From contig JAAVZE010000095.1 of the NCBI GenBank assembly GCA_022791495.1, forward strand, positions 1 through 53,151: DNA of 53,151 bases, given 5' to 3'. The notes under the pieces are model-generated. The model was not told the origin of the DNA and searched no databases. It was given only the letters and a program-made list of their open reading frames with translations. The DNA comes from Eubacterium sp. (GTDB lineage Bacteria > Bacillota > Clostridia > Lachnospirales > Lachnospiraceae). The position numbers and the translations under genes were made by a program. Positions 1 through 53,151 of this stretch are shown here, one piece after another. How positions within the stretch are numbered: position 1 is the first letter of the stretch; every line of letters begins with the position of its first letter.

Positions 1-1
1 G

Positions 2-451
2 AGAGGAGAAACTTCCACCAGATATACCAGGGACGGAAGTTTTCTGGTGACAAAGGAAGGCATTCTGGTGGATTCTGAAGGACACCGGGTGCAGGGAGAA
101 GGTGGAGATATTCAGATCCCCACAGACGCAAAAAATGTTGTGATCAGCAATGACGGAACGGTGACAGCAGATGGAGTTATCGTTGACCGGCTGAAAATTA
201 CGGATTTTGCGGATTATGATTACATAGTAAAAGTTGGCGACAATATGTATACGGTTGTGGACGGAGCGACGGAGAAGGAAGCCAATGCTTCTGTGATGCA
301 GGGGTATATTGAGATGTCAAATGTTAATGTTGTGTCCGAAATGGTCGATATGATTACTATAACAAGAGCCTACGAGGCAAATCAGAAAGTAATCCGCTCT
401 ATGGATTCCATGCTCGAACGGGCGGCAAATCAGGTTGGAAAGCTTGGATAA
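2..451 (+). CDS. Flagellar rod/hook-basal body protein, FlgF/FlgG family (5' truncated by window)
   Basis: C-terminal part of a flagellar rod protein; the frame is open from base 2, so the gene starts before the window. The readable part carries the TRYTRDGSF segment typical of the FlgE/F/G family and ends in the conserved C-terminal helix (SNVNVVSEMVDMITITRAYE, then NQKVIRSMDSML), which packs into the axial rod through coiled-coil contacts. The protein is exported by the flagellar type III system and polymerises in the basal-body rod. It lies 51 bp before a second, complete family member (503-1312), the usual Gram-positive arrangement of two tandem rod genes. By position it is probably the FlgF/FlhO-like paralogue, but the truncated N-terminus leaves the exact subtype open. 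Confidence 0.9.
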   Translation, partial: RGETSTRYTRDGSFLVTKEGILVDSEGHRVQGEGGDIQIPTDAKNVVISNDGTVTADGVIVDRLKITDFADYDYIVKVGDNMYTVVDGATEKEANASVMQGYIEMSNVNVVSEMVDMITITRAYEANQKVIRSMDSMLERAANQVGKLG

Positions 452-502
452 AAATATAGCGGGCATGAGACAGGCGAGAGCAGACGTTAGGAGGAAATAA
501 TT

Positions 503-1312
503 ATGATGCGTTCACTTTGGACTGCGGCATCAGGAATGATCGCCCAGCAGACAAATCTGGATACGATTTCTAATAATCTGTCCAATATCAATACGACAGG
601 CTATAAGACAGAGGCTGTCAATTTTAAATCTTTATTGTACCAGACGATACAGGGAAAGTCTTATGACAGTACCGGGGAACCAAAACCCGTTGGCGCACAG
701 GTAGGGCTTGGTGTGAGACCGGCGGCCATTGTATCGGATTTTAACCAGGGGCCACTTCTTGCTTCCAATGGATCCTTTGATTATGCCATCCAGGGAGAGG
801 GATTTTTCCAGGTGCGGCTGAATGATGGAAGTATTGGTTATACCAGAAACGGAAACTTCAATGTATCGGTGACCGGAGATGGTATGGCACTTACAGATTC
901 CAACGGATATCCCGTGATCGCAGCCAATGGGCAGCCAATTACCTTCCCGGCGGAGATCGATTCTTCCAAATTGTCAGTGGATCAATATGGCAATTTTATG
1001 TATCCGGACGCCACCGGCAATGCCCAGCAGATGGGGATACAGATTGGGCTTGCCAGATTTCCAAACCCGGCGGGGCTGGACCGTACCATGGATACGATTA
1101 TGAAAGAGTCTCCAGCTTCTGGAGCGGTAATCACAAGTACGGCAGATCAGCTGGGGTCTCAAATCGTGTCAGGGCGTCTTGAGGGATCCAACGTGCAGGC
1201 TGTGGATGAAATGGTCAATATGATCGTTGCACAGCGTGCTTATGAGATGAATTCCAAGGCAATCACAGCATCCGACGAGATGCTTCAGCAGGCGAACAAC
1301 CTCAGATCATAA
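503..1312 (+). CDS. flgG: Flagellar basal-body distal rod protein FlgG
   Basis: A 269-residue protein, the usual length for FlgG. The N-terminus MRSLWTAASGMIAQQTNLDT with NNLSNINTTGYK just after it is the diagnostic flagellar rod signature. The middle has the GEGFFQV and YTRNGNF motifs, and the C-terminus has the SNVQAVDEMVNMIVAQRAYE helix. It builds the distal rod that carries torque from the motor to the hook. An AGGAGG-like site lies about 8 bp upstream; the two ATGs at 503 and 506 are both possible starts. It is followed after 14 bp by a FlgJ-like gene and is part of the same operon as the preceding rod gene. Assignment is strong; the only ambiguity is FlgG versus FlgF naming. Confidence 0.93.
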   Translation: MMRSLWTAASGMIAQQTNLDTISNNLSNINTTGYKTEAVNFKSLLYQTIQGKSYDSTGEPKPVGAQVGLGVRPAAIVSDFNQGPLLASNGSFDYAIQGEGFFQVRLNDGSIGYTRNGNFNVSVTGDGMALTDSNGYPVIAANGQPITFPAEIDSSKLSVDQYGNFMYPDATGNAQQMGIQIGLARFPNPAGLDRTMDTIMKESPASGAVITSTADQLGSQIVSGRLEGSNVQAVDEMVNMIVAQRAYEMNSKAITASDEMLQQANNLRS

Positions 1313-1326
1313 GGAGGGGATACATA

Positions 1327-1701
1327 ATGTCTTTATCTGTAAATAATTTAAATAGTGCCCTGTTGGGCTCTTCCATAGGAGCAGACTCGTTGACAGGAGC
1401 TGCTTCCGCGAACCGTCTCACAAATCAGATTCAGGATGCCGGGACGGACGAAGAAATGATGTCGGCATGTGAGCAGTTTGAGACGTATCTTCTGCAGAAA
1501 ATGTTTCAGTCCATGGAAAAGACGGCGAAGGTATTCAGTGATGAGGAAGAAGAGGGCGGCGAGTATGTCGACATGTTCAGTGACAATATGTATCAGGCGC
1601 TGGCAGAAAACATGGTAGCATCAGGAAATGGACTGGGTATCGCCCAGACTCTCTATGATTCCATGGCTAGAAATATGGGGCTCACCACGACGGAAGAATA
1701 G
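1327..1701 (+). CDS. flgJ: FlgJ-type rod-binding protein (rod-cap domain only)
   Basis: A 124-residue protein matching the N-terminal rod-binding domain of FlgJ: the segment CEQFETYLLQKMFQSMEKT followed by MFSDNMYQALAENMVASGNG. In proteobacteria FlgJ also has a peptidoglycan hydrolase domain; here that half is absent, as is common in Bacillota, so the protein is expected to act only as the rod-assembly scaffold at the growing tip. GGAGGGG lies 7-8 bp before the ATG. It is the last gene of the rod operon: a perfect palindrome plus T-run follows about 90 bp later. The name rests on domain similarity rather than a full-length match. Confidence 0.8.
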   Translation: MSLSVNNLNSALLGSSIGADSLTGAASANRLTNQIQDAGTDEEMMSACEQFETYLLQKMFQSMEKTAKVFSDEEEEGGEYVDMFSDNMYQALAENMVASGNGLGIAQTLYDSMARNMGLTTTEE

Positions 1702-1744
1702 ATGTGGAAGTGGTCTTGCCACTTTGTTGATATTTAGTTAATAA

Positions 1745-1813
1745 ACTGGTTTGCAACACCAAACCAGTGACAACATAATGGAAAAACTGGCGCCCTGTAC
1801 AGGGCGCCTTTTT
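1745..1813 (+). terminator. Rho-independent terminator of the flagellar rod operon (two hairpins)
   Basis: Two hairpins in a row. The first pairs ACTGGTTTG (1745-1753) with CAAACCAGT (1760-1768) around a 6-nt loop. The second is a perfect 20-bp palindrome GGCGCCCTGTACAGGGCGCC (1789-1808) followed directly by TTTTT. The second is a classical intrinsic terminator; the first has no U-tract and may be an anti-pausing or processing hairpin. Confidence 0.85.
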
Positions 1814-1831
1814 GGAGGAATGGGAATTAAT

Positions 1832-4078
1832 ATGGAAGAGCGGAAGGGATATGTGGAGCATATTATTTACCGCAATGTAGAAAATGGATATACGGTCTTT
1901 GAGTTTGCCTGTGAAAATGAGGAGGGTGAAGTACTGGAGACCTGTGTGGGTGTATTTCCCTTTATTAATGAGGGGGAATACATGGTGCTGCGGGGCAGCA
2001 TGGTAAAGCATCCCACATATCACGAACAGTTTAAAGTAGAAAGCAGTGAGAGCAGAGATCCCGATGACGTGGTTTCGATGCAGAGGTATCTGGCTTCCGG
2101 GGCCATCAAAGGCATCGGCGGGGGGCTGGCAAAGCGCATTACAGATAAATTCGGAGACAAGACTTTTGAGATCATCGAGAAAGAACCGGAACGTCTCAGT
2201 GAGGTCAAGGGGATCAGTGAGAAAAAAGCGCGGGATATCGCCGATCAGTTTGAGGAGAAGAGGGAGATGCGCAATGCTCTCCTGTTTTTACAGCAATATG
2301 GAATCAGCAACCAGCTGGCAGTCAAGATTTATAAGACCTACCGGGAAGAGCTGTATGATGTGGTGAAACATAATCCGTATAAGCTGGCGGAGGACATCCG
2401 GGGAGTGGGATTCCGCATTGCCGACGGCATCGCCATGAGGACCGGACTGGATATGGACTCGGATTACCGGATCCGTGCCGGAATTTTGTATGTGCTGGGA
2501 CTGGGAAGCAATTCCGGGCATATCTATATGCCAGAAGAACTTCTGTACCGCAACTGCGTGGAGTTTCTCGGTGTGGGTGTGGAGCGTCTCATGCGCATGA
2601 CCGATGAAATGGAGATAGATAAGAGCGTTATTCGGGACGGGGAGAAGATCTATCTACCCAATCTGTATTATAATGAAATGAATTGTGCCAGAATGCTTCT
2701 GGACATCGAAAATGTATCAGCGGATTATGATGATTCCCTGGACCGGGTGATTAAAAAGCTTCAGAAAGAGTCGGAAATCGAACTGGAGGAGCAGCAGGTG
2801 CTGGCTGTCAGAGAATCTATGAGCCATGGACTGCTGGTGGTGACAGGGGGGCCGGGAACAGGAAAAACCACCACCATCAATATGATCATCAAGCTTCTTG
2901 AATCCCAGGGTCAGACGATTCTGCTTGCGGCGCCCACGGGACGGGCAGCCAAGCGGATGAGTGAGACTACTGGCAGGGAGACTCAGACCATTCACCGGAT
3001 GCTGCAGTACAATGGTGCAGGGATAGCAGAAAATGAAGCATCCTTTTCGGAGTCGGCGGAGGGACAGGGAGTATTTGAACGGAATGAGTGGAACCCGCTG
3101 GAAGCAGATGTGGTGATCATTGATGAGATGTCCATGGTGGACATTTATCTTTTTACCAGTCTTTTAAAAGCGGTTTCTGTGGGAACAAGACTAATTCTGG
3201 TTGGGGATGTAAATCAGCTGCCAAGTGTGGGGCCGGGAAATGTACTGAAAGATATCATCAGCTCTGGCTGCTGTAGTGTGGTGAGGCTGGAACGGATCTT
3301 TCGCCAGGCGGCAGAAAGTGATATTGTAGTCAACGCCCACCGGATCAATCACGGTGAGCCCATCGCTCTGGATAATAAGAGTCAGGATTTTTTCTGTCTG
3401 GAACGGGAGGACAGCCATGGCGTGCTGGAGGTGATGCTTTGGCTGGTGCGGGATAAGATGCCAGGATACACGGACTGCACCCCCTTTGACGTACAGGTGT
3501 TGACTCCCATGAAAAAGGGAGAGCTGGGCGTGATCCGCTGTAACCAGATCCTACAGAAATATCTGAACCCGGAAACGGAGGGGAAACCGCAGCTGGAAGT
3601 CCATGGCACTATTTTCCGCGAGGGAGATAAGGTGATGCAGATCAAGAATAACTATCAGATGCCCTGGAGGGTGGAGGGATTCCACGGTGTGGTCATCGAG
3701 GAGGGCACCGGTGTGTTTAACGGAGACTGTGGCGTAATCCGCCAGGTTGATCTGTTCAATAAAGAATTAATAGTAGCCTTTGATGAAGAGACGCTGGTCA
3801 CTTACGGATTTGGAGATATGGATGAGCTGGAACTGGCGTATGCCATCACGATCCATAAATCCCAGGGGAGCGAGTATCCGGCAGTTGTCATCCCTCTGAT
3901 GGGGGGGCCCAGAGTGCTGATGAACCGCAATCTTTTGTATACAGCGGTTACCAGGGGCAGGCAGTGTGTGACAATTGTGGGGAGTAAAAAAGCGGTTTAT
4001 GATATGATCGGCAATAAATCCGAGCAAAAAAGATATTCCACCTTGGAAATTCGTTTAAAAGAATTGCAATACCACTAA
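1832..4078 (+). CDS. recD2: RecD2-type ATP-dependent 5'-3' DNA helicase
   Basis: A 748-residue superfamily 1B helicase of the RecD2/TraA type, which unwinds DNA without RecBC partners. The N-terminal part contains an OB-like domain and helix-hairpin-helix repeats (GAIKGIGGGLAKRI and GISEKKARDIA, residues ~95-140, and RGVGFRIAD). The Walker A motif VTGGPGTGKTTT is near residue 338, Walker B VVIIDEMSMVD near 428, motif III GDVNQLPSVGPG, and the C-terminal ITIHKSQGSEYP and YTAVTRGR motifs complete the set. I chose ATG 1832 because GGAGG at 1814-1818 is 13 bp upstream; ATG 1820 would be only 1 bp away. In Clostridia it sits alone or near comFC, as here. Role: genome stability and repair of damaged forks. 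Confidence 0.93.
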   Translation: MEERKGYVEHIIYRNVENGYTVFEFACENEEGEVLETCVGVFPFINEGEYMVLRGSMVKHPTYHEQFKVESSESRDPDDVVSMQRYLASGAIKGIGGGLAKRITDKFGDKTFEIIEKEPERLSEVKGISEKKARDIADQFEEKREMRNALLFLQQYGISNQLAVKIYKTYREELYDVVKHNPYKLAEDIRGVGFRIADGIAMRTGLDMDSDYRIRAGILYVLGLGSNSGHIYMPEELLYRNCVEFLGVGVERLMRMTDEMEIDKSVIRDGEKIYLPNLYYNEMNCARMLLDIENVSADYDDSLDRVIKKLQKESEIELEEQQVLAVRESMSHGLLVVTGGPGTGKTTTINMIIKLLESQGQTILLAAPTGRAAKRMSETTGRETQTIHRMLQYNGAGIAENEASFSESAEGQGVFERNEWNPLEADVVIIDEMSMVDIYLFTSLLKAVSVGTRLILVGDVNQLPSVGPGNVLKDIISSGCCSVVRLERIFRQAAESDIVVNAHRINHGEPIALDNKSQDFFCLEREDSHGVLEVMLWLVRDKMPGYTDCTPFDVQVLTPMKKGELGVIRCNQILQKYLNPETEGKPQLEVHGTIFREGDKVMQIKNNYQMPWRVEGFHGVVIEEGTGVFNGDCGVIRQVDLFNKELIVAFDEETLVTYGFGDMDELELAYAITIHKSQGSEYPAVVIPLMGGPRVLMNRNLLYTAVTRGRQCVTIVGSKKAVYDMIGNKSEQKRYSTLEIRLKELQYH

Positions 4079-4128
4079 ATCTCTGGTAGAATAATAGTGA
4101 GCGGTTTGCCCTGTGGAAAGGGGTTATT

Positions 4129-4839
4129 TTGTGGAATTTATTGCTGGATGCAGTATTTCCGAAAAAATGTGTCATATGCCATGATGTATTAAATAAGAGG
4201 GCGACGGGGGCATTATGCAGCGCCTGCCGAAGGCAGCTTCATCCCGTGACGGAGCCTCGCTGCAAACGTTGTTCAAAGTCTCTGGACATATCCGAAGAGG
4301 AACTGTGCGGGGACTGCAGAGGGAAAACATTTTATGTGATGAAGGGAATGGCATTGTATTCTTATGACCGCATGATGCAGACTGCCATTGCGAATTTTAA
4401 ATATGGCGGAGAACTTTCATGTGGTGCTTATTTTGCCGGAGAACTCGTAAAAAGATATGGTACCTGGATCAAAGAAATTTCGCCGGAAGTGATCCTTCCG
4501 GTGCCAGTGCATAAAAAGAGAATTCGTTTCCGGGGATTTAACCAGGCAGAATACATAGCGGCACAGATTGGAATGGAACTGGGGATTCCTGTGATGGGGG
4601 ATTACCTGATCCGTACGGAAAATACGAGACCGCAAAAAGGGCTTGATGTAAGGGCCCGGATAGAAAATCTTCAAAAGAGTTTTGGTGTCATTCAGACCGG
4701 CAGAGGATATCGGAACGTGCTGCTGGTGGACGATATCTATACGACAGGTGCCACATTGGAGGCCTGTGGAAAAGCATTAAAAGAGGCAGGAACTAACAGG
4801 ATATATTTTCTCTGTCTCTGTATAGGCAGGGGAGACTAA
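4129..4839 (+). CDS. comFC: ComF family phosphoribosyltransferase-like protein
   Basis: A 236-residue ComFC/GntX homologue. The N-terminal part is a zinc ribbon with paired cysteines (CVICHD, CSACRR, CKRCSK, CGDC; residues ~11-65). The C-terminal part is a PRTase fold ending in the PRPP-loop motif VLLVDDIYTTGATLEAC, with FRGFNQAEYIA and RTENTRPQKGLDVRARIENL before it. In competent Bacillota ComFC is needed for natural DNA uptake; in others it is associated with recombination. The start is TTG 4129 with AAAGGGG about 8 bp upstream; no ATG or GTG in frame fits better. It precedes yvyF with a 42-bp gap, as in the B. subtilis comF-yvyF-flgM region. Confidence 0.9.
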   Translation: MWNLLLDAVFPKKCVICHDVLNKRATGALCSACRRQLHPVTEPRCKRCSKSLDISEEELCGDCRGKTFYVMKGMALYSYDRMMQTAIANFKYGGELSCGAYFAGELVKRYGTWIKEISPEVILPVPVHKKRIRFRGFNQAEYIAAQIGMELGIPVMGDYLIRTENTRPQKGLDVRARIENLQKSFGVIQTGRGYRNVLLVDDIYTTGATLEACGKALKEAGTNRIYFLCLCIGRGD

Positions 4840-4881
4840 AACCGTGACATTTATTGGCATGGAGGAAGGCAGGTAGATGGT

Positions 4882-5289
4882 ATGGAAGTGATCACATGTA
4901 AGAGCTGCGGTAAAATTTTTAACTATATAAGTGGATCAAGAATTTGTCCGCAGTGTGTAAAAAAAATGGATGAAAAATTTACGGAAGTGAAAAAATACGT
5001 GTATGATCATCCAAAGGTCGGCATCAATGAACTGGCGGAAGAGATGGATGTATCGATACGCCAGATCAAGCGCTGGGTGAAAGAAGAAAGACTATGTTTT
5101 TCTGAGGATTCTCCGGTGGGAATTGAATGTGAAAATTGTGGTACTATAATTAAGACAGGACGTTTTTGCAAACAGTGTAAAGATAAGCTGTCCAGTGGTC
5201 TCAAGGATGCTGCGGGGATGAACCGTCCAGTGGCGGCAGCACCGGTCAAGAAGGGATCGAAAGAAAACAAGATGCGCTTTTTGGACTAA
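4882..5289 (+). CDS. yvyF: YvyF-like flagellar-operon zinc-ribbon protein
   Basis: A 135-residue protein with two zinc-ribbon cysteine pairs (CKSCGK...CPQC near residues 5-24, and CENCGT...CKQC near residues 84-100) around a helix-turn-helix-like segment (HPKVGINELAEEMDVSIRQIKRWVKE). This matches the YvyF family, encoded between comFC and flgM in flagellate Bacillota. In B. subtilis it has been linked to flagellar gene control; the reaction or target is not visible here. No flgM follows; the next gene is glf. Family call is good; function is uncertain. Confidence 0.78.
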   Translation: MEVITCKSCGKIFNYISGSRICPQCVKKMDEKFTEVKKYVYDHPKVGINELAEEMDVSIRQIKRWVKEERLCFSEDSPVGIECENCGTIIKTGRFCKQCKDKLSSGLKDAAGMNRPVAAAPVKKGSKENKMRFLD

Positions 5290-5331
5290 TATAGAAGAAC
5301 TTTTGTTGTATTAGTGGGAATGGAGAACAGT

Positions 5332-6477
5332 ATGTATGACAGTATAGTGATCGGTTGTGGATTTGCAGGTGCCGTTGTGGCCAGGGAACTGGCTGAGAAG
5401 AAAAAGCGGGTTCTGATCATAGATTCCAGATCTCATATCGGCGGAAACTGCTACGACCGTAAGGACGAATATGGAATACTGATCCATCAATATGGACCTC
5501 ATATATTTCATACAAACAGTGAACGGGTATATAGATACTTATCCCGGTTTACAGAGTGGTACCCATTTCGGCATGAAGTGGTGGGAAAGATCGGAGAAAA
5601 AGAGCTGCCGATCCCCTTTAACTTGAATACGCTGGAAATGGTGTATGGTGAACGGGCTCCAGAGCTTGAGAAAAAGCTTATTTCCTCTTTTGGAGAGGGG
5701 GCGCGGGTTCCGATTCTGGAACTTATGAATCACCCAGACGATGAACTTCAGGAAATTGCACAGTATGTGTATGAAAATATTTTTCTTAAGTATACTATGA
5801 AGCAGTGGGGCAAGTCGCCCAAGGAGATCGATCCGGCAGTTTCCGGAAGGGTCCCGGTATTATTGAGCCGCGATAACCGGTATTTTCAGGATAGGTTCCA
5901 GGGCATTCCCCTACACGGGTATACGGAGATTTTTCAAAAAATGCTGGATCATGATGGGATTGATATCAGGCTGAACTGCCAGGGGACAGACGTGCTGAGC
6001 CTGGATCCGGAGGGAGATGTCAAAGTGTGGTTTGAGGGAAATCCATTTCACGGTGACGTGATCTTTACCGGTGCACTGGACGAGTTTTTTGGATGCCGTT
6101 ATGGAAGGCTTCCCTATCGTTCTCTGGATTTTCACTTTGAACATTATGAAAAACCATTTTATCAGAGCCATGCGGTGGTTAATTACACCGTGAGTGAGGA
6201 ATTTACGCGGATTACAGAGTTTAAATATCTGTCCGGTCAGCTGGATATGGAGGATACTACCATTGTGAAGGAGTATCCGAAGGCATATTCGGGAAGCGAA
6301 GGAGAAATTCCGTATTATGCCATCAATAATCCAGAGAATGATGCCTTGTTTGAGAAGTATAAGGCTCTGGTAGTCCAGATTCCTGGATTTTATCTGCTTG
6401 GAAGGCTGGCGGAATATAAATACTACAATATTGATGCCATCGTAGAACGGGCATTGGATTTGGCAGAGAGGGTATAG
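5332..6477 (+). CDS. glf: UDP-galactopyranose mutase
   Basis: A ~381-residue flavoenzyme that converts UDP-galactopyranose to UDP-galactofuranose for surface glycans. The N-terminus has the FAD-binding Rossmann motif IVIGCGFAGAVVARELAE, followed by LIIDSRSHIGGNCYD and YGPHIFHTNSERVYRYL, all hallmarks of Glf. Later segments KQWGKSPKEIDPAVSGRVPV, the YRSLDFHFEHY strand and the C-terminal LLGRLAEYKYYNIDAIVERA are typical. ATG 5332 is preferred because GGAG ends 6 bp upstream; ATG 5320 and GTG 5314 are alternatives. It is followed after 6 bp by a glycosyltransferase, so the pair probably makes and transfers a galactofuranose-containing surface glycan; the acceptor is unknown. Confidence 0.93.
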   Translation: MYDSIVIGCGFAGAVVARELAEKKKRVLIIDSRSHIGGNCYDRKDEYGILIHQYGPHIFHTNSERVYRYLSRFTEWYPFRHEVVGKIGEKELPIPFNLNTLEMVYGERAPELEKKLISSFGEGARVPILELMNHPDDELQEIAQYVYENIFLKYTMKQWGKSPKEIDPAVSGRVPVLLSRDNRYFQDRFQGIPLHGYTEIFQKMLDHDGIDIRLNCQGTDVLSLDPEGDVKVWFEGNPFHGDVIFTGALDEFFGCRYGRLPYRSLDFHFEHYEKPFYQSHAVVNYTVSEEFTRITEFKYLSGQLDMEDTTIVKEYPKAYSGSEGEIPYYAINNPENDALFEKYKALVVQIPGFYLLGRLAEYKYYNIDAIVERALDLAERV

Positions 6478-6483
6478 GAGAAC

Positions 6484-7500
6484 ATGAAGATTTTAACAGT
6501 AGCGATTCCATGTTATAATTCTCAGGATTACATGCGCCATGCTGTGGAGAGTGTGCTGGTGGGTGGAGAAGATGTGGAGATCCTTATTATAAATGACGGT
6601 TCCGTAGACGATACGGGAAAAATAGCTGATGAGCTGGCAAAGGAGAATCCTGGGATCATCCGGGTGATCCACCAGGAAAACGGAGGACACGGTGAGGCTG
6701 TAAATGCCGGCATTAGAAATGCGAAAGGTTTATATTATAAGGTGCTGGACAGTGATGACTGGCTGGACAGGGAAGCACTGGTCAAGGTGTTGGAGAAGCT
6801 TCGCAGCTTTATCCGGGAAGGCCGGCTGGTGGATATGTTCCTGGCAAACTATGTGTATGAAAAACCTAGTGTGCATAAGCATAAAGCGATTCGATATGAA
6901 GGAGTGTTTCCTCAGGAGAAGGTATTTGGCTGGAGTGACATCAAGAAGTTTAAGATCAGCCAGAACATACTGATGCACTCGGTGATCTACCGGACGCAGA
7001 TGCTCCTGGACTGTGGTCTGGTGCTTCCTAAGCACACTTTTTACGTGGATAACATATTTGTATATACACCTTTGCCTTATGTAAAGACGATGTACTATAT
7101 GGATGTAGATCTGTACCGTTATTTTATCGGCAGGGATGACCAGTCGGTGAATGAGAAGGTGATGATGGGACGTATTGATCAGCAGATCAAGGTGAATAAG
7201 CTGATGATCGATGCCCATGATCTGAATAAGATCAAGAATAAAAAGCTTAGAGATTATATGGTGAAATACCTCGCCATGATGATGACGGTCAGTTCTGTAT
7301 TTCTGATCAAAGAGGGCTCTGAGGAGAGTCTGGAAAAGCGGACAGAGCTCTGGAAGTATCTGAAAAATTCCAGCCGGAATACCTTTCGTCTCGTAAATAA
7401 ACAGGTGCTCAGCAAGCCAATGCAGATACGGGGAAAGGCTGGCCGGAAGATGGTAGTCTGGGGCTACAGTATTTCCAGAAAATTATATGGATTTAATTAG
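6484..7500 (+). CDS. Family 2 (GT-A) glycosyltransferase
   Basis: A 338-residue GT2 enzyme. The N-terminus MKILTVAIPCYNSQDYMRHA with IEILIINDGSVDDTGKIADE-like spacing gives the nucleotide-binding fold, the HQENGGHGEAVNAGI segment follows, and KVLDSDDWLD holds the DxD metal-binding motif (residues ~90-99). No transmembrane helices are evident, so it works at the cytoplasmic face. It starts 6 bp after glf with AGGAG upstream, so the two are co-transcribed, and UDP-galactofuranose is a possible donor. Substrate and linkage cannot be read from the sequence. It is the last gene before a large hairpin region and the convergent beta-propeller gene. Confidence 0.88.
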   Translation: MKILTVAIPCYNSQDYMRHAVESVLVGGEDVEILIINDGSVDDTGKIADELAKENPGIIRVIHQENGGHGEAVNAGIRNAKGLYYKVLDSDDWLDREALVKVLEKLRSFIREGRLVDMFLANYVYEKPSVHKHKAIRYEGVFPQEKVFGWSDIKKFKISQNILMHSVIYRTQMLLDCGLVLPKHTFYVDNIFVYTPLPYVKTMYYMDVDLYRYFIGRDDQSVNEKVMMGRIDQQIKVNKLMIDAHDLNKIKNKKLRDYMVKYLAMMMTVSSVFLIKEGSEESLEKRTELWKYLKNSSRNTFRLVNKQVLSKPMQIRGKAGRKMVVWGYSISRKLYGFN

Positions 7501-7575
7501 CACCGACGGGGCGGCTCAGGACGAAATTCAAAAATGCCCTTTGAGCTAAGTCGATGGCGCCATTTAGTTAAAATA

Positions 7576-7629
7576 ACACCGCCAAAGGATTGAATAGGCT
7601 TTATGCCTGGTTCCATTCTCTGGCGGTGT
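7576..7629. terminator. Large inverted repeat between convergent genes, probable bidirectional terminator
   Basis: ACACCGCCA (7576-7584) pairs perfectly with TGGCGGTGT (7621-7629); the loop contains a smaller hairpin AGGC-TTTAT-GCCT. On the minus strand the stem is followed by a T-rich stretch, on the plus strand by GCGCTTTT. It lies between the 3' ends of the glycosyltransferase (plus) and the beta-propeller gene (minus). The 75 bp before it (7501-7575) hold nothing I recognise. Confidence 0.55.
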
Positions 7630-7651
7630 GCGCTTTTCAGCCATCCCTTTT

Positions 7652-9643
7652 TTATTTGGTGACCTTAGCCAGTTGTCTGAAGGTATTCAGATCGTATACA
7701 TATATGCCGCCGATGCCTTCGCCGTCAGCCAGATACAGATGTTCACCGATATACAATCCCCTGACAGAAGACATTTCCATGTCTTTGGGCGAGAGGGCGG
7801 CAAGTTTTTGAAAGCCCTTCTTCCTGTCATAGGAATAGAGACGGTATGTGATTTTTTGCTTTCCTTTTTTATCATAAGACTCTGTTGCAAAGCCAATCAG
7901 GTTTTTGCCGGCATCTGCCAGGATCGCTTTATGATTTTTTCCAGCCAGGCTGTAGGTCTCCTTTTCCAGAAGTTTGGTGTGTATCTCCCGGACATTTGTG
8001 TCTGAGGAAATATCAAACATCGTCAACTTTACCTGGGTATCCCAGTTTTTATTGATGTTACTGCCGATCCCCAGCATCAGTCCTTCCCCATAGCTTTGAA
8101 GATATTCGGAGAATCCGGGGATCTTCAGCTTATCCTTTACTACGGGTTTGGTGGGATCGGAAAGATCCACCAGGAATACCGGATCCGTCTCCCGGTAGGT
8201 CACAAAATATGCTTTGTCCCCCATAAACCGGGCAGAATAGATTCGTTCTGATTTGGCGAGACGGTCTACTTTGCCTAACAGTTCCATGTTTTCGTCCAGA
8301 ACATAGAGACCGTTAGAGGTTTTTGTTCTGCCAGAGTTCTCCGTGGTGGCCACAAAGCGTAGTTTTCCTGCGTACTCGTCCATGGAAAACTGGTTAAGTA
8401 TCCTCCCGCGGAAGGTTTTTTCACCATTTTCTGTGAGTTTTCCATCCTGGTAGTGAAAACGGCTGATGGTTGTTTTGGTGTTATCTGCCACCAGAGAGGC
8501 GATGTATATATTCTCTTCACTGACATAGCAGATATCATCTCCGCCAAGAATGGATAAAGTATCAGTAAAGTCATCTTCCCCTGTGATGTCCAGCGATGTG
8601 AAAACCATATAGGCGTGGGAGGAGACGCCAGAGGGGATGATCAGACGGTCTTCCGGAACCAGACTGCCCCCAACAGAGGGAATGTAGTATTCCGTTTTAT
8701 CCTTTTCGTCAGCAGAGACAGCATACATGACAGAAAAAGTATAGAGATAGTTTCCGTTGATCCGGGAGTTGGAATAGATTCCGGACTGGTTTTTACGGAA
8801 AGTCTGTTTTGGGTGTTCAATATCTGTTATGTCATAGACCAGAACCAGTGTATTTTCCTGCTGGATGCCGTTTTCTGTATATGCTCCGGATGATTTTTTC
8901 TTCGTGGGCGTTGACTGCTTTTCCCAGTCACTGCCTACCAGTACAAGAAAATGGTCTTTTATATACATCTCCGAAATGTTTATGGAATCCACGGTGAATT
9001 CTGTTAGTTTTTTAGTATTTTTCCCTTCTGCTTTATAAATGCACACGCTGCTCCCAAAGGTATCTGTGGCAGATATATAGATATAAGTTCCGTCGGTTTT
9101 TACCACATCGCCCTCATCTACGTTCTGTACCTGGAGATTGGTGCCGGAGTAATCCTTGGAGGAGCTCCTTAGTGCAGAGTCCGCACTTCCTGCGGTATCG
9201 GCTGCTTTTGATTTCTCTGGGACGGCCTCTGCCAGGTCATATTCGTTTTCATAGGCAAGACCGCTTCCGCTGCTCTCCATATCCAGAGCTATTTTCTGTC
9301 TCAGTGTTTCGTATATTTCCCCCTCTGGGGCTGCTGTTTCCTCTCGTGGCTGCGTGGGGCTGGTGGCCGGAGCGGTGTAACCTGGCGCCAGGGCTGAATT
9401 CTGCCCAGCTGTCGGATCCAGGCTAATATTTAGAATGCCAGAAGCCAGCAGATAATTTCCCAAAGCAGCCACAAGCAGAAAGCAGGCGGCTCCTATTGCA
9501 AGCCTGGTAGTGAAACGTCTGGCATACCGGCTCTGATGACCTGCCTTAGCGTGCTGAAGCTTTTTTTCAATCTGATCTGGTTTCAGGGTATCCGGTATCA
9601 AAATATCTTCGCTTAATTGTTTTAATTTTTCCTCAATCATCAT
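7652..9643 (-). CDS. Membrane-anchored beta-propeller domain protein, candidate sigma-factor partner
   Basis: A 663-residue protein of the secreted bacterial beta-propeller family (Beta_propel type). Residues 1-45 are a charged cytosolic segment. A single transmembrane helix (residues ~46-68, LAIGAACFLLVAALGNYLLA) follows, then a Pro/Thr/Ala-rich linker to about 155. The rest is a repeated beta-sheet domain with blades such as LQVQNVDEGDVVKTDGTYIY, YVSEENIYIAS and GDKAYFVTY. The start overlaps the 3' end of an ECF sigma gene by 11 bp, with GGAGGTG upstream. By analogy with anti-sigma pairs, the short cytosolic N-terminus could hold the sigma factor and the outside propeller could sense a wall or ligand signal. 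No conserved anti-sigma motif is obvious, so that role is inference. Confidence 0.8.
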   Translation of the reverse strand: MMIEEKLKQLSEDILIPDTLKPDQIEKKLQHAKAGHQSRYARRFTTRLAIGAACFLLVAALGNYLLASGILNISLDPTAGQNSALAPGYTAPATSPTQPREETAAPEGEIYETLRQKIALDMESSGSGLAYENEYDLAEAVPEKSKAADTAGSADSALRSSSKDYSGTNLQVQNVDEGDVVKTDGTYIYISATDTFGSSVCIYKAEGKNTKKLTEFTVDSINISEMYIKDHFLVLVGSDWEKQSTPTKKKSSGAYTENGIQQENTLVLVYDITDIEHPKQTFRKNQSGIYSNSRINGNYLYTFSVMYAVSADEKDKTEYYIPSVGGSLVPEDRLIIPSGVSSHAYMVFTSLDITGEDDFTDTLSILGGDDICYVSEENIYIASLVADNTKTTISRFHYQDGKLTENGEKTFRGRILNQFSMDEYAGKLRFVATTENSGRTKTSNGLYVLDENMELLGKVDRLAKSERIYSARFMGDKAYFVTYRETDPVFLVDLSDPTKPVVKDKLKIPGFSEYLQSYGEGLMLGIGSNINKNWDTQVKLTMFDISSDTNVREIHTKLLEKETYSLAGKNHKAILADAGKNLIGFATESYDKKGKQKITYRLYSYDRKKGFQKLAALSPKDMEMSSVRGLYIGEHLYLADGEGIGGIYVYDLNTFRQLAKVTK

Positions 9644-10160
9644 CTGACACCTCCAATATCTGTTTCATTTTGTCCAGTGCACGGCTCTTTATGGAACGAA
9701 CCGTATTTTCCTTTTTGTGTAGAAAGTGGGAGATCTCTTTACCGCTGTAACCGCCATAGAGGCTTAACCCTACGATCAGACGCTCCTGTTCGTTCAGCAG
9801 GTCAAATGCCTGCCTTATCGCCAGCCGGTCTGTAGGATCAGAAACCGGCTGAGGGGTATCCTGTACTACATCTGTCTCATAGGGAACTGTCTTTGACTGG
9901 AGCCGGAACTGCCTTTTACATTCATTCGCCACGATCTGAAACATCCAGTTGCGGAAGGATTCATTTTTTCGCAGCTTATGTATGTTTTCATAGGCATGGA
10001 GCACTGAATCACTGACCACATCTTCTGCTGTATAGGCATTTTTTACGGTACAGTAAGCAAAGCGGTACAAATCTTTATAGATTTCTTCATAGAGCCGGGC
10101 AAAAGCAAAGGCATCTCCCTGCTTTGCCTGCCTGACGAGTTCAGGTAATTTTGTTTTCAT
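9633..10160 (-). CDS. RNA polymerase sigma factor, ECF (sigma-70 family group 4)
   Basis: A 175-residue ECF sigma factor. Region 2 (residues ~10-85) contains DAFAFARLYEEIYKDLYRFAY, AEDVVSDSVLHAYENIHKL and FRNWMFQIVANECKRQFR. Region 4 (~115-170) contains LNEQERLIVGLSLYGGYSGKEISHFL and KENTVRSIKSRALDKMK, the -35 recognition HTH. No region 1 or 3 is present, as expected for ECF. The downstream membrane beta-propeller gene overlaps it, as ECF sigma and anti-sigma genes often do. A perfect 18-bp inverted repeat lies upstream at 10196-10240. Target genes are not known; autoregulation is likely for this class. Confidence 0.92.
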   Translation of the reverse strand: MKTKLPELVRQAKQGDAFAFARLYEEIYKDLYRFAYCTVKNAYTAEDVVSDSVLHAYENIHKLRKNESFRNWMFQIVANECKRQFRLQSKTVPYETDVVQDTPQPVSDPTDRLAIRQAFDLLNEQERLIVGLSLYGGYSGKEISHFLHKKENTVRSIKSRALDKMKQILEVSDDD

Positions 10161-10195
10161 AAACCGTCCTCCATTGTTTTTTGCACAGTGGTGCC

Positions 10196-10240
10196 AGAGG
10201 ATATTCCCAAAGTAATTTTATGACTTTGGGAATATCCTCT
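10196..10240 (-). promoter_or_regulatory. Perfect 18-bp inverted repeat between prmA and the ECF sigma gene
   Basis: AGAGGATATTCCCAAAGT (10196-10213) pairs base for base with ACTTTGGGAATATCCTCT (10223-10240) around a 9-nt loop. It lies between prmA and the sigma gene, both minus strand. No T-run follows on either strand, so it is not a standard intrinsic terminator. It could terminate prmA weakly, or be an RNA or DNA element controlling the sigma gene. Confidence 0.6.
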
Positions 10241-10302
10241 TAGAAGCTTCTATAAATAAGAGTAGTGAAAGGGAAAAATGATGCATTGATTTAAGAAAAA
10301 GT

Positions 10303-11307
10303 TTAAGAAGCAATAAAGCAGACCCATTCCTTTAAAGTTTCTTTTGAAAGGATTTGAAAGTGATTTTGTTTCAGGGCGGCCTCTACTTCATCCGCCTTAG
10401 TATTAATGATGCCGGAGGAGATAAAGATCCCGCCTTCTTTCAAATGAGGGTGGAGAACGCCGGACAGGGGAATGATGACATCAGCGAGAATATTTGCCAC
10501 GATGATATCATATCCGTCTCCGATCTTTTCCCCGAGAGGTATGGTGTTAGCCGGTGCATGGAAGGTGTAAGAGTGGTCAGCAGCCACATTGCCGATCAAA
10601 TCTCCTGCAAAGAGCTCAAAAGTCTCAGTAGAGATATGGTTCACCAGCATATTTTCCCTGGCGACTTCTACAGCTGTCTCATCGATATCTGTGGCAGCTG
10701 CGAAAGAGGCGCCCAGCTTCAGCGCTGAGATGGCGAGAATCCCGCTTCCGCAACCTACATCCAGGATGCGCTTATCCTGACAGCCACATCTGGACAGTGC
10801 CTGGATACAAAGCTTTGTAGTCTCATGGGTTCCCGTTCCAAAAGCGACACCTGGATCTATATCGATCACGATATCCCTGTCAGGCTGGTAGTCCTCTAAT
10901 GTACACGTCTCCCAGGTGGGTTTTATGATCACGTTGTCAGCGGCGCGGAAGGGTTTGAAAAAGGTCTTCCAGTTATTGATCCAGTCCTTGTCCTCCGTCT
11001 CCGAGAGACTTATGGTGCCGTTTCCGATATTTGTATAAGCTTTGATCTCCTGAAAGATCTCATGAACCTGGAGCATAATTTTTTCGGGATTGCAGTCCTG
11101 GGGTTCCATATAAAAGTGAACTTTGGCAGAACTATCATTGATCTCCGGGTCTGGCAGGATATCCACATACATTTGTTTTTTCTCTGACTCGCTCAGTGGA
11201 AGGTGGTCTTCGATCTCAATTCCTTCTATGCCGATCTCGTCTAACATATAGCTTAGGATATCCACAGCGTCGGTATGGGTATCCAGTGTAAATTTGATCC
11301 ATTTCAT
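10303..11307 (-). CDS. prmA: Ribosomal protein L11 methyltransferase
   Basis: A 334-residue SAM-dependent methyltransferase that trimethylates ribosomal protein L11. The N-terminal substrate-binding domain (residues ~1-120) begins MKWIKFTLDTHTDAVDILSY and includes DWINNWKTFFKPF. The catalytic domain has the SAM motif ILDVGCGSGILAISALKLGA, the preceding VAFGTGTHETTKLC, and the NPPY-like catalytic loop region IIVANILADVI. ATG 11307 is chosen over the upstream in-frame ATG because AAAGGGGG lies ~7 bp before it and MKWI is the family start. It follows the last mrp antiporter gene by 23 bp, so it is probably at the tail of that long transcript. The pairing with mrp has no obvious functional logic. 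Confidence 0.93.
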   Translation of the reverse strand: MKWIKFTLDTHTDAVDILSYMLDEIGIEGIEIEDHLPLSESEKKQMYVDILPDPEINDSSAKVHFYMEPQDCNPEKIMLQVHEIFQEIKAYTNIGNGTISLSETEDKDWINNWKTFFKPFRAADNVIIKPTWETCTLEDYQPDRDIVIDIDPGVAFGTGTHETTKLCIQALSRCGCQDKRILDVGCGSGILAISALKLGASFAAATDIDETAVEVARENMLVNHISTETFELFAGDLIGNVAADHSYTFHAPANTIPLGEKIGDGYDIIVANILADVIIPLSGVLHPHLKEGGIFISSGIINTKADEVEAALKQNHFQILSKETLKEWVCFIAS

Positions 11308-11330
11308 AAGTGATCCCCCTTTTTTCAAGA

Positions 11331-13136
11331 TTATTGAAGAGTAGCAAGCAGATATACCAGTGTCGCCGTAAGTCCCAGCGCAAACAGCAGAAGCCCAAAG
11401 GATACACTGTAGAGAACCAGTCTGGCAGCGCGGGTAAATTCGGTGCTTCCCACGGTGAACAGATCCGCATAGGAAGCCCGGGATACGGGAGGCTTTTTCC
11501 GAATCTTTACATGCACCAGTGTGAAGACAGCGTCAGCCACTTTGCCGGCGGCATAGGCCAGAGGGTGATCATTGCGCACATGGGAGCGTCCCCTGGGACA
11601 CAGTAGTGTTTTCATTATGAGAATCGAAAGACCGTCCATCAGGCGGTCGGCAGCCCGGCTGAACAGAGCGCCGATAAAGGGCAGTATTTTCAAAAATACT
11701 GGTTTGTAGACCAGTTCCTCAATATCCAGCCAGGAAGGGTAAATATCGATATAACGGATATAGGAACGTCCCTCCCGGCTCTCCTGTTTCATCGTGCAGG
11801 TGCGGATGAAGATAAGATAGATCAGGGCACCGATGGAGAGTGAGATCAGTATTCCTTTGAGGTTCTCCCACACGGGGAGCAGCTGCAGTGCCTCTGGATA
11901 CAGTCCGATGGCAGGGCAGAGAAAACCAAAGGCATAGAGCAGAAATACAGAAAGGGATCCCGGTTTTGCGATGCAGGTATCTTCCCGGCAGCTCTCATCC
12001 TGGGGATGATTGTGGAACAGGGCAAAGTACATTTTCAGCATATAGGCAAAGGTCATGCCGCCGGAAATGAGGAAGATCCATTCCACACTCTGATACACAT
12101 CTGCGTAAGGAGAGACGTGCATGCAGGTCTCGATTCCGTGGTGGATCAATGTTTTGCTCACAAATCCACTGAAGAGAGGGACACCGCTGATTCCCAGGGC
12201 AGCACAGATAAATGGCAGTTTCAGCCACCACTTGCGGTTAGCGAAACCGGCAAGACGGTTGTAATCCAGTTCCCTGGTCATGCCGAAGAGGAAAGAGACG
12301 ATGGTGAAGAGGATCAGTTTAAACAAGGAATGGTTTACCGTGTGCAGCAGGGCAGCCAGGGAATCGCTGCATCCGATGGCTACCAGAATAAATCCGATCT
12401 GGGACATGGAAGAACAGGCGAGGGTCCGTTTTACATTGGTGGAAAACAGCCCCAGCAGTCCTCCGGTGAACATCGTCAGGCAGCCCAGGATCGACAGGGC
12501 AGCTCCCCAGGCTTCTCCAGCGGGATTGTTTTGAAAAAGACATAAGCTGACCATAAGGATTCCATAGATACCGGTTTTGGACAGTACTGCCGACAGTACC
12601 GTCGTACCTGCACAAGGCGCTGCGGTATAAGTCTTTGGCAGCCAGGTGTGCAAAGGAAACATGCCCGCCTTGGCGCCGAAACCAAAGAGAAGACAGCTTC
12701 CGGCGGTGTAGAGCAGAGGTGTGTCAGCCGGCGCAAAAGAAGTATCTGTCAGCTGCTGAAAGCTCAGTGTCCCGAAACACCAGTAGATCAGCATCAGACC
12801 AAAGAGCATGACAAGCCCGCCCAGAATACCATACATCAGATAGGACATGGCAGCTTTCCGGGAAGCCTGACTCTCATCACAGCCCACGTAAGCAAAAGAA
12901 CATAGTGTCATGATCTCAAAAAAGCAGAACAGGGTAAAAAAGTCTGCGGCGGCGAAAATTCCCAGGGAAGCTGCGCCAGTCAGTACATAAAACAGCAAAA
13001 AGCGTCTATTATTCCGGGAGCCCTTTAAAAGCTGGGGAAGGGTGCTGGCAGTGACCAGATATACAGCCAGTGTGATTCCGATAAAATAAGGGCTTAACGG
13101 GTTTTCCAGTGTAAAACTCATCATTGAACAATCCAT
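11331..13136 (-). CDS. Mrp/Mbh-type antiporter-like large membrane subunit (fourth paralogue)
   Basis: A 601-residue polytopic protein of the NuoL/M/N-MrpA/D superfamily, which moves protons or Na+ across the membrane. The conserved core includes FGFGAKAGMFPLHTWLPKTY (the lysine helix and PLHTWLP motif), TLACSSMSQIGFILVAIG and HTVNHSLFKLILF. Beyond the usual ~480-500 residues it has an extended C-terminus with further membrane segments (the GVSFGLLLFALGLTATLVYLLA-like end), similar to NuoL-type subunits with an extra amphipathic region. AGGAGGTGAT precedes the start. It is the most distal of four antiporter paralogues in the cluster. Ion specificity cannot be read from the sequence. Confidence 0.85.
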   Translation of the reverse strand: MDCSMMSFTLENPLSPYFIGITLAVYLVTASTLPQLLKGSRNNRRFLLFYVLTGAASLGIFAAADFFTLFCFFEIMTLCSFAYVGCDESQASRKAAMSYLMYGILGGLVMLFGLMLIYWCFGTLSFQQLTDTSFAPADTPLLYTAGSCLLFGFGAKAGMFPLHTWLPKTYTAAPCAGTTVLSAVLSKTGIYGILMVSLCLFQNNPAGEAWGAALSILGCLTMFTGGLLGLFSTNVKRTLACSSMSQIGFILVAIGCSDSLAALLHTVNHSLFKLILFTIVSFLFGMTRELDYNRLAGFANRKWWLKLPFICAALGISGVPLFSGFVSKTLIHHGIETCMHVSPYADVYQSVEWIFLISGGMTFAYMLKMYFALFHNHPQDESCREDTCIAKPGSLSVFLLYAFGFLCPAIGLYPEALQLLPVWENLKGILISLSIGALIYLIFIRTCTMKQESREGRSYIRYIDIYPSWLDIEELVYKPVFLKILPFIGALFSRAADRLMDGLSILIMKTLLCPRGRSHVRNDHPLAYAAGKVADAVFTLVHVKIRKKPPVSRASYADLFTVGSTEFTRAARLVLYSVSFGLLLFALGLTATLVYLLATLQ

Positions 13137-13149
13137 ATGTTATCACCTC

Positions 13150-14670
13150 CTAGATCCTACCTGACGCCACCTGGCTGAAAAAGTTCATCAGGGGCGCGGA
13201 ATATATGCCGAATAGAAAGATCAGTATGGCAAACAGAACCATAGGCAGTTTCATGAGCCAGTTTGGGTCACAGATCTCTCTGGTACTTCTGTCTGTCTGT
13301 ATTTCTTCTGGAGCCTGTCCCTCTGGTGGCAGTGTAGTCTTTGCCGGAAGATAGGCTTTTATTATGATCGTAAAGATATAGATCGATGTCAGGAAAGCGG
13401 ACAGGATCAGAACACAGATCAGAGCCGGTGCCAGTCTGTTTCCCTGCTGCCAGGCGCCGACGGCAGCCGTAGCGATATTCCATTTGCTGATAAATCCGGT
13501 GAGGGGCGGAATGCCGATCAGGGCGATGCCTGCGATGGAGAGACAGGCAAAGACCGCAGGCATCTTTTTTCCATATCCGGATATTTCATATATATAGGTG
13601 CTGCCGGTCTGGTGCATGATGGCGCCCACGGCAAAAAACAGTGTAATTTTCATTATGCCATGAAAGATCATATGGGTAAAGCCTCCCACCAGTCCTCCCG
13701 GCGTCATAAGGAGAACGCCAAGCAGAATATAGGAAAGGTTGCTGGAAGTGGAGTAGGCGAAACGGCGCTTTAAATGTTGTTCCTTTACCGCACTGGAAGA
13801 ACAGTACAGGATCGTTGCCGCCACAAACAAAAGGACGGTATACTGCGCCCAGGTGCCCCGCAAAAATCCAGTCCCGAAAATGTAGTAAGTGATGCGGATG
13901 ATGGCGAAAGCACCAGATTTGACTACGGCAACTGCGTGGAGCAGGGCTGTGACCGGAGTCGGTGCGATGGAGGCAGTGGGCAGCCAGCCATGCAGCGGGA
14001 AGATCGCAGCCTTTACGCCAAAGCCCAGTACCATGAATACAAAGACGGCGAGGAGCACATTGGTATCCGCTCCAATTTTAGCCGTGTCCAGTACGCCGCC
14101 AAAGGTGAAATTCATCGAACTTCCATAGTTCAGAATAAAGATAAAGCCGATAAAGGCAAAGGCCGCGCCCCCGATGGAATAATAGGCATATTTCCGGCCG
14201 GCAAATCTCGCTTCTCTTTTAAATGAGTGCATGACCAGAGGAATGGTAACCAGCGTCAGCATCTCGTAGAACATGTACATGGTCATGAGGTTGGCGGACA
14301 GCGCAATACCAAGAGTGATGCCGTAGGTGATGGTGTAAAAGGAAAAAAAACGTTTCTCACTTCCTTCGTGTTTCATGTATTCAAAGGCATACAGCGTGGC
14401 AAAGGGCCACAGAGTGGCTACCAGTGCCGCAAAAATCATACCAGCGCCATCCAGATGGACGGATACTTCCAGTATGCCGGCCAGGTTGATCAGTCTCGTG
14501 TAGGACATGGGATGTGTGATCAGCAGATACCACATTAGGAGAGAATTGACTACCACAATGGTTTCCACATAGATATTGCGCTGCCTTCTGCTGTTAAATG
14601 GGAACAGGGGAAGCAGCATTCCGCCCAGTATGGGAAGAAGAACAGGTATAATAAGTAAGATTCCATTCAT
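13150..14670 (-). CDS. Mrp/Mbh-type antiporter-like large membrane subunit (third paralogue)
   Basis: A 506-residue, about 14-helix proton-conducting membrane subunit. Motifs shared with NuoM/NuoN/MrpD: EYMKHEGSEKRFFSFYTIT, MYMFYEMLTLVTIPLVMHS (conserved glutamate in TM5), LGFGVKAAIFPLHGWLPTAS with the broken-helix lysine, AVVKSGAFAIIRI, and the AYSTSSNLSYILLG segment. It lies 13 bp upstream of the fourth paralogue and 60 bp after the second, in the same orientation. It probably forms part of a membrane ion-translocating arm. No NADH, ferredoxin or hydrogenase module is in the window. Confidence 0.87.
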   Translation of the reverse strand: MNGILLIIPVLLPILGGMLLPLFPFNSRRQRNIYVETIVVVNSLLMWYLLITHPMSYTRLINLAGILEVSVHLDGAGMIFAALVATLWPFATLYAFEYMKHEGSEKRFFSFYTITYGITLGIALSANLMTMYMFYEMLTLVTIPLVMHSFKREARFAGRKYAYYSIGGAAFAFIGFIFILNYGSSMNFTFGGVLDTAKIGADTNVLLAVFVFMVLGFGVKAAIFPLHGWLPTASIAPTPVTALLHAVAVVKSGAFAIIRITYYIFGTGFLRGTWAQYTVLLFVAATILYCSSSAVKEQHLKRRFAYSTSSNLSYILLGVLLMTPGGLVGGFTHMIFHGIMKITLFFAVGAIMHQTGSTYIYEISGYGKKMPAVFACLSIAGIALIGIPPLTGFISKWNIATAAVGAWQQGNRLAPALICVLILSAFLTSIYIFTIIIKAYLPAKTTLPPEGQAPEEIQTDRSTREICDPNWLMKLPMVLFAILIFLFGIYSAPLMNFFSQVASGRI

Positions 14671-14730
14671 TTTATCACCATTTCTTTCACGCCGTTGGGG
14701 TTTGCCGTCAGGCAGGTCCTCCAGGCTTAT

Positions 14731-16224
14731 TTAAAAAATACTGTTCAGGTATGCGATATCGGTGCAAAGTTTCTCAAAACCAGAAAAGCAAATTCCAAGT
14801 ATGACAGCAGCTGCTGCCAGAAGAACCAGAGGAATCAGGATCCATAGATTTGCCTCACAACTCATCGGTTTTTCCCCTTCCTTTACCCCCTCTGGCGTGC
14901 GGTAAAATGCCTGGAAGGCGGGAACCAGAAGATAGCCGGCGGTCAGCAGGGCGCTGATTAGTAGGATTACCGGACCGGCATAGCGCACAAAAGGAATTCC
15001 GGTCGCCAGAGCCCCCAGACAGAGGTCTTTCTTGCTGAAAAATCCACAAAACGGAGGAATTCCCACCATGGAGATCCCCAGCAGGGTAAAGCAGATCAGG
15101 GTGACGGGCATCTGTTTGCCGATTCCCTTTAATTCATCTATTTTTGTTTTTCCTGTTTTATAAATGATGGAACCGGCACAGAGGAACAATCCATTCTTCA
15201 TAATCGAGTGAAAGATAACATGTGCCAGCGCGCCAGCCAGCGCCATGGGATGCATAAGTGCCGCCCCAAACAGGATATAGGATACCTGGCTCACTGAAGA
15301 ATAGGCAAGCCGCCGTTTGAGTATTTTCTCTTTGTAAGCGAGCATCGATCCCATAAATACAGTGATCAGCGTCAAGGTAATAAATGCGGTCTGTACCCAG
15401 GTGTTCTTCAGGAATGAGACTCCGGCGATATAGTAGACTACACGGATGATCGCAAGTACACCCATCTTTGTATTGATACCAGAGAGGATGGCACTTGCGG
15501 GGGCTGGTGCCACAGGATGGGCTGTGGAAAGCCAGCCATGCAGAGGAAACATACCTGCCTTGGAACCAAAACCTACGATCATACCAAAGAGGATCACGAG
15601 GAGCAGTCCTTCATGCCCCGCCACCTTCGCCGGATCCAGCACGCCTCCCGGCGTGAAGGCAAGGGTAGTGCCGAACTGATAGATATAGAAAAATCCCATC
15701 AGACCGAGAAAGGCCCCGGCGATGGAGTAAAAGATATATTTAAAACCAGCAGATATGGCTTCTTTTGTCTGGGAGTGGATGACATAGCCGATGGTGGCAA
15801 GGGTCATACCCTCATAGAAAAGGTACATGGTGACCAGGTTTCCCGCGCTGCAGATGCCGAGAACCACCCCGAGCGTCATAAGATGACAGCCATAAAACCG
15901 TACATTTTTCCATTCATGTTTCATGTATTCAAAGGAATGTATGGTGACTGGGAGCCACATGGCAGTAACGAGGGCGACAAATAGTTTTCCCAGGCGGTCG
16001 AGGTGAAACATGACCGGCACATCTTCTTTGATGTGCCAGAGGATCAAAGTGTTTTCCGGCGCCAAAAGGTTCATAAGTGTGCACAGAAAAACAAGGATGG
16101 TGACCAGTCCGGTAAAGCCGGTCAGCCAGTTTCTCCGTTCCGGAAGATACTGCTCCAGACGGGGAGAAGCAAAAAATAATATCATGCCGCAAAGCAGCGG
16201 CAGTAAAACCGGTATCGCCAGCAT
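14731..16224 (-). CDS. Mrp/Mbh-type antiporter-like large membrane subunit (second paralogue)
   Basis: A 497-residue polytopic antiporter subunit. It shares HSFEYMKHEWKNVRFYG, TMYLFYEGMTLATIGYVIHS, VGFGSKAGMFPLHGWLSTAH and KMGVLAIIRVVYY with the neighbouring 506-residue paralogue at closely similar spacing, so the two probably arose by tandem duplication. AAGGAGGCTG sits 5 bp before the ATG. It is in one transcriptional unit with the other mrp genes. Predicted to conduct H+ or Na+; which of the four paralogues plays the MrpA or MrpD role is unclear. Confidence 0.87.
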   Translation of the reverse strand: MLAIPVLLPLLCGMILFFASPRLEQYLPERRNWLTGFTGLVTILVFLCTLMNLLAPENTLILWHIKEDVPVMFHLDRLGKLFVALVTAMWLPVTIHSFEYMKHEWKNVRFYGCHLMTLGVVLGICSAGNLVTMYLFYEGMTLATIGYVIHSQTKEAISAGFKYIFYSIAGAFLGLMGFFYIYQFGTTLAFTPGGVLDPAKVAGHEGLLLVILFGMIVGFGSKAGMFPLHGWLSTAHPVAPAPASAILSGINTKMGVLAIIRVVYYIAGVSFLKNTWVQTAFITLTLITVFMGSMLAYKEKILKRRLAYSSVSQVSYILFGAALMHPMALAGALAHVIFHSIMKNGLFLCAGSIIYKTGKTKIDELKGIGKQMPVTLICFTLLGISMVGIPPFCGFFSKKDLCLGALATGIPFVRYAGPVILLISALLTAGYLLVPAFQAFYRTPEGVKEGEKPMSCEANLWILIPLVLLAAAAVILGICFSGFEKLCTDIAYLNSIF

Positions 16225-16273
16225 AACAGCCTCCTTTTATAAAAAACTTCATTGCAAAGCGTGTTTCTCATCG

Positions 16274-17764
16274 TTAGATAAACATGTCGGTTCCCATCTG
16301 GATCGTCTGCCATACAAGGTTGGATCCGATACCCAGAAACAGGTTCAGAAGGACAAATAACAGGATGGCAAGAGTAAACTGCCGTTTAGCCCGGAATCCG
16401 ATCCGTTCTGTCTTGTTGACGGGTGTATATATGGTAAGTACTGTGTGCAGAAAATAAACAGCATTCAGCACCGTGCTGATGGCAAGGGCGATCATGGCTG
16501 TCCAGAGCTTAAAGGGCGAAGACTCCAGTGTGGCCAGGGCAAAATAGACCTTGGAGGTAAACCCGGCAAAGAGAGGGATGCCGATCATCGAGAGAGCTCC
16601 CGTACTGAAACCGATACCGGCAATGATGTTCCGGTAGCCGGCCCCTTTCAGGTCCGGAAACAGCTTGCTGTTTCCGGATACTTCCGACAGCCCCCTGGCA
16701 GAGATAAACAGCAGAGACTTAGATGCCGCATGGGAGATGACGTGGAAAAGGGCGGCGAGAATACCAGCCTCTGTGTCCAGTCCGATGCCCATGTAGATAT
16801 AGCCGATCTGCGCTACTGAGGAAAATGCGATCATCCGTCGTATGTCCATCTGGTGGATGGCGCTGACAGACCCCAGAATCATGCCGAGGATCGCAAAGAT
16901 GAACAGGATATTTTCTACGTGATAGTGCATGATAATGTCCAGTCCAATGACGCGGTAAAATATCTTGATCAGTAAAAAAATGTAACTCTTGGATACCAGG
17001 CTGGAGAGAATGGCGCTGGAAGCCGCCGTTCCGTAGCTGTAGGCATCCGGAAGCCAGGAATGAAAGGGAAACAGCGCGGACTTGATCGCCAGGCCTACAC
17101 AGATAAATACGATGATAACTGTGAGGGGGATGGTATACTGCCCGTTGGCGTTGATCTGAATCACACTTTCATGTATGTTAGACATGAGAAGATGTCCAGT
17201 GATCCCATAAAGCATGGAAAGTCCAATAAGGATCAGACCGGAACCGATCAGGCTCATGATCATGTACTTGGTGGCTGCCACCAGAGTATGTCCGGTATCC
17301 CGGATCAGGATCAGTCCTCCGGCGGCGATGGTATTGATCTCTATGAATACGTAAGCGGTAAAGAGATCGTTGGTATAGATGAGCGCCAGCAGGGAGCTCA
17401 TCATAAGGTTGATCAGTACATAGAAAAGATTTTGTTTGGTTTCTATAATATCAGAGAGAATGTACTTGCCCCCTCCAAGGATGGAGAGGATCATAATCAG
17501 GCTGAAAAATACAGCCATCAGTGCCTCTAAGATTCCTACCCGGATCTCGTTGCCCCAGGGTGCCGGAAAGTGCCCCATCATAAAGGTATAGCTTTCACCG
17601 GTCCGGAACACAAAGGCGAGTACAAAGGCGGACATACATAGAATTATGGTCAAAAGTCCCATGGTCAGACGCCTTGCGTATTTTCCCCTGAGGACAGAAC
17701 AGGTGACGCCGCCAGCCAGGCACATGATAATATTGAAAAAAGGAAAGTTCTGAACCAGGCTCAT
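16274..17764 (-). CDS. mnhD: Mrp/MnhD-like antiporter subunit (NuoN/MrpD type)
   Basis: A 496-residue subunit directly following MnhC, the position of MrpD. Motifs: LFTAYVFIEINTIAAGGLILI (TM5 glutamate), GLAIKSALFPFHSWLPDAYSYG (lysine helix plus the PxHxWLPDA signature), ILSSLVSKSYIFLLIKIFYR, and RMIAFSSVAQIGYIYMGIG. The ATG at 17764 is favoured because AGGAGAT lies within the 3' end of mnhC just upstream; an in-frame start at 17788 would overlap mnhC further. Of the four large subunits this is the one most like classical MrpD. Acts in the cytoplasmic membrane as part of a cation/proton antiporter. Confidence 0.88.
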   Translation of the reverse strand: MSLVQNFPFFNIIMCLAGGVTCSVLRGKYARRLTMGLLTIILCMSAFVLAFVFRTGESYTFMMGHFPAPWGNEIRVGILEALMAVFFSLIMILSILGGGKYILSDIIETKQNLFYVLINLMMSSLLALIYTNDLFTAYVFIEINTIAAGGLILIRDTGHTLVAATKYMIMSLIGSGLILIGLSMLYGITGHLLMSNIHESVIQINANGQYTIPLTVIIVFICVGLAIKSALFPFHSWLPDAYSYGTAASSAILSSLVSKSYIFLLIKIFYRVIGLDIIMHYHVENILFIFAILGMILGSVSAIHQMDIRRMIAFSSVAQIGYIYMGIGLDTEAGILAALFHVISHAASKSLLFISARGLSEVSGNSKLFPDLKGAGYRNIIAGIGFSTGALSMIGIPLFAGFTSKVYFALATLESSPFKLWTAMIALAISTVLNAVYFLHTVLTIYTPVNKTERIGFRAKRQFTLAILLFVLLNLFLGIGSNLVWQTIQMGTDMFI

Positions 17765-17765
17765 G

Positions 17766-18158
17766 CTAAATCTCCTCTCTCTTGGCACTCAGGGCGATCT
17801 GGTCGATATCCAGCGTCCCATATCGTTTGTAAAGGCGGACAGTGATGGCAAGCATCAGCGCTGTGACGCTGACAGAGACGACGATTCCTGTCAGAACGAG
17901 TCCGCTTGGGATCGGGTTCGTATATGTTTTTACGGCATTCTCGGAAGGGTTCGGAATATCTGTGCCCACCAGGATCGGCGCCAGGTGACTCATAATGTAG
18001 CCCTTAGAAGTCAGGAACAGGTAAATTGCTGTATCCATAATATTAAATCCCATAATTTTTTTGATCAAATTTTTATGAAGAAGCAGGGTAGTTAAACCGA
18101 TTCCAAAAAGGATGACAGCCGCTACTTCATAGTAATTTGTAAATATTGTGTTGTTCAT
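17766..18158 (-). CDS. mnhC: Mrp antiporter subunit MnhC (NuoK-like)
   Basis: A 130-residue protein with three transmembrane helices, homologous to MrpC and complex I NuoK. Helix 2 carries NLIKKIMGFNIMDTAIYLFL and helix 3 LVLTGIVVSVSVTALMLAITVRL; the loop AVKTYTNPIPSGLVLTGIV matches the DPLPQALVLTAIV motif of the family with DPLP changed to NPIP. It is packed between MnhB and MnhD-like genes with 1-2 bp spacing, the canonical order. Confidence 0.9.
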   Translation of the reverse strand: MNNTIFTNYYEVAAVILFGIGLTTLLLHKNLIKKIMGFNIMDTAIYLFLTSKGYIMSHLAPILVGTDIPNPSENAVKTYTNPIPSGLVLTGIVVSVSVTALMLAITVRLYKRYGTLDIDQIALSAKREEI

Positions 18159-19160
18159 CTATAATTCCCCCTTTTTAAACAGAGAGTAAAATCCGTACAT
18201 CGTACAAGCCACCACCATGCCGACACAGATGTTCAGGGGCAGGATTAGTCCGCTGCTCAGGATGGCGCCGGGAGTGCCCTTGGGGATGATGCTTTCGATA
18301 TGGTTGGCGCCGGTGTAAAAAGAATAACTTTTAGCGGCGGAATAAAACAGCAGGGCAAATAAGGATATGACAGAATAGGTTTTTCGTGTGAAAAACCTGC
18401 CAGTCTGCTCAAAGCCAAAGGCATTTGCCGCCAGGATCAGACCCGCACCGATGATGGCTCCCCCAGAAAAACCTCCTCCGGGAGAAAGATGTCCGTTCAG
18501 CACAATATAAATTCCGAAGATCAGGATAAAAGGGGTGAGCAGGGTTGCCGCCGCTTTCAGGATTGGATCCGGCTTAGCCTGGGGTGTTTTAACTTTTTTT
18601 GCGGTATGCTTCTTTCCCTGTTTGTCCGCGCGCAGAAGAATCATCACGCAGGTGGCGGCGATAAAGAGTACATGGGATTCTCCCAGAGTGTCAAAAGCAC
18701 GGTAGTCCAGGATCATTCCTGCCACAATGTTGACGGCGCCGGTCTCCGCAAGACCTTCTTCGATGTATCGCTGCACTACCTCATTGGAAGCTGGATTATG
18801 TGAGCTTCCAAAAGTAGGAAGGTTGGATACCGTAAACAGGAGTACGGTAATCAGCGCAAGACAAAAAAGCACGGCCATGAAGCCATAGATCCGCTTGAAA
18901 ATTGTGATTCCTTTGGTCTCCGGCCATTTTTCGTACCGGTTATACAGCTCTTTCAGCGTCTCAAGGCGCTCCGGCCATTCTGATTTCTTCTTCTTTTTAT
19001 CTGGCGTCACAAGATCATCTTTCTGGATATCTTCTTTTAAAAAAGATGGGTTCTGTTCAAAAATATCATGATACTCATGAACTTCAATGCGCTCCCCGTT
19101 CACAAAACGTTCCAGCCTGCGCCACCATGTTTTCTCATAATCTTTTCTCGGTTTACTCAT
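18159..19160 (-). CDS. mnhB: MnhB/MbhEF-like Mrp subunit with long cytosolic N-terminal extension
   Basis: A 333-residue protein, about twice the length of classical MrpB. Residues ~1-85 are a charged cytosolic extension (VTPDKKKKKSEWPERLETLK) that I do not recognise. Next comes an MbhE-like stretch: one helix (~86-108), then GAVNIVAGMILDYRAFDTLGES and a second helix. A Lys/Ala linker leads to the MnhB domain (~195-330) with LNGHLSPGGGFSGGAIIGAGLI, the diagnostic MrpB motif, and three or four helices. The fusion of the MbhE and MbhF equivalents, plus the extension, is unusual. Start overlaps the DUF4040 gene by 4 bp. Confidence 0.85.
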   Translation of the reverse strand: MSKPRKDYEKTWWRRLERFVNGERIEVHEYHDIFEQNPSFLKEDIQKDDLVTPDKKKKKSEWPERLETLKELYNRYEKWPETKGITIFKRIYGFMAVLFCLALITVLLFTVSNLPTFGSSHNPASNEVVQRYIEEGLAETGAVNIVAGMILDYRAFDTLGESHVLFIAATCVMILLRADKQGKKHTAKKVKTPQAKPDPILKAAATLLTPFILIFGIYIVLNGHLSPGGGFSGGAIIGAGLILAANAFGFEQTGRFFTRKTYSVISLFALLFYSAAKSYSFYTGANHIESIIPKGTPGAILSSGLILPLNICVGMVVACTMYGFYSLFKKGEL

Positions 19161-19459
19161 GATCGTTCTGCCTCTTTCTGTTCATCTGTATGGTCTGCAG
19201 GTCCTTTTTCGCCTCGTTCATCCGTGTTGATGGCATGGATCCGTTTCAGGGTTACAAAAAAGAGCACGCTGGTAACACCGGCGCCTACCGCGGCTTCTGT
19301 TACGGCGAGATCCGGGGATTCCAGGATGATCCACAGGATGCACATAATCACGCTGTATGACATAAAGATCACGATGGACGTCAGAAGATTTTTATTCAGG
19401 CATACAGCGACAGCACACAGGATAAGAAATATAACGAGTATCAGGCTAAATATTGTCAT
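19157..19459 (-). CDS. DUF4040/MbhD-like Mrp subunit
   Basis: A 100-residue protein with three transmembrane segments. The segment IILESPDLAVTEAAVGAGVTSVLFFVT is the DUF4040 signature, corresponding to MbhD of membrane hydrogenases and the C-terminal part of MrpA. Its existence as a separate gene indicates an Mbh/Mrp-like organisation in which the long MrpA polypeptide is split. ATG 19459 has AAGGAAG upstream; an in-frame ATG at 19480 is less likely. It overlaps both neighbours by a few bases. Confidence 0.85.
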   Translation of the reverse strand: MTIFSLILVIFLILCAVAVCLNKNLLTSIVIFMSYSVIMCILWIILESPDLAVTEAAVGAGVTSVLFFVTLKRIHAINTDERGEKGPADHTDEQKEAERS

Positions 19460-19751
19460 CTTCTCTTTTCTTCCTTTCATACATCATCTGAGCGATCAGA
19501 TGACTGGATACGGGGCTTGCCAGCCATAAAAAGACGATCACAAGCACCAGCTTCAAAGAGGTGAAGGATATGCCAAAGAGCAGGACAAGTCCTATCAGGA
19601 CCAGTGCCAGGGCAAGAGTGTCCCCCATGGCTGCCGCGTGCATTCTGGTCAGGCATTCCTTAAATTTGAATACACCGATCGCCGCCGATATAGCGGTAAA
19701 AATACCGCCAAGGATAAGCAGTGCCGCGATGGCGAATCGTAACCATTCCAT
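19446..19751 (-). CDS. mnhG: Mrp antiporter subunit MnhG
   Basis: A 101-residue protein, typical MrpG size, with three helices. The motif FKECLTRMHAAAMGDTLALALVLIG matches the family's DxxTRMHAATxxxTLG signature. The start at 19751 follows GGAGG by about 6 bp; the open frame extends 33 codons further upstream without a good RBS. It lies between mnhF and the DUF4040 gene in the order E-F-G-D-B-C expected for Mbh/Mrp clusters. The 79-bp gap upstream to mnhF holds only the 5' leader. Confidence 0.9.
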   Translation of the reverse strand: MEWLRFAIAALLILGGIFTAISAAIGVFKFKECLTRMHAAAMGDTLALALVLIGLVLLFGISFTSLKLVLVIVFLWLASPVSSHLIAQMMYERKKREDDNI

Positions 19752-19830
19752 AGTATTCCTCCATATTCCGAAGCCGTCAGCATAAGAGCGTTCCCGGCTT
19801 TTTTTCGCATTATTCAATATTATAGATACA

Positions 19831-20139
19831 TCACTGGGGATCGTCTTCATCCTCTTCTGAACCGGATTTGTAGCTTCCGATAAAGATTTTTGTCAGGACG
19901 ACTACTGCGATAAAACTCAGCATGGCATAGATCAGAGCTACGTCCACCAGCCATCCCTCATTCAGATGCCAGGCGAGGACGCAGATGGCAATGATAGTCA
20001 GTGTTCCGGTCATATTTGCCGCCACCATGCGGTCTCCCAGCGACGGTCCCTTGATGGCCGCTATAAGACAGGCGATGATGCACAGGGAGAGCAGGATAAG
20101 CACTCCGGTAAAAAAAGTTGATTGTATAGTCTGCAACAT
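19831..20139 (-). CDS. mnhF: Mrp antiporter subunit MnhF
   Basis: A 102-residue, three-helix membrane protein. IKGPSLGDRMVAANMTGTLTIIAI corresponds to the RGPxxxDRVxAxDxxG motif of MrpF, and VDVALIYAMLSFIAVVVLTKIF forms the third helix. The C-terminus is acidic (SEEDEDD). AAGGAG lies 6 bp upstream of ATG 20139. Follows mnhE by about 40 bp in the same operon. Confidence 0.9.
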   Translation of the reverse strand: MLQTIQSTFFTGVLILLSLCIIACLIAAIKGPSLGDRMVAANMTGTLTIIAICVLAWHLNEGWLVDVALIYAMLSFIAVVVLTKIFIGSYKSGSEEDEDDPQ

Positions 20140-20179
20140 GATTTCTCCTTTTGTCAGTCTTCCGTTCTATGATGAATGA

Positions 20180-20653
20180 TCAGCTTGCGTTTATGCAGCG
20201 GTCTATTTTCTGTAACAATGTGACAAAGGAAGAGCGGTCCAGATCCTCCGACATAGACTTGTCCAGACAGTGAACGGTTAATTTTCTGCCGGAAAGCTCT
20301 ACGGTGATAGTTCCCGGTGTCAGGGTAATGGAATCTGCCAGTATGACATTCAATACTTCTGATTCAAAGGGAGACATAAATTCCACTACACAGGGGTCCA
20401 CCTCGGTTTTCTCAGTATAGATCTCTTTTAATACCCCGATATTGGCCTTGACGATTTCTGCCAAAAGAAGAAAAGCATATCCCAGGGCATACAGTGATAT
20501 GCGGGCAAAGATCAGATCCTTTTTGGGGGAATAGCCGAGAAATTTGCAGCAAAATAGATAGACTGCCAGCGAGATACATACGCCGAAAAGAAAAATCTCC
20601 AGATTCAGTTTTCCATTTAAAAGTATCCAAAACAATAGGAAAAGTAAATACAT
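20180..20653 (-). CDS. mnhE: Mrp antiporter subunit MnhE
   Basis: A 157-residue protein with an N-terminal pair of membrane helices (MYLLFLLFWILLNGKLNLEI and FLFGVCISLAVYLFC), a third at ~65-85, and a cytosolic domain with DSITLTPGTITVELSGRKLTVHCLD, the MrpE signature. I chose ATG 20653, which follows AGAGGA and matches the usual family start; the frame stays open upstream to 20728. It is the first gene of the minus-strand mrp operon, 38 bp downstream of a well-formed sigma-A promoter. Confidence 0.9.
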   Translation of the reverse strand: MYLLFLLFWILLNGKLNLEIFLFGVCISLAVYLFCCKFLGYSPKKDLIFARISLYALGYAFLLLAEIVKANIGVLKEIYTEKTEVDPCVVEFMSPFESEVLNVILADSITLTPGTITVELSGRKLTVHCLDKSMSEDLDRSSFVTLLQKIDRCINAS

Positions 20654-20690
20654 TGCCAGGTTCCTCTCACATTCTTTTGTTCTTCTGCTT

Positions 20691-20719
20691 ATTATAATAG
20701 ATTCATGTGAGGTTTGCAA
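20691..20719 (-). promoter_or_regulatory. Promoter of the mrp operon
   Basis: On the minus strand TTGCAA (20719-20714), a 17-bp spacer, then TATAAT (20696-20691), about 38 bp upstream of mnhE. A consensus -10 and good spacing make a sigma-A promoter likely. It is divergent from the tadA promoter. Confidence 0.75.
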
Positions 20720-20737
20720 CCGGTTCATAAGGAAAAA

Positions 20738-20766
20738 TTGACGCTGCCAGATACTTGTGCTACAAT
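20738..20766 (+). promoter_or_regulatory. Promoter of tadA
   Basis: TTGACG (20738-20743), a 17-bp spacer and TACAAT (20761-20766), about 30 bp before the tadA ATG. It is back to back with the mrp promoter; 18 bp separate the two -35 boxes. Confidence 0.75.
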
Positions 20767-20795
20767 ATTTTTACATTTTATCATGGAGGACAGCG

Positions 20796-21269
20796 ATGAG
20801 TACGGATGAAACCTTTATGCGGGAGGCGCTCCGACAGGCGAAGAAGGCGTATGGAAAAATGGAAACACCTATTGGGTGCGTGATCGTCTGGGAGGGGAAG
20901 ATCATTGCCCGTGGTTATAATAAGCGCAATGAGAAAAAAAATACTCTTGCCCACGCAGAGATCAGCGCCATACATAAGGCGAGCAAAGTTCTGGGAGACT
21001 GGAGGCTGGAGGGGTGTATCATGTACGTGACACTGGAGCCATGCCCGATGTGCGCCGGGGCCATCGTGCAGGCGCGAATCCCTAAGGTTGTCATCGGCAG
21101 CATGAATCCAAAAGCAGGCTGTGCTGGTTCCGTGGTGAATCTTCTGCAGATGGAGGGATTTAATCACAGAGTGGAGGTGGAACAGGGAATTCTGGAAGAA
21201 GAGTGCAGCCAGATGATGAGCGGCTTTTTCAGGGAACTCCGGCTGCGAAAAAAGGAAAAGGACGGATAA
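20796..21269 (+). CDS. tadA: tRNA-specific adenosine deaminase TadA
   Basis: A 157-residue zinc deaminase that converts adenosine-34 to inosine in tRNA-Arg(ACG). The zinc and catalytic motifs are HAE in AHAEISAIHKAS and PCPMCAGAI in LEPCPMCAGAIVQARI; AGCAGSVVNLL matches the family's substrate-facing loop. ATG 20796 follows GGAGGA by 5 bp; an upstream in-frame ATG at 20757 lies at the promoter -10 and is rejected. It is the last chromosomal gene left of the mobile element, 35 bp from the left direct repeat. Confidence 0.94.
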   Translation: MSTDETFMREALRQAKKAYGKMETPIGCVIVWEGKIIARGYNKRNEKKNTLAHAEISAIHKASKVLGDWRLEGCIMYVTLEPCPMCAGAIVQARIPKVVIGSMNPKAGCAGSVVNLLQMEGFNHRVEVEQGILEEECSQMMSGFFRELRLRKKEKDG

Positions 21270-21304
21270 CCGCGGAAAATGGTTGTTCATCACAAACGTG
21301 TGCT

Positions 21305-21318
21305 GTTTTCAATGTTTA
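21305..21318 (+). repeat. Left 14-bp direct repeat flanking the element
   Basis: GTTTTCAATGTTTA, identical to 52857-52870. It is the best candidate for the left boundary of the conjugative element (duplicated target or attachment core). The bases next to each copy differ on both sides, so the match is exactly 14 bp. Confidence 0.65.
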
Positions 21319-21333
21319 GGAAAGTTTTATAAT

Positions 21334-21368
21334 GAAGTTGTGAAAAACAAATAACACTTTACAACTTC
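21334..21368 (+). repeat. Inverted repeat 16 bp inside the left element end
   Basis: GAAGTTGT (21334-21341) pairs with ACAACTTC (21361-21368) around a 19-nt loop. Its left arm overlaps the TTGTGA shared with the right end. It may be a recombinase binding site or simply part of the end structure. Confidence 0.4.
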
Positions 21369-21381
21369 TAAAAAGATAGAC

Positions 21382-21431
21382 AAAAAAAGAAGTTATGAAG
21401 AGTTAAAATGCTTTTCATAACTTCTTTTTTT
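21382..21431. terminator. Strong bidirectional intrinsic terminator
   Basis: An 18-bp perfect stem: 21382-21399 (seven A, then GAAGTTATGAA) with 21414-21431 (TTCATAACTTC, then seven T), loop 14 nt. The A and T runs make it work on both strands. It would insulate the element from tadA transcription and vice versa. Confidence 0.85.
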
Positions 21432-21481
21432 GTTTAAAAGATTTGAACCAGCGGTAAAAAACTTTTTATCGGCATGATGAA

Positions 21482-21592
21482 ATGTTTCAGGAATTATACG
21501 ACAAAGAGAAAAAACAAAAAAATGAGTTGCAATTATTGTGTGACTATTATCTGGATATAGTGGAGTATATGAAAACAAAACATGTTTTGTAG
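21482..21592 (+). pseudogene. Short coding-like remnant at the left end of the element
   Basis: A 36-codon frame starting at ATG 21482 (MFQELYDKEKKQKNELQLL, then C-D-Y-Y-L-D-I-V), open upstream to 21458 without a start. The amphipathic, Lys/Glu-rich composition reads like the C-terminal end of a real helical protein rather than random sequence, but no clear ribosome binding site precedes the ATG. It ends within a 16-bp palindrome ACAAAACATGTTTTGT (21575-21590). I suspect a truncated element gene; a small genuine peptide is possible. Confidence 0.3.
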
Positions 21593-21623
21593 TTGACTTA
21601 AATTTGAAAGGCGGTTTTTTAGT

Positions 21624-22028
21624 ATGCTAGATGGACTTTTTAAATCTTTAATAGCTACCTTACTAATCTCTTTTTGTATTTTGACTTTAGTATATTGTAG
21701 TAAATTTATAAAACAACAAAAAACAGAGTGTTTTAATCTAATCAGTATTAACTTTTCTGAAGACTTAAAAGGAGATTTTGTATTAGGCACTGGAAGTATT
21801 AAGCAGAACAAATATTTTATTGCCTATAAGGAGAATGAAGATGGCAGTAAAAAGTATTACAAAATGTCTGTAGACCAAACAAAGATTTATGACACACTGG
21901 AAGAAGGAAGTACTGCTTATGCAGAGGTTGATAAAAATGGACTGGGGATAACATTAGAAATTCGTCTGTTTGTACCTTGTAACACTATTACAGAGGAAAT
22001 CAATTTGAATTTGGCTTCTGACGAGTAA
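21624..22028 (+). CDS. Membrane-anchored small protein of unknown function
   Basis: A 134-residue protein. Residues ~5-28 form one transmembrane helix (LFKSLIATLLISFCILTLVY). The rest is a soluble beta-rich domain containing FVLGTGSIKQNKYFIAYKE and DGSKKYYKMSVDQTKIYDTL, predicted to face outward. Proteins with a one-helix anchor and this kind of polar YK-rich domain occur as uncharacterised accessory genes in Bacillota ICEs, but I do not recognise the family. AAAGGCGG lies ~13 bp upstream of ATG 21624. It is the first intact gene inside the left end and is transcribed into the element. A hairpin follows it (22034-22068). Confidence 0.6.
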   Translation: MLDGLFKSLIATLLISFCILTLVYCSKFIKQQKTECFNLISINFSEDLKGDFVLGTGSIKQNKYFIAYKENEDGSKKYYKMSVDQTKIYDTLEEGSTAYAEVDKNGLGITLEIRLFVPCNTITEEINLNLASDE

Positions 22029-22033
22029 AACTG

Positions 22034-22068
22034 TTATGTTCCAATCTTTTAATAGATTGAAAACATAA
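22034..22068 (+). terminator. Hairpin after the first element gene, weak terminator
   Basis: TTATGTT (22034-22040) and CAATCT (22042-22047) pair with AGATTG (22054-22059) and AACATAA (22062-22068). There is no T-run, so termination would be weak. Confidence 0.4.
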
Positions 22069-22077
22069 ATACCTTCA

Positions 22078-22129
22078 TCCCACTACGGCATCGGCTGTGA
22101 TAAAAGGGGCTTCAAATGTCCCGGTGGGA
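22078..22129 (+). ncRNA. Compact three-stem structured RNA candidate upstream of the IS30-HTH gene
   Basis: P1 TCCCAC (22078-22083) with GTGGGA (22124-22129) closes the structure; P2 ACGGC (22085-22089) with GCTGT (22094-22098), loop AUCG; P3 GGGGC (22106-22110) with GTCCC (22118-22122). A GAUAAAA-type joining strand links P2 and P3. It ends 31 bp before the ATG at 22161, so it may be a leader regulating that gene. I do not recognise it as a known riboswitch or ribozyme; it may also be a DNA hairpin. Structure read by eye only. Confidence 0.4.
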
Positions 22130-22160
22130 GTCAACTTAGAGTAGAAAGGTGGTGTTAAAA

Positions 22161-22367
22161 ATGGCAGAGAGGACCAAAGCCCCATATCATCATACTACAT
22201 TTAAAGACCGTGTGCTGATCGAGCAGATGATTCAGGATAATGTGCCAACTTCCGGCATTGCTCTTATCATTGGCAAACATAAAAATTCCATTTCTATGGA
22301 AATTGCCTATAGTGGAGCAGATCGAAAGTCGTATTCCGCTCTAAATGCACAACTTCGTATTACATAA
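22161..22367 (+). CDS. Stand-alone IS30-type helix-turn-helix protein
   Basis: A 68-residue protein whose segment TTFKDRVLIEQMIQDNVPTS, then GIALIIGKHKNSISMEI, aligns with the N-terminal DNA-binding domain of IS30 transposases, including the one at the right end of this element (LNYEDRLIFEKLL...EIAKRLHIHKNTVTNEIKRG). The shared HKN(S/T) and EI positions lie in the recognition helix. No catalytic domain follows: the frame stops after 68 residues. It could be a domesticated repressor or terminal-repeat binding protein, or a truncated transposase. ATG 22161 has AAAGGTGG 8 bp upstream; GTG 22149 also lies in frame. A structured RNA candidate precedes it. Confidence 0.7.
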   Translation: MAERTKAPYHHTTFKDRVLIEQMIQDNVPTSGIALIIGKHKNSISMEIAYSGADRKSYSALNAQLRIT

Positions 22368-22382
22368 GAAAGGACTGGTAAA

Positions 22383-22952
22383 ATGTACAAGTTATGTTAT
22401 GCAGAGGCATTGATTTCTCTCAAAAATTTCTATGCAATCCGGCAAAATTGCGTAATCGAGGGAGAACTGTGTGCCACCGGAAATAAAAAGTATGTTATTA
22501 AAAAAGGTGATCCGCATTATGTCAGACCATATTCTATTCTAAACGATGCAGTGAAATCATTAGAAACAGAAGAAAATTTGATTCGTTACCAGCATGTAGA
22601 TAATTCTTACTATGTCAAAGAGTGGTTCATTCTGGATGATAGAGATAACCGTGTTGTGGAAACGACAGAGAACTACCGGTTAGTTTCTGCGAATGGAAAT
22701 TACAAACCTCAGGAAGTACGTGCGATGAAACATCTTTTAGAGTATTTAAAGTTTTATCAACGCTTATCTACGATTATTGCCTATGAAAAATATGGTTATC
22801 TTGTTTTAGACATGAATGAAAACACATTCAAACTACTAATACGGTATGAGGATGAGCGTCAGATCGTAACATGTGATGTTGATTCATTAGAAATTATACA
22901 GAAACCAAAAACTGTAAAAAGTAGTAAAGGAAAAGGAGATAACAAAAAATGA
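22383..22952 (+). CDS. Unrecognised 189-residue ICE protein
   Basis: No known domain is apparent. The N-terminus MYKLCYAEALISLKNFYAIR and the middle YHVDNSYYVKEWFILDDRD-like part are mixed alpha/beta, and the C-terminus is Lys/Ser-rich (VKSSKGKGDNKK). The protein looks cytosolic: no signal peptide or membrane helix. Its stop overlaps the ATG of ssb (ATGA), so it is translationally coupled to the ssDNA-binding protein and may act in element DNA processing; that is inference from position only. RBS AAGGACTGG precedes ATG 22383. Confidence 0.6.
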   Translation: MYKLCYAEALISLKNFYAIRQNCVIEGELCATGNKKYVIKKGDPHYVRPYSILNDAVKSLETEENLIRYQHVDNSYYVKEWFILDDRDNRVVETTENYRLVSANGNYKPQEVRAMKHLLEYLKFYQRLSTIIAYEKYGYLVLDMNENTFKLLIRYEDERQIVTCDVDSLEIIQKPKTVKSSKGKGDNKK

Positions 22953-23365
22953 ATAAAGTAATTTTAATGGGAAACCTAACACGTGATCCGGAGATCCGTT
23001 ATACGCAGGGAGAAAATTCAATGGCAGTGGCAAACTTTACACTGGCAGTCAACCGTAAGTATGTTAGAAAAGGCGAAGATGACTGTAACTTTTTTAACTG
23101 TACTGCTTTCCGGAAGCAGGCAGAATTTATCGAGAAATACTTTAAGCAGGGTTAAAGGATGCTTCTTACCGGGCATATCCAGAACAATAATTACACGAAC
23201 AAGAAAGGTGAAAAGGTTTACAGTGTTCAGGTTATGGCAGAGGAAATTGAATTTGGTTCAACAAAAGGAAGTTCAGCCCCTGGTGACAAAAATGTTAATA
23301 GGGGTACAGATGACGATTTTATCAATATTCCGGATGATATTGAAGACGGACTTCCGTTTAATTAA
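22949..23365 (+). pseudogene. ssb: Single-stranded DNA-binding protein gene interrupted by an in-frame TAA
   Basis: Reads MNKVILMGNLTRDPEIRYTQ onward as a normal OB-fold SSB to residue 68 (AEFIEKYFKQG), then TAA at 23153-23155, and continues in the same frame as R-MLLTGHIQNNNYTNKKGEKV to an acidic tail ending DGLPFN, the usual SSB C-terminal tip. Ignoring the stop the product would be 138 residues, a full-length SSB. The stop stands where the family normally has Gln (KQGQRMLLTG), so a single CAA-to-TAA change explains it. Two separate products are possible through the ATG at 23159, but each would carry half an OB fold. The chromosome should have its own ssb. Coupled to the upstream gene by ATGA overlap. 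Confidence 0.85.
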
Positions 23366-23383
23366 AAGAGAAGAGGTCAGTAT

Positions 23384-23956
23384 ATGGGAGAAATAACCAT
23401 AGGCACGAAGGAAGTTCAGGATTATTTGTCGAATCCAAACTATATGGAACAACTTCAAGAACAATCTCTGGAAGTACGCAGACAGATTGTGGAACTGGAT
23501 GTGCAGCACAGCGGGATTGTGGCAGAAATCGTTACCACATCGCAAGTGGGAATCTCCTATGATGATAATGCAGGAGGTTCTCAAAACGGAAGAAAAAGGG
23601 ACTTGTCCGACGTTCTGGATGTTACAAAAAGGATGATTGAAGAGCATCGGAAGGAGTACTATTGGAAATACCAGACGATACTTCATCAAATAGAAACATG
23701 CCACCGGTTGTCGCTTGTGTATGATACTTTAGACGCAGTAACAAGGGAAGTACTAAACCGACTATACAAGAAAAAAGAGACCTGGGAGTGTATTGAATAC
23801 GAATTGCAGTTGTCACACCGGAAGCTGTTAAACATACGGAGGAAAGCAATAGAGGATATGCAGTACCGGTACAACTCAAAAATGACAAATCTACAATTAG
23901 CAAAACAGTGTGATCAGGCGGTATTCACGCCTCCAAAGTCACCAAAAAAGGTTTAG
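23384..23956 (+). CDS. ArpU/RinA-like transcription regulator (sigma-region-4-like HTH)
   Basis: A 190-residue protein. The N-terminal part is helical; the C-terminal region YDTLDAVTREVLNRLYKKKE, then TWECIEYELQLSHRKLLNIRRKAIEDM, has the layout of a sigma-70 region 4 HTH as found in ArpU/RinA-type late regulators of phages and mobile elements. These activate structural or transfer operons. It lies between the interrupted ssb and the parM module. RBS AGAAGAGG is ~10 bp upstream. Family call is by pattern; it may instead be a structural HTH protein of the element. Confidence 0.55.
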   Translation: MGEITIGTKEVQDYLSNPNYMEQLQEQSLEVRRQIVELDVQHSGIVAEIVTTSQVGISYDDNAGGSQNGRKRDLSDVLDVTKRMIEEHRKEYYWKYQTILHQIETCHRLSLVYDTLDAVTREVLNRLYKKKETWECIEYELQLSHRKLLNIRRKAIEDMQYRYNSKMTNLQLAKQCDQAVFTPPKSPKKV

Positions 23957-24030
23957 AAAGAGACTGCAAATATTAAGGGACAGCTATCTCTGACTGTCAT
24001 ACTCGAAGGAAAGGAAAAGGGTACAACTAT

Positions 24031-24942
24031 ATGAAAAAAACAGGAGAAAATATCATTATAGGAATCGATCATGGCTATGGTTATATTAAGACAGCTAGTG
24101 AAAACATTATCAAAAGCGGAGTAGAAGCGATTCCGGTACGACCGCCATTTGATGAAGACATATTCGAGATTGGAAACCGTGTCTTTGTTGCTGGACAATA
24201 CCGTTCGGAGCATATGGCAGATAAAACAGTAAATGAGGATTACTACTATTTAACACTGGTGGGAATTGCTATGGAGCTGAAAGCCAACCGGATGAAAAAT
24301 GCAAAGAATGTAATTCTTGCAGTGGGTTTACCTTATTCGTTTTTTTCAGCACAGAAGGAATCGTTTCGCTCCTATCTTATTAAAAAGAAGAGTTTGAACT
24401 TTTCTTACGAGGGAGAAAAGTATCATGTGGAATTGAAGGATATAAAAGTTTATCCGCAGGGGCTTCCGGTGTTGGCAATGATTATGAACCAGTACCGGGA
24501 TAAGACAGTATCAATCGCAGATATTGGTTCCCGGACAATTGATGTAATTACTTACCGGAGAGGAAAACCGTTCTATGATATGTGTTTTTCACTTGATAAA
24601 AAAGGAACGCTTGACTGGATTGATGTAATTGAAAAATACTATCTGTCAAAGTATCAGGAAAAGATCGAGGAAGAGGACATCCAGTGCATTTTCCAGAATC
24701 AGAATACGAGTATTTCTAAGAATCAGTTGCAGTATGTGAAAGATTTGATTAAATTCTATGTCAAAGACGTTATGAAACTGTTGGAAAGCAAAATTCCTAA
24801 TACACTCGTTTTATGTGGCGGTGGTGCTACGGTAGTAAATAATTTTTATAAAATTGAAAATAAAAATGTCATAATAAAAGAAGACATTTTCTGTAATGCC
24901 AAGGGGTATGAGCTTTTAGCGTATAACAGCATGAAGAAGTAA
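24031..24942 (+). CDS. parM: ParM-like plasmid segregation actin
   Basis: A 303-residue actin-like ATPase. Phosphate-1 motif IIIGIDHGYGYIKTA (residues ~8-22), phosphate-2 motif VSIADIGSRTIDVITY (~160-175) and the adenosine motif NTLVLCGGGATVVNN (~262-276) are all present. ParM/AlpA-type filaments push copies of a replicon apart, connected through an adaptor (ParR) bound to a centromere. Here the centromere-like repeats start 4 bp after its stop and the ParR candidate is two genes downstream, with a Rep-like gene between. Such modules occur in ICEs that replicate after excision. AAGGAAAAGGG precedes the ATG. Confidence 0.85.
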   Translation: MKKTGENIIIGIDHGYGYIKTASENIIKSGVEAIPVRPPFDEDIFEIGNRVFVAGQYRSEHMADKTVNEDYYYLTLVGIAMELKANRMKNAKNVILAVGLPYSFFSAQKESFRSYLIKKKSLNFSYEGEKYHVELKDIKVYPQGLPVLAMIMNQYRDKTVSIADIGSRTIDVITYRRGKPFYDMCFSLDKKGTLDWIDVIEKYYLSKYQEKIEEEDIQCIFQNQNTSISKNQLQYVKDLIKFYVKDVMKLLESKIPNTLVLCGGGATVVNNFYKIENKNVIIKEDIFCNAKGYELLAYNSMKK

Positions 24943-24945
24943 AAA

Positions 24946-25067
24946 TACGGAATATTTACGGAAAATGTTTCTTCCAGATGGAAAAAATACGGAATAAATC
25001 CGTAAAATGTTGTTCAGATATTCCGTAAGAACTACGGAATAAGAAAAAAATACCGTAATACTTACGG
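24946..25067 (+). repeat. Phased TACGG/CCGTA repeat array 1 (candidate centromere parC / iterons)
   Basis: Eight copies of the 5-mer in four pairs, one helical turn or about one and a half apart: TACGG 24946 and 24957 (direct, 11 bp); TACGG 24988 with CCGTA 25000 (inverted, 12 bp); CCGTA 25023 with TACGG 25033 (inverted, 10 bp); CCGTA 25053 with TACGG 25063 (inverted, 10 bp). The extended consensus is wTTACGGAAAw or its reverse complement. It fills the gap between parM and the Rep-like gene, the expected place for a parC centromere and operator, or for replication iterons. The same motif and phasing recur at 44378-44607. Confidence 0.8.
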
Positions 25068-25089
25068 AAATGAAACGGAGAAGAAGAGC

Positions 25090-26175
25090 ATGGACTATTT
25101 AACTACCGGGAATACTATTGTAGATGAAGTTTCCAAGATCAATTTTAGCGGAGATATTACGCCACGGATATGGAGAAAAACCATAACGAAAGAAAATGGA
25201 AAGCCTTATGCCCTGGCAAGAGATATTCTGTCTGATATTGTTTACTGGTATCGTGCCATTGAGGAAATGGATGAAAAGACTGGAGAAATCCATTTGAAAA
25301 AGAAGTTTCATGATGATTTGCTGTACAAATCTTATGAACAGCTGTGTGAAGAGTTTGGGGAAAGTAAGCGTGTCATCCGGGATGTCTTGAAACGATTGGA
25401 GGAAATCGGCGTAATCAAACGTCATTTCCGCACGGTCACCACAAAGGGTGGGATGAAGATGAATAATGTTATGTACATAGAGTTAGTACCATCGGTATTG
25501 TATAAGCTGACTTATCCAGAGAGGTCAGCAGGTATCGTGGATTTTCCGCAGAAATCAGAAAAGGAAGAGAAAACAACGGAAAATAAGGCTTCGTTACCAC
25601 CTGATAACAAAAATGACAATAGGGTAGTGACAAAAACGTCACAACGTAATTCAAAGAATACTACAGAGAATACTAATAATTATAATATATCATATCCATC
25701 TATCCAGAGAGAAATCGAAGTACAAGGGGAAACCAGCCCTGCGGGCAGGATGGATGGGATAGATCGGATAAAGAACAAGAAAGAGAACGGTATTCCTGCA
25801 AGCGGGAAAAATGAATCCTATCCGCTGGAATGGATCAAGGACTGGTATGATTACAAATCGCTATGTGTGATGAAACCGGAGTTACAGCAGGATATCGACT
25901 GTGTTATCAATCTTCTTTACGACACATTGAACACGACCCGGAGGACAATCCGGGTAATGGGGGAAGAAAAGCCGAAAGACGTGGTGAATTCAAGGCTGCT
26001 GCAACTGGATTCCCTGGATTTGATATATGCGATTGAGCAGTACCAAAGCCAGACAACGAGGATAAGGCACCAGCAGTCCTATCTCCTGACCGTTTTGTAT
26101 CAAGCGAAGGGTCAGTCACATCTGGATATCGGAAATCAGGTAAAATACGACGCAGAGAAGAGGAAGGGAGAGTAG
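25090..26175 (+). CDS. Rep-like winged-helix protein, candidate replication initiator
   Basis: A 361-residue protein. The N-terminal third carries a winged helix (YKSYEQLCEEFGESKRVIRD, VLKRLEEIGVIKRHFR, residues ~80-120). A polar, Asn/Lys-rich linker (~155-245) follows. The C-terminal ~100 residues (TTRRTIRVMGEEKPKDVVNS, RLLQLDSLDLIYAIEQY, SYLLTVLYQAKG) resemble the DUF6017-like tail seen in Bacillota replication initiators and ICE proteins. It sits between parM and the ParR-like gene, right after the repeat array, a typical place for an iteron-binding initiator. Replication of the excised circle is the likely role. A transcription-regulator role cannot be excluded. Confidence 0.6.
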   Translation: MDYLTTGNTIVDEVSKINFSGDITPRIWRKTITKENGKPYALARDILSDIVYWYRAIEEMDEKTGEIHLKKKFHDDLLYKSYEQLCEEFGESKRVIRDVLKRLEEIGVIKRHFRTVTTKGGMKMNNVMYIELVPSVLYKLTYPERSAGIVDFPQKSEKEEKTTENKASLPPDNKNDNRVVTKTSQRNSKNTTENTNNYNISYPSIQREIEVQGETSPAGRMDGIDRIKNKKENGIPASGKNESYPLEWIKDWYDYKSLCVMKPELQQDIDCVINLLYDTLNTTRRTIRVMGEEKPKDVVNSRLLQLDSLDLIYAIEQYQSQTTRIRHQQSYLLTVLYQAKGQSHLDIGNQVKYDAEKRKGE

Positions 26176-26181
26176 GCAATC

Positions 26182-26571
26182 ATGAAAGCGGATGAGAAGG
26201 AAGTAAAGAGAAAAAGACTGGAGATATCCTTGAATCTGGATAACAAGGAGGATAGAGAGGTTTGGAATATCCTCAAAAAAAAGAAAAATATCAATGCGTA
26301 TTTCCGGCAGGCGGTTCTATATCAGGCAAAAGGGCAGCGTTTAGACTGGCAGACGGCACAGGATATCCGGGAAACAATTGAGAGAACAATAAAGGAAGTG
26401 CTTTCGTCCGGTTCTGTACCGATATTGTCGGAAAAGAAAGAACTTTTCCCGGAGATGGTGCAGGAAGAAGAGGGCTCAAGAAGTGAGGGAACATCGGAGG
26501 CTGTAATGCCAGAGACGGATGATGATTTTCTTGATTTAAGAGGGTTTGAAGATTTTTTGGGAGAAAAATAG
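26182..26571 (+). CDS. parR: ParR-like ribbon-helix-helix protein
   Basis: A 129-residue protein. The first ~50 residues (KRLEISLNLDNKEDREVWNI, then LKKKKNINAYFRQAVLYQ) have the beta-strand plus two-helix layout of ParR, whose RHH dimer binds centromere repeats in helical phase. The C-terminus is acidic and disordered with a short hydrophobic end (DDDFLDLRGFEDFLGEK), like the ParM-binding tail of ParR. It begins 6 bp after the Rep-like gene, so both share a transcript. It is the natural candidate to bind both TACGG/CCGTA arrays. The order parM-repeats-rep-parR is unusual, since parM and parR are normally adjacent. Confidence 0.7.
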   Translation: MKADEKEVKRKRLEISLNLDNKEDREVWNILKKKKNINAYFRQAVLYQAKGQRLDWQTAQDIRETIERTIKEVLSSGSVPILSEKKELFPEMVQEEEGSRSEGTSEAVMPETDDDFLDLRGFEDFLGEK

Positions 26572-26601
26572 ATATAAATGGAGATGAAAGGAGCTGTATA
26601 T

Positions 26602-26838
26602 ATGCAAAAAAACGAGGATATAAAAAAATATAAGGCAACTGCAAAATACAATCTTATGCTGACAGATAATCCAGGAATTAAATGGATAAAGGATAGAAAG
26701 TATGATCTCTGTTATAACCATGGCGCCTATGAACTGTCGAGTGAAAACGGTACTACGTTTTATACGGATTCAGCATTTGAGGGTCTGAAAAGGATATTTA
26801 ATATTGAGCAGGAGCAAAAAAGCAGACTTAATTGTTAG
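26602..26838 (+). CDS. Small hypothetical ICE protein
   Basis: A 78-residue protein (MQKNEDIKKYKATAKYNLML to a QEQKSRLN-C end) with no recognised domain, no signal peptide and no membrane helix. ATG 26602 is chosen because AAAGGAG is 8 bp upstream. It is the last gene of the segregation transcript; about 150 bp with a new promoter follow. Function unknown. Confidence 0.55.
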   Translation: MQKNEDIKKYKATAKYNLMLTDNPGIKWIKDRKYDLCYNHGAYELSSENGTTFYTDSAFEGLKRIFNIEQEQKSRLNC

Positions 26839-26924
26839 AGTTTGGAAAATCCAGTAATAGAAAATAATCACTTTATATTTCGCTGTTGAATAAGTTTGAG
26901 GAATTTGTAGGGAGAAAAATTTTC

Positions 26925-26954
26925 TTGACAAAACCACTCAATGAGTGGTAAAAT
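26925..26954 (+). promoter_or_regulatory. Sigma-A promoter with a palindromic operator in its spacer
   Basis: TTGACA (26925-26930), 18-bp spacer, TAAAAT (26949-26954). The spacer contains the perfect palindrome CCACTCA-A-TGAGTGG (26934-26948), filling nearly the entire interval. A dimeric repressor bound there would block RNA polymerase. It drives the HTH gene at 26985, which is the obvious candidate repressor (autoregulation). Confidence 0.8.
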
Positions 26955-26984
26955 GAAATTAGAAAATAGTAAAGGGGGAAAAAT

Positions 26985-27215
26985 ATGCCAGAAGAAGATT
27001 TTTCTTCTTTGCAACCCGAAAAGAAAGCGGTGCCTAAAGATCGTATAAAGGAGATCCGGGCATGGACAGATTTGTCTCAAGAGAAGTTTTCGCAGAAATA
27101 TAAGATTCCCAAAAGAACTATTGAAAACTGGGAGACCGGAAAAAGGAATCCTCCAGAGTATGTTATGTATCTGCTTGAGAGGGTGGTAAAAGAAGAGTTT
27201 AAAGAAAAAGGTTAA
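26985..27215 (+). CDS. Helix-turn-helix regulator (Cro/XRE-like)
   Basis: A 76-residue DNA-binding protein. The HTH is residues ~25-58: IRAWTDLSQEKFSQKYKIPK followed by RTIENWETGKRNPPEYVM, with the W-E-x-G-x-R-x-P signature of XRE/YiaG-type regulators. AAAGGGGG lies 6 bp before ATG 26985. The promoter upstream has an exact palindrome in its spacer, suggesting negative autoregulation. In ICEs such small regulators often decide between quiescence and transfer; targets beyond its own promoter are not visible. Confidence 0.8.
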   Translation: MPEEDFSSLQPEKKAVPKDRIKEIRAWTDLSQEKFSQKYKIPKRTIENWETGKRNPPEYVMYLLERVVKEEFKEKG

Positions 27216-27341
27216 AGTGAATCTGACAAACAAAGCGGACCTAATTGCACCTAAGATGTCGTTGCAATGTAGGAATTCATGTAGTAAAATATAATTGTGA
27301 AAGAATGTAAATGTTCACTTGAAAGAGGAGTACAAGTAGAA

Positions 27342-27767
27342 ATGAAAAACGATTTGGAAAATAATCAAATACCAACCCTTTGCTGTCCAGTATGTGGCTC
27401 AAGAGACTTGCAGGGGGTATTAGATAAATTAGATACGACATACTGGCTATGTAAAACTTGTGGAGATAAATTTAGGCAGTTAGAAGATATTTTAATTGAT
27501 CTAAAGTTTGAAAAAAGAAAAAAACGGGTTAATTTGGTTAAAGATATTATCTTTATCGCAGCATTATTATTTGCCTTTTGCAAAGTCAAAATATCCATGC
27601 AGGGAATGGATGGAATAATACCGTTATATGTAATTGGTGTTATTTTTGTTGCAGAACTATTGATTTTTATGTGCAAGTCATCCAGATACCGAAAAAGAAT
27701 TAGGATGTATGAAAGGGAGGCAGCGCATACAATGAATTCAAGAGTGTTTCTGGAGGATAAACAGTGA
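27342..27767 (+). CDS. Zinc-ribbon protein with two transmembrane helices
   Basis: A 141-residue protein. The N-terminus has a zinc ribbon (CCPVCGSRDL...WLCKTCGDKF, residues ~14-45), then a charged segment, then two transmembrane helices (DIIFIAALLFAFCKV and YVIGVIFVAELLIFMC) and a basic tail. It looks like a cytoplasmic zinc ribbon tethered to the membrane; I do not recognise the family. ATG 27342 has AAAGAGGAG ~11 bp upstream; GTG 27297 is an alternative start in frame. It precedes the secreted CAP-domain gene. Confidence 0.55.
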   Translation: MKNDLENNQIPTLCCPVCGSRDLQGVLDKLDTTYWLCKTCGDKFRQLEDILIDLKFEKRKKRVNLVKDIIFIAALLFAFCKVKISMQGMDGIIPLYVIGVIFVAELLIFMCKSSRYRKRIRMYEREAAHTMNSRVFLEDKQ

Positions 27768-27808
27768 ATAAAGTATAAGGATTATTGACAGAGAGAGGAG
27801 GGTTTCTT

Positions 27809-28822
27809 ATGAAATGGACGAGAAGTAAGGTTTTGGGGATATTTCTGATGCTGTTTGTTCTCTGCGGTGTGATGGCAAATAAAGAGAATGTGCAGGCAAA
27901 AGTTGTAAAGAAATTGACAATGGCAGTCGGAGACTTGAAGACATATTCCTATCGGAAAGCAAAGAAAATTAAGATTACAGTAAACAAAAAGGGAATTGTT
28001 TCTGCGAAAAATAGTAAAAAATTTTCCTATAAAAATCTGCAGATAAGACCTCAAAAGGCTGGAAAGGTGAGAATTACAACGAAAGTAACATTGAAGGGTA
28101 GAAAGAGGCAGACTTATGTATATGATGTTACAGTAAGAGATGAAAGATATTATGAAAAGCAAGCATGGGAAAAACAGAATCAATATCGTATAGAAGCGGG
28201 TGTAGATTCGTTGGAATGGTCTGATGAACTATACCAATTAGCAAAATATAGGGCTGAAACAAGTGGGTTTGATAAACATAAGAATATGGAAAGAGATATA
28301 GTAGATTTTTTTTCAAAGAAAAATAAAAATAGTACGATTTTTGTACTCCATATTAGAGAGAATCTTCATACTGGCACTTATGTTGGTGCTATGAGTAATT
28401 GGCGAGCCAGCCCCGATCACTATAGAACTATGATAAATTCCGATTGGAAGAGTGGGGCAGTTTATTATGATGGTAAAGGATGTCAGGTCGCTATGTTTTC
28501 GAGTTTGACAGTAGCAGAGATGAAAACAGCAGGTGACAAACAAAATACATCTGAGTTACGCGTTAAAAGGAAAGATACTGCTACCGATACTTTTTTGACT
28601 GGTTCACAGTTTACCATTGTAAAAGTGTCAGATGGCAGTATGGTGTGTTCTATTGGCATATCTGTTTCTAAAACAGAATGTAAAACATTAAAACTAGTGC
28701 CAGGAGAAACCTACAAAATATACGAAGTGATTACCCCTACAGGATATAAAAAAGCAAAATCTCTTATCTTTACTGTTAAGCCACTTAGCGAAGGGGTGAC
28801 TTATATTACCATGTCAGATTAG
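27809..28822 (+). CDS. Secreted CAP-domain protein with a C-terminal Cna-B/SpaA-like domain
   Basis: A 337-residue exported protein. The signal peptide is residues ~1-30 (SKVLGIFLMLFVLCGVM then a cleavage region NVQA). Residues ~35-110 form a Lys-rich beta domain. A CAP/SCP domain follows (~115-245): NQYRIEAGVDSLEWSDELYQ, LAKYRAETSGF and the late NWRASPDHYRTMINSDWKSG, which contains the H-Y-R-x-M pattern of the family. The C-terminal ~75 residues (TATDTFLTGSQFTIVKVSDG and PGETYKIYEVITPTGYKKA) look like a Cna-B isopeptide domain, the type used in the adhesin next door. No sortase signal or membrane anchor is visible, so it is probably released or wall-associated. RBS GAGGAGGG; terminator follows. 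Confidence 0.75.
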   Translation: MKWTRSKVLGIFLMLFVLCGVMANKENVQAKVVKKLTMAVGDLKTYSYRKAKKIKITVNKKGIVSAKNSKKFSYKNLQIRPQKAGKVRITTKVTLKGRKRQTYVYDVTVRDERYYEKQAWEKQNQYRIEAGVDSLEWSDELYQLAKYRAETSGFDKHKNMERDIVDFFSKKNKNSTIFVLHIRENLHTGTYVGAMSNWRASPDHYRTMINSDWKSGAVYYDGKGCQVAMFSSLTVAEMKTAGDKQNTSELRVKRKDTATDTFLTGSQFTIVKVSDGSMVCSIGISVSKTECKTLKLVPGETYKIYEVITPTGYKKAKSLIFTVKPLSEGVTYITMSD

Positions 28823-28850
28823 ATATTTACAAAGCTGTATAAAAAATAAG

Positions 28851-28895
28851 ACCTTTCAGTTAATTTCAGTAAGAAATTAACCGGGAGGTTTTTTT
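28851..28895 (+). terminator. Intrinsic terminator after the CAP-domain gene
   Basis: ACCT (28851-28854) and GTTAATTTC (28859-28867) pair with GAAATTAAC (28873-28881) and AGGT (28886-28889), followed by a run of T (28889-28895). Confidence 0.8.
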
Positions 28896-29081
28896 ATGCC
28901 ATGAAAATGCAGGATTTACAGAGAAAGGAGCAGATGGATATGGAGGTTGTACGTTCTCCCCCTGGCGGGAAAATGTCTGATGGAAAAAGACAGTAACATA
29001 CTGATACTGTAAACTGGGAAGTGCTGCTGCAGTAGTACTTCCTTTTATTGTGCAGAAAAGCTGCATGGAAAGGAAAATAAA
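28896..29081 (+). promoter_or_regulatory. Leader region of the adhesin-transfer operon with a hairpin
   Basis: A near-perfect 26-bp inverted repeat GGAAGTGCT...AGTACTTCC (29017-29042) centred on CTGCAG and followed by TTTT looks like a terminator or attenuator in front of the adhesin gene. A 31-codon frame (28901-28996) precedes it and could be a leader peptide or chance; it has no convincing RBS. I see no clear sigma-A promoter here. Confidence 0.5.
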
Positions 29082-32000
29082 ATGATAAAAGCAGTAAAAC
29101 GAATCCTGGCGGGCCTGCTCATATCTGCCCTATTACTTGGAATATGCCCACAGATTGACAGTCAGGAAGCAAAAGCGGGAACGACGTATGACGTCTCCCT
29201 GAATCAGTTAGGGAAAAAGGGGGCATTTAAAGCAGGAACCAAAAGCAAAGGAAGCAATGACAACTGGTGGAAAATGACGGTAAACGGAAATTCTGCTTTC
29301 TGTCTTAACCTTGGGCTTACATGCCACTCTGGGGATACTTATGAAGAAAAAACCAGCGGTACATACAAAAGCCATGGATCCGGCGAAAAAGGACCATGGT
29401 ATGCTTGTATCGGTTACTGGTATGATGTGGTGCATAATCGGAGTAATAAAGCTTATCTGATGTCACAGGCGCTCACATGGACGATCGAAGAGGACGGCAC
29501 TTCAAAATCTGACCTTGTAAAAGCCATTCAAACAGTAAAAAATAACACGGGATGGTTCAGTAGCAAAACAGCAGAAGAACTGTATACGACTATCTTCCAG
29601 TATTTGGATTCTGATAAAGTCGAGGTGACGGCAGACTATACAAGATACGAATACACGGGAAACCAGAGTGGACAGAGGCAGGTGCTGATTAAATTAACAT
29701 CAAATCCTAATCCTACACCACCGGAATGGAAAACTTACAGCACATCCAAGCGTTACCGTCAGCGTATCACGTTGTATAAAAAGGACGAAGACGGAAATCC
29801 GCTTTCCAATGTCGAGTTTTCCTTGACAGTCAACAACGTGGATGAGTGTTACTATATCCTCTGCAATGGTGCAGGGGAAGCTACCGAGGAAACGGATTTC
29901 GGTTCTGCCAACACGGATTTCTTTACTACGACCAATACTACAGATGCCAGCGGAAGGCTGTACTACATCTTTGCGTTTCGACTACAGACAAAAGAGTATG
30001 GATATGTAGAAGAGGCTGTACTTGCCACAATGGATAACGACGCAAAGAAAAAGGTAAAGGCAGACATGGATGATGATGATGTGTCATACGGTTCCGGACT
30101 TACAAAAGCAGAAGCACAGGAGCTGGCAGCGGATGACCTTCAGAAACAGTTCAGCCAGATTTCAAATACTTTTGTTATCCAGGAGACAAATACCAATAAT
30201 GGAAATGTATTTATGGATCCTGAGTATGGTGTCGGTAAGACAGTCACGATAGAAGCTTCAAATTCATGGTTTCGGGATGATGCCAACGACTACTGGGAAG
30301 ATAAGCACTGGCAGGATGGCGGAAACGGAAACGCATGTGATTACACCAAGAATATCATTCTGAATATTCCGCAGCCTTACAAGCGTGTTTCCTACAAAAT
30401 CAAAAAGAATGATGATTACGCTACAGATAAGAAAGCCCACGGTGACGCTGTTTTGCAGGGAGCAATATACCAGCTGTATTCCGATGCGCCATGCACCGTA
30501 CCGGCAACGGTATACACGGATGAAAACGGAACATTTTCAGCAGAATGCCCGGTTCTGGTAACAGATCAGAATGGAGAGTTTACCACACCATATCTGCGGA
30601 GCGGTGTGACGTACTATCTGAAAGAGATCAAGCCATCAAGAGGCTATCTACTAAACGAAAATGCGATTCCGCTTCTTGCAGACGCATCTGACCGTACAGA
30701 GAAGGTTACGCCGACCAAAGAAACAATAGAGACGACAGAATCACCAATTCTTGGTTACATTGGGGTCTATAAGATTATTGGTAATGGTGGAGAGACCGGA
30801 AAAGCAAAATGGGAGCCAGGGGCACAGTTTAAGGTTTATCTCAAATCCAAAGGCAGTTATGACGCTTGCGATGACTACGAGAGGGATTTTATTACCGTGG
30901 GAGAAGATGGAAACGCCATTTCCCATAAGCTGTATTTTGGAACATATGTAGTAGAGCAGGTTAGTAACGGTGGTGAAGATACGGAACTGATCGGACATTA
31001 TGAAACGACAATTGAACAGCCGGAGCAGACAAATATTGACGTTATCATCAATGAGTTGTTCCGAGCCTACCTTCGTGTCGTGAAAAAGGATGGAAACACG
31101 GAAAAATCAGTTCTGAAACCTGGAACATCATACCAGATATACAAAGTCAAGGATTCGGGAGAAGAGGAACTTGTCACACAGAGTACCAGTAACGGTAACA
31201 AGGTGGAAACGTGTGATACATGGACGACGGATGAATCCGGTATCATAATGACCTATAAGGCATTAACATCCGGCAAATACCGTATCTATGAGACAAACAG
31301 TGCGACCGGGCTTCATATTACGAAAGAGTATATCGAAGTCGAGATTAACAGCAAGGCACAGAATTATGTCGTGGAAAACGATGGTATCGAAACAACATAT
31401 ACGGTTGTTGAAGTGGAATACGTAAACGATGAAACTCATGGCAGGCTTTCCCTGAAAAAGACCGGAGAGCAGCTAAGCGGTTTTACCAGAACCGTGGCTA
31501 CAGAAACTGGCAGTGTGGAGCTGCCTGTGGATACACTCTTCCCGGTAGCGGCTTCGGTTACTTCAAATAACAGCTTCCTATCCATAGTAAGTGGAAAATT
31601 CATATGGAAAGAAACAAGTATCAAAGGAGCAGTATTTGAAGTATATGCAAAAGAAAATATCGAAACGCAGGATGGACAAGGCGATTACTGGTTTAAGAAA
31701 GGAGATCTGGCAGCTACCATCACCACCGGCGAGGGGGCAGAGTTCACTTCAAAATGTGGCGGTATTACATCCTATGAGACGGATGAGGATGGAATCGTAA
31801 CCATTGATCTGCCACTCGGAAAATACAAGATCGTAGAAAAAGAAACGTTATACGGTTATGTATTGCCGGAGAAAAATGAATGGACGGTTGAATTCACGTG
31901 GAATAATAAAGATGAGATTTTTGTGTACGACAGTTCCGGAACAACAGACAAGAACGGTCTGCTCACTGTAAAAAATGAACGGGCAAAACCCGCACTTACG

Positions 32001-33593
32001 GTAGTAAAGGAGGACAGCAAGTCGGGAAAGTCAGTCAGTGAGGCAGTCTTTGGCTTGTATACCTCCCATGATATTTACAACGCAGAAGGAGAGGTGATCG
32101 TCAGGAAAGATAGCCTTTTAACGATGGTAACAACTGGCAGTGACGGAAAAGCTACGGTTGATAGTGACCTTCCGCTTATGAGTAAAGGGTATGAGCCGGA
32201 AACAGAAAGTGGATCGGATGCAGTAGAGAGTGACAAGAAGGAAGAGTTTTCTTCCCCGGAAGATAACGCTTTTTCTGGAAATAGATCTTCTGCGGAAGAT
32301 AAATCTGATGAAACCGATAAGGATTCTGAAACCGAAAATTCGGACGAGACCAAAAAAGATGATTCGGATACCAGGAAAGCACTCAATTCCGGAGACTACT
32401 ATTTTAAGGAAATCCGGATTCCCGACAGTTACTATCTGGATGAAACCCCGGTCAAGGTTCATTTGGAGTACAAGGACATGGAAACAAGGAAGATCGTGGT
32501 ATCTGCTGTCAAGAAAAACGAACAGACCGAAGTGGAGATTGATAAACTTACCCTTGCAGGAAGCGAGGAACTGCCGGGAGCTGCGTTGCAGCTGACGGAT
32601 AAAGAGGGGCGGGTTATCGTTACATGGATATCCGGAAATCCGGAATCTGTCCAGTTAATGGAGGAATCTGACAAGGCGGGCTACCGCAACCTGGCTGTAT
32701 CCATGACAGAAAAAGGAAATCTTTTGCTAAACGGTCTGCTGAAAGATACGGAGTATACCCTGACAGAAACAAAGCCGGCAGACGGTTATGCCACCGCTGA
32801 AAGCATTGTGTTCATGGTAACAGAAAATGCACTGGATAAAGGCAAATCAGTTATCCGAATAAAGAACAGCGAGGGAACATTCGATCAGCAGGAAACAAAT
32901 GTGGTAAAGATGTTTGATGATGTGACGAAAATAGACATATCAAAAACAGACATTACGGGAAGCGAAGAAATTCCGGGATGTGAGCTGACGGTAACGGATA
33001 AAGAAACCCAGACCGAGATTGAGACATGGATATCTACAAAAGAAGTACACCGTATTGAAAAACTGGTAGTGGGAAGAACCTATACGCTGACAGAAAAACG
33101 TCCGGCGAAAGGTTATGTAACTGCCGCCAGCATTGATTTTGTCATTCAGGACACGGGCGAGGTACAGTCCTGTGGCATGAAGGATGATACAACGAAGATA
33201 CGGTTTATTAAACTTGCCGGAGATACCGGTCAGGGATTGCCAGGAGCTGTATATCAGGTTCTAGATTCGGAAGATAACGTGGTTCTGGAATTCAAATCCA
33301 ATGAAGATGGTTTTGATATCATCGGGAAACTGGCGGTAGGAGAGACATATGTTTTCCATGAGGTATCAGCTCCAGAAGGCTATAAACTGGCAGAGGATGT
33401 GGAACTTGTAGTAGAAGATACCGCAGAAATTCAGGAAGTAAGTGCAACAGATGAGGCGATCGAGATTCCACCGGTGCCACAGACTGGTGGAACAACACCG
33501 CTTGTTCTTTCCGCATTATTCCTACTTGCTTGTTCCGGTGCGTGGTTTGGTATATCCAGAAAGAAAAGGATCACTGCCCATGAAAAACAGTAA
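29082..33593 (+). CDS. Thioester/Cna-B-repeat surface adhesin with sortase signal (SpaA-like)
   Basis: A 1503-residue wall-anchored protein. Signal peptide ~1-32. An N-terminal thioester domain follows, with Cys74 (SAFCLNLG) and the SQALTW motif (Gln129), the pair forming a Cys-Gln thioester that can bond covalently to host or cell-surface amines. About nine Cna-B/SpaA isopeptide domains follow (starts near residues 227, 435, 558, 660, 786, 970, 1152, 1283 and 1373), many with Lys in VxKxD and Glu in E.xAPxGY-type strands. An acidic Ser/Asp/Glu-rich insert interrupts one (~1033-1100). The C-terminus has VPQTGG near residue 1465, a hydrophobic helix and a basic tail. The class B sortase overlaps its 3' end. 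It may promote host adhesion or mating contacts. Confidence 0.9.
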   Translation: MIKAVKRILAGLLISALLLGICPQIDSQEAKAGTTYDVSLNQLGKKGAFKAGTKSKGSNDNWWKMTVNGNSAFCLNLGLTCHSGDTYEEKTSGTYKSHGSGEKGPWYACIGYWYDVVHNRSNKAYLMSQALTWTIEEDGTSKSDLVKAIQTVKNNTGWFSSKTAEELYTTIFQYLDSDKVEVTADYTRYEYTGNQSGQRQVLIKLTSNPNPTPPEWKTYSTSKRYRQRITLYKKDEDGNPLSNVEFSLTVNNVDECYYILCNGAGEATEETDFGSANTDFFTTTNTTDASGRLYYIFAFRLQTKEYGYVEEAVLATMDNDAKKKVKADMDDDDVSYGSGLTKAEAQELAADDLQKQFSQISNTFVIQETNTNNGNVFMDPEYGVGKTVTIEASNSWFRDDANDYWEDKHWQDGGNGNACDYTKNIILNIPQPYKRVSYKIKKNDDYATDKKAHGDAVLQGAIYQLYSDAPCTVPATVYTDENGTFSAECPVLVTDQNGEFTTPYLRSGVTYYLKEIKPSRGYLLNENAIPLLADASDRTEKVTPTKETIETTESPILGYIGVYKIIGNGGETGKAKWEPGAQFKVYLKSKGSYDACDDYERDFITVGEDGNAISHKLYFGTYVVEQVSNGGEDTELIGHYETTIEQPEQTNIDVIINELFRAYLRVVKKDGNTEKSVLKPGTSYQIYKVKDSGEEELVTQSTSNGNKVETCDTWTTDESGIIMTYKALTSGKYRIYETNSATGLHITKEYIEVEINSKAQNYVVENDGIETTYTVVEVEYVNDETHGRLSLKKTGEQLSGFTRTVATETGSVELPVDTLFPVAASVTSNNSFLSIVSGKFIWKETSIKGAVFEVYAKENIETQDGQGDYWFKKGDLAATITTGEGAEFTSKCGGITSYETDEDGIVTIDLPLGKYKIVEKETLYGYVLPEKNEWTVEFTWNNKDEIFVYDSSGTTDKNGLLTVKNERAKPALTVVKEDSKSGKSVSEAVFGLYTSHDIYNAEGEVIVRKDSLLTMVTTGSDGKATVDSDLPLMSKGYEPETESGSDAVESDKKEEFSSPEDNAFSGNRSSAEDKSDETDKDSETENSDETKKDDSDTRKALNSGDYYFKEIRIPDSYYLDETPVKVHLEYKDMETRKIVVSAVKKNEQTEVEIDKLTLAGSEELPGAALQLTDKEGRVIVTWISGNPESVQLMEESDKAGYRNLAVSMTEKGNLLLNGLLKDTEYTLTETKPADGYATAESIVFMVTENALDKGKSVIRIKNSEGTFDQQETNVVKMFDDVTKIDISKTDITGSEEIPGCELTVTDKETQTEIETWISTKEVHRIEKLVVGRTYTLTEKRPAKGYVTAASIDFVIQDTGEVQSCGMKDDTTKIRFIKLAGDTGQGLPGAVYQVLDSEDNVVLEFKSNEDGFDIIGKLAVGETYVFHEVSAPEGYKLAEDVELVVEDTAEIQEVSATDEAIEIPPVPQTGGTTPLVLSALFLLACSGAWFGISRKKRITAHEKQ

Positions 33594-34359
33594 TGTATCA
33601 AAAGCAGGATACACGGAAAAAAACTGCAAGGGAAAGGGGAGAAGGTTCCTTCTCCTTTTTCTTGCGGTTCTTACCGTGACAGCAGGAATCTTTTTCAGTG
33701 TATGCTATATTACGGAAATAAGGGCGGAAAAAATGATGTCAGAACGGAAGAAAAGTTCCGGAGAAATTGACTGGGCAGAAGACATGATTGGATGGATCCA
33801 GATTCCGCATACTTCCATATCCTATCCGGTCATGCAGCGAAAGGATGATCCGGAGTACTATCTGCACCGGGATGTGGATGGCGGGTACAGTTTTTATGGG
33901 ACACCGTTTCTTGACGGACGGTGCAGAACAGACAGCGATAATCTGCTTATTTACGGTCATAACATCAATGGAAGACGCTTTTTCGGTGCGTTGCAGAATT
34001 TCAGGGAGAAATCCTATTTTGATTCGCACCTTGATCTTATTTTTACAACAAGACAAGCGGTAGAGACATACCGTATTGTGTCAGTGATTGAAACAGATGT
34101 TTCTTCACTGGCATTTTCTTTTGCTGATACCTATAACGAAAACGACTACCGGAAATATGGTACTTATCTTATAGAAAAATCAAAATTTACGACAAATGAA
34201 CAAGAGAAACTGTTAGAGGAATTTAATCAGGAAAAGGAAATATGGCATACGTATCAGTTTATTACGTTGTCCACGTGCCGGACGTTTGAAGGAAAGGAAA
34301 AACGTCTTCTGGTTGTGGCATATCGGGAAAGGAATGAGGATTATGAATCTGAAAAATGA
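33580..34359 (+). CDS. srtB: Class B sortase
   Basis: A 259-residue membrane-anchored transpeptidase. A transmembrane helix spans ~22-44. The catalytic domain contains the active-site His in NLLIYGHNING, Cys in ITLSTCRTF (TLSTC motif, residue ~229) and Arg in KRLLVVAYRER. It cuts sorting signals such as the PQTGG of the adjacent adhesin and links the protein to the wall or a pilus. ATG 33580 is chosen since AAAGGA lies 9 bp upstream; it overlaps the adhesin's last codons by 14 bp, so substrate and enzyme are translated together. Confidence 0.92.
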   Translation: MKNSNVSKAGYTEKNCKGKGRRFLLLFLAVLTVTAGIFFSVCYITEIRAEKMMSERKKSSGEIDWAEDMIGWIQIPHTSISYPVMQRKDDPEYYLHRDVDGGYSFYGTPFLDGRCRTDSDNLLIYGHNINGRRFFGALQNFREKSYFDSHLDLIFTTRQAVETYRIVSVIETDVSSLAFSFADTYNENDYRKYGTYLIEKSKFTTNEQEKLLEEFNQEKEIWHTYQFITLSTCRTFEGKEKRLLVVAYRERNEDYESEK

Positions 34360-34498
34360 AAAAACAGATCCCTTAGTCAGCAAATCCGTTGCGGAATTGC
34401 GGAATCTGGTGAAAAAATTTTTAGAAAACGACCATGACCGGATAGTCGTAACGGTTACTGTGTCGGAGAAAGGAGAGGATGAGAATGGGAAGTCTTGA
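34343..34498 (+). CDS. Small hypothetical protein between sortase and RadC
   Basis: A 51-residue acidic/basic protein (MNLKNEKTDPLVSKSVAELR, then NLVKKFLENDHDRIVVTVTV). The start is 17 bp inside the sortase gene with GAATGAGGA upstream, and its end overlaps radC by 20 bp. It has a predicted helix then a beta strand, with no family I recognise. The double overlap suggests real translation in the operon. Confidence 0.5.
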   Translation: MNLKNEKTDPLVSKSVAELRNLVKKFLENDHDRIVVTVTVSEKGEDENGKS

Positions 34499-35072
34499 CC
34501 GGGTAGCAATCCGGCTTGTCAAAGAGGCAGAAATCATGTCGCAGGAGCCAGTCACGTCACCAGAGAGTGCTGTCAGCCTCATCCGGGATGTGATTCAGGA
34601 TATGGATCGGGAATGTATGTGCGTGTTGAATATGAAATCAAGCATGCAGCCAATCAATTTTGAAATAGCCAGTATGGGAACAATCAATGCCTGTCTGGTT
34701 GCACCACGGGAGTTGATGAAATCAGCCATACTCTCCAATGCTGCCAATGTCATCATGTTACATAACCATCCTGGGGGGAGCCTCCAGCCATCGCAAAAAG
34801 ACATGAATGTTACCGAACGGTTGTACCATGCTTATGAAATGATGGGAATAACGTTGTTAGATCATATCATCGTGGGAAACGGAAAGGAAAATATCTATTC
34901 TTTCCAGAATCATGGAGAGTTACCTCTTTATGATTATGACATGGAAAGGTATAAGTATCATTCACTGGTAGCAGAAAGCCAGGTGAGACAGAACAATGCA
35001 GAGACATTAGAAAGAGAACAGACAGAAATAGCAGAAAGGATGATTCAGTATGAAATTAATAAAAAAAGATAA
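34479..35072 (+). CDS. radC: RadC-like JAB/MPN domain protein
   Basis: A 197-residue protein with the JAMM metal-binding motif HNHPGGSLQPSQKDMNVTERL and the downstream LLDHIIVG strand. The usual N-terminal helix-hairpin-helix of chromosomal RadC is missing, as in many mobile-element RadC proteins. The C-terminus is an extra charged helix. The reaction is not established; these proteins occur widely in ICEs and plasmids and are thought to be DNA- or protein-processing peptidase-like factors. ATG 34479 and 34485 are both possible. It overlaps the next gene by 23 bp. Confidence 0.85.
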   Translation: MRMGSLDRVAIRLVKEAEIMSQEPVTSPESAVSLIRDVIQDMDRECMCVLNMKSSMQPINFEIASMGTINACLVAPRELMKSAILSNAANVIMLHNHPGGSLQPSQKDMNVTERLYHAYEMMGITLLDHIIVGNGKENIYSFQNHGELPLYDYDMERYKYHSLVAESQVRQNNAETLEREQTEIAERMIQYEINKKR

Positions 35073-35397
35073 TCAAAAACAATGTAATAATAGCTGTTTT
35101 CGGAAGACAGCAATGATGCTGTGTGCAATATGCTTTATGGCGAACTCGGTTATGGTTCGAGCAGCAGATGATAAGAAAACCAATGTGGCAGAGGTAACAA
35201 ATGGAATTGAGATACTAAAGACCCTTGCCCTTTCCCTTGTACAAGGAGTAGGGGTTATTTTTCTGGCGTGGGGGCTGCTTGATTTTGCAACAGCATACTC
35301 GGCACACGACACATCGCAGCAGTCCATCGCCATAAAGAAATGCGTAGGCGGAGTGGTAGCGATCGCTGTCCCAGGGATTGTTAAATTGTTTATATAG
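35050..35397 (+). CDS. Small two-helix membrane protein of the transfer system (VirB2-like candidate)
   Basis: A 115-residue protein with a signal-like helix (residues ~20-37, ending MVRA-AD), a short polar stretch, then two membrane segments (ILKTLALSLVQGVGVIFLAW and VGGVVAIAVPGIVKLF). The arrangement and its place just before a VirB6-like gene and PrgI match the small pilin/VirB2-like subunit of Bacillota type IV systems. Overlaps radC by 23 bp. No unique motif confirms it. Confidence 0.65.
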   Translation: MKLIKKDNQKQCNNSCFRKTAMMLCAICFMANSVMVRAADDKKTNVAEVTNGIEILKTLALSLVQGVGVIFLAWGLLDFATAYSAHDTSQQSIAIKKCVGGVVAIAVPGIVKLFI

Positions 35398-35428
35398 TCA
35401 GGGGAAGCGGGAAAGGAGATGATGGATA

Positions 35429-36280
35429 TTGGGATTATGGGATTCAGTTACCGGCTTCTTTTCTGATATTGGAGATTTTTTCTCCGGAAAGAGCTTTTTT
35501 GAGCTTGCCGGTTATCTTTGGAACACTCTGATGGAATCCGCAGGCGATGTCTTATTAAAGAATCCATCCAGCGGTGCTTATGCCGGGATATGGTCTGACC
35601 TTGGCAGTATATACACCGCCTTAAATGTGATAGCAACATCGTTAGTGGTATTGTTCTTTTTATACGGTTTTTTACGGGACAGCGTGGATATACATTCAGA
35701 ACTGACATTGGATAGGACAATAAAAATGTTTATCCGGCTTATCCTGACAGCAAATGCGGTATCTTTTGCATTTAGCTGGATGCCGGATTTCTTTAAATGG
35801 GCAAAAAATATAACGGTTGTGATACTGGGAACGAAAACTTTTGGATTTTCTTTTGATGGTGCAGAAGTTTATGAGCAGATCGCGGATGCAGACTGGGGGG
35901 CGATGGTGGCGTTCCTGACCTCGTTCCTGTTCTTTCTTTTTTCTGCGATTTGCGGTTTTATCGTAATCCTGACCGTCTTAAAGAGGGTTATCAATATTTA
36001 CCTGATAGCCCCTTTTTGTGCAATCGCTTTGTCAACCCTTGCGGCGGGAGGTCAGACTTCACAAGTTGGATATTCGTATATCCGTACTTTCTTAGGATAT
36101 GTATTTTCTGCCTGCCTGATTGCGGTTGTCATTGTCATAAGCGGTTCCTTTATCAATACGTTTGCCATCTCCAGTTCAAATGCCATTGTAAAATTGGTGG
36201 AATGCTGCGTAAAAATGGGGGCGATTGCGACAGCGGTCAAGGGTGCGGACTCCGTTATGCAGAAAGCGTTTAACTTATAA
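35429..36280 (+). CDS. VirB6-like polytopic conjugation channel protein
   Basis: A 283-residue protein with about six transmembrane helices (e.g. AATSLVVLFFLYGFL-like at ~68-88, MVAFLTSFLFFLFSAICGFIVI at ~152-178, FLGYVFSACLIAVVIVISGS at ~215-240). Gene order pilin-like, VirB6-like, PrgI, VirB4 matches the inner-membrane platform in Tn1549/pCF10-type systems. The only in-frame start is TTG 35429, about 11 bp after AAAGGAG; no ATG is available, so initiation is probably modest. Confidence 0.8.
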   Translation: MGLWDSVTGFFSDIGDFFSGKSFFELAGYLWNTLMESAGDVLLKNPSSGAYAGIWSDLGSIYTALNVIATSLVVLFFLYGFLRDSVDIHSELTLDRTIKMFIRLILTANAVSFAFSWMPDFFKWAKNITVVILGTKTFGFSFDGAEVYEQIADADWGAMVAFLTSFLFFLFSAICGFIVILTVLKRVINIYLIAPFCAIALSTLAAGGQTSQVGYSYIRTFLGYVFSACLIAVVIVISGSFINTFAISSSNAIVKLVECCVKMGAIATAVKGADSVMQKAFNL

Positions 36281-36298
36281 ATCGAAAGGAGAAAGGAC

Positions 36299-36703
36299 AT
36301 GACAAAACAGATCAATCAGGATGTGGCTGCGTTTAAGGATGACTTTTTCAAGGGGCTGTCAATCAGGGAGTGCATCTACGGGGGACTGGCTTTGATTGTC
36401 GGCGTTACCGTGATACTGTCACTAATCTACATTTTTCACAGAAATGTGAATGTGGCAATTACCATCGGCATTCCGTTTATCGGTATCATCGGATTGTGTG
36501 GTTTTTACCAGAAAAACGGAATGACGCTGCCGATGATCGTAAAAAGGCAGATAAGCATTATGAGGCAGAAGCCATTGTTGTATCGTTCGGTATGTCTGGA
36601 TGGTGCCGACCAGTACACAAGAGAACAGAAGGATCATGAAGTAAAAGGTCTGGAACGGTTTCTTGTCTGGCTGGAAAAAAGGAGAGTGACAGAGAATGGA
36701 TAA
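36299..36703 (+). CDS. prgI: PrgI family conjugation protein (VirB3-like)
   Basis: A 134-residue protein with two close transmembrane helices near residues 30-72 (GGLALIVGVTVILSLIYIF and ITIGIPFIGIIGLCGFY), then a cytosolic tail. The pattern plus position before VirB4 defines the PrgI family, considered the VirB3 counterpart. AAAGGAGAAAGG precedes ATG 36299. It overlaps a 50-residue ORF by 8 bp. Confidence 0.85.
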   Translation: MTKQINQDVAAFKDDFFKGLSIRECIYGGLALIVGVTVILSLIYIFHRNVNVAITIGIPFIGIIGLCGFYQKNGMTLPMIVKRQISIMRQKPLLYRSVCLDGADQYTREQKDHEVKGLERFLVWLEKRRVTENG

Positions 36704-36848
36704 TAGGCAGGAAAATGAAGAAATGATGGAGAGGTTTATGCAGGAAAATGGCCTGGTGTTTGGTATCCCGGAAGAATTCCGGGATGAAACGCCGGAGGGA
36801 GGCATGGTTCATGATTGGGATGGGGGTATGACTAATGGCACAGAGTAA
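36696..36848 (+). CDS. Small hypothetical protein bridging PrgI and the ArdC-like gene
   Basis: A 50-residue acidic protein (MDNRQENEEMMERFMQENGL, then VFGIPEEFRDETPEGG). It starts 8 bp inside prgI and ends 14 bp inside the next gene, a sign of translational coupling. AAAGGAGAG lies ~9 bp upstream. No family recognised; absence of hydrophobic segments suggests a cytosolic product. Confidence 0.5.
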   Translation: MDNRQENEEMMERFMQENGLVFGIPEEFRDETPEGGMVHDWDGGMTNGTE

Positions 36849-39156
36849 GATGCGGAAAGAAATGATCGATGCTTTTCTGAACGCCTTGCAGGAAGATAAA
36901 ATTCCGTGGCATAAGTCTTGGTCTGCCTTACAGATGATGCCTCCACGCAACGCAGTGAGAGATACGGAGTATCGGGGCGTGAATCGTTTCTGGCTGTTTC
37001 ATATAGCGGAACAAAACGGGTATTCTGACCCTCGCTGGTGTACATTTAAGCAGGCAAAGGACAACCACTGGCATGTAAAAAAAGGTGAGAAAGGTACACA
37101 TGTTGAATTCTGGTCGTTGTATGACCGGAAAATAAAAAAGACAATCGACGATAAAGAGGCTGACAGCCTCCGGCAACAGCTTACGCCAGAGGAATATTCA
37201 GAGAGGGTAAAACCGGTAGCGAATAACTATACGGTGTTCAATGCAGAGCAGATCGAGGGAATCCCGAAACTTCCGGAACCTGAACTACAGACGTATGAAC
37301 TTGATGAGGACGAGATTATTCGAACGAGGGCGGTTCTGTTAGAGAACATGGCTGTTCATTTTCAAGAGGGTGGTGAAAAAGCCTTTTATCGTCCGGCGGA
37401 AGACTGCATCCATCTTCCGGAAATCAAGCGGTTTGAAAGCGAATACGATTATATGGCTACTCTGCTGCATGAAGCAGGACACGCAACCGGGCATGAGAGC
37501 AGACTTAGGCGTCCGATACTGAATACATTTGGCACGCCAAATTACGCAAAAGAGGAACTCCGTGCCGAGATTGCCTCTGCCTTTACTGCGCAGACGCTGC
37601 ATCTTTCCCAGAGCGGCAGCCATATGGAAAACCATAAGGCATATATCCAAAGCTGGATAAAAATACTGAAGAATGAACCAGATGAGCTGTTCCGAGCGAT
37701 CAGAGAGGCAGAAAAGATTTCTGACTATCTGATTGAAAAAGGAGAATTTGCTCTGGAGCATTCCAAAGAGAAGGACATTTCGCTCCAGAAGGAAAAAAGT
37801 TTCGGTGAGCAGGTCGATGAAGTGCTTAGTGGTAAGGCAAACCGTTATGACGATTTGAAGGTATGCGATACGCCACAGATATTATTGGATGCAGGATGTG
37901 AGCAACTCCCGATGTTATATACGAAAGCACATCTGCGAAAAGCACTTTTACCGAAAGATGCAAAAAGACACAATCATGGTCTGGATGTTGAGCAGATTAA
38001 AAGGCTGCCGGAGTATATGCCGGAACCAGTCATGCTCATTGATTCATCGACCAGAGAGGACAGCATTATCATTGTGCTTTCCGTTCTGGATAACGAAAAA
38101 AGTCCGTTGGTTGCTACCGTAAGACCGAACGGAAAGGGTACATACAACCTGGAGGTTCAGGATTCTAATTTTATAACCAGTGTTTATGGCAGGGATAATT
38201 TTGAACAATTTCTAAATCTGTCGCTGGAAAATAATATGGTGTTGTATTGGAATAAAACTAAAAGTCAAGAGTTGTTCAGTGTGCTTGGGCTACAATTCCC
38301 CGAGGGCTTAAACAACCTTGACTATAATAGTATTATACACCAAAGCAATAACATTGTCAAAAAAAATCATTCTGAACTTTTAGACGAAGTAGCAAAGCTG
38401 GAAGAAACCTTGTATATACCGCATAGGGAACGTATTACGGAGTGGTTCGGTGATTATGCAATAAATATAGCAAAGCATGGAGTGACGGAAGAGGATTTGT
38501 GAAACAGAAGAGAAAAACTTTATGCACTGCGGGCAGAACCGATTGTGGCGGAATATGCTGCGAACGGTTATGAGCCATATCTCGGAGTACACAGCGAGAG
38601 GCAGGAAGAACTAATCAATGAACTGACACAACTGGAAAAGGATACGTTTGTCCCAATCGAAGAGCGATTTTCCAGTACCTTACAGAAAATGACGGAAGAG
38701 GAATTGAACAACCGGATTGATTTTTTGAAACAATACCGGATTCCTTTGGTGTCGTTTCAGGAAATGGCAAAATTACGAATTGATGCAAAACGAGGGTTAC
38801 TTAGCGATTTCGACTACTACGCTTCGTTATCTTCATCAGAGAAAGATATACTGGGAGTAATGGAATGGATCGAGCTTTACAGAAAGCAGGGGATTTCTGA
38901 TGAAGAGATTATTTTATCACATCTGGACGAAATCCACTCCCGGTGTGGACATGACAGCTATGATTATACAAAAAATCTTGTTTGTAGTGCATGTTCCCGT
39001 GACCGGGGCGAGTATTACAAGAGAATCTCCCTGGCAGATTCCGTGGAGCATGAAAGGCAGATGCAGAAACGTCTATCCTCTCTGGCTGAAGAATTAGTCC
39101 AGATGGAGCAGCTGAGAATAAATGAAAGGAGTATTGAGAATGGCAAAAAGAGATAA
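36835..39156 (+). pseudogene. ArdC-like antirestriction/zincin protein gene interrupted by an in-frame TGA
   Basis: Residues 1-110 match the ArdC N-terminal ssDNA-binding domain (MRKEMIDAFLNALQEDKIPW, then HKSW, YRGVNRFWL and KGTHVEFW). A zincin-like domain follows with HEAGHATGHESR, the HExxH motif plus third ligand region. An accessory C-terminal region runs from ~320. At codon 556 (38500-38502) there is TGA, after which the same frame continues (NRREKLYALRAEPIVAEYAA) for 218 more codons to 39156, in family-like sequence. Ignoring the stop the protein would be ~773 residues. The N-terminal 555 residues keep both catalytic domains, so the truncated product may still work. ArdC proteins protect incoming DNA from restriction. 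Confidence 0.8.
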
Positions 39157-41548
39157 GGCTAATAAAAGAATGACAGAGAGGATATATAAAGTACCGTGTT
39201 GTGTGCAGGATACAATACCAATATCACGGATTGCTGAAAATGGTATCTTTGAACTGGAGAACAAAAAAGGTGTCCGTTTGTTTGATAAAGTATACATTTT
39301 TGAGGATATCAATTTTTCCACACAGGATGAGAGTGACAAAGACCAGACGATGGAAAAATTCAAGAAACTGCTAAACTCGATGAATGTATCTTTTAAGATC
39401 AGTATATCCAACCATTATGCCAATAACAAGAAATTGCAGGAATCAATTTTACACCGGGCAGTCAGTGATGACAAAGAACCAATCGCAAAAGAATATCATC
39501 GTTTGATCCGTGACCGGATGGAGGAAGGGAGAAATGGACTGGAGCAGTCAAAATATTTTATTATCAGCTGCCGGAAACCGGATTACGAGAGTGCCAAGAA
39601 CTATTTTAGTACTATTGAGTTTTCGATATTACAGTTTTTTCACAGCTTTGGTTCCGGATTGATACCGTTGAATGCGACGGAACGTCTTCGGGCATTGCAC
39701 GGATTTTACCGCATGGGCGAAGAGGAATCCTTTTCCTTTGAATGGAATGAATATCTGTCCATGAAGAGAGACTGGAGAAACGATATTATTAACATATCGC
39801 TTCGGGAACATAAAGAATATCTGGAGATGGAGAATGGAAAGGTGGCTTGTACGATGTTTGTAAGAAGTTATGCAAGCGGTCTTTCCGATATGTTTCTCAC
39901 GGAATTAACGAATGTACCTTTTCCTCTGATCGTAACGATGGACTGTGAGCCGATGGAAAATGATTATGCGTATAACCTGGTGATGAAAAAATACATGGGG
40001 AATGAACGAAGTATCATTCGCCAGCAGGAGGTAAAGAATAAAAACGGGGATTTTTCCAGTAATATTTCCTATGAGAAGAGACGTCAGCAAGAAGAAGCGG
40101 AAGAAATGCTCGATGGCATTCGCTCCTTTGATGAACGTCTCTTTTACGTTGGTATCACTGTTCTGATCAAAGCAGCCTCGATGGAGGAACTGGAAGAAAG
40201 GAAGGAAAAGGTTCATATCATAGGAAAAACCTACAATATGGATATCGTACCTCATTCATACAATCAAATGGATGCTATGAACACGACACTCCCTACTGGT
40301 GCCAGGTTCATTGATACCATGCGTTCTTTAACTACGGATTCTCTTTCTGTTTTTGCACCATTTAACGTGCAGGAAATTCAGGAAGAAGGCGGTTACTGCT
40401 ATGGTGTCAATGAGGTGACAAAAAATCTCATTATAGGAAACCGGAAGAAACTGAAAAACGGGAACGGTTTTGTTTTTGGCGTTCCCGGTTCCGGTAAGTC
40501 CTTCGATGAGAAAATGGAAATGGGGCAGGTACTTTGCTTTTCAGAAGATGATGTTGCTTTGATTGATCCAATGGGAGAATATCGTGGGATTGCGGAAAAC
40601 TGGGGCGGTCAGTATATCAATCTTACCCAGTCCGAAGAAAATGTCTTTTTTATCAATCCATTTCATGTCCCGGAAGTGGTTCAGGATAAAGACCGGTTTG
40701 TGGCAGAAAAAGCCGAATTTGCCTATGCCATTTGTGAGCAGGCATTGAAACCGACACCCATCAGCAGCCGGCACATTGCTGTCATTGACCGGGCGGTAAG
40801 GGATATGTATGAGAACTATTTCAATATAAAGGAAAATGGGAGTAGGAAAGAGAAGAAAAACCTTACCAGTCCAACAATTCCGATTATGCGTACCCGGATC
40901 ATGGAAGAGACGGATAACAGTTCGGCACGGGAACTGGGGGAACAACTTGAGGTGTTTGCGAATGGTACGTTGAATATCTTCTCCAGAGAACAGTCTACAT
41001 CAGAATCAAACCGCTTTACTGTGTATGGTTTGTCGGAACTGGGAAAACGGATGCGTGCTATGGCGATGCTCGTCATGCTTGAGAGTATCACAAGCCGGAT
41101 CAAATATAACCAAGCAAGCGGAGTGGCTACCTGGGTTTATATTGATGAGATTCACGAATTGTGGGATGACGAATATTCACTGTTGGCGGTGCAGAGGATG
41201 TGGAGAGAAGTCAGAAAGCGTGGAGGAATCTGTACAGGGATGACCCAGAATATCATTGATGGAACGAGAAACCGGGAAATTCAGACGATGGTATCGAACA
41301 GTGAGTTTACCACTTTGCTGGATCAGGGAGTTATGGATCGGCAGACGGTAGAACAACTCTTCGAGGTATCGGAAACACAGATTGGCTATGTGAACGGAGC
41401 GAAAAAAGGTGGCGGTTTAATCCGGTTTGGGAAAAAGATCGTGCCATTTGATAATACCGTGAAGAAAGAAAGTGAGTTATATCGTCTGTTCAATACGGAT
41501 TTCCATGAAATAGTTCAAAATTCCCATGAAACGGAGAAGCGCTTATGA
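39140..41548 (+). CDS. virB4: VirB4-like conjugative ATPase
   Basis: An 802-residue type IV secretion ATPase. The C-terminal ATPase domain carries Walker A GVPGSGKS near residue 447, then VALIDPMGEYRGI, and the Walker B/adjacent TWVYIDEIHELWDDEYS near residue 665-680, with CTGMTQNIIDGTRNREIQTM after it. The N-terminal half is the VirB4/TraC-type partner-binding domain. It energises substrate transfer and pilus biogenesis at the membrane. ATG 39140 follows AAAGGAG by about 8 bp; ATG 39122 lies within that RBS region. It overlaps the interrupted ArdC-like gene by 17 bp and the next gene by ATGA. Confidence 0.92.
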   Translation: MAKRDKANKRMTERIYKVPCCVQDTIPISRIAENGIFELENKKGVRLFDKVYIFEDINFSTQDESDKDQTMEKFKKLLNSMNVSFKISISNHYANNKKLQESILHRAVSDDKEPIAKEYHRLIRDRMEEGRNGLEQSKYFIISCRKPDYESAKNYFSTIEFSILQFFHSFGSGLIPLNATERLRALHGFYRMGEEESFSFEWNEYLSMKRDWRNDIINISLREHKEYLEMENGKVACTMFVRSYASGLSDMFLTELTNVPFPLIVTMDCEPMENDYAYNLVMKKYMGNERSIIRQQEVKNKNGDFSSNISYEKRRQQEEAEEMLDGIRSFDERLFYVGITVLIKAASMEELEERKEKVHIIGKTYNMDIVPHSYNQMDAMNTTLPTGARFIDTMRSLTTDSLSVFAPFNVQEIQEEGGYCYGVNEVTKNLIIGNRKKLKNGNGFVFGVPGSGKSFDEKMEMGQVLCFSEDDVALIDPMGEYRGIAENWGGQYINLTQSEENVFFINPFHVPEVVQDKDRFVAEKAEFAYAICEQALKPTPISSRHIAVIDRAVRDMYENYFNIKENGSRKEKKNLTSPTIPIMRTRIMEETDNSSARELGEQLEVFANGTLNIFSREQSTSESNRFTVYGLSELGKRMRAMAMLVMLESITSRIKYNQASGVATWVYIDEIHELWDDEYSLLAVQRMWREVRKRGGICTGMTQNIIDGTRNREIQTMVSNSEFTTLLDQGVMDRQTVEQLFEVSETQIGYVNGAKKGGGLIRFGKKIVPFDNTVKKESELYRLFNTDFHEIVQNSHETEKRL

Positions 41549-43350
41549 ACGGTAAAAACAGACCAGATCGGGAAAGAACTGTCCACGCAAGCGTTAAGCA
41601 AAGGAGCAGAGAACAGTATGCAGAACGGAAACAAAGATACCATGCGAAAACAAGACTGACGGAAACGGAAAAGTCCATTGTGGATCAGATGCACCCGACA
41701 GCTCGTAAACGCTTTCTGCAATTTTCCTACATAGATCAGAAACGGTTTCTGAAAAAAGCGGAACGCATACTCTTGAATATGGAAAAGAAGGAGAAGGGGA
41801 AGGCATTTACAAAAAGTAAAGTACGTTTTCGTAAGGAGAAACCGGATGAAGCTGCACGTCTGATGGAGAAGATAGAATCCCATCAGAATATGTCCGGCAG
41901 CCAGCCCCTTGTTCGAGAAAGAGTTGCTTCCGTAACTGGTGATATGGCGGTTGTCATGAATGCTCTGCTGTCGGAAGCAGATACGAGTGATAATCAGGAG
42001 GGAACATCATCTTTGGAGAGCCGGGTGTCTGGAAATGCAGCAGGGGGTTACTATTCTGTGAGACAGCACGTAAAAATGGTTCAGAAAAGATTGGACAAGT
42101 CCAACCAAAAGAAATTTTTTAGGTATAAAAGGCAGGAAGAGCAGATGCCCTGGAGAAAAAAGCTAGCAGAACAGTTTAAAGAAACTAGAAAGAAAGCTGC
42201 GGAATCTCTGAAAAAGCTATTGAGGAAGTCGGTGGAAAAACTGACCTCGGAATCTGCCTTGTTGATACTGGGAATTTTCGTATGTATTTTAGGTGCTTTT
42301 ATTGGTGTCTTTGCAATCATGATTGGTGTCATGGGCGGGGCAGGTACGGGAACGGATTCACCTACGTACCAGTGCCAGGTATCGGAGCAGACGGAGAGTT
42401 ACCGGGAGTTGGTTGAGAAGTATTGCGAGCAGTACGGAATTGAGGACTATGTGGATTTGTGTCTTGCTGTTATAGAACAGGAGAGCGGTGGAAATGGTAC
42501 GGATGTCATGCAGGCAGAGCAGTCTTACTATAATACAAAACCACCAATTGATACCGCAGAGGAAAGTATTGACTGTGGCGTTCACGAACTTAGCGACTGT
42601 CTGTCAAAAAGTGGAAGCAAGGATTCCTCGGATATTCCTCTCATATCCCTTGCCCTTCAGGGATATAACTTCGGAAACGGATATATCGACTGGGCGTTAT
42701 CGAATTACGGTGGGTATTCCGCAGAAAACGCTGTTTTGTTTTCCCGAAGGATGTGTAATAGTCTTGGTTACAGTAGTTATGGTGATGTAGATTATGTACC
42801 TCATGTATTACGCTATTATGTACCCAATATTGACACCGCTATAACAAATGAAGGAGCTGCAAACCTTATGAAAGAACTCAAGGAAAATAATGAAGCAGGC
42901 AGTTTGAAGGTGTGGAACGTAATAGGAAAAGGGGCTTCCCTTTGTGGTAAAGTTACATATGGAATGCTTGACCCTCCACGTCAGGATGATGGCAGGGATA
43001 ATCCGACGGTACTTGACTGTTCTTCATTCGTGGCATGGTGTTTCCATAAGAGCGGTTTTACCGGAATTCCCTATAGTTCTACTACCGCCACTTTTATCCA
43101 TTCCACAAAGTTTGTTACCGTGTCGGCAGATGAGTTGAAGCCAGGAGATATTGGTTTAAAAAGTGCGACAGCACCTACCGGTGGTGCAAACCATGTTGGA
43201 ATTTATTGTGGAAAGCGGAAGGATGGTACGAAGATATGGCTGCATTGTACATCCGAGAGTGGTTCGTCACTAACGGGAAACACGTCTGGTGTCATGCTAG
43301 GCTCGTACAGTAACTTTACTTATTTCCGCAGATTGAAAAAATGGAATTGA
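41545..43350 (+). CDS. Bifunctional cell-wall hydrolase of the transfer apparatus (lysozyme-like + NlpC/P60)
   Basis: A 601-residue protein. The basic N-terminus (~1-230) is cytosolic. One transmembrane helix (~235-262, ALLILGIFVCILGAFIGVFA) is followed by an extracellular lysozyme-like domain (~285-420; VDLCLAVIEQESGGNGTDVM with catalytic Glu in the EQESGG context). An NlpC/P60 domain ends the protein (~455-600; DCSSFVAWCFHKSGF with the nucleophile Cys, GDIGLK, ANHVGIYCGK with His). It opens peptidoglycan for the transfer channel, as Tn916 Orf14-type proteins do. Start codon overlaps the VirB4 stop (ATGA). Confidence 0.88.
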   Translation: MNGKNRPDRERTVHASVKQRSREQYAERKQRYHAKTRLTETEKSIVDQMHPTARKRFLQFSYIDQKRFLKKAERILLNMEKKEKGKAFTKSKVRFRKEKPDEAARLMEKIESHQNMSGSQPLVRERVASVTGDMAVVMNALLSEADTSDNQEGTSSLESRVSGNAAGGYYSVRQHVKMVQKRLDKSNQKKFFRYKRQEEQMPWRKKLAEQFKETRKKAAESLKKLLRKSVEKLTSESALLILGIFVCILGAFIGVFAIMIGVMGGAGTGTDSPTYQCQVSEQTESYRELVEKYCEQYGIEDYVDLCLAVIEQESGGNGTDVMQAEQSYYNTKPPIDTAEESIDCGVHELSDCLSKSGSKDSSDIPLISLALQGYNFGNGYIDWALSNYGGYSAENAVLFSRRMCNSLGYSSYGDVDYVPHVLRYYVPNIDTAITNEGAANLMKELKENNEAGSLKVWNVIGKGASLCGKVTYGMLDPPRQDDGRDNPTVLDCSSFVAWCFHKSGFTGIPYSSTTATFIHSTKFVTVSADELKPGDIGLKSATAPTGGANHVGIYCGKRKDGTKIWLHCTSESGSSLTGNTSGVMLGSYSNFTYFRRLKKWN

Positions 43351-43369
43351 GGAAAGGATGGTAAGAATT

Positions 43370-44074
43370 ATGTTAAAGAAAATCAGATGTTTTTACTGGA
43401 AGCAAAGAGATCAGGGAAAGGGAAGGCGGTGCATAGCAGGAGTTGTGTTACCAGCCGTCTGTTTGATTGCCCTGGCACTCTGGATGGCTTTTAGAGTACG
43501 TTATGGTGTTTACAAAGAAGAGATACCGACAGTCAGTGTCAGCGGTGGTGCTGTCACTGGTGGCTCTGTCAGTGGGACAGCAGTGTCAGAGGGAGGGGTT
43601 TCAGAACAGGTCAATCCGGAAATCACGCCTGATCTTGAATCACAGATTCCGGAAACAGAAGAGCCACGGGATTACGAACTGAATACAGACGGATTAAAAG
43701 TATTCCTCGGCTTTATGACAGATGCCTCTTATGAAACGATGGTTTCTGCCCTGAAAATAGAGTGCGAAAAAGAACAGTCAGCCTCTGTCGCAAAAATGGA
43801 GTATCAGAGAACATCTGTTAAAAGCAGTAATGTAACTTCATTTGTTTTATCGAATGTCGGCAGCGTATATCAGGTGGACTATAATTTGAAAAGTGATTCA
43901 GTGACTGTGACAAAAAGCAGTTATTCGGAAAGTGATGTTCTTTCCCTGAAAAAGGCAGAGGATAAGAAGGAGCAGGACAAGCTGAAAAAAAAGCGTGAGA
44001 AGGTAAAGAAGAAACAGACCGCTAAGAAAAAGAAAAGCAAGGCAAAAAAGAAAACGCATAAAGATGTCGGGTAA
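43370..44074 (+). CDS. Bitopic membrane protein with Ser/Gly/Val repeats and Lys-rich tail
   Basis: A 234-residue protein. N-terminal cytosolic basic segment, one transmembrane helix (~25-45, CIAGVVLPAVCLIALALWMA), an extracellular stretch with short repeats of V-S-G-G/G-A-V (VSVSGGAVTGGSVSGTAVS), a beta-rich domain, then an extraordinary Lys-rich C-terminus (KKKREKVKKKQTAKKKKSKA). ATG 43370 is chosen; ATG 43358 sits within the GGAAAGG RBS region. The topology matches VirB8-like or TcpC-like bitopic transfer proteins, but no domain confirms this. The Lys tail may bind wall polymers or DNA. Confidence 0.55.
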   Translation: MLKKIRCFYWKQRDQGKGRRCIAGVVLPAVCLIALALWMAFRVRYGVYKEEIPTVSVSGGAVTGGSVSGTAVSEGGVSEQVNPEITPDLESQIPETEEPRDYELNTDGLKVFLGFMTDASYETMVSALKIECEKEQSASVAKMEYQRTSVKSSNVTSFVLSNVGSVYQVDYNLKSDSVTVTKSSYSESDVLSLKKAEDKKEQDKLKKKREKVKKKQTAKKKKSKAKKKTHKDVG

Positions 44075-44089
44075 GGAAAGGAGACCGAT

Positions 44090-44374
44090 ATGTCAGGCAT
44101 GAATTTTAGTGAAAAGGATTTTATGGAAAAGCTGGACTGGGAATGGGAAGAGTTTTCCTGCAACGTAACCAGTTTGTCCAGGGAGAATATTTTTTCCCTG
44201 GCGGAAATGGTGGCAGATAAGAAACATATTTATGAAACACTGAAAAAAGTTTCACAGTTTTCAGCAGAACAACTACACCTTATGTATCGGATGGAACATA
44301 CGATAGATACGCTATATATCCGTCTGCCAAAGCACCATCTGGACTTGGCAGACGGAATAAAAAAGATATTGTAA
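44090..44374 (+). CDS. Small helical hypothetical protein at the end of the transfer operon
   Basis: A 94-residue all-helical cytosolic protein (MSGMNFSEKDFMEKLDWEWE to the LDLADGIKKIL end). No family recognised with confidence. AAAGGAG lies ~9 bp before ATG. It is the last gene before oriT; a perfect 12-bp inverted repeat overlaps its stop codon (44371-44402). Confidence 0.55.
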   Translation: MSGMNFSEKDFMEKLDWEWEEFSCNVTSLSRENIFSLAEMVADKKHIYETLKKVSQFSAEQLHLMYRMEHTIDTLYIRLPKHHLDLADGIKKIL

Positions 44375-44377
44375 AAT

Positions 44378-44607
44378 TACGGGGTTTTTCCGTAATTTTA
44401 CAAGGTATCAGAGGGTTTTAGGGAAACTTCCCTAACAAGACGGCATTTTGTATATACAAAATGCGTGTCTTGCCATTCACAATCAGCACAAATATAACGT
44501 ACTTTTTACGGAAAATGAGGAAAAATCCCGTAAAGATTACGGAAATAAGAAGCAAATTCCGTAAAAATACCGTAAGATAACCTTTGGATTTTCCGTAAAA
44601 AGTACGG
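44378..44607 (+). repeat. Phased TACGG/CCGTA repeat array 2, around oriT
   Basis: Nine copies of the 5-mer, same motif as at 24946-25067: TACGG 44378 with CCGTA 44390 (within a 12-bp perfect inverted repeat GTAAAATTACGG/CCGTAATTTTAC); TACGG 44507; CCGTA 44528 with TACGG 44538 (10 bp); CCGTA 44559 and 44570 (direct, 11 bp); CCGTA 44593 with TACGG 44603 (10 bp). It fills the region between the transfer operon and mobC, so the same DNA-binding protein likely acts here and at array 1. The first pair may also serve as an operon-end hairpin. Confidence 0.8.
44436..44474 (+). other. Candidate origin of transfer (oriT)
   Basis: A 22-bp perfect palindrome with arms GCATTTTGTAT/ATACAAAATGC (44443-44464), extended by CAAGAC (44436-44441) pairing with GTCTTG (44467-44472) after a small bulge, then CC. 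A stem next to GTCTTG-CC resembles MOBP nick regions of the (Y)YTG-C type; the nick is probably within or next to TCTTGC at 44468-44473. It lies just upstream of mobC and relaxase, where oriT is expected. The nick position is inference. Confidence 0.7.
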
Positions 44608-44649
44608 GAAAATCAAATAAATTATGAAATAAGGAAAGGAACTGCGTCC

Positions 44650-44982
44650 ATGAGAACGGAAAAGCGTACTGAAATATTGCTGGTTCGTCTGACAAAAAAG
44701 GAAAAGGAATCTCTTAATCAGTTGGCAAAAGAGAACGGACAAAATGTCAGTTCATATGTGAGGACAATCCTTGCACGTCCGCCGGACGTCACCAGAAAAG
44801 AATTCGAGGAAATGAGCCTTCGTCTGGTTTATGAAATAAATAAGATCGGTGTCAATATTAACCAGATAGCGAAAAAGTATAATGAATACCGTCTTACGAA
44901 GGCAAGCAGGGATGTGATGGATAGGATGAAAGAAATCCGTGAGCTGCTGAACGAAGTGATCCGTACGTTTCATTCGGACTAG
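44650..44982 (+). CDS. mobC: MobC-like relaxosome accessory protein
   Basis: A 110-residue protein. The N-terminus (TEILLVRLTKKEKESLNQLA, then NGQNVSSYVRTIL) is a ribbon-helix-helix-like DNA-binding fold; the C-terminal half (LRLVYEINKIGVNINQIAKK and DRMKEIRELLNEVIR) is the typical MobC helical region with the N-I-N-Q motif. It helps the relaxase to melt oriT. It starts ~40 bp after the last repeat in array 2 and precedes the relaxase by 14 bp. RBS AAGGAAAGGA upstream. Confidence 0.88.
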   Translation: MRTEKRTEILLVRLTKKEKESLNQLAKENGQNVSSYVRTILARPPDVTRKEFEEMSLRLVYEINKIGVNINQIAKKYNEYRLTKASRDVMDRMKEIRELLNEVIRTFHSD

Positions 44983-44996
44983 AGAAGGAGGTTCTT

Positions 44997-46340
44997 ATGT
45001 CGATCATAATTAAGATGGGACAACCCATCGGGACAGAATCCCATCTGAAACGGGCAATTGGCTATGTTATGCAGGAGTGGAAAACGGAGGGAAGGGTGTA
45101 CAGCAACAGCGGTGTGACACCAGAAGAGGTAATAGATACCTTTTTTCTCACAAAAAAAGTATACCCTTCTCATGGGAAAAGGCAAGGCTATCACTGGAAG
45201 TTTTCTTTTTCCAAAGATGAAACGATTTCCCATGACGATGCTTTGAACTTTATCAAAGAATGGGCGGAGGAATATTTGGGCGGGGGGTATGATTTTGTGG
45301 TGGCAGAACACAGCGACCGGGAACTTACCCATATGCACCTCATTTTTAATTCGGTAAAAAGAGGCGGTGGAAAATATCATTATGGAAAAGATGAATGGGA
45401 AAAGGTAATAAAGCCGCTGACAAATCGTATATGTGACAAATATCATACCGGGTATGTCAAAGAAAAAGACAAGACATTGGATTATTCCCCAGAGAAAGAC
45501 TGGAAATCGGAAATAGAAGAGACAATAGACCGATGTATCGAGGTCAGTAAATCGTATGCGGATTTTAAATCCCGGTTGCAGCGTGATTTTCATTATTCCG
45601 TTCGGGAAGGAGTATCAAAGGATTATGGTGTTTACTTATCATTAAAACCGCCAGGGAAGGGAAAAGCGGTTCGGTCGTACAGGCTGTCTCCTGGCTACAT
45701 GCCAGAAGACATTGAACGGAAGATCATGGAGTGTCTTTTAAAGCCAAAGAACGTTTTGGAGGCAAAAAGTGATAATTCCGATCACAAAATGAATACACAG
45801 CAAAGGGAGGAAAACAGAGAAATCTTTTGCGTAATATTTCGCCAGGGCAAAGATTTTTTTAGGGATGGATATTTTCGCCGGGCGTATATTCCTTATAAAA
45901 ACCTTTCTTCTTATCAGCAGTATTTTGTAAGAAGGATGTTGTCGGCAAGAAGATTGTATCACCGAACCGGGACAACGCTTAAAGAGCATGAACAAAGTGT
46001 CCGTGCCATCCATCACATGATGAACGAAGTAGGTGAACTGTATAAGCATAATATTCGTTCAGAACATAATCTGTCAGAAACAATATTTGAACTGCAGAAA
46101 CAGATTACCTTTACCGAACATCGTCTTTCCAGTGGTACGATACCAGCAGAAAGGGAAGCAGATGTGGCAGATCAGATCAAACGATGGAAAACGGAGCTGT
46201 CGGAATTAAAAAAGATGAAAAAGCAGGATGTTCCGAAAAAAAGTGAAAAGGAAATATCCGATCAGGAGATTGCAGAACTGGATCAGCAAGAATCCCTGAT
46301 TTCCAGAAAGGAGAAATCACATGACGGACGAACAAAGTAA
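44997..46340 (+). CDS. Relaxase/mobilisation nuclease (MOBP-like)
   Basis: A 447-residue transesterase that nicks oriT. Motif III is EHSDRELTHMHLIFNSV (residues ~104-120, metal-binding histidines H-x-D-x-x-x-T-H-x-H), preceded by GYHWKFSFSKDE. The likely catalytic tyrosine lies in the N-terminal part (AIGYVM, Tyr24, or the Tyr at RVYSNS). The C-terminal half is helical and may bind the T4CP. GAAGGAGG is ~6 bp upstream. The next gene begins 20 bp before its stop. Confidence 0.88.
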   Translation: MSIIIKMGQPIGTESHLKRAIGYVMQEWKTEGRVYSNSGVTPEEVIDTFFLTKKVYPSHGKRQGYHWKFSFSKDETISHDDALNFIKEWAEEYLGGGYDFVVAEHSDRELTHMHLIFNSVKRGGGKYHYGKDEWEKVIKPLTNRICDKYHTGYVKEKDKTLDYSPEKDWKSEIEETIDRCIEVSKSYADFKSRLQRDFHYSVREGVSKDYGVYLSLKPPGKGKAVRSYRLSPGYMPEDIERKIMECLLKPKNVLEAKSDNSDHKMNTQQREENREIFCVIFRQGKDFFRDGYFRRAYIPYKNLSSYQQYFVRRMLSARRLYHRTGTTLKEHEQSVRAIHHMMNEVGELYKHNIRSEHNLSETIFELQKQITFTEHRLSSGTIPAEREADVADQIKRWKTELSELKKMKKQDVPKKSEKEISDQEIAELDQQESLISRKEKSHDGRTK

Positions 46341-47209
46341 AATCTATCACCAGTTAGCAAAAAAATACCAGATTGAAAAAGGAAGCGTTGAATCTCTGTT
46401 TTTATGCCTGGGTATTTTTTATCACATGCCACTGGGACAGATCGAACAGTATATGGCAGAAATGAAAAGCATTTATAGATGTGACCTGATGAGGCTGTGT
46501 CTGCTGCTGGATATTCCGCTGGATGTTGTGCCAGAAGAACTGCCGGAGCATCCGGAAGAACTTTTAAATAGCCAGCTCACAAAAAAACAGCAGAAAAAAT
46601 TTAAGGAACTGGAAGAAAAAAGCCGGAAACTAGCGGAAAAAAAATACTGCAAACGGTGAAGAACTTGCTCTTCTAAAAGATGAAAACGCATATCTGAAGA
46701 AGGAAGTTGCACGACTGGAGAAGAATCACCAGGCATACATTGCAGAAACAGAATCTATGATGGAGAAATCCGGGCAAGATCAGATAAAGACCGAAAAGGA
46801 ACTGGAAGAAGTAAAAGCAATACTCGATGCTCTAAAAGAATCAAATCATAGATTGGAAAGCGAAAACAGTTCCCTTCAAAAATCTGTGGAATCACTGACA
46901 ACGGAGAGAGATTTTTTGAAGAATGAAAAAGAAATCCAGAATGACAAAACCAGTGATGTGAAAAAGAGATCCGACTATAGCATTTTGCGAAAGAGAATGC
47001 TCGATGGCAGAACATTTACTCCTTTGCAGTTAGAGAAGTTGGACAAGGCGGTAAAGCTTCGGATGCCGGAGGAAGAAATCTTAGCATTTGCGTCTCCTGA
47101 CATTTCACCGGCACAGATGGATAAATACATATCGTGGTGGAAACCGGATAAAACAAGAAAAGGATTGTTTGGCAAAAGGAATCATATGAGAGATAGAAAG
47201 CGAGGATGA
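46321..47209 (+). pseudogene. Coiled-coil transfer-region protein split by a frameshift at an A8 run
   Basis: Reading from ATG 46321 gives 112 residues (MTDEQSKIYHQLAKKYQIEK to AEKKYCKR) and a stop at 46659. The downstream frame, open through the stretch before ATG 46757 (NGEELALLKDENAYLKKEVA then RLEKNHQAY), continues to 47209 in the +1 frame. The switch lies at eight A in a row (46637-46644); seven would restore one ~295-residue protein with a central coiled coil (~105-210) and a helical C-terminus (RMLDGRTFTPLQLEKLDKAV). Either a homopolymer error or mutation, or programmed slippage. Function unknown; it sits between relaxase and PcfB, where accessory relaxosome proteins occur. Confidence 0.7.
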
Positions 47210-47212
47210 CGT

Positions 47213-49273
47213 ATGAGTGAAGAAGTACAAACTATGGTGCAGGTACTGGAACTGACCGGAAGGGGATTATCCGGGTTGATGAAGGGAATCCGTTTATCAG
47301 CAAAAGGAGTATCAAAGGGTGCCGATTTAATTGATTTAAAACGGATGCAGCTAAAAATGAAACTCCATTATGCCAGTACTGGAACACATGACACAATGCT
47401 GGTAAAAGATTTGGAAAAGCTGACGGGCGGTCAGTATGACATATTAAACATACCGTTTGAAGATGAAAAATCGCTTATCGGCTTTTATGACAGACTGAAA
47501 AAATTAAATGTTTCGTTTGCTGAATTGCCGGACTTAAACCTTGGTGACGGATATACCCAGATCGCCTATAACCCGCCGGACGCTGACCGGATTAAGACAG
47601 TAGTGGAATATTATAAAGATAAGCTGGAAGTGGAAGCGGCAGAAATCAATCTGGAGCAATATGTGAGAATGGGAGATGAAAAAGCACAGCAGGTATTAAA
47701 CGAACTGGCGGAAAAGGGGTATCAGCAGGAAACACAAATGAATCTTTTGCAGAAGATACGTGAGCGTAACAAAGATGATAATTATGTTCCGATCAGCATT
47801 GATATTGAAACATTATTAATGAGAGAAGATAAAGACAGTTATCTCTGCTATGTACCGGGAACAAAACATAAGCAGACGATGACAGTAAAAAAAGAAGATT
47901 GTCTTCTGTTTGATGACAGAAAGGTTATCTATACCCACTTACGAAAAGATGATCCAGCAGCTAAAAATATCAAGGGAAATTATAATAAAGTGGTTGCAAA
48001 GTATAGGAAAATGTCTGAACGAACAAGACTAGATGCGACGGAGATTCTACCGGATTTTAATATGGGGAAGGAGTCCAAAAAGAAGCCTTCCCCAGAAAAA
48101 GAAATGACTGAACCAAACGAGAAGAAAAAACAGCAAAATGCAGACGAAAAGAATCGCCCGGAAAGAGATAAAGTACATAATGCGTCTGAACCAGAAGTTG
48201 CGAAAGAAAAAGAGCCTGATGTAAAGGATACCAACAAAACAAACAGCAAAAAATTTAAAGATAAAGAAGAGACGAAAAGTGGACATGACTTTTGGCAGAA
48301 TACTTCGTATAAACGATCTTATGCTGAGAAAGAAAATGCTACTTCCCGTCAGGAATATAAAAAAGCGAAAGGTGGGCATGACTTTCAGCAGAATACTTCA
48401 TATAAACGATCTTATACAGAAAAAGAAGATGTCGTTTTGCAGCAGGAAAGTAAAGAAAATGGGAAAAAAGGTCTGAAACTGATTCATCAAAAAATTGATG
48501 ATGACCAATATTTACATTTTACAGCGGAACTGGATGGAACAGAAATTGCTGGAACTTTCCGGATATGCAATCCCAAGGATGGAGCGGATTTTGAACTGGT
48601 CAGTCTGCAAAGTAAGATTTTCAATGATAACGGAAAAAATAAATCTTTTAGCGGTGAGCAGTGGGATTTTATTGAACAAGAATTAAAGGAAAAGACCTGG
48701 AGCCATTATGAATCTATACAAAAAAATAAGGAACAAGAGAAAACTCTGCAACAGGAAAAGAGTAAAGGTTCCGTTCCAAACAGCCAAGAGGAACCACTAA
48801 GACTAGAGATGAAAAGTGAGGCAGAAAAAACAATAGAAACGGTTATGTACCGGGAAGCCATAAAAGAAAAGGCGGGTAAAAATAATTATTTTCCGGTTAC
48901 CATTAATCTGGAGAAACAACTTGTGGCAGAAAGTCCGGGTTTATATATTGTAAAACTTCCAGAAGAGGGGCCGGTGGAGCAGAAGGGAGAAACTGCCCGT
49001 TTATTTTCGATTTCCAAAAGGGACGCGATAATAAGTGAAGATGGAAAACAGGCACAGATTTTTCTTGATAAGGAGGGGAAAATGGAGATTTCTCTTCACG
49101 ATATAAAAAGCGGAAAGCGAAAATCGGATATTCTGATGAACAATGAGGAAATCGCTAAAAGTTTTGTAGATAAGAAAACAGTTGCTAATGAAGATGGAGT
49201 GTTGCGGAAAAGTGTGGAACTGGTAAAAGAGAATATTCCGCAAAATCCGATACAAGGAGGGAAGAAAATATGA
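47213..49273 (+). CDS. pcfB: PcfB/DUF3801-like protein with long repeat-bearing C-terminal extension
   Basis: A 686-residue protein. Residues ~1-145 match the PcfB/DUF3801 family (GRGLSGLMKGIRLSAKGVSK, KDLEKLTGGQYDILNIPFED), normally ~150 residues; pCF10 PcfB helps the coupling protein PcfC at the membrane. Most of the length is an added region: a charged, disordered linker (~285-410) with two 31-residue tandem repeats (GHDFWQNTSYKRSYAEKEN and GHDFQQNTSYKRSYTEKED), then two beta-rich modules. Its stop overlaps the T4CP start (ATGA), consistent with PcfB-PcfC partnership. The extension's role is unknown. Confidence 0.72.
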   Translation: MSEEVQTMVQVLELTGRGLSGLMKGIRLSAKGVSKGADLIDLKRMQLKMKLHYASTGTHDTMLVKDLEKLTGGQYDILNIPFEDEKSLIGFYDRLKKLNVSFAELPDLNLGDGYTQIAYNPPDADRIKTVVEYYKDKLEVEAAEINLEQYVRMGDEKAQQVLNELAEKGYQQETQMNLLQKIRERNKDDNYVPISIDIETLLMREDKDSYLCYVPGTKHKQTMTVKKEDCLLFDDRKVIYTHLRKDDPAAKNIKGNYNKVVAKYRKMSERTRLDATEILPDFNMGKESKKKPSPEKEMTEPNEKKKQQNADEKNRPERDKVHNASEPEVAKEKEPDVKDTNKTNSKKFKDKEETKSGHDFWQNTSYKRSYAEKENATSRQEYKKAKGGHDFQQNTSYKRSYTEKEDVVLQQESKENGKKGLKLIHQKIDDDQYLHFTAELDGTEIAGTFRICNPKDGADFELVSLQSKIFNDNGKNKSFSGEQWDFIEQELKEKTWSHYESIQKNKEQEKTLQQEKSKGSVPNSQEEPLRLEMKSEAEKTIETVMYREAIKEKAGKNNYFPVTINLEKQLVAESPGLYIVKLPEEGPVEQKGETARLFSISKRDAIISEDGKQAQIFLDKEGKMEISLHDIKSGKRKSDILMNNEEIAKSFVDKKTVANEDGVLRKSVELVKENIPQNPIQGGKKI
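48281..48466 (+). repeat. 93-bp tandem duplication inside the PcfB-like gene
   Basis: Two in-frame units (48281-48373 and 48374-48466, 31 codons each) with high identity (shared CATGACTTT.CAGAATACTTC and TATAAACGATCTTAT blocks). Both encode GHDF-x-QNTSYKRSY. Divergence at several positions shows the copy is not brand new. Confidence 0.8.
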
Positions 49274-51492
49274 GTAAAGTAGTAAGGAGTATTATGGATA
49301 TCCGGAGGTTAAGATTGCGGAATTTTCTAATTATCTGTTTAATTTTTCTTCCGGTATGGTTATATATATCTTTCTGTGCCAGTGGATTGCTTATGAGTGA
49401 AATCAAACTGGATAACATGATCGAAACGTATGAGTGGTGTTTGAGGCATCCTTTACAGTGCTATAACGAGAAAAGTATGGGGATTGTTCTTTCAGCATTG
49501 CTGTTATGGGCAATATTTGTGTTCACGCAATATTTAAAAATGAATAATACGCTTATGCACGGACAAGAGTATGGTGCTGCCAAGTGGGGAAGCATACCTG
49601 CATTTAATGCGAAATACGCAACGGAGACAGAAGGAGATAACAAGGTGTTGTCCAGAAATATACGTTTCAGGTATGATGAATCTACACTCCGGAATGGAAA
49701 TATATTTGTGGTTGGTGGTTCTGGGGCAGGGAAAACTTCTTTTTTTCTGACACCAAATCTACTGCGGGGTCACGGTTCTAACGTATATACTGATCCAAAA
49801 GGAAGTTTGTTGGAAGAGTTGGGAACGTTTTTGACAAAGCAAAAAGACACAATTGTTTGTGTTATTAATCTTTGTGAAATGGAGAAGAGCATGCGAATCA
49901 ATCCATTTTTATTCTTACGAACCCAGATGGATGTCAGTAAGCTGATTTCCAACCTGATCCAGAATACGAACAGTGAAAATATTCAAAATTCAACTGCCGA
50001 CCCATTTTGGGAAAAAGCTGAAATTGTATTTTTAGAGAGTATTTTCTTTTATGTCTGGCTACAATGTCCACAAACATTTGTAAATGAAAGAGGTAAGTCG
50101 ATTCGTCTGGAAAAAGATATGCGTTCAGTGTTATATTTACTGGAGGAAGCAGAGATAAAGTCCGCAGACATACCTACTGCGCTGGATAAACGAATATCAG
50201 CGTTGGAAGCCAGGCAGCCCGACCATCCAGCAGTGAAATCTTATAAGAGATTCAGAAGTGGTGCTGTTGAAACCAAACGCAGTGTTCTCATGACCGTCAA
50301 TGCAAGAATGCAACCATTTGATAATCCAGAGCTTTTGAATATTTTTTCAGGAAATGATATTCCACTAAATGAGATCGGAACGGGCAGTGACGGTGATGGA
50401 AGGACTAAAATTAACTTATTTATTGTTATTCCGGACAATGATACAACTTATAACTTTGTTCCGGGAATGATTTACACACTGTTACTGGAAAATTTGTATT
50501 ACCAGGCAAGGTTATACGGTGGGCGGTTGCCAATAGATGTGGGGTTCTGGCTGGATGAGTTTGCGAATACAAAAATGCCGGCAAACTTCGATAAAGTTCT
50601 TGCTACCTGCCGAAGCAGGGGGATTTACTGTGTTCCCATGCTCCAGTCCCTTGCACAGATAAAACAGCTGTTCAAAGATGGTGCATGGGAAGGTGTGGTA
50701 GGGAACTGCGACACATTTATTTACCTTGGTGGAAATGAACAAAGTACTTTTGAGTACATAACGAAACTTTTAGGCAAGTGGACAATCGACAAAAAGACGA
50801 GCGGGGAGAGCAGGGGTACGTCAGGTTCATATAGTGAAAATATGGATGTGCTTGGTCGTGAACTGATGATGGAGTATGAGGTAAGACTTCTCCCGCAGGA
50901 TGAGTGTATAGTTTTCGTCCGTGGGGAAGAACCGCTTCGGGACAAAAAGTGGTTTCCGTGGGAGTATGAAGAATATAAGAACGCAAAATCTTATGGTATT
51001 TATCAAAAGCCAGATTTGGGTTCATTGGATAATAAGGATGTTTGCAGGATTGTAAATCAGGAAAGTATGGATTATCTGAAAAAACTTACGGAAAAGGGTG
51101 AGAATATAGACATTTATAGCATTGATGTTTTAGATTTTATGAAAATGGACCTGGATCAGTTAGGAAGACAGCTGGATCAGGAGATAAAGGTGGAAGGAAC
51201 TGATATTTCTCTGGAACGCTTGCAGGAAGTCTGTTTCAGGGAACAGGAAGAGAAAAAGAAGCAGCAGTATCATGAATTTCTACAAGAATATGACAATATG
51301 ACGTTGTTTGAAGTATATTCTTCAGATTTTGTCAGTAGTACAAGGAAAGATGTGATACAGGAGTTGAGGAAATTACAGATACCGGAAACGGATATAAAGT
51401 CCCTTATTGCTCCAGATTATACAGAAGAAGAGGTTTTGCAAAAGAAAAATGCCTATCTTACGTTTCAGAAATTGTCACCAGTACAGAATTAA
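49270..51492 (+). CDS. virD4: VirD4/TraG-type conjugative coupling protein (T4CP)
   Basis: A 740-residue membrane ATPase. Two N-terminal transmembrane helices (~17-42 and ~73-93). Walker A IFVVGGSGAGKTSFFLTPNL near residues 145-165, followed by VYTDPKGSLLEELG. The Walker B region is LPIDVGFWLDEFANTKMPAN (~422-440). The C-terminal ~150 residues are an extra helical tail beyond the minimal T4CP core (Glu/Lys-rich, 590-740), probably a substrate-recognition domain. It brings the relaxase-DNA complex to the VirB4 channel. PcfC/TraG-like by context (after pcfB). A hairpin at 51478-51504 overlaps its stop. Confidence 0.92.
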   Translation: MSKVVRSIMDIRRLRLRNFLIICLIFLPVWLYISFCASGLLMSEIKLDNMIETYEWCLRHPLQCYNEKSMGIVLSALLLWAIFVFTQYLKMNNTLMHGQEYGAAKWGSIPAFNAKYATETEGDNKVLSRNIRFRYDESTLRNGNIFVVGGSGAGKTSFFLTPNLLRGHGSNVYTDPKGSLLEELGTFLTKQKDTIVCVINLCEMEKSMRINPFLFLRTQMDVSKLISNLIQNTNSENIQNSTADPFWEKAEIVFLESIFFYVWLQCPQTFVNERGKSIRLEKDMRSVLYLLEEAEIKSADIPTALDKRISALEARQPDHPAVKSYKRFRSGAVETKRSVLMTVNARMQPFDNPELLNIFSGNDIPLNEIGTGSDGDGRTKINLFIVIPDNDTTYNFVPGMIYTLLLENLYYQARLYGGRLPIDVGFWLDEFANTKMPANFDKVLATCRSRGIYCVPMLQSLAQIKQLFKDGAWEGVVGNCDTFIYLGGNEQSTFEYITKLLGKWTIDKKTSGESRGTSGSYSENMDVLGRELMMEYEVRLLPQDECIVFVRGEEPLRDKKWFPWEYEEYKNAKSYGIYQKPDLGSLDNKDVCRIVNQESMDYLKKLTEKGENIDIYSIDVLDFMKMDLDQLGRQLDQEIKVEGTDISLERLQEVCFREQEEKKKQQYHEFLQEYDNMTLFEVYSSDFVSSTRKDVIQELRKLQIPETDIKSLIAPDYTEEEVLQKKNAYLTFQKLSPVQN

Positions 51493-51504
51493 GTTCTGTA
51501 CTGG
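51478..51504 (+). terminator. Hairpin at the 3' end of the T4CP gene
   Basis: CCAGTACAGAA (51478-51488) pairs with TTCTGTACTGG (51494-51504), loop TTAAG; it includes the stop codon of the T4CP gene. No T-run follows, so it is a weak or factor-dependent terminator. Confidence 0.5.
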
Positions 51505-51553
51505 CTGCTCATCCGAACAAATAGTGATGACAAATGGAAAAAGCTATTTTTAG

Positions 51554-51583
51554 TTGCGATAGTAAAAATATGTGTGATATACT
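51554..51583 (+). promoter_or_regulatory. Promoter of the right-end transposase gene
   Basis: TTGCGA (51554-51559), 18-bp spacer, TATACT (51578-51583), about 85 bp upstream of ATG 51670. If the transposase is an independent IS, its left end should lie downstream or upstream of this; I cannot tell. Confidence 0.5.
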
Positions 51584-51669
51584 ATAAAAAGATGTAGATA
51601 CAATATTTGTTCAAATAGTTTTTGTATTAGATTATAGGAATGTATACAGTAGGAAAAGGAGCATGTCGC

Positions 51670-52710
51670 ATGAAGGGGTATCGACAACTAAACTACGAAG
51701 ACCGTCTTATTTTTGAAAAGTTGTTAAGAGCTGGAATCAAAAAAGGAGAAATTGCAAAACGCTTACATATCCACAAAAATACGGTAACAAATGAAATCAA
51801 ACGGGGGCGTTATCTTCATCGAAACTCGGATTATACGGAAGAGTATCGTTATTCTGCTGATCTAGCAGAGAAACATTATCAGGACAATGTAAAAATGCGG
51901 GGGACACAGTTGAAAATAGCGAAGGACTATGAGTACGCAAAGTATCTTGAGAACCGGATAGCAGATGACGATTTTTCTCCTTCGGCTGTCTTGGGGGAAC
52001 TGGAGGCAACCGGAAGAGATAAGGAATATAAGACGAAAATATGCGTTACTACATTATACAGCTACATTGATAAAGGTGTCTTTTTAAAATTGACGAATAA
52101 GGATCTTCCGGTAAAGGGGAAGAGAAAACGTAAGTACCATAAAGTAAAACGCCAGAAAAGGGCAAGTGCAGGAAAGAGCATAACCGAACGCCACGCAGAG
52201 GCAGAAGACCGGGAAGAGTTTGGACATTGGGAAATGGATACCGTCATCGGGAAACAGAAAGTAAGCAAAAATACACTTCTTGTTCTTACAGAACGGAAAA
52301 CAAGGCAAGAGCTTCTTTTTAAAATGCCAACCCACGAAGCAAAAGAGGTAGTAGAAAAACTGAATTTTTTGGAAGTACTTTGGGAAGATAAGTTTCCAAA
52401 GGTATTTAAAAGCATTACAGTAGATAATGGTAGCGAGTTTGCTTATAATGAAGAAATGGAAAAATCTATTTTTGGTGGCAAGCGGACAAGCATCTACTAC
52501 TGTCACGCATACAGCAGTTGGGAACGTGGATCAAATGAGAACCAGAACAAACTGGTAAGAAGAAAGATTCCAAAGGGTAGTGATTTTGATAATAAGTCAG
52601 CCGAAGATATATCCAATATTGAACACTGGATAAATCATTATCCTAGAAAGATATTTGGTTTTCATACATCTGCTGAACTGTTTGATAAGGAAGTTGCTAT
52701 GATTACATAA
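51670..52710 (+). CDS. IS30-family DDE transposase at the right end of the element
   Basis: A 346-residue transposase. The N-terminus holds an IS30-type HTH (LNYEDRLIFEKLLRAGIKKG, then EIAKRLHIHKNTVTNEIKRG). The DDE triad: Asp190 in FGHWEMDTVIG, Asp252 in ITVDNGSEF, Glu290 in SWERGSNENQNKLVRRKIPK. All are the family's canonical motifs, and the length is standard, so it looks active. ATG 51670 follows AAAAGGAGC by 8 bp. It occupies the place, next to the T4CP and the element's right boundary, where Tn1549-like ICEs carry xis/int. A plain IS insertion is the alternative: a weak inverted similarity exists between about 51603-51632 and 52750-52795. Confidence 0.9.
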   Translation: MKGYRQLNYEDRLIFEKLLRAGIKKGEIAKRLHIHKNTVTNEIKRGRYLHRNSDYTEEYRYSADLAEKHYQDNVKMRGTQLKIAKDYEYAKYLENRIADDDFSPSAVLGELEATGRDKEYKTKICVTTLYSYIDKGVFLKLTNKDLPVKGKRKRKYHKVKRQKRASAGKSITERHAEAEDREEFGHWEMDTVIGKQKVSKNTLLVLTERKTRQELLFKMPTHEAKEVVEKLNFLEVLWEDKFPKVFKSITVDNGSEFAYNEEMEKSIFGGKRTSIYYCHAYSSWERGSNENQNKLVRRKIPKGSDFDNKSAEDISNIEHWINHYPRKIFGFHTSAELFDKEVAMIT

Positions 52711-52734
52711 AAAGAGCGGACTATAAGAAATAAA

Positions 52735-52757
52735 GGCTGGCGTAAGGCAGTCTTTTT
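52735..52757 (+). terminator. Intrinsic terminator of the transposase gene
   Basis: GGCTG (52735-52739) pairs with CAGTC (52748-52752, one G-U pair), followed by TTTTT (52753-52757). Short stem but good U-tract. Confidence 0.55.
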
Positions 52758-52778
52758 GTGATACAAGAAAATAGTAAA

Positions 52779-52812
52779 TTTGCACAAAAATTACACAGTA
52801 AGACTGTGCAAA
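52779..52812. repeat. Nested palindromes near the right element end
   Basis: TTTGCACA (52779-52786) pairs with TGTGCAAA (52805-52812), and nested within the right half CACAGT (52794-52799) pairs with ACTGTG (52803-52808). The cluster ends 44 bp inside the right boundary and is a plausible recombinase or regulator binding site. Confidence 0.5.
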
Positions 52813-52856
52813 GTAACGAAACGGAGAAATGTCACAAAAAAAGGTTGAAATTTTCA

Positions 52857-52870
52857 GTTTTCAATGTTTA
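52857..52870 (+). repeat. Right 14-bp direct repeat flanking the element
   Basis: GTTTTCAATGTTTA, identical to 21305-21318. It ends 11 bp before the -35 box of secD. Joining the two flanks through one copy gives a normal ~124-bp tadA-secD intergenic region. Confidence 0.65.
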
Positions 52871-52881
52871 TCGAGTTTTAC

Positions 52882-52910
52882 TTGAAGTAAATGCTTGTTT
52901 ATGCTATAAT
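52882..52910 (+). promoter_or_regulatory. Promoter of secD
   Basis: TTGAAG (52882-52887), 17-bp spacer, TATAAT (52905-52910), then 35 bp to the secD start. It lies immediately outside the element's right boundary and remains intact. Confidence 0.8.
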
Positions 52911-52945
52911 TTTTAGGTACATTTTTAGAAAAGGAGATTTTCACA

Positions 52946-53151
52946 ATGAATAGTAAGACGAAAGGGATCTTTCAGATTTTGCTCATATTGCTTGTGACTG
53001 CCGCTATGGGAGTGGTAGCGTATACAGGTATTGGGGCAGGCAAAAGAGGAAGTGCCCAAAATATCCGTTTAGGTCTCGACCTTGCCGGAGGTGTCAGTGT
53101 CACCTATGAGGCGACCAAAGAGAATCCGACGGCTCAGGAGATGAGCGATAC
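52946..53151 (+). CDS. secD: Preprotein translocase subunit SecD (3' end outside window)
   Basis: The first 68 codons of SecD: an N-terminal transmembrane helix (ILLILLVTAAMGVVAYTGIG) followed by the family motif NIRLGLDLAGGVSVTYEA, the start of the periplasmic-side P1 region. SecD with SecF pulls secreted proteins through SecYEG using the proton gradient; in Clostridia SecD and SecF may be fused, which cannot be seen here. AAGGAG lies 9 bp before ATG 52946. Confidence 0.93.
   Translation, partial: MNSKTKGIFQILLILLVTAAMGVVAYTGIGAGKRGSAQNIRLGLDLAGGVSVTYEATKENPTAQEMSD

Follow-up and report, generated by a model that had tools for sequence, protein, structure and literature searches.

On plasmid R388, the plasmid-encoded DNA-binding protein StbA acts on repeats in the vicinity of oriT and influences stability as well as conjugation, and the available text of that report also places its 9-bp motif at further promoters (PMC3098194). 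In the SXT/R391 elements, srpC of the srpMRC system lies in the srpM–mobI intergenic region, to which oriT has also been mapped, and SrpR is described in the accessible part of the source as binding the oriT fragment non-specifically only (PMC4489591). For plasmid R1, ParM and ParR stimulate the relaxase, R1 ParR showing no specific oriT binding in the portion of the paper that is available (PMC4949242). Among the literature matches listed, taken as titles and abstract openings and with subscription papers mostly outside, we found no ParM-type centromere array described at the oriT of a Firmicutes element. Our comparison of a 53,151-nucleotide stretch of Eubacterium sp. DNA (hereafter the window) with its relatives suggests that a ParR-like ribbon-helix-helix (RHH) protein reads two arrays of the same motif, one between parM and rep (array 1) and one at oriT (array 2).

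The element carrying these arrays appears to be integrated in the chromosome, since chromosomal-type genes (flagellar, RecD2, Mrp antiporter) lie to its left; its ends were not found. Its rep gene stands between parM and parR, and its oriT is of the MobC/relaxase type, with a hairpin, a nic-like box and adjoining mobC and relaxase genes all present and the nic itself predicted (Table 1); we take the nic to lie in this box from its resemblance to IncP-type nic sites. Also inside the element are a CAP/SpaA protein (27785-28822), a large SpaA-repeat surface protein (29082-33593) and a sortase (33442-34359), for which relatives have counterparts, and an ArdC N-terminal antirestriction domain with zincin and MuF-C domains (36835-38502). 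An IS30-family transposase (51640-52710) lies 3' of the coupling protein gene, and a 91% identical protein occupies the same place in the sister element G777.

Table 1. Features of the element, in window coordinates
Feature	Position	Strand	Basis or remark
ParM-like actin ATPase, 303 aa	24031..24942	+	Pfam ALP_N 3e-16, MreB-like_C 6e-11; PDB plasmid ParMs by sequence, best 1.3e-6
Array 1: 8 TACGG/CCGTA half-sites; candidate second ParR centromere/operator	24946..25067	.	Conserved in L052, L053
Rep-like protein, C-terminal DUF6017	25090..26175	+	Pfam DUF6017 2e-17
ParR-like RHH protein, proposed reader of both arrays	26182..26571	+	Profile match to parM-adjacent ParRs
Hairpin with one TACGG/CCGTA pair, at the end of the upstream ORF	44369..44403	.	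Present in G777, sequence altered
oriT hairpin arms TTAGGGAA/TTCCCTAA	44418..44435	.	Relatives have similar arms
oriT palindrome GCATTTTGTAT/ATACAAAATGC	44443..44464	.	
nic-like box GTGTCTTGC	44465..44473	+	G777 identical; GTATCTTGC in G465, G709
Array 2 main part: 7 TACGG/CCGTA half-sites, starts 33 bp 3' of nic-like box	44507..44607	.	G777: same motif, 11 half-sites
MobC/NikA-type RHH relaxosome protein	44650..44982	+	Pfam NikA-like 3e-12, MobC 6e-10
Relaxase	44997..46340	+	Pfam Relaxase 7e-24
Coupling protein (VirD4/TraG type)	49270..51492	+	Pfam T4SS-DNA_transf 2e-47

The sequence-only reading of this DNA had claimed that the same TACGG/CCGTA half-sites, spaced 10-12 bp apart, make up both arrays, and both parts of that claim are borne out. 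Counted strictly, there are 8 half-sites in array 1 and 9 in array 2 as a whole (44378-44607), where the highest count per 125 bp in 100 Markov-1 sequences was 4 and, among the 25 densest 125-bp stretches listed for the window, those outside the arrays hold at most 2. With up to one mismatch, TTACGGAAA occurs 41 times in the window against a shuffle mean of 15.0 and a largest shuffle value of 26; lone exact copies lie additionally at 8793, 33710 and 51086. Half-site centres are spaced 11, 31, 12, 23, 10, 20 and 10 bp in array 1 and 12, 117, 21, 10, 21, 11, 23 and 10 bp in array 2, which fits a period of ~10.5 bp in both. Phase concentration at 10.5 bp reaches R=0.75 (p 0.037) in array 1 and R=0.86 (p 0.019) in the main part of array 2, and in the sister elements the corresponding p values are 0.001 for array 2 of G777 and 0.06 each for array 1 of G777 and G798. 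Array 1 lies between the parM-like and rep-like genes. The sequence-only description of array 2 needs correcting, as it is no single block: a hairpin with one half-site pair is followed by an oriT core without half-sites and then by the main array.

We also searched the draft host genome (2.9 Mb, 201 contigs, 83% complete) with two half-site patterns. TACGGA-N4-26-TACGG was found at 36 places, 7 of them inside the two arrays and the others scattered singly, and CCGTA-N3-7-TACGG at 14 places per strand (4 in the arrays, 1 at window position 6602 and 9 singles elsewhere). Neither pattern is enriched genome-wide, reversed-pattern controls being higher (58 in all and 32 per strand, respectively), so their significance rests on clustering. 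No half-site cluster beyond the two arrays was found in the window, nor, with these two patterns, in the draft genome, in line with the earlier expectation that only two exist.

Both arrays are retained in one sister element (L053/L054, genome G777; Rep 80% and relaxase 77% identical), where array 1 holds 8 half-sites and the main part of array 2 holds 11; another (L052, whose genome is G776 and G798; Rep 91%) retains array 1, its oriT region not having been found. Alignment of the sisters shows that half-sites were kept although spacers and some half-site orientations changed, and half-sites that flip in place are what one would expect if the sites are read on a single face of the helix. Part of the flank comparison drew on plus-strand loci (such as L054 and L056) and on L052/L053. 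Several more distant relatives share the transfer genes. Of these, G809 and G811 have ParM, Rep and ParR-like genes and no array 1, their parM–rep gaps measuring 11 bp and 4 bp, and carry oriT arrays of TACACA and TACATA, respectively. G465, G709 and G905 retain the ParR-like protein and an oriT array, of TTGTAC in the first two and TGGTACC in the third; ParM was not found in the 35-40 kb at these elements, G465 having one on another contig. G465 and G709 carry a ParB-like gene (by eye) and a different rep gene, within which lie iteron-like repeats (G709 C12 ~71660; G465 C8 ~65200). In G871, ParR was not found in 55 kb and oriT has just two palindromes, and G674 has a TGCAC array at oriT, with none seen at its parM loci. 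An oriT array is thus the usual one, and array 1 is a second copy special to the window lineage (the window and two sister elements).

These relatives also speak to the idea that both arrays serve as iterons for the Rep-like protein, which would so couple replication initiation to oriT. Although array 1 directly precedes rep, the Rep family of the window recurs in G809 and G811, where rep has no array and the oriT motif differs, and the repeats internal to the other rep gene of G465 and G709 are unlike the oriT motif of those elements. Both comparisons disfavour Rep as the reader, which we consider very improbable.

The ParR-like protein has no significant match in a Pfam search, and its AlphaFold model is poor (pLDDT 47). 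It matches a profile of the relatives' ParRs encoded beside parM with a probability of 93.9 (E 1.5e-7), as against 1-6 for MobC; the ParRs of L114, L119 and L140 were excluded from the profile and that of L114 from the ParR search model. Judged as a type II ParMRC system, the window has an actin-like ParM ATPase (Pfam ALP_N; plasmid ParM structures by sequence) and, by the profile match, an RHH adaptor encoded with parM, rep intervening; no repeat centromere was found upstream of parM, the 700 bp 5' of the gene holding 3 motif matches where 3.2 are expected. The par system of the window is a variant of type II ParMRC rather than a plain member, with arrays downstream of parM and at oriT. In other ParM elements, GTACGGC/GCCGTAC-like repeats occur near parM, the more usual place of parC (L045, 1221-1430; the parM flank of L024).

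That a single RHH protein acts on both arrays had been proposed from the outset, with the ParR-like and MobC-like proteins as candidates; comparison with relatives makes this the best-supported reading and favours the ParR-like protein. Across 38 elements (703 pairs, a motif being counted as shared at a 6-mer cosine of at least 0.5), all 11 pairs with ParR at least 70% identical share the motif, although these reduce to six independent groups, as against 0/35 pairs with MobC at least 70% and ParR below 70% identical, one of which has 99% identical MobC proteins, and 0/601 pairs with both below 60%. L113 and L121, for example, have a motif cosine of 0.98 at 99% ParR, 84% MobC and 79% relaxase identity. 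L113 and L115 differ in motif (cosine 0.27; ParR 52%) at 88% ParM identity, so ParM alone is no explanation. The motifs of G465 and G709 look alike by eye and were counted as not shared (cosine 0.38; ParR 53%).

Partial Mantel tests on hand-trimmed RHH segments (n=32, without L114, L119, L133, L142, L143, L150, G674 and G699) gave 0.236 (p 0.0005) for ParR given MobC and 0.011 (p 0.43) for MobC given ParR. With full-length proteins (n=38), the values were 0.175 (p 0.001) for ParR given relaxase and 0.058 (p 0.22) for relaxase given ParR. Full-length tests separate ParR only weakly from MobC (0.186, p 0.0005 vs 0.100, p 0.076; after dereplication to n=33, 0.154, p 0.009 vs 0.140, p 0.026) and from ParM (0.151, p 0.022 vs 0.145, p 0.039). 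Aligned by hand on the Arc pattern, the RHH strand residues of ParR follow the motif, with E-S/C-N accompanying TACGG, Q-V-N TACACA, N-V-N TACATA, R-T-N TTGTAC and K-T-N TGGTACC, and those of MobC do not; between G809 and G811 they are unchanged, despite a one-base difference in motif. By sequence, the oriT motif follows ParR rather than MobC or the relaxase. MobC might still read array 2 within a relaxosome accessory complex, the resemblance to an array 1 read by ParR or Rep arising by chance, given that it is an RHH protein encoded adjoining array 2 and keeps a signal in the dereplicated Mantel test; the 0/35 pairs and the unchanged strand residues disfavour it as the reader, and we regard this as improbable.

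The link between the ParR-like protein and oriT becomes directly testable in a natural switch between G561 (L111) and G648 (L141). Their MobC, relaxase (partial) and ParM proteins are 99%, 96% and 90% identical, their oriT cores agree at 127/129 positions (98%), and the DNA preceding the array is 88% identical. The ParR proteins are 65% identical (64% by blastp, the lowest value in the gene table), with the N-terminal strand altered and the C-terminal tail largely conserved, the L141 sequence containing a few ambiguous residues. The array segments are 67% identical, where shuffled DNA gives 60% (sd 2.4), and their motifs differ, AACTGA occurring 7 times in G561 vs once in G648 and CTATCA 0 vs 5 times.

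We hypothesize that ParR-like dimers occupy the half-sites along one face of the helix and thereby build a partition-type complex, and we think it probable that both arrays belong to this protein and form such complexes at oriT and at the parM–rep locus. The relatives' array lies near oriT and not at parM, which argues that oriT carries a centromere-like site, likely read by ParR; in the window lineage a further array of this motif stands between parM and rep. With arrays at both places, the ParM–ParR machine would hold the excised circle at oriT, beside the relaxosome, and at the rep locus, either coupling segregation to transfer or providing two centromeres per circle. From this arrangement we infer that ParR binds the arrays, that ParM attaches at oriT, and that retention, transfer or mob and rep transcription are affected.

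Alternatively, the ParR-like protein could act on both arrays solely as an ArtA-like transcriptional regulator that represses the rep–parR and mob operons together, neither array being a centromere. The rep start lies 22 bp beyond the end of array 1, and the mobC start 42 bp beyond that of array 2; however, reading by eye placed the array of five other elements upstream of the oriT hairpin, with at least one further ORF standing between array and mobC. Terminator-like matches exceed shuffles in both array regions (3 vs 0.1; 4 vs 0.3), as inverted half-sites alone would yield, whereas promoter-like matches are near chance (1 vs 0.8; 2 vs 0.8). The protein and its array persist in the three elements where ParM was not found, and RHH regulation of tra and segregation genes is known from pSK41 ArtA, as the available text describes it (PMC6540685). 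Long phased arrays would nevertheless exceed the needs of a simple operator, and we consider regulation alone unlikely.

How far the partition-type arrangement extends was surveyed in 397 family genomes, from which elements with ParM and a relaxase on one contig were picked by hand, the 31 non-window elements being chosen among the matches listed. Stretches without MobC were excluded, namely L145-L149 (three elements; no MobC match) of 40 and L349 and L352 of 20 further ones. The array score is a per-6-mer value, uncorrected for the number of 6-mers, with a cut-off of -5, and beyond the window family arrays were read by eye in selected elements only. An array scoring -5 or better lies within 2.5 kb upstream of mobC in 30 of the 35 ParM-bearing elements; the oriT hairpin pattern was detected in 13/32 only, so that for many others 'near oriT' means upstream of mobC. 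Four compact ParM-bearing elements (L119, L142, L143 and L150) have parR directly before mobC, and among them only L142 reaches the cut-off. We extend the reading tentatively to a broad group of Lachnospiraceae elements, in which the oriT-side array may be the ParM centromere, one ParR complex may serve segregation and the relaxosome, and ParR specificity and the oriT array may switch jointly, the window lineage being a two-site circle.

Of 21 loci in which parMR was not found within the stretch, six carry another RHH gene next to oriT, upstream of mobC (G699, G925, L346, L354, L355 and L356, L354 and L355 coming from a single genome; the count omits G674 and G798_C58, array-scored but outside the parMR search). 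These proteins match MobC with a probability of 78 and ParR with 68, and that of G925, where the array is below the cut-off, was also matched by the ParR model; in the 35 ParM-bearing elements, a model of the oriT-side RHH proteins matched MobC itself and nothing else. In the 15 remaining loci the search found no parMR and no other RHH gene on the array side, yet 10 of them still scored an array, six of the ten being stretches below 10 kb and L347, L350, L358 and L363 spanning at least 17 kb. That the oriT array and the par locus generally have a motif in common was rejected on two tests. Motif sharing in the 600 bp before mobC exceeded a score of 3 in the window and G777 alone, and more than 3 motif matches per 150 bp within 700 bp of parM occurred only in the window, L142 and L150 (32 elements; L119 and L143 without motif), parM lying so close to mobC in the latter two that its flank overlaps the oriT region. 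Viral contigs searched with ParM, relaxase and Rep queries gave no relative, and at least 120 stretches in them match the half-site pattern; in plasmid and phage records, Rep matches cover <80% of the query and four relaxase matches are 25-26% identical.

If ParR reads both arrays, inheritance would be tied to transfer. This bears on how mobile elements balance vertical against horizontal spread: in many Firmicutes elements, the transfer region appears to carry the imprint of a segregation adaptor's specificity. The link between ParR and its array may also bear on the incompatibility of coexisting elements.

Among known systems, R388 StbA/stbDR is alike in its repeats near oriT and in the proposed link between stability and conjugation, the likeness being one of description (PMC3098194). 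In contrast, StbB, the ParA-like neighbour of StbA, is dispensable for stability according to the available text (PMC3098194), whereas here the proposed reader is the ParR of an actin-type system, and the second site in the window is a full array at parM–rep. The SXT/R391 srpMRC system is likewise of ParM/ParR type and borne on an integrative element, but srpC, as its source describes it, is upstream of srpM (PMC4489591), whereas array 2 flanks oriT ~19.5 kb from parM. Like the protein proposed here, pSK41 ArtA is a single RHH protein whose sites lie at both transfer and segregation genes; unlike a partition adaptor, it is presented in the accessible text as a regulator of transcription that has six binding sites (PMC6540685). 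Similarly, the partition-related ParR and ParB of NAH7 increase transfer, through binding at the oriT region or activation of transfer genes, although that system is described as type I, its ParR being a KorA homologue rather than an RHH partner of ParM (PMC12421886). With the ParMRC systems of Clostridium perfringens pCW3 (PMC9426499) and R1 (PMC4949242), as the available parts of these reports portray them, the window shares a ParM-like actin, an RHH-type ParR and family-specific repeat sites. Contrasting with plasmid ParMRC, where parC is usually upstream of parM, the window places its arrays at oriT and between parM and rep, with rep splitting parM from parR.
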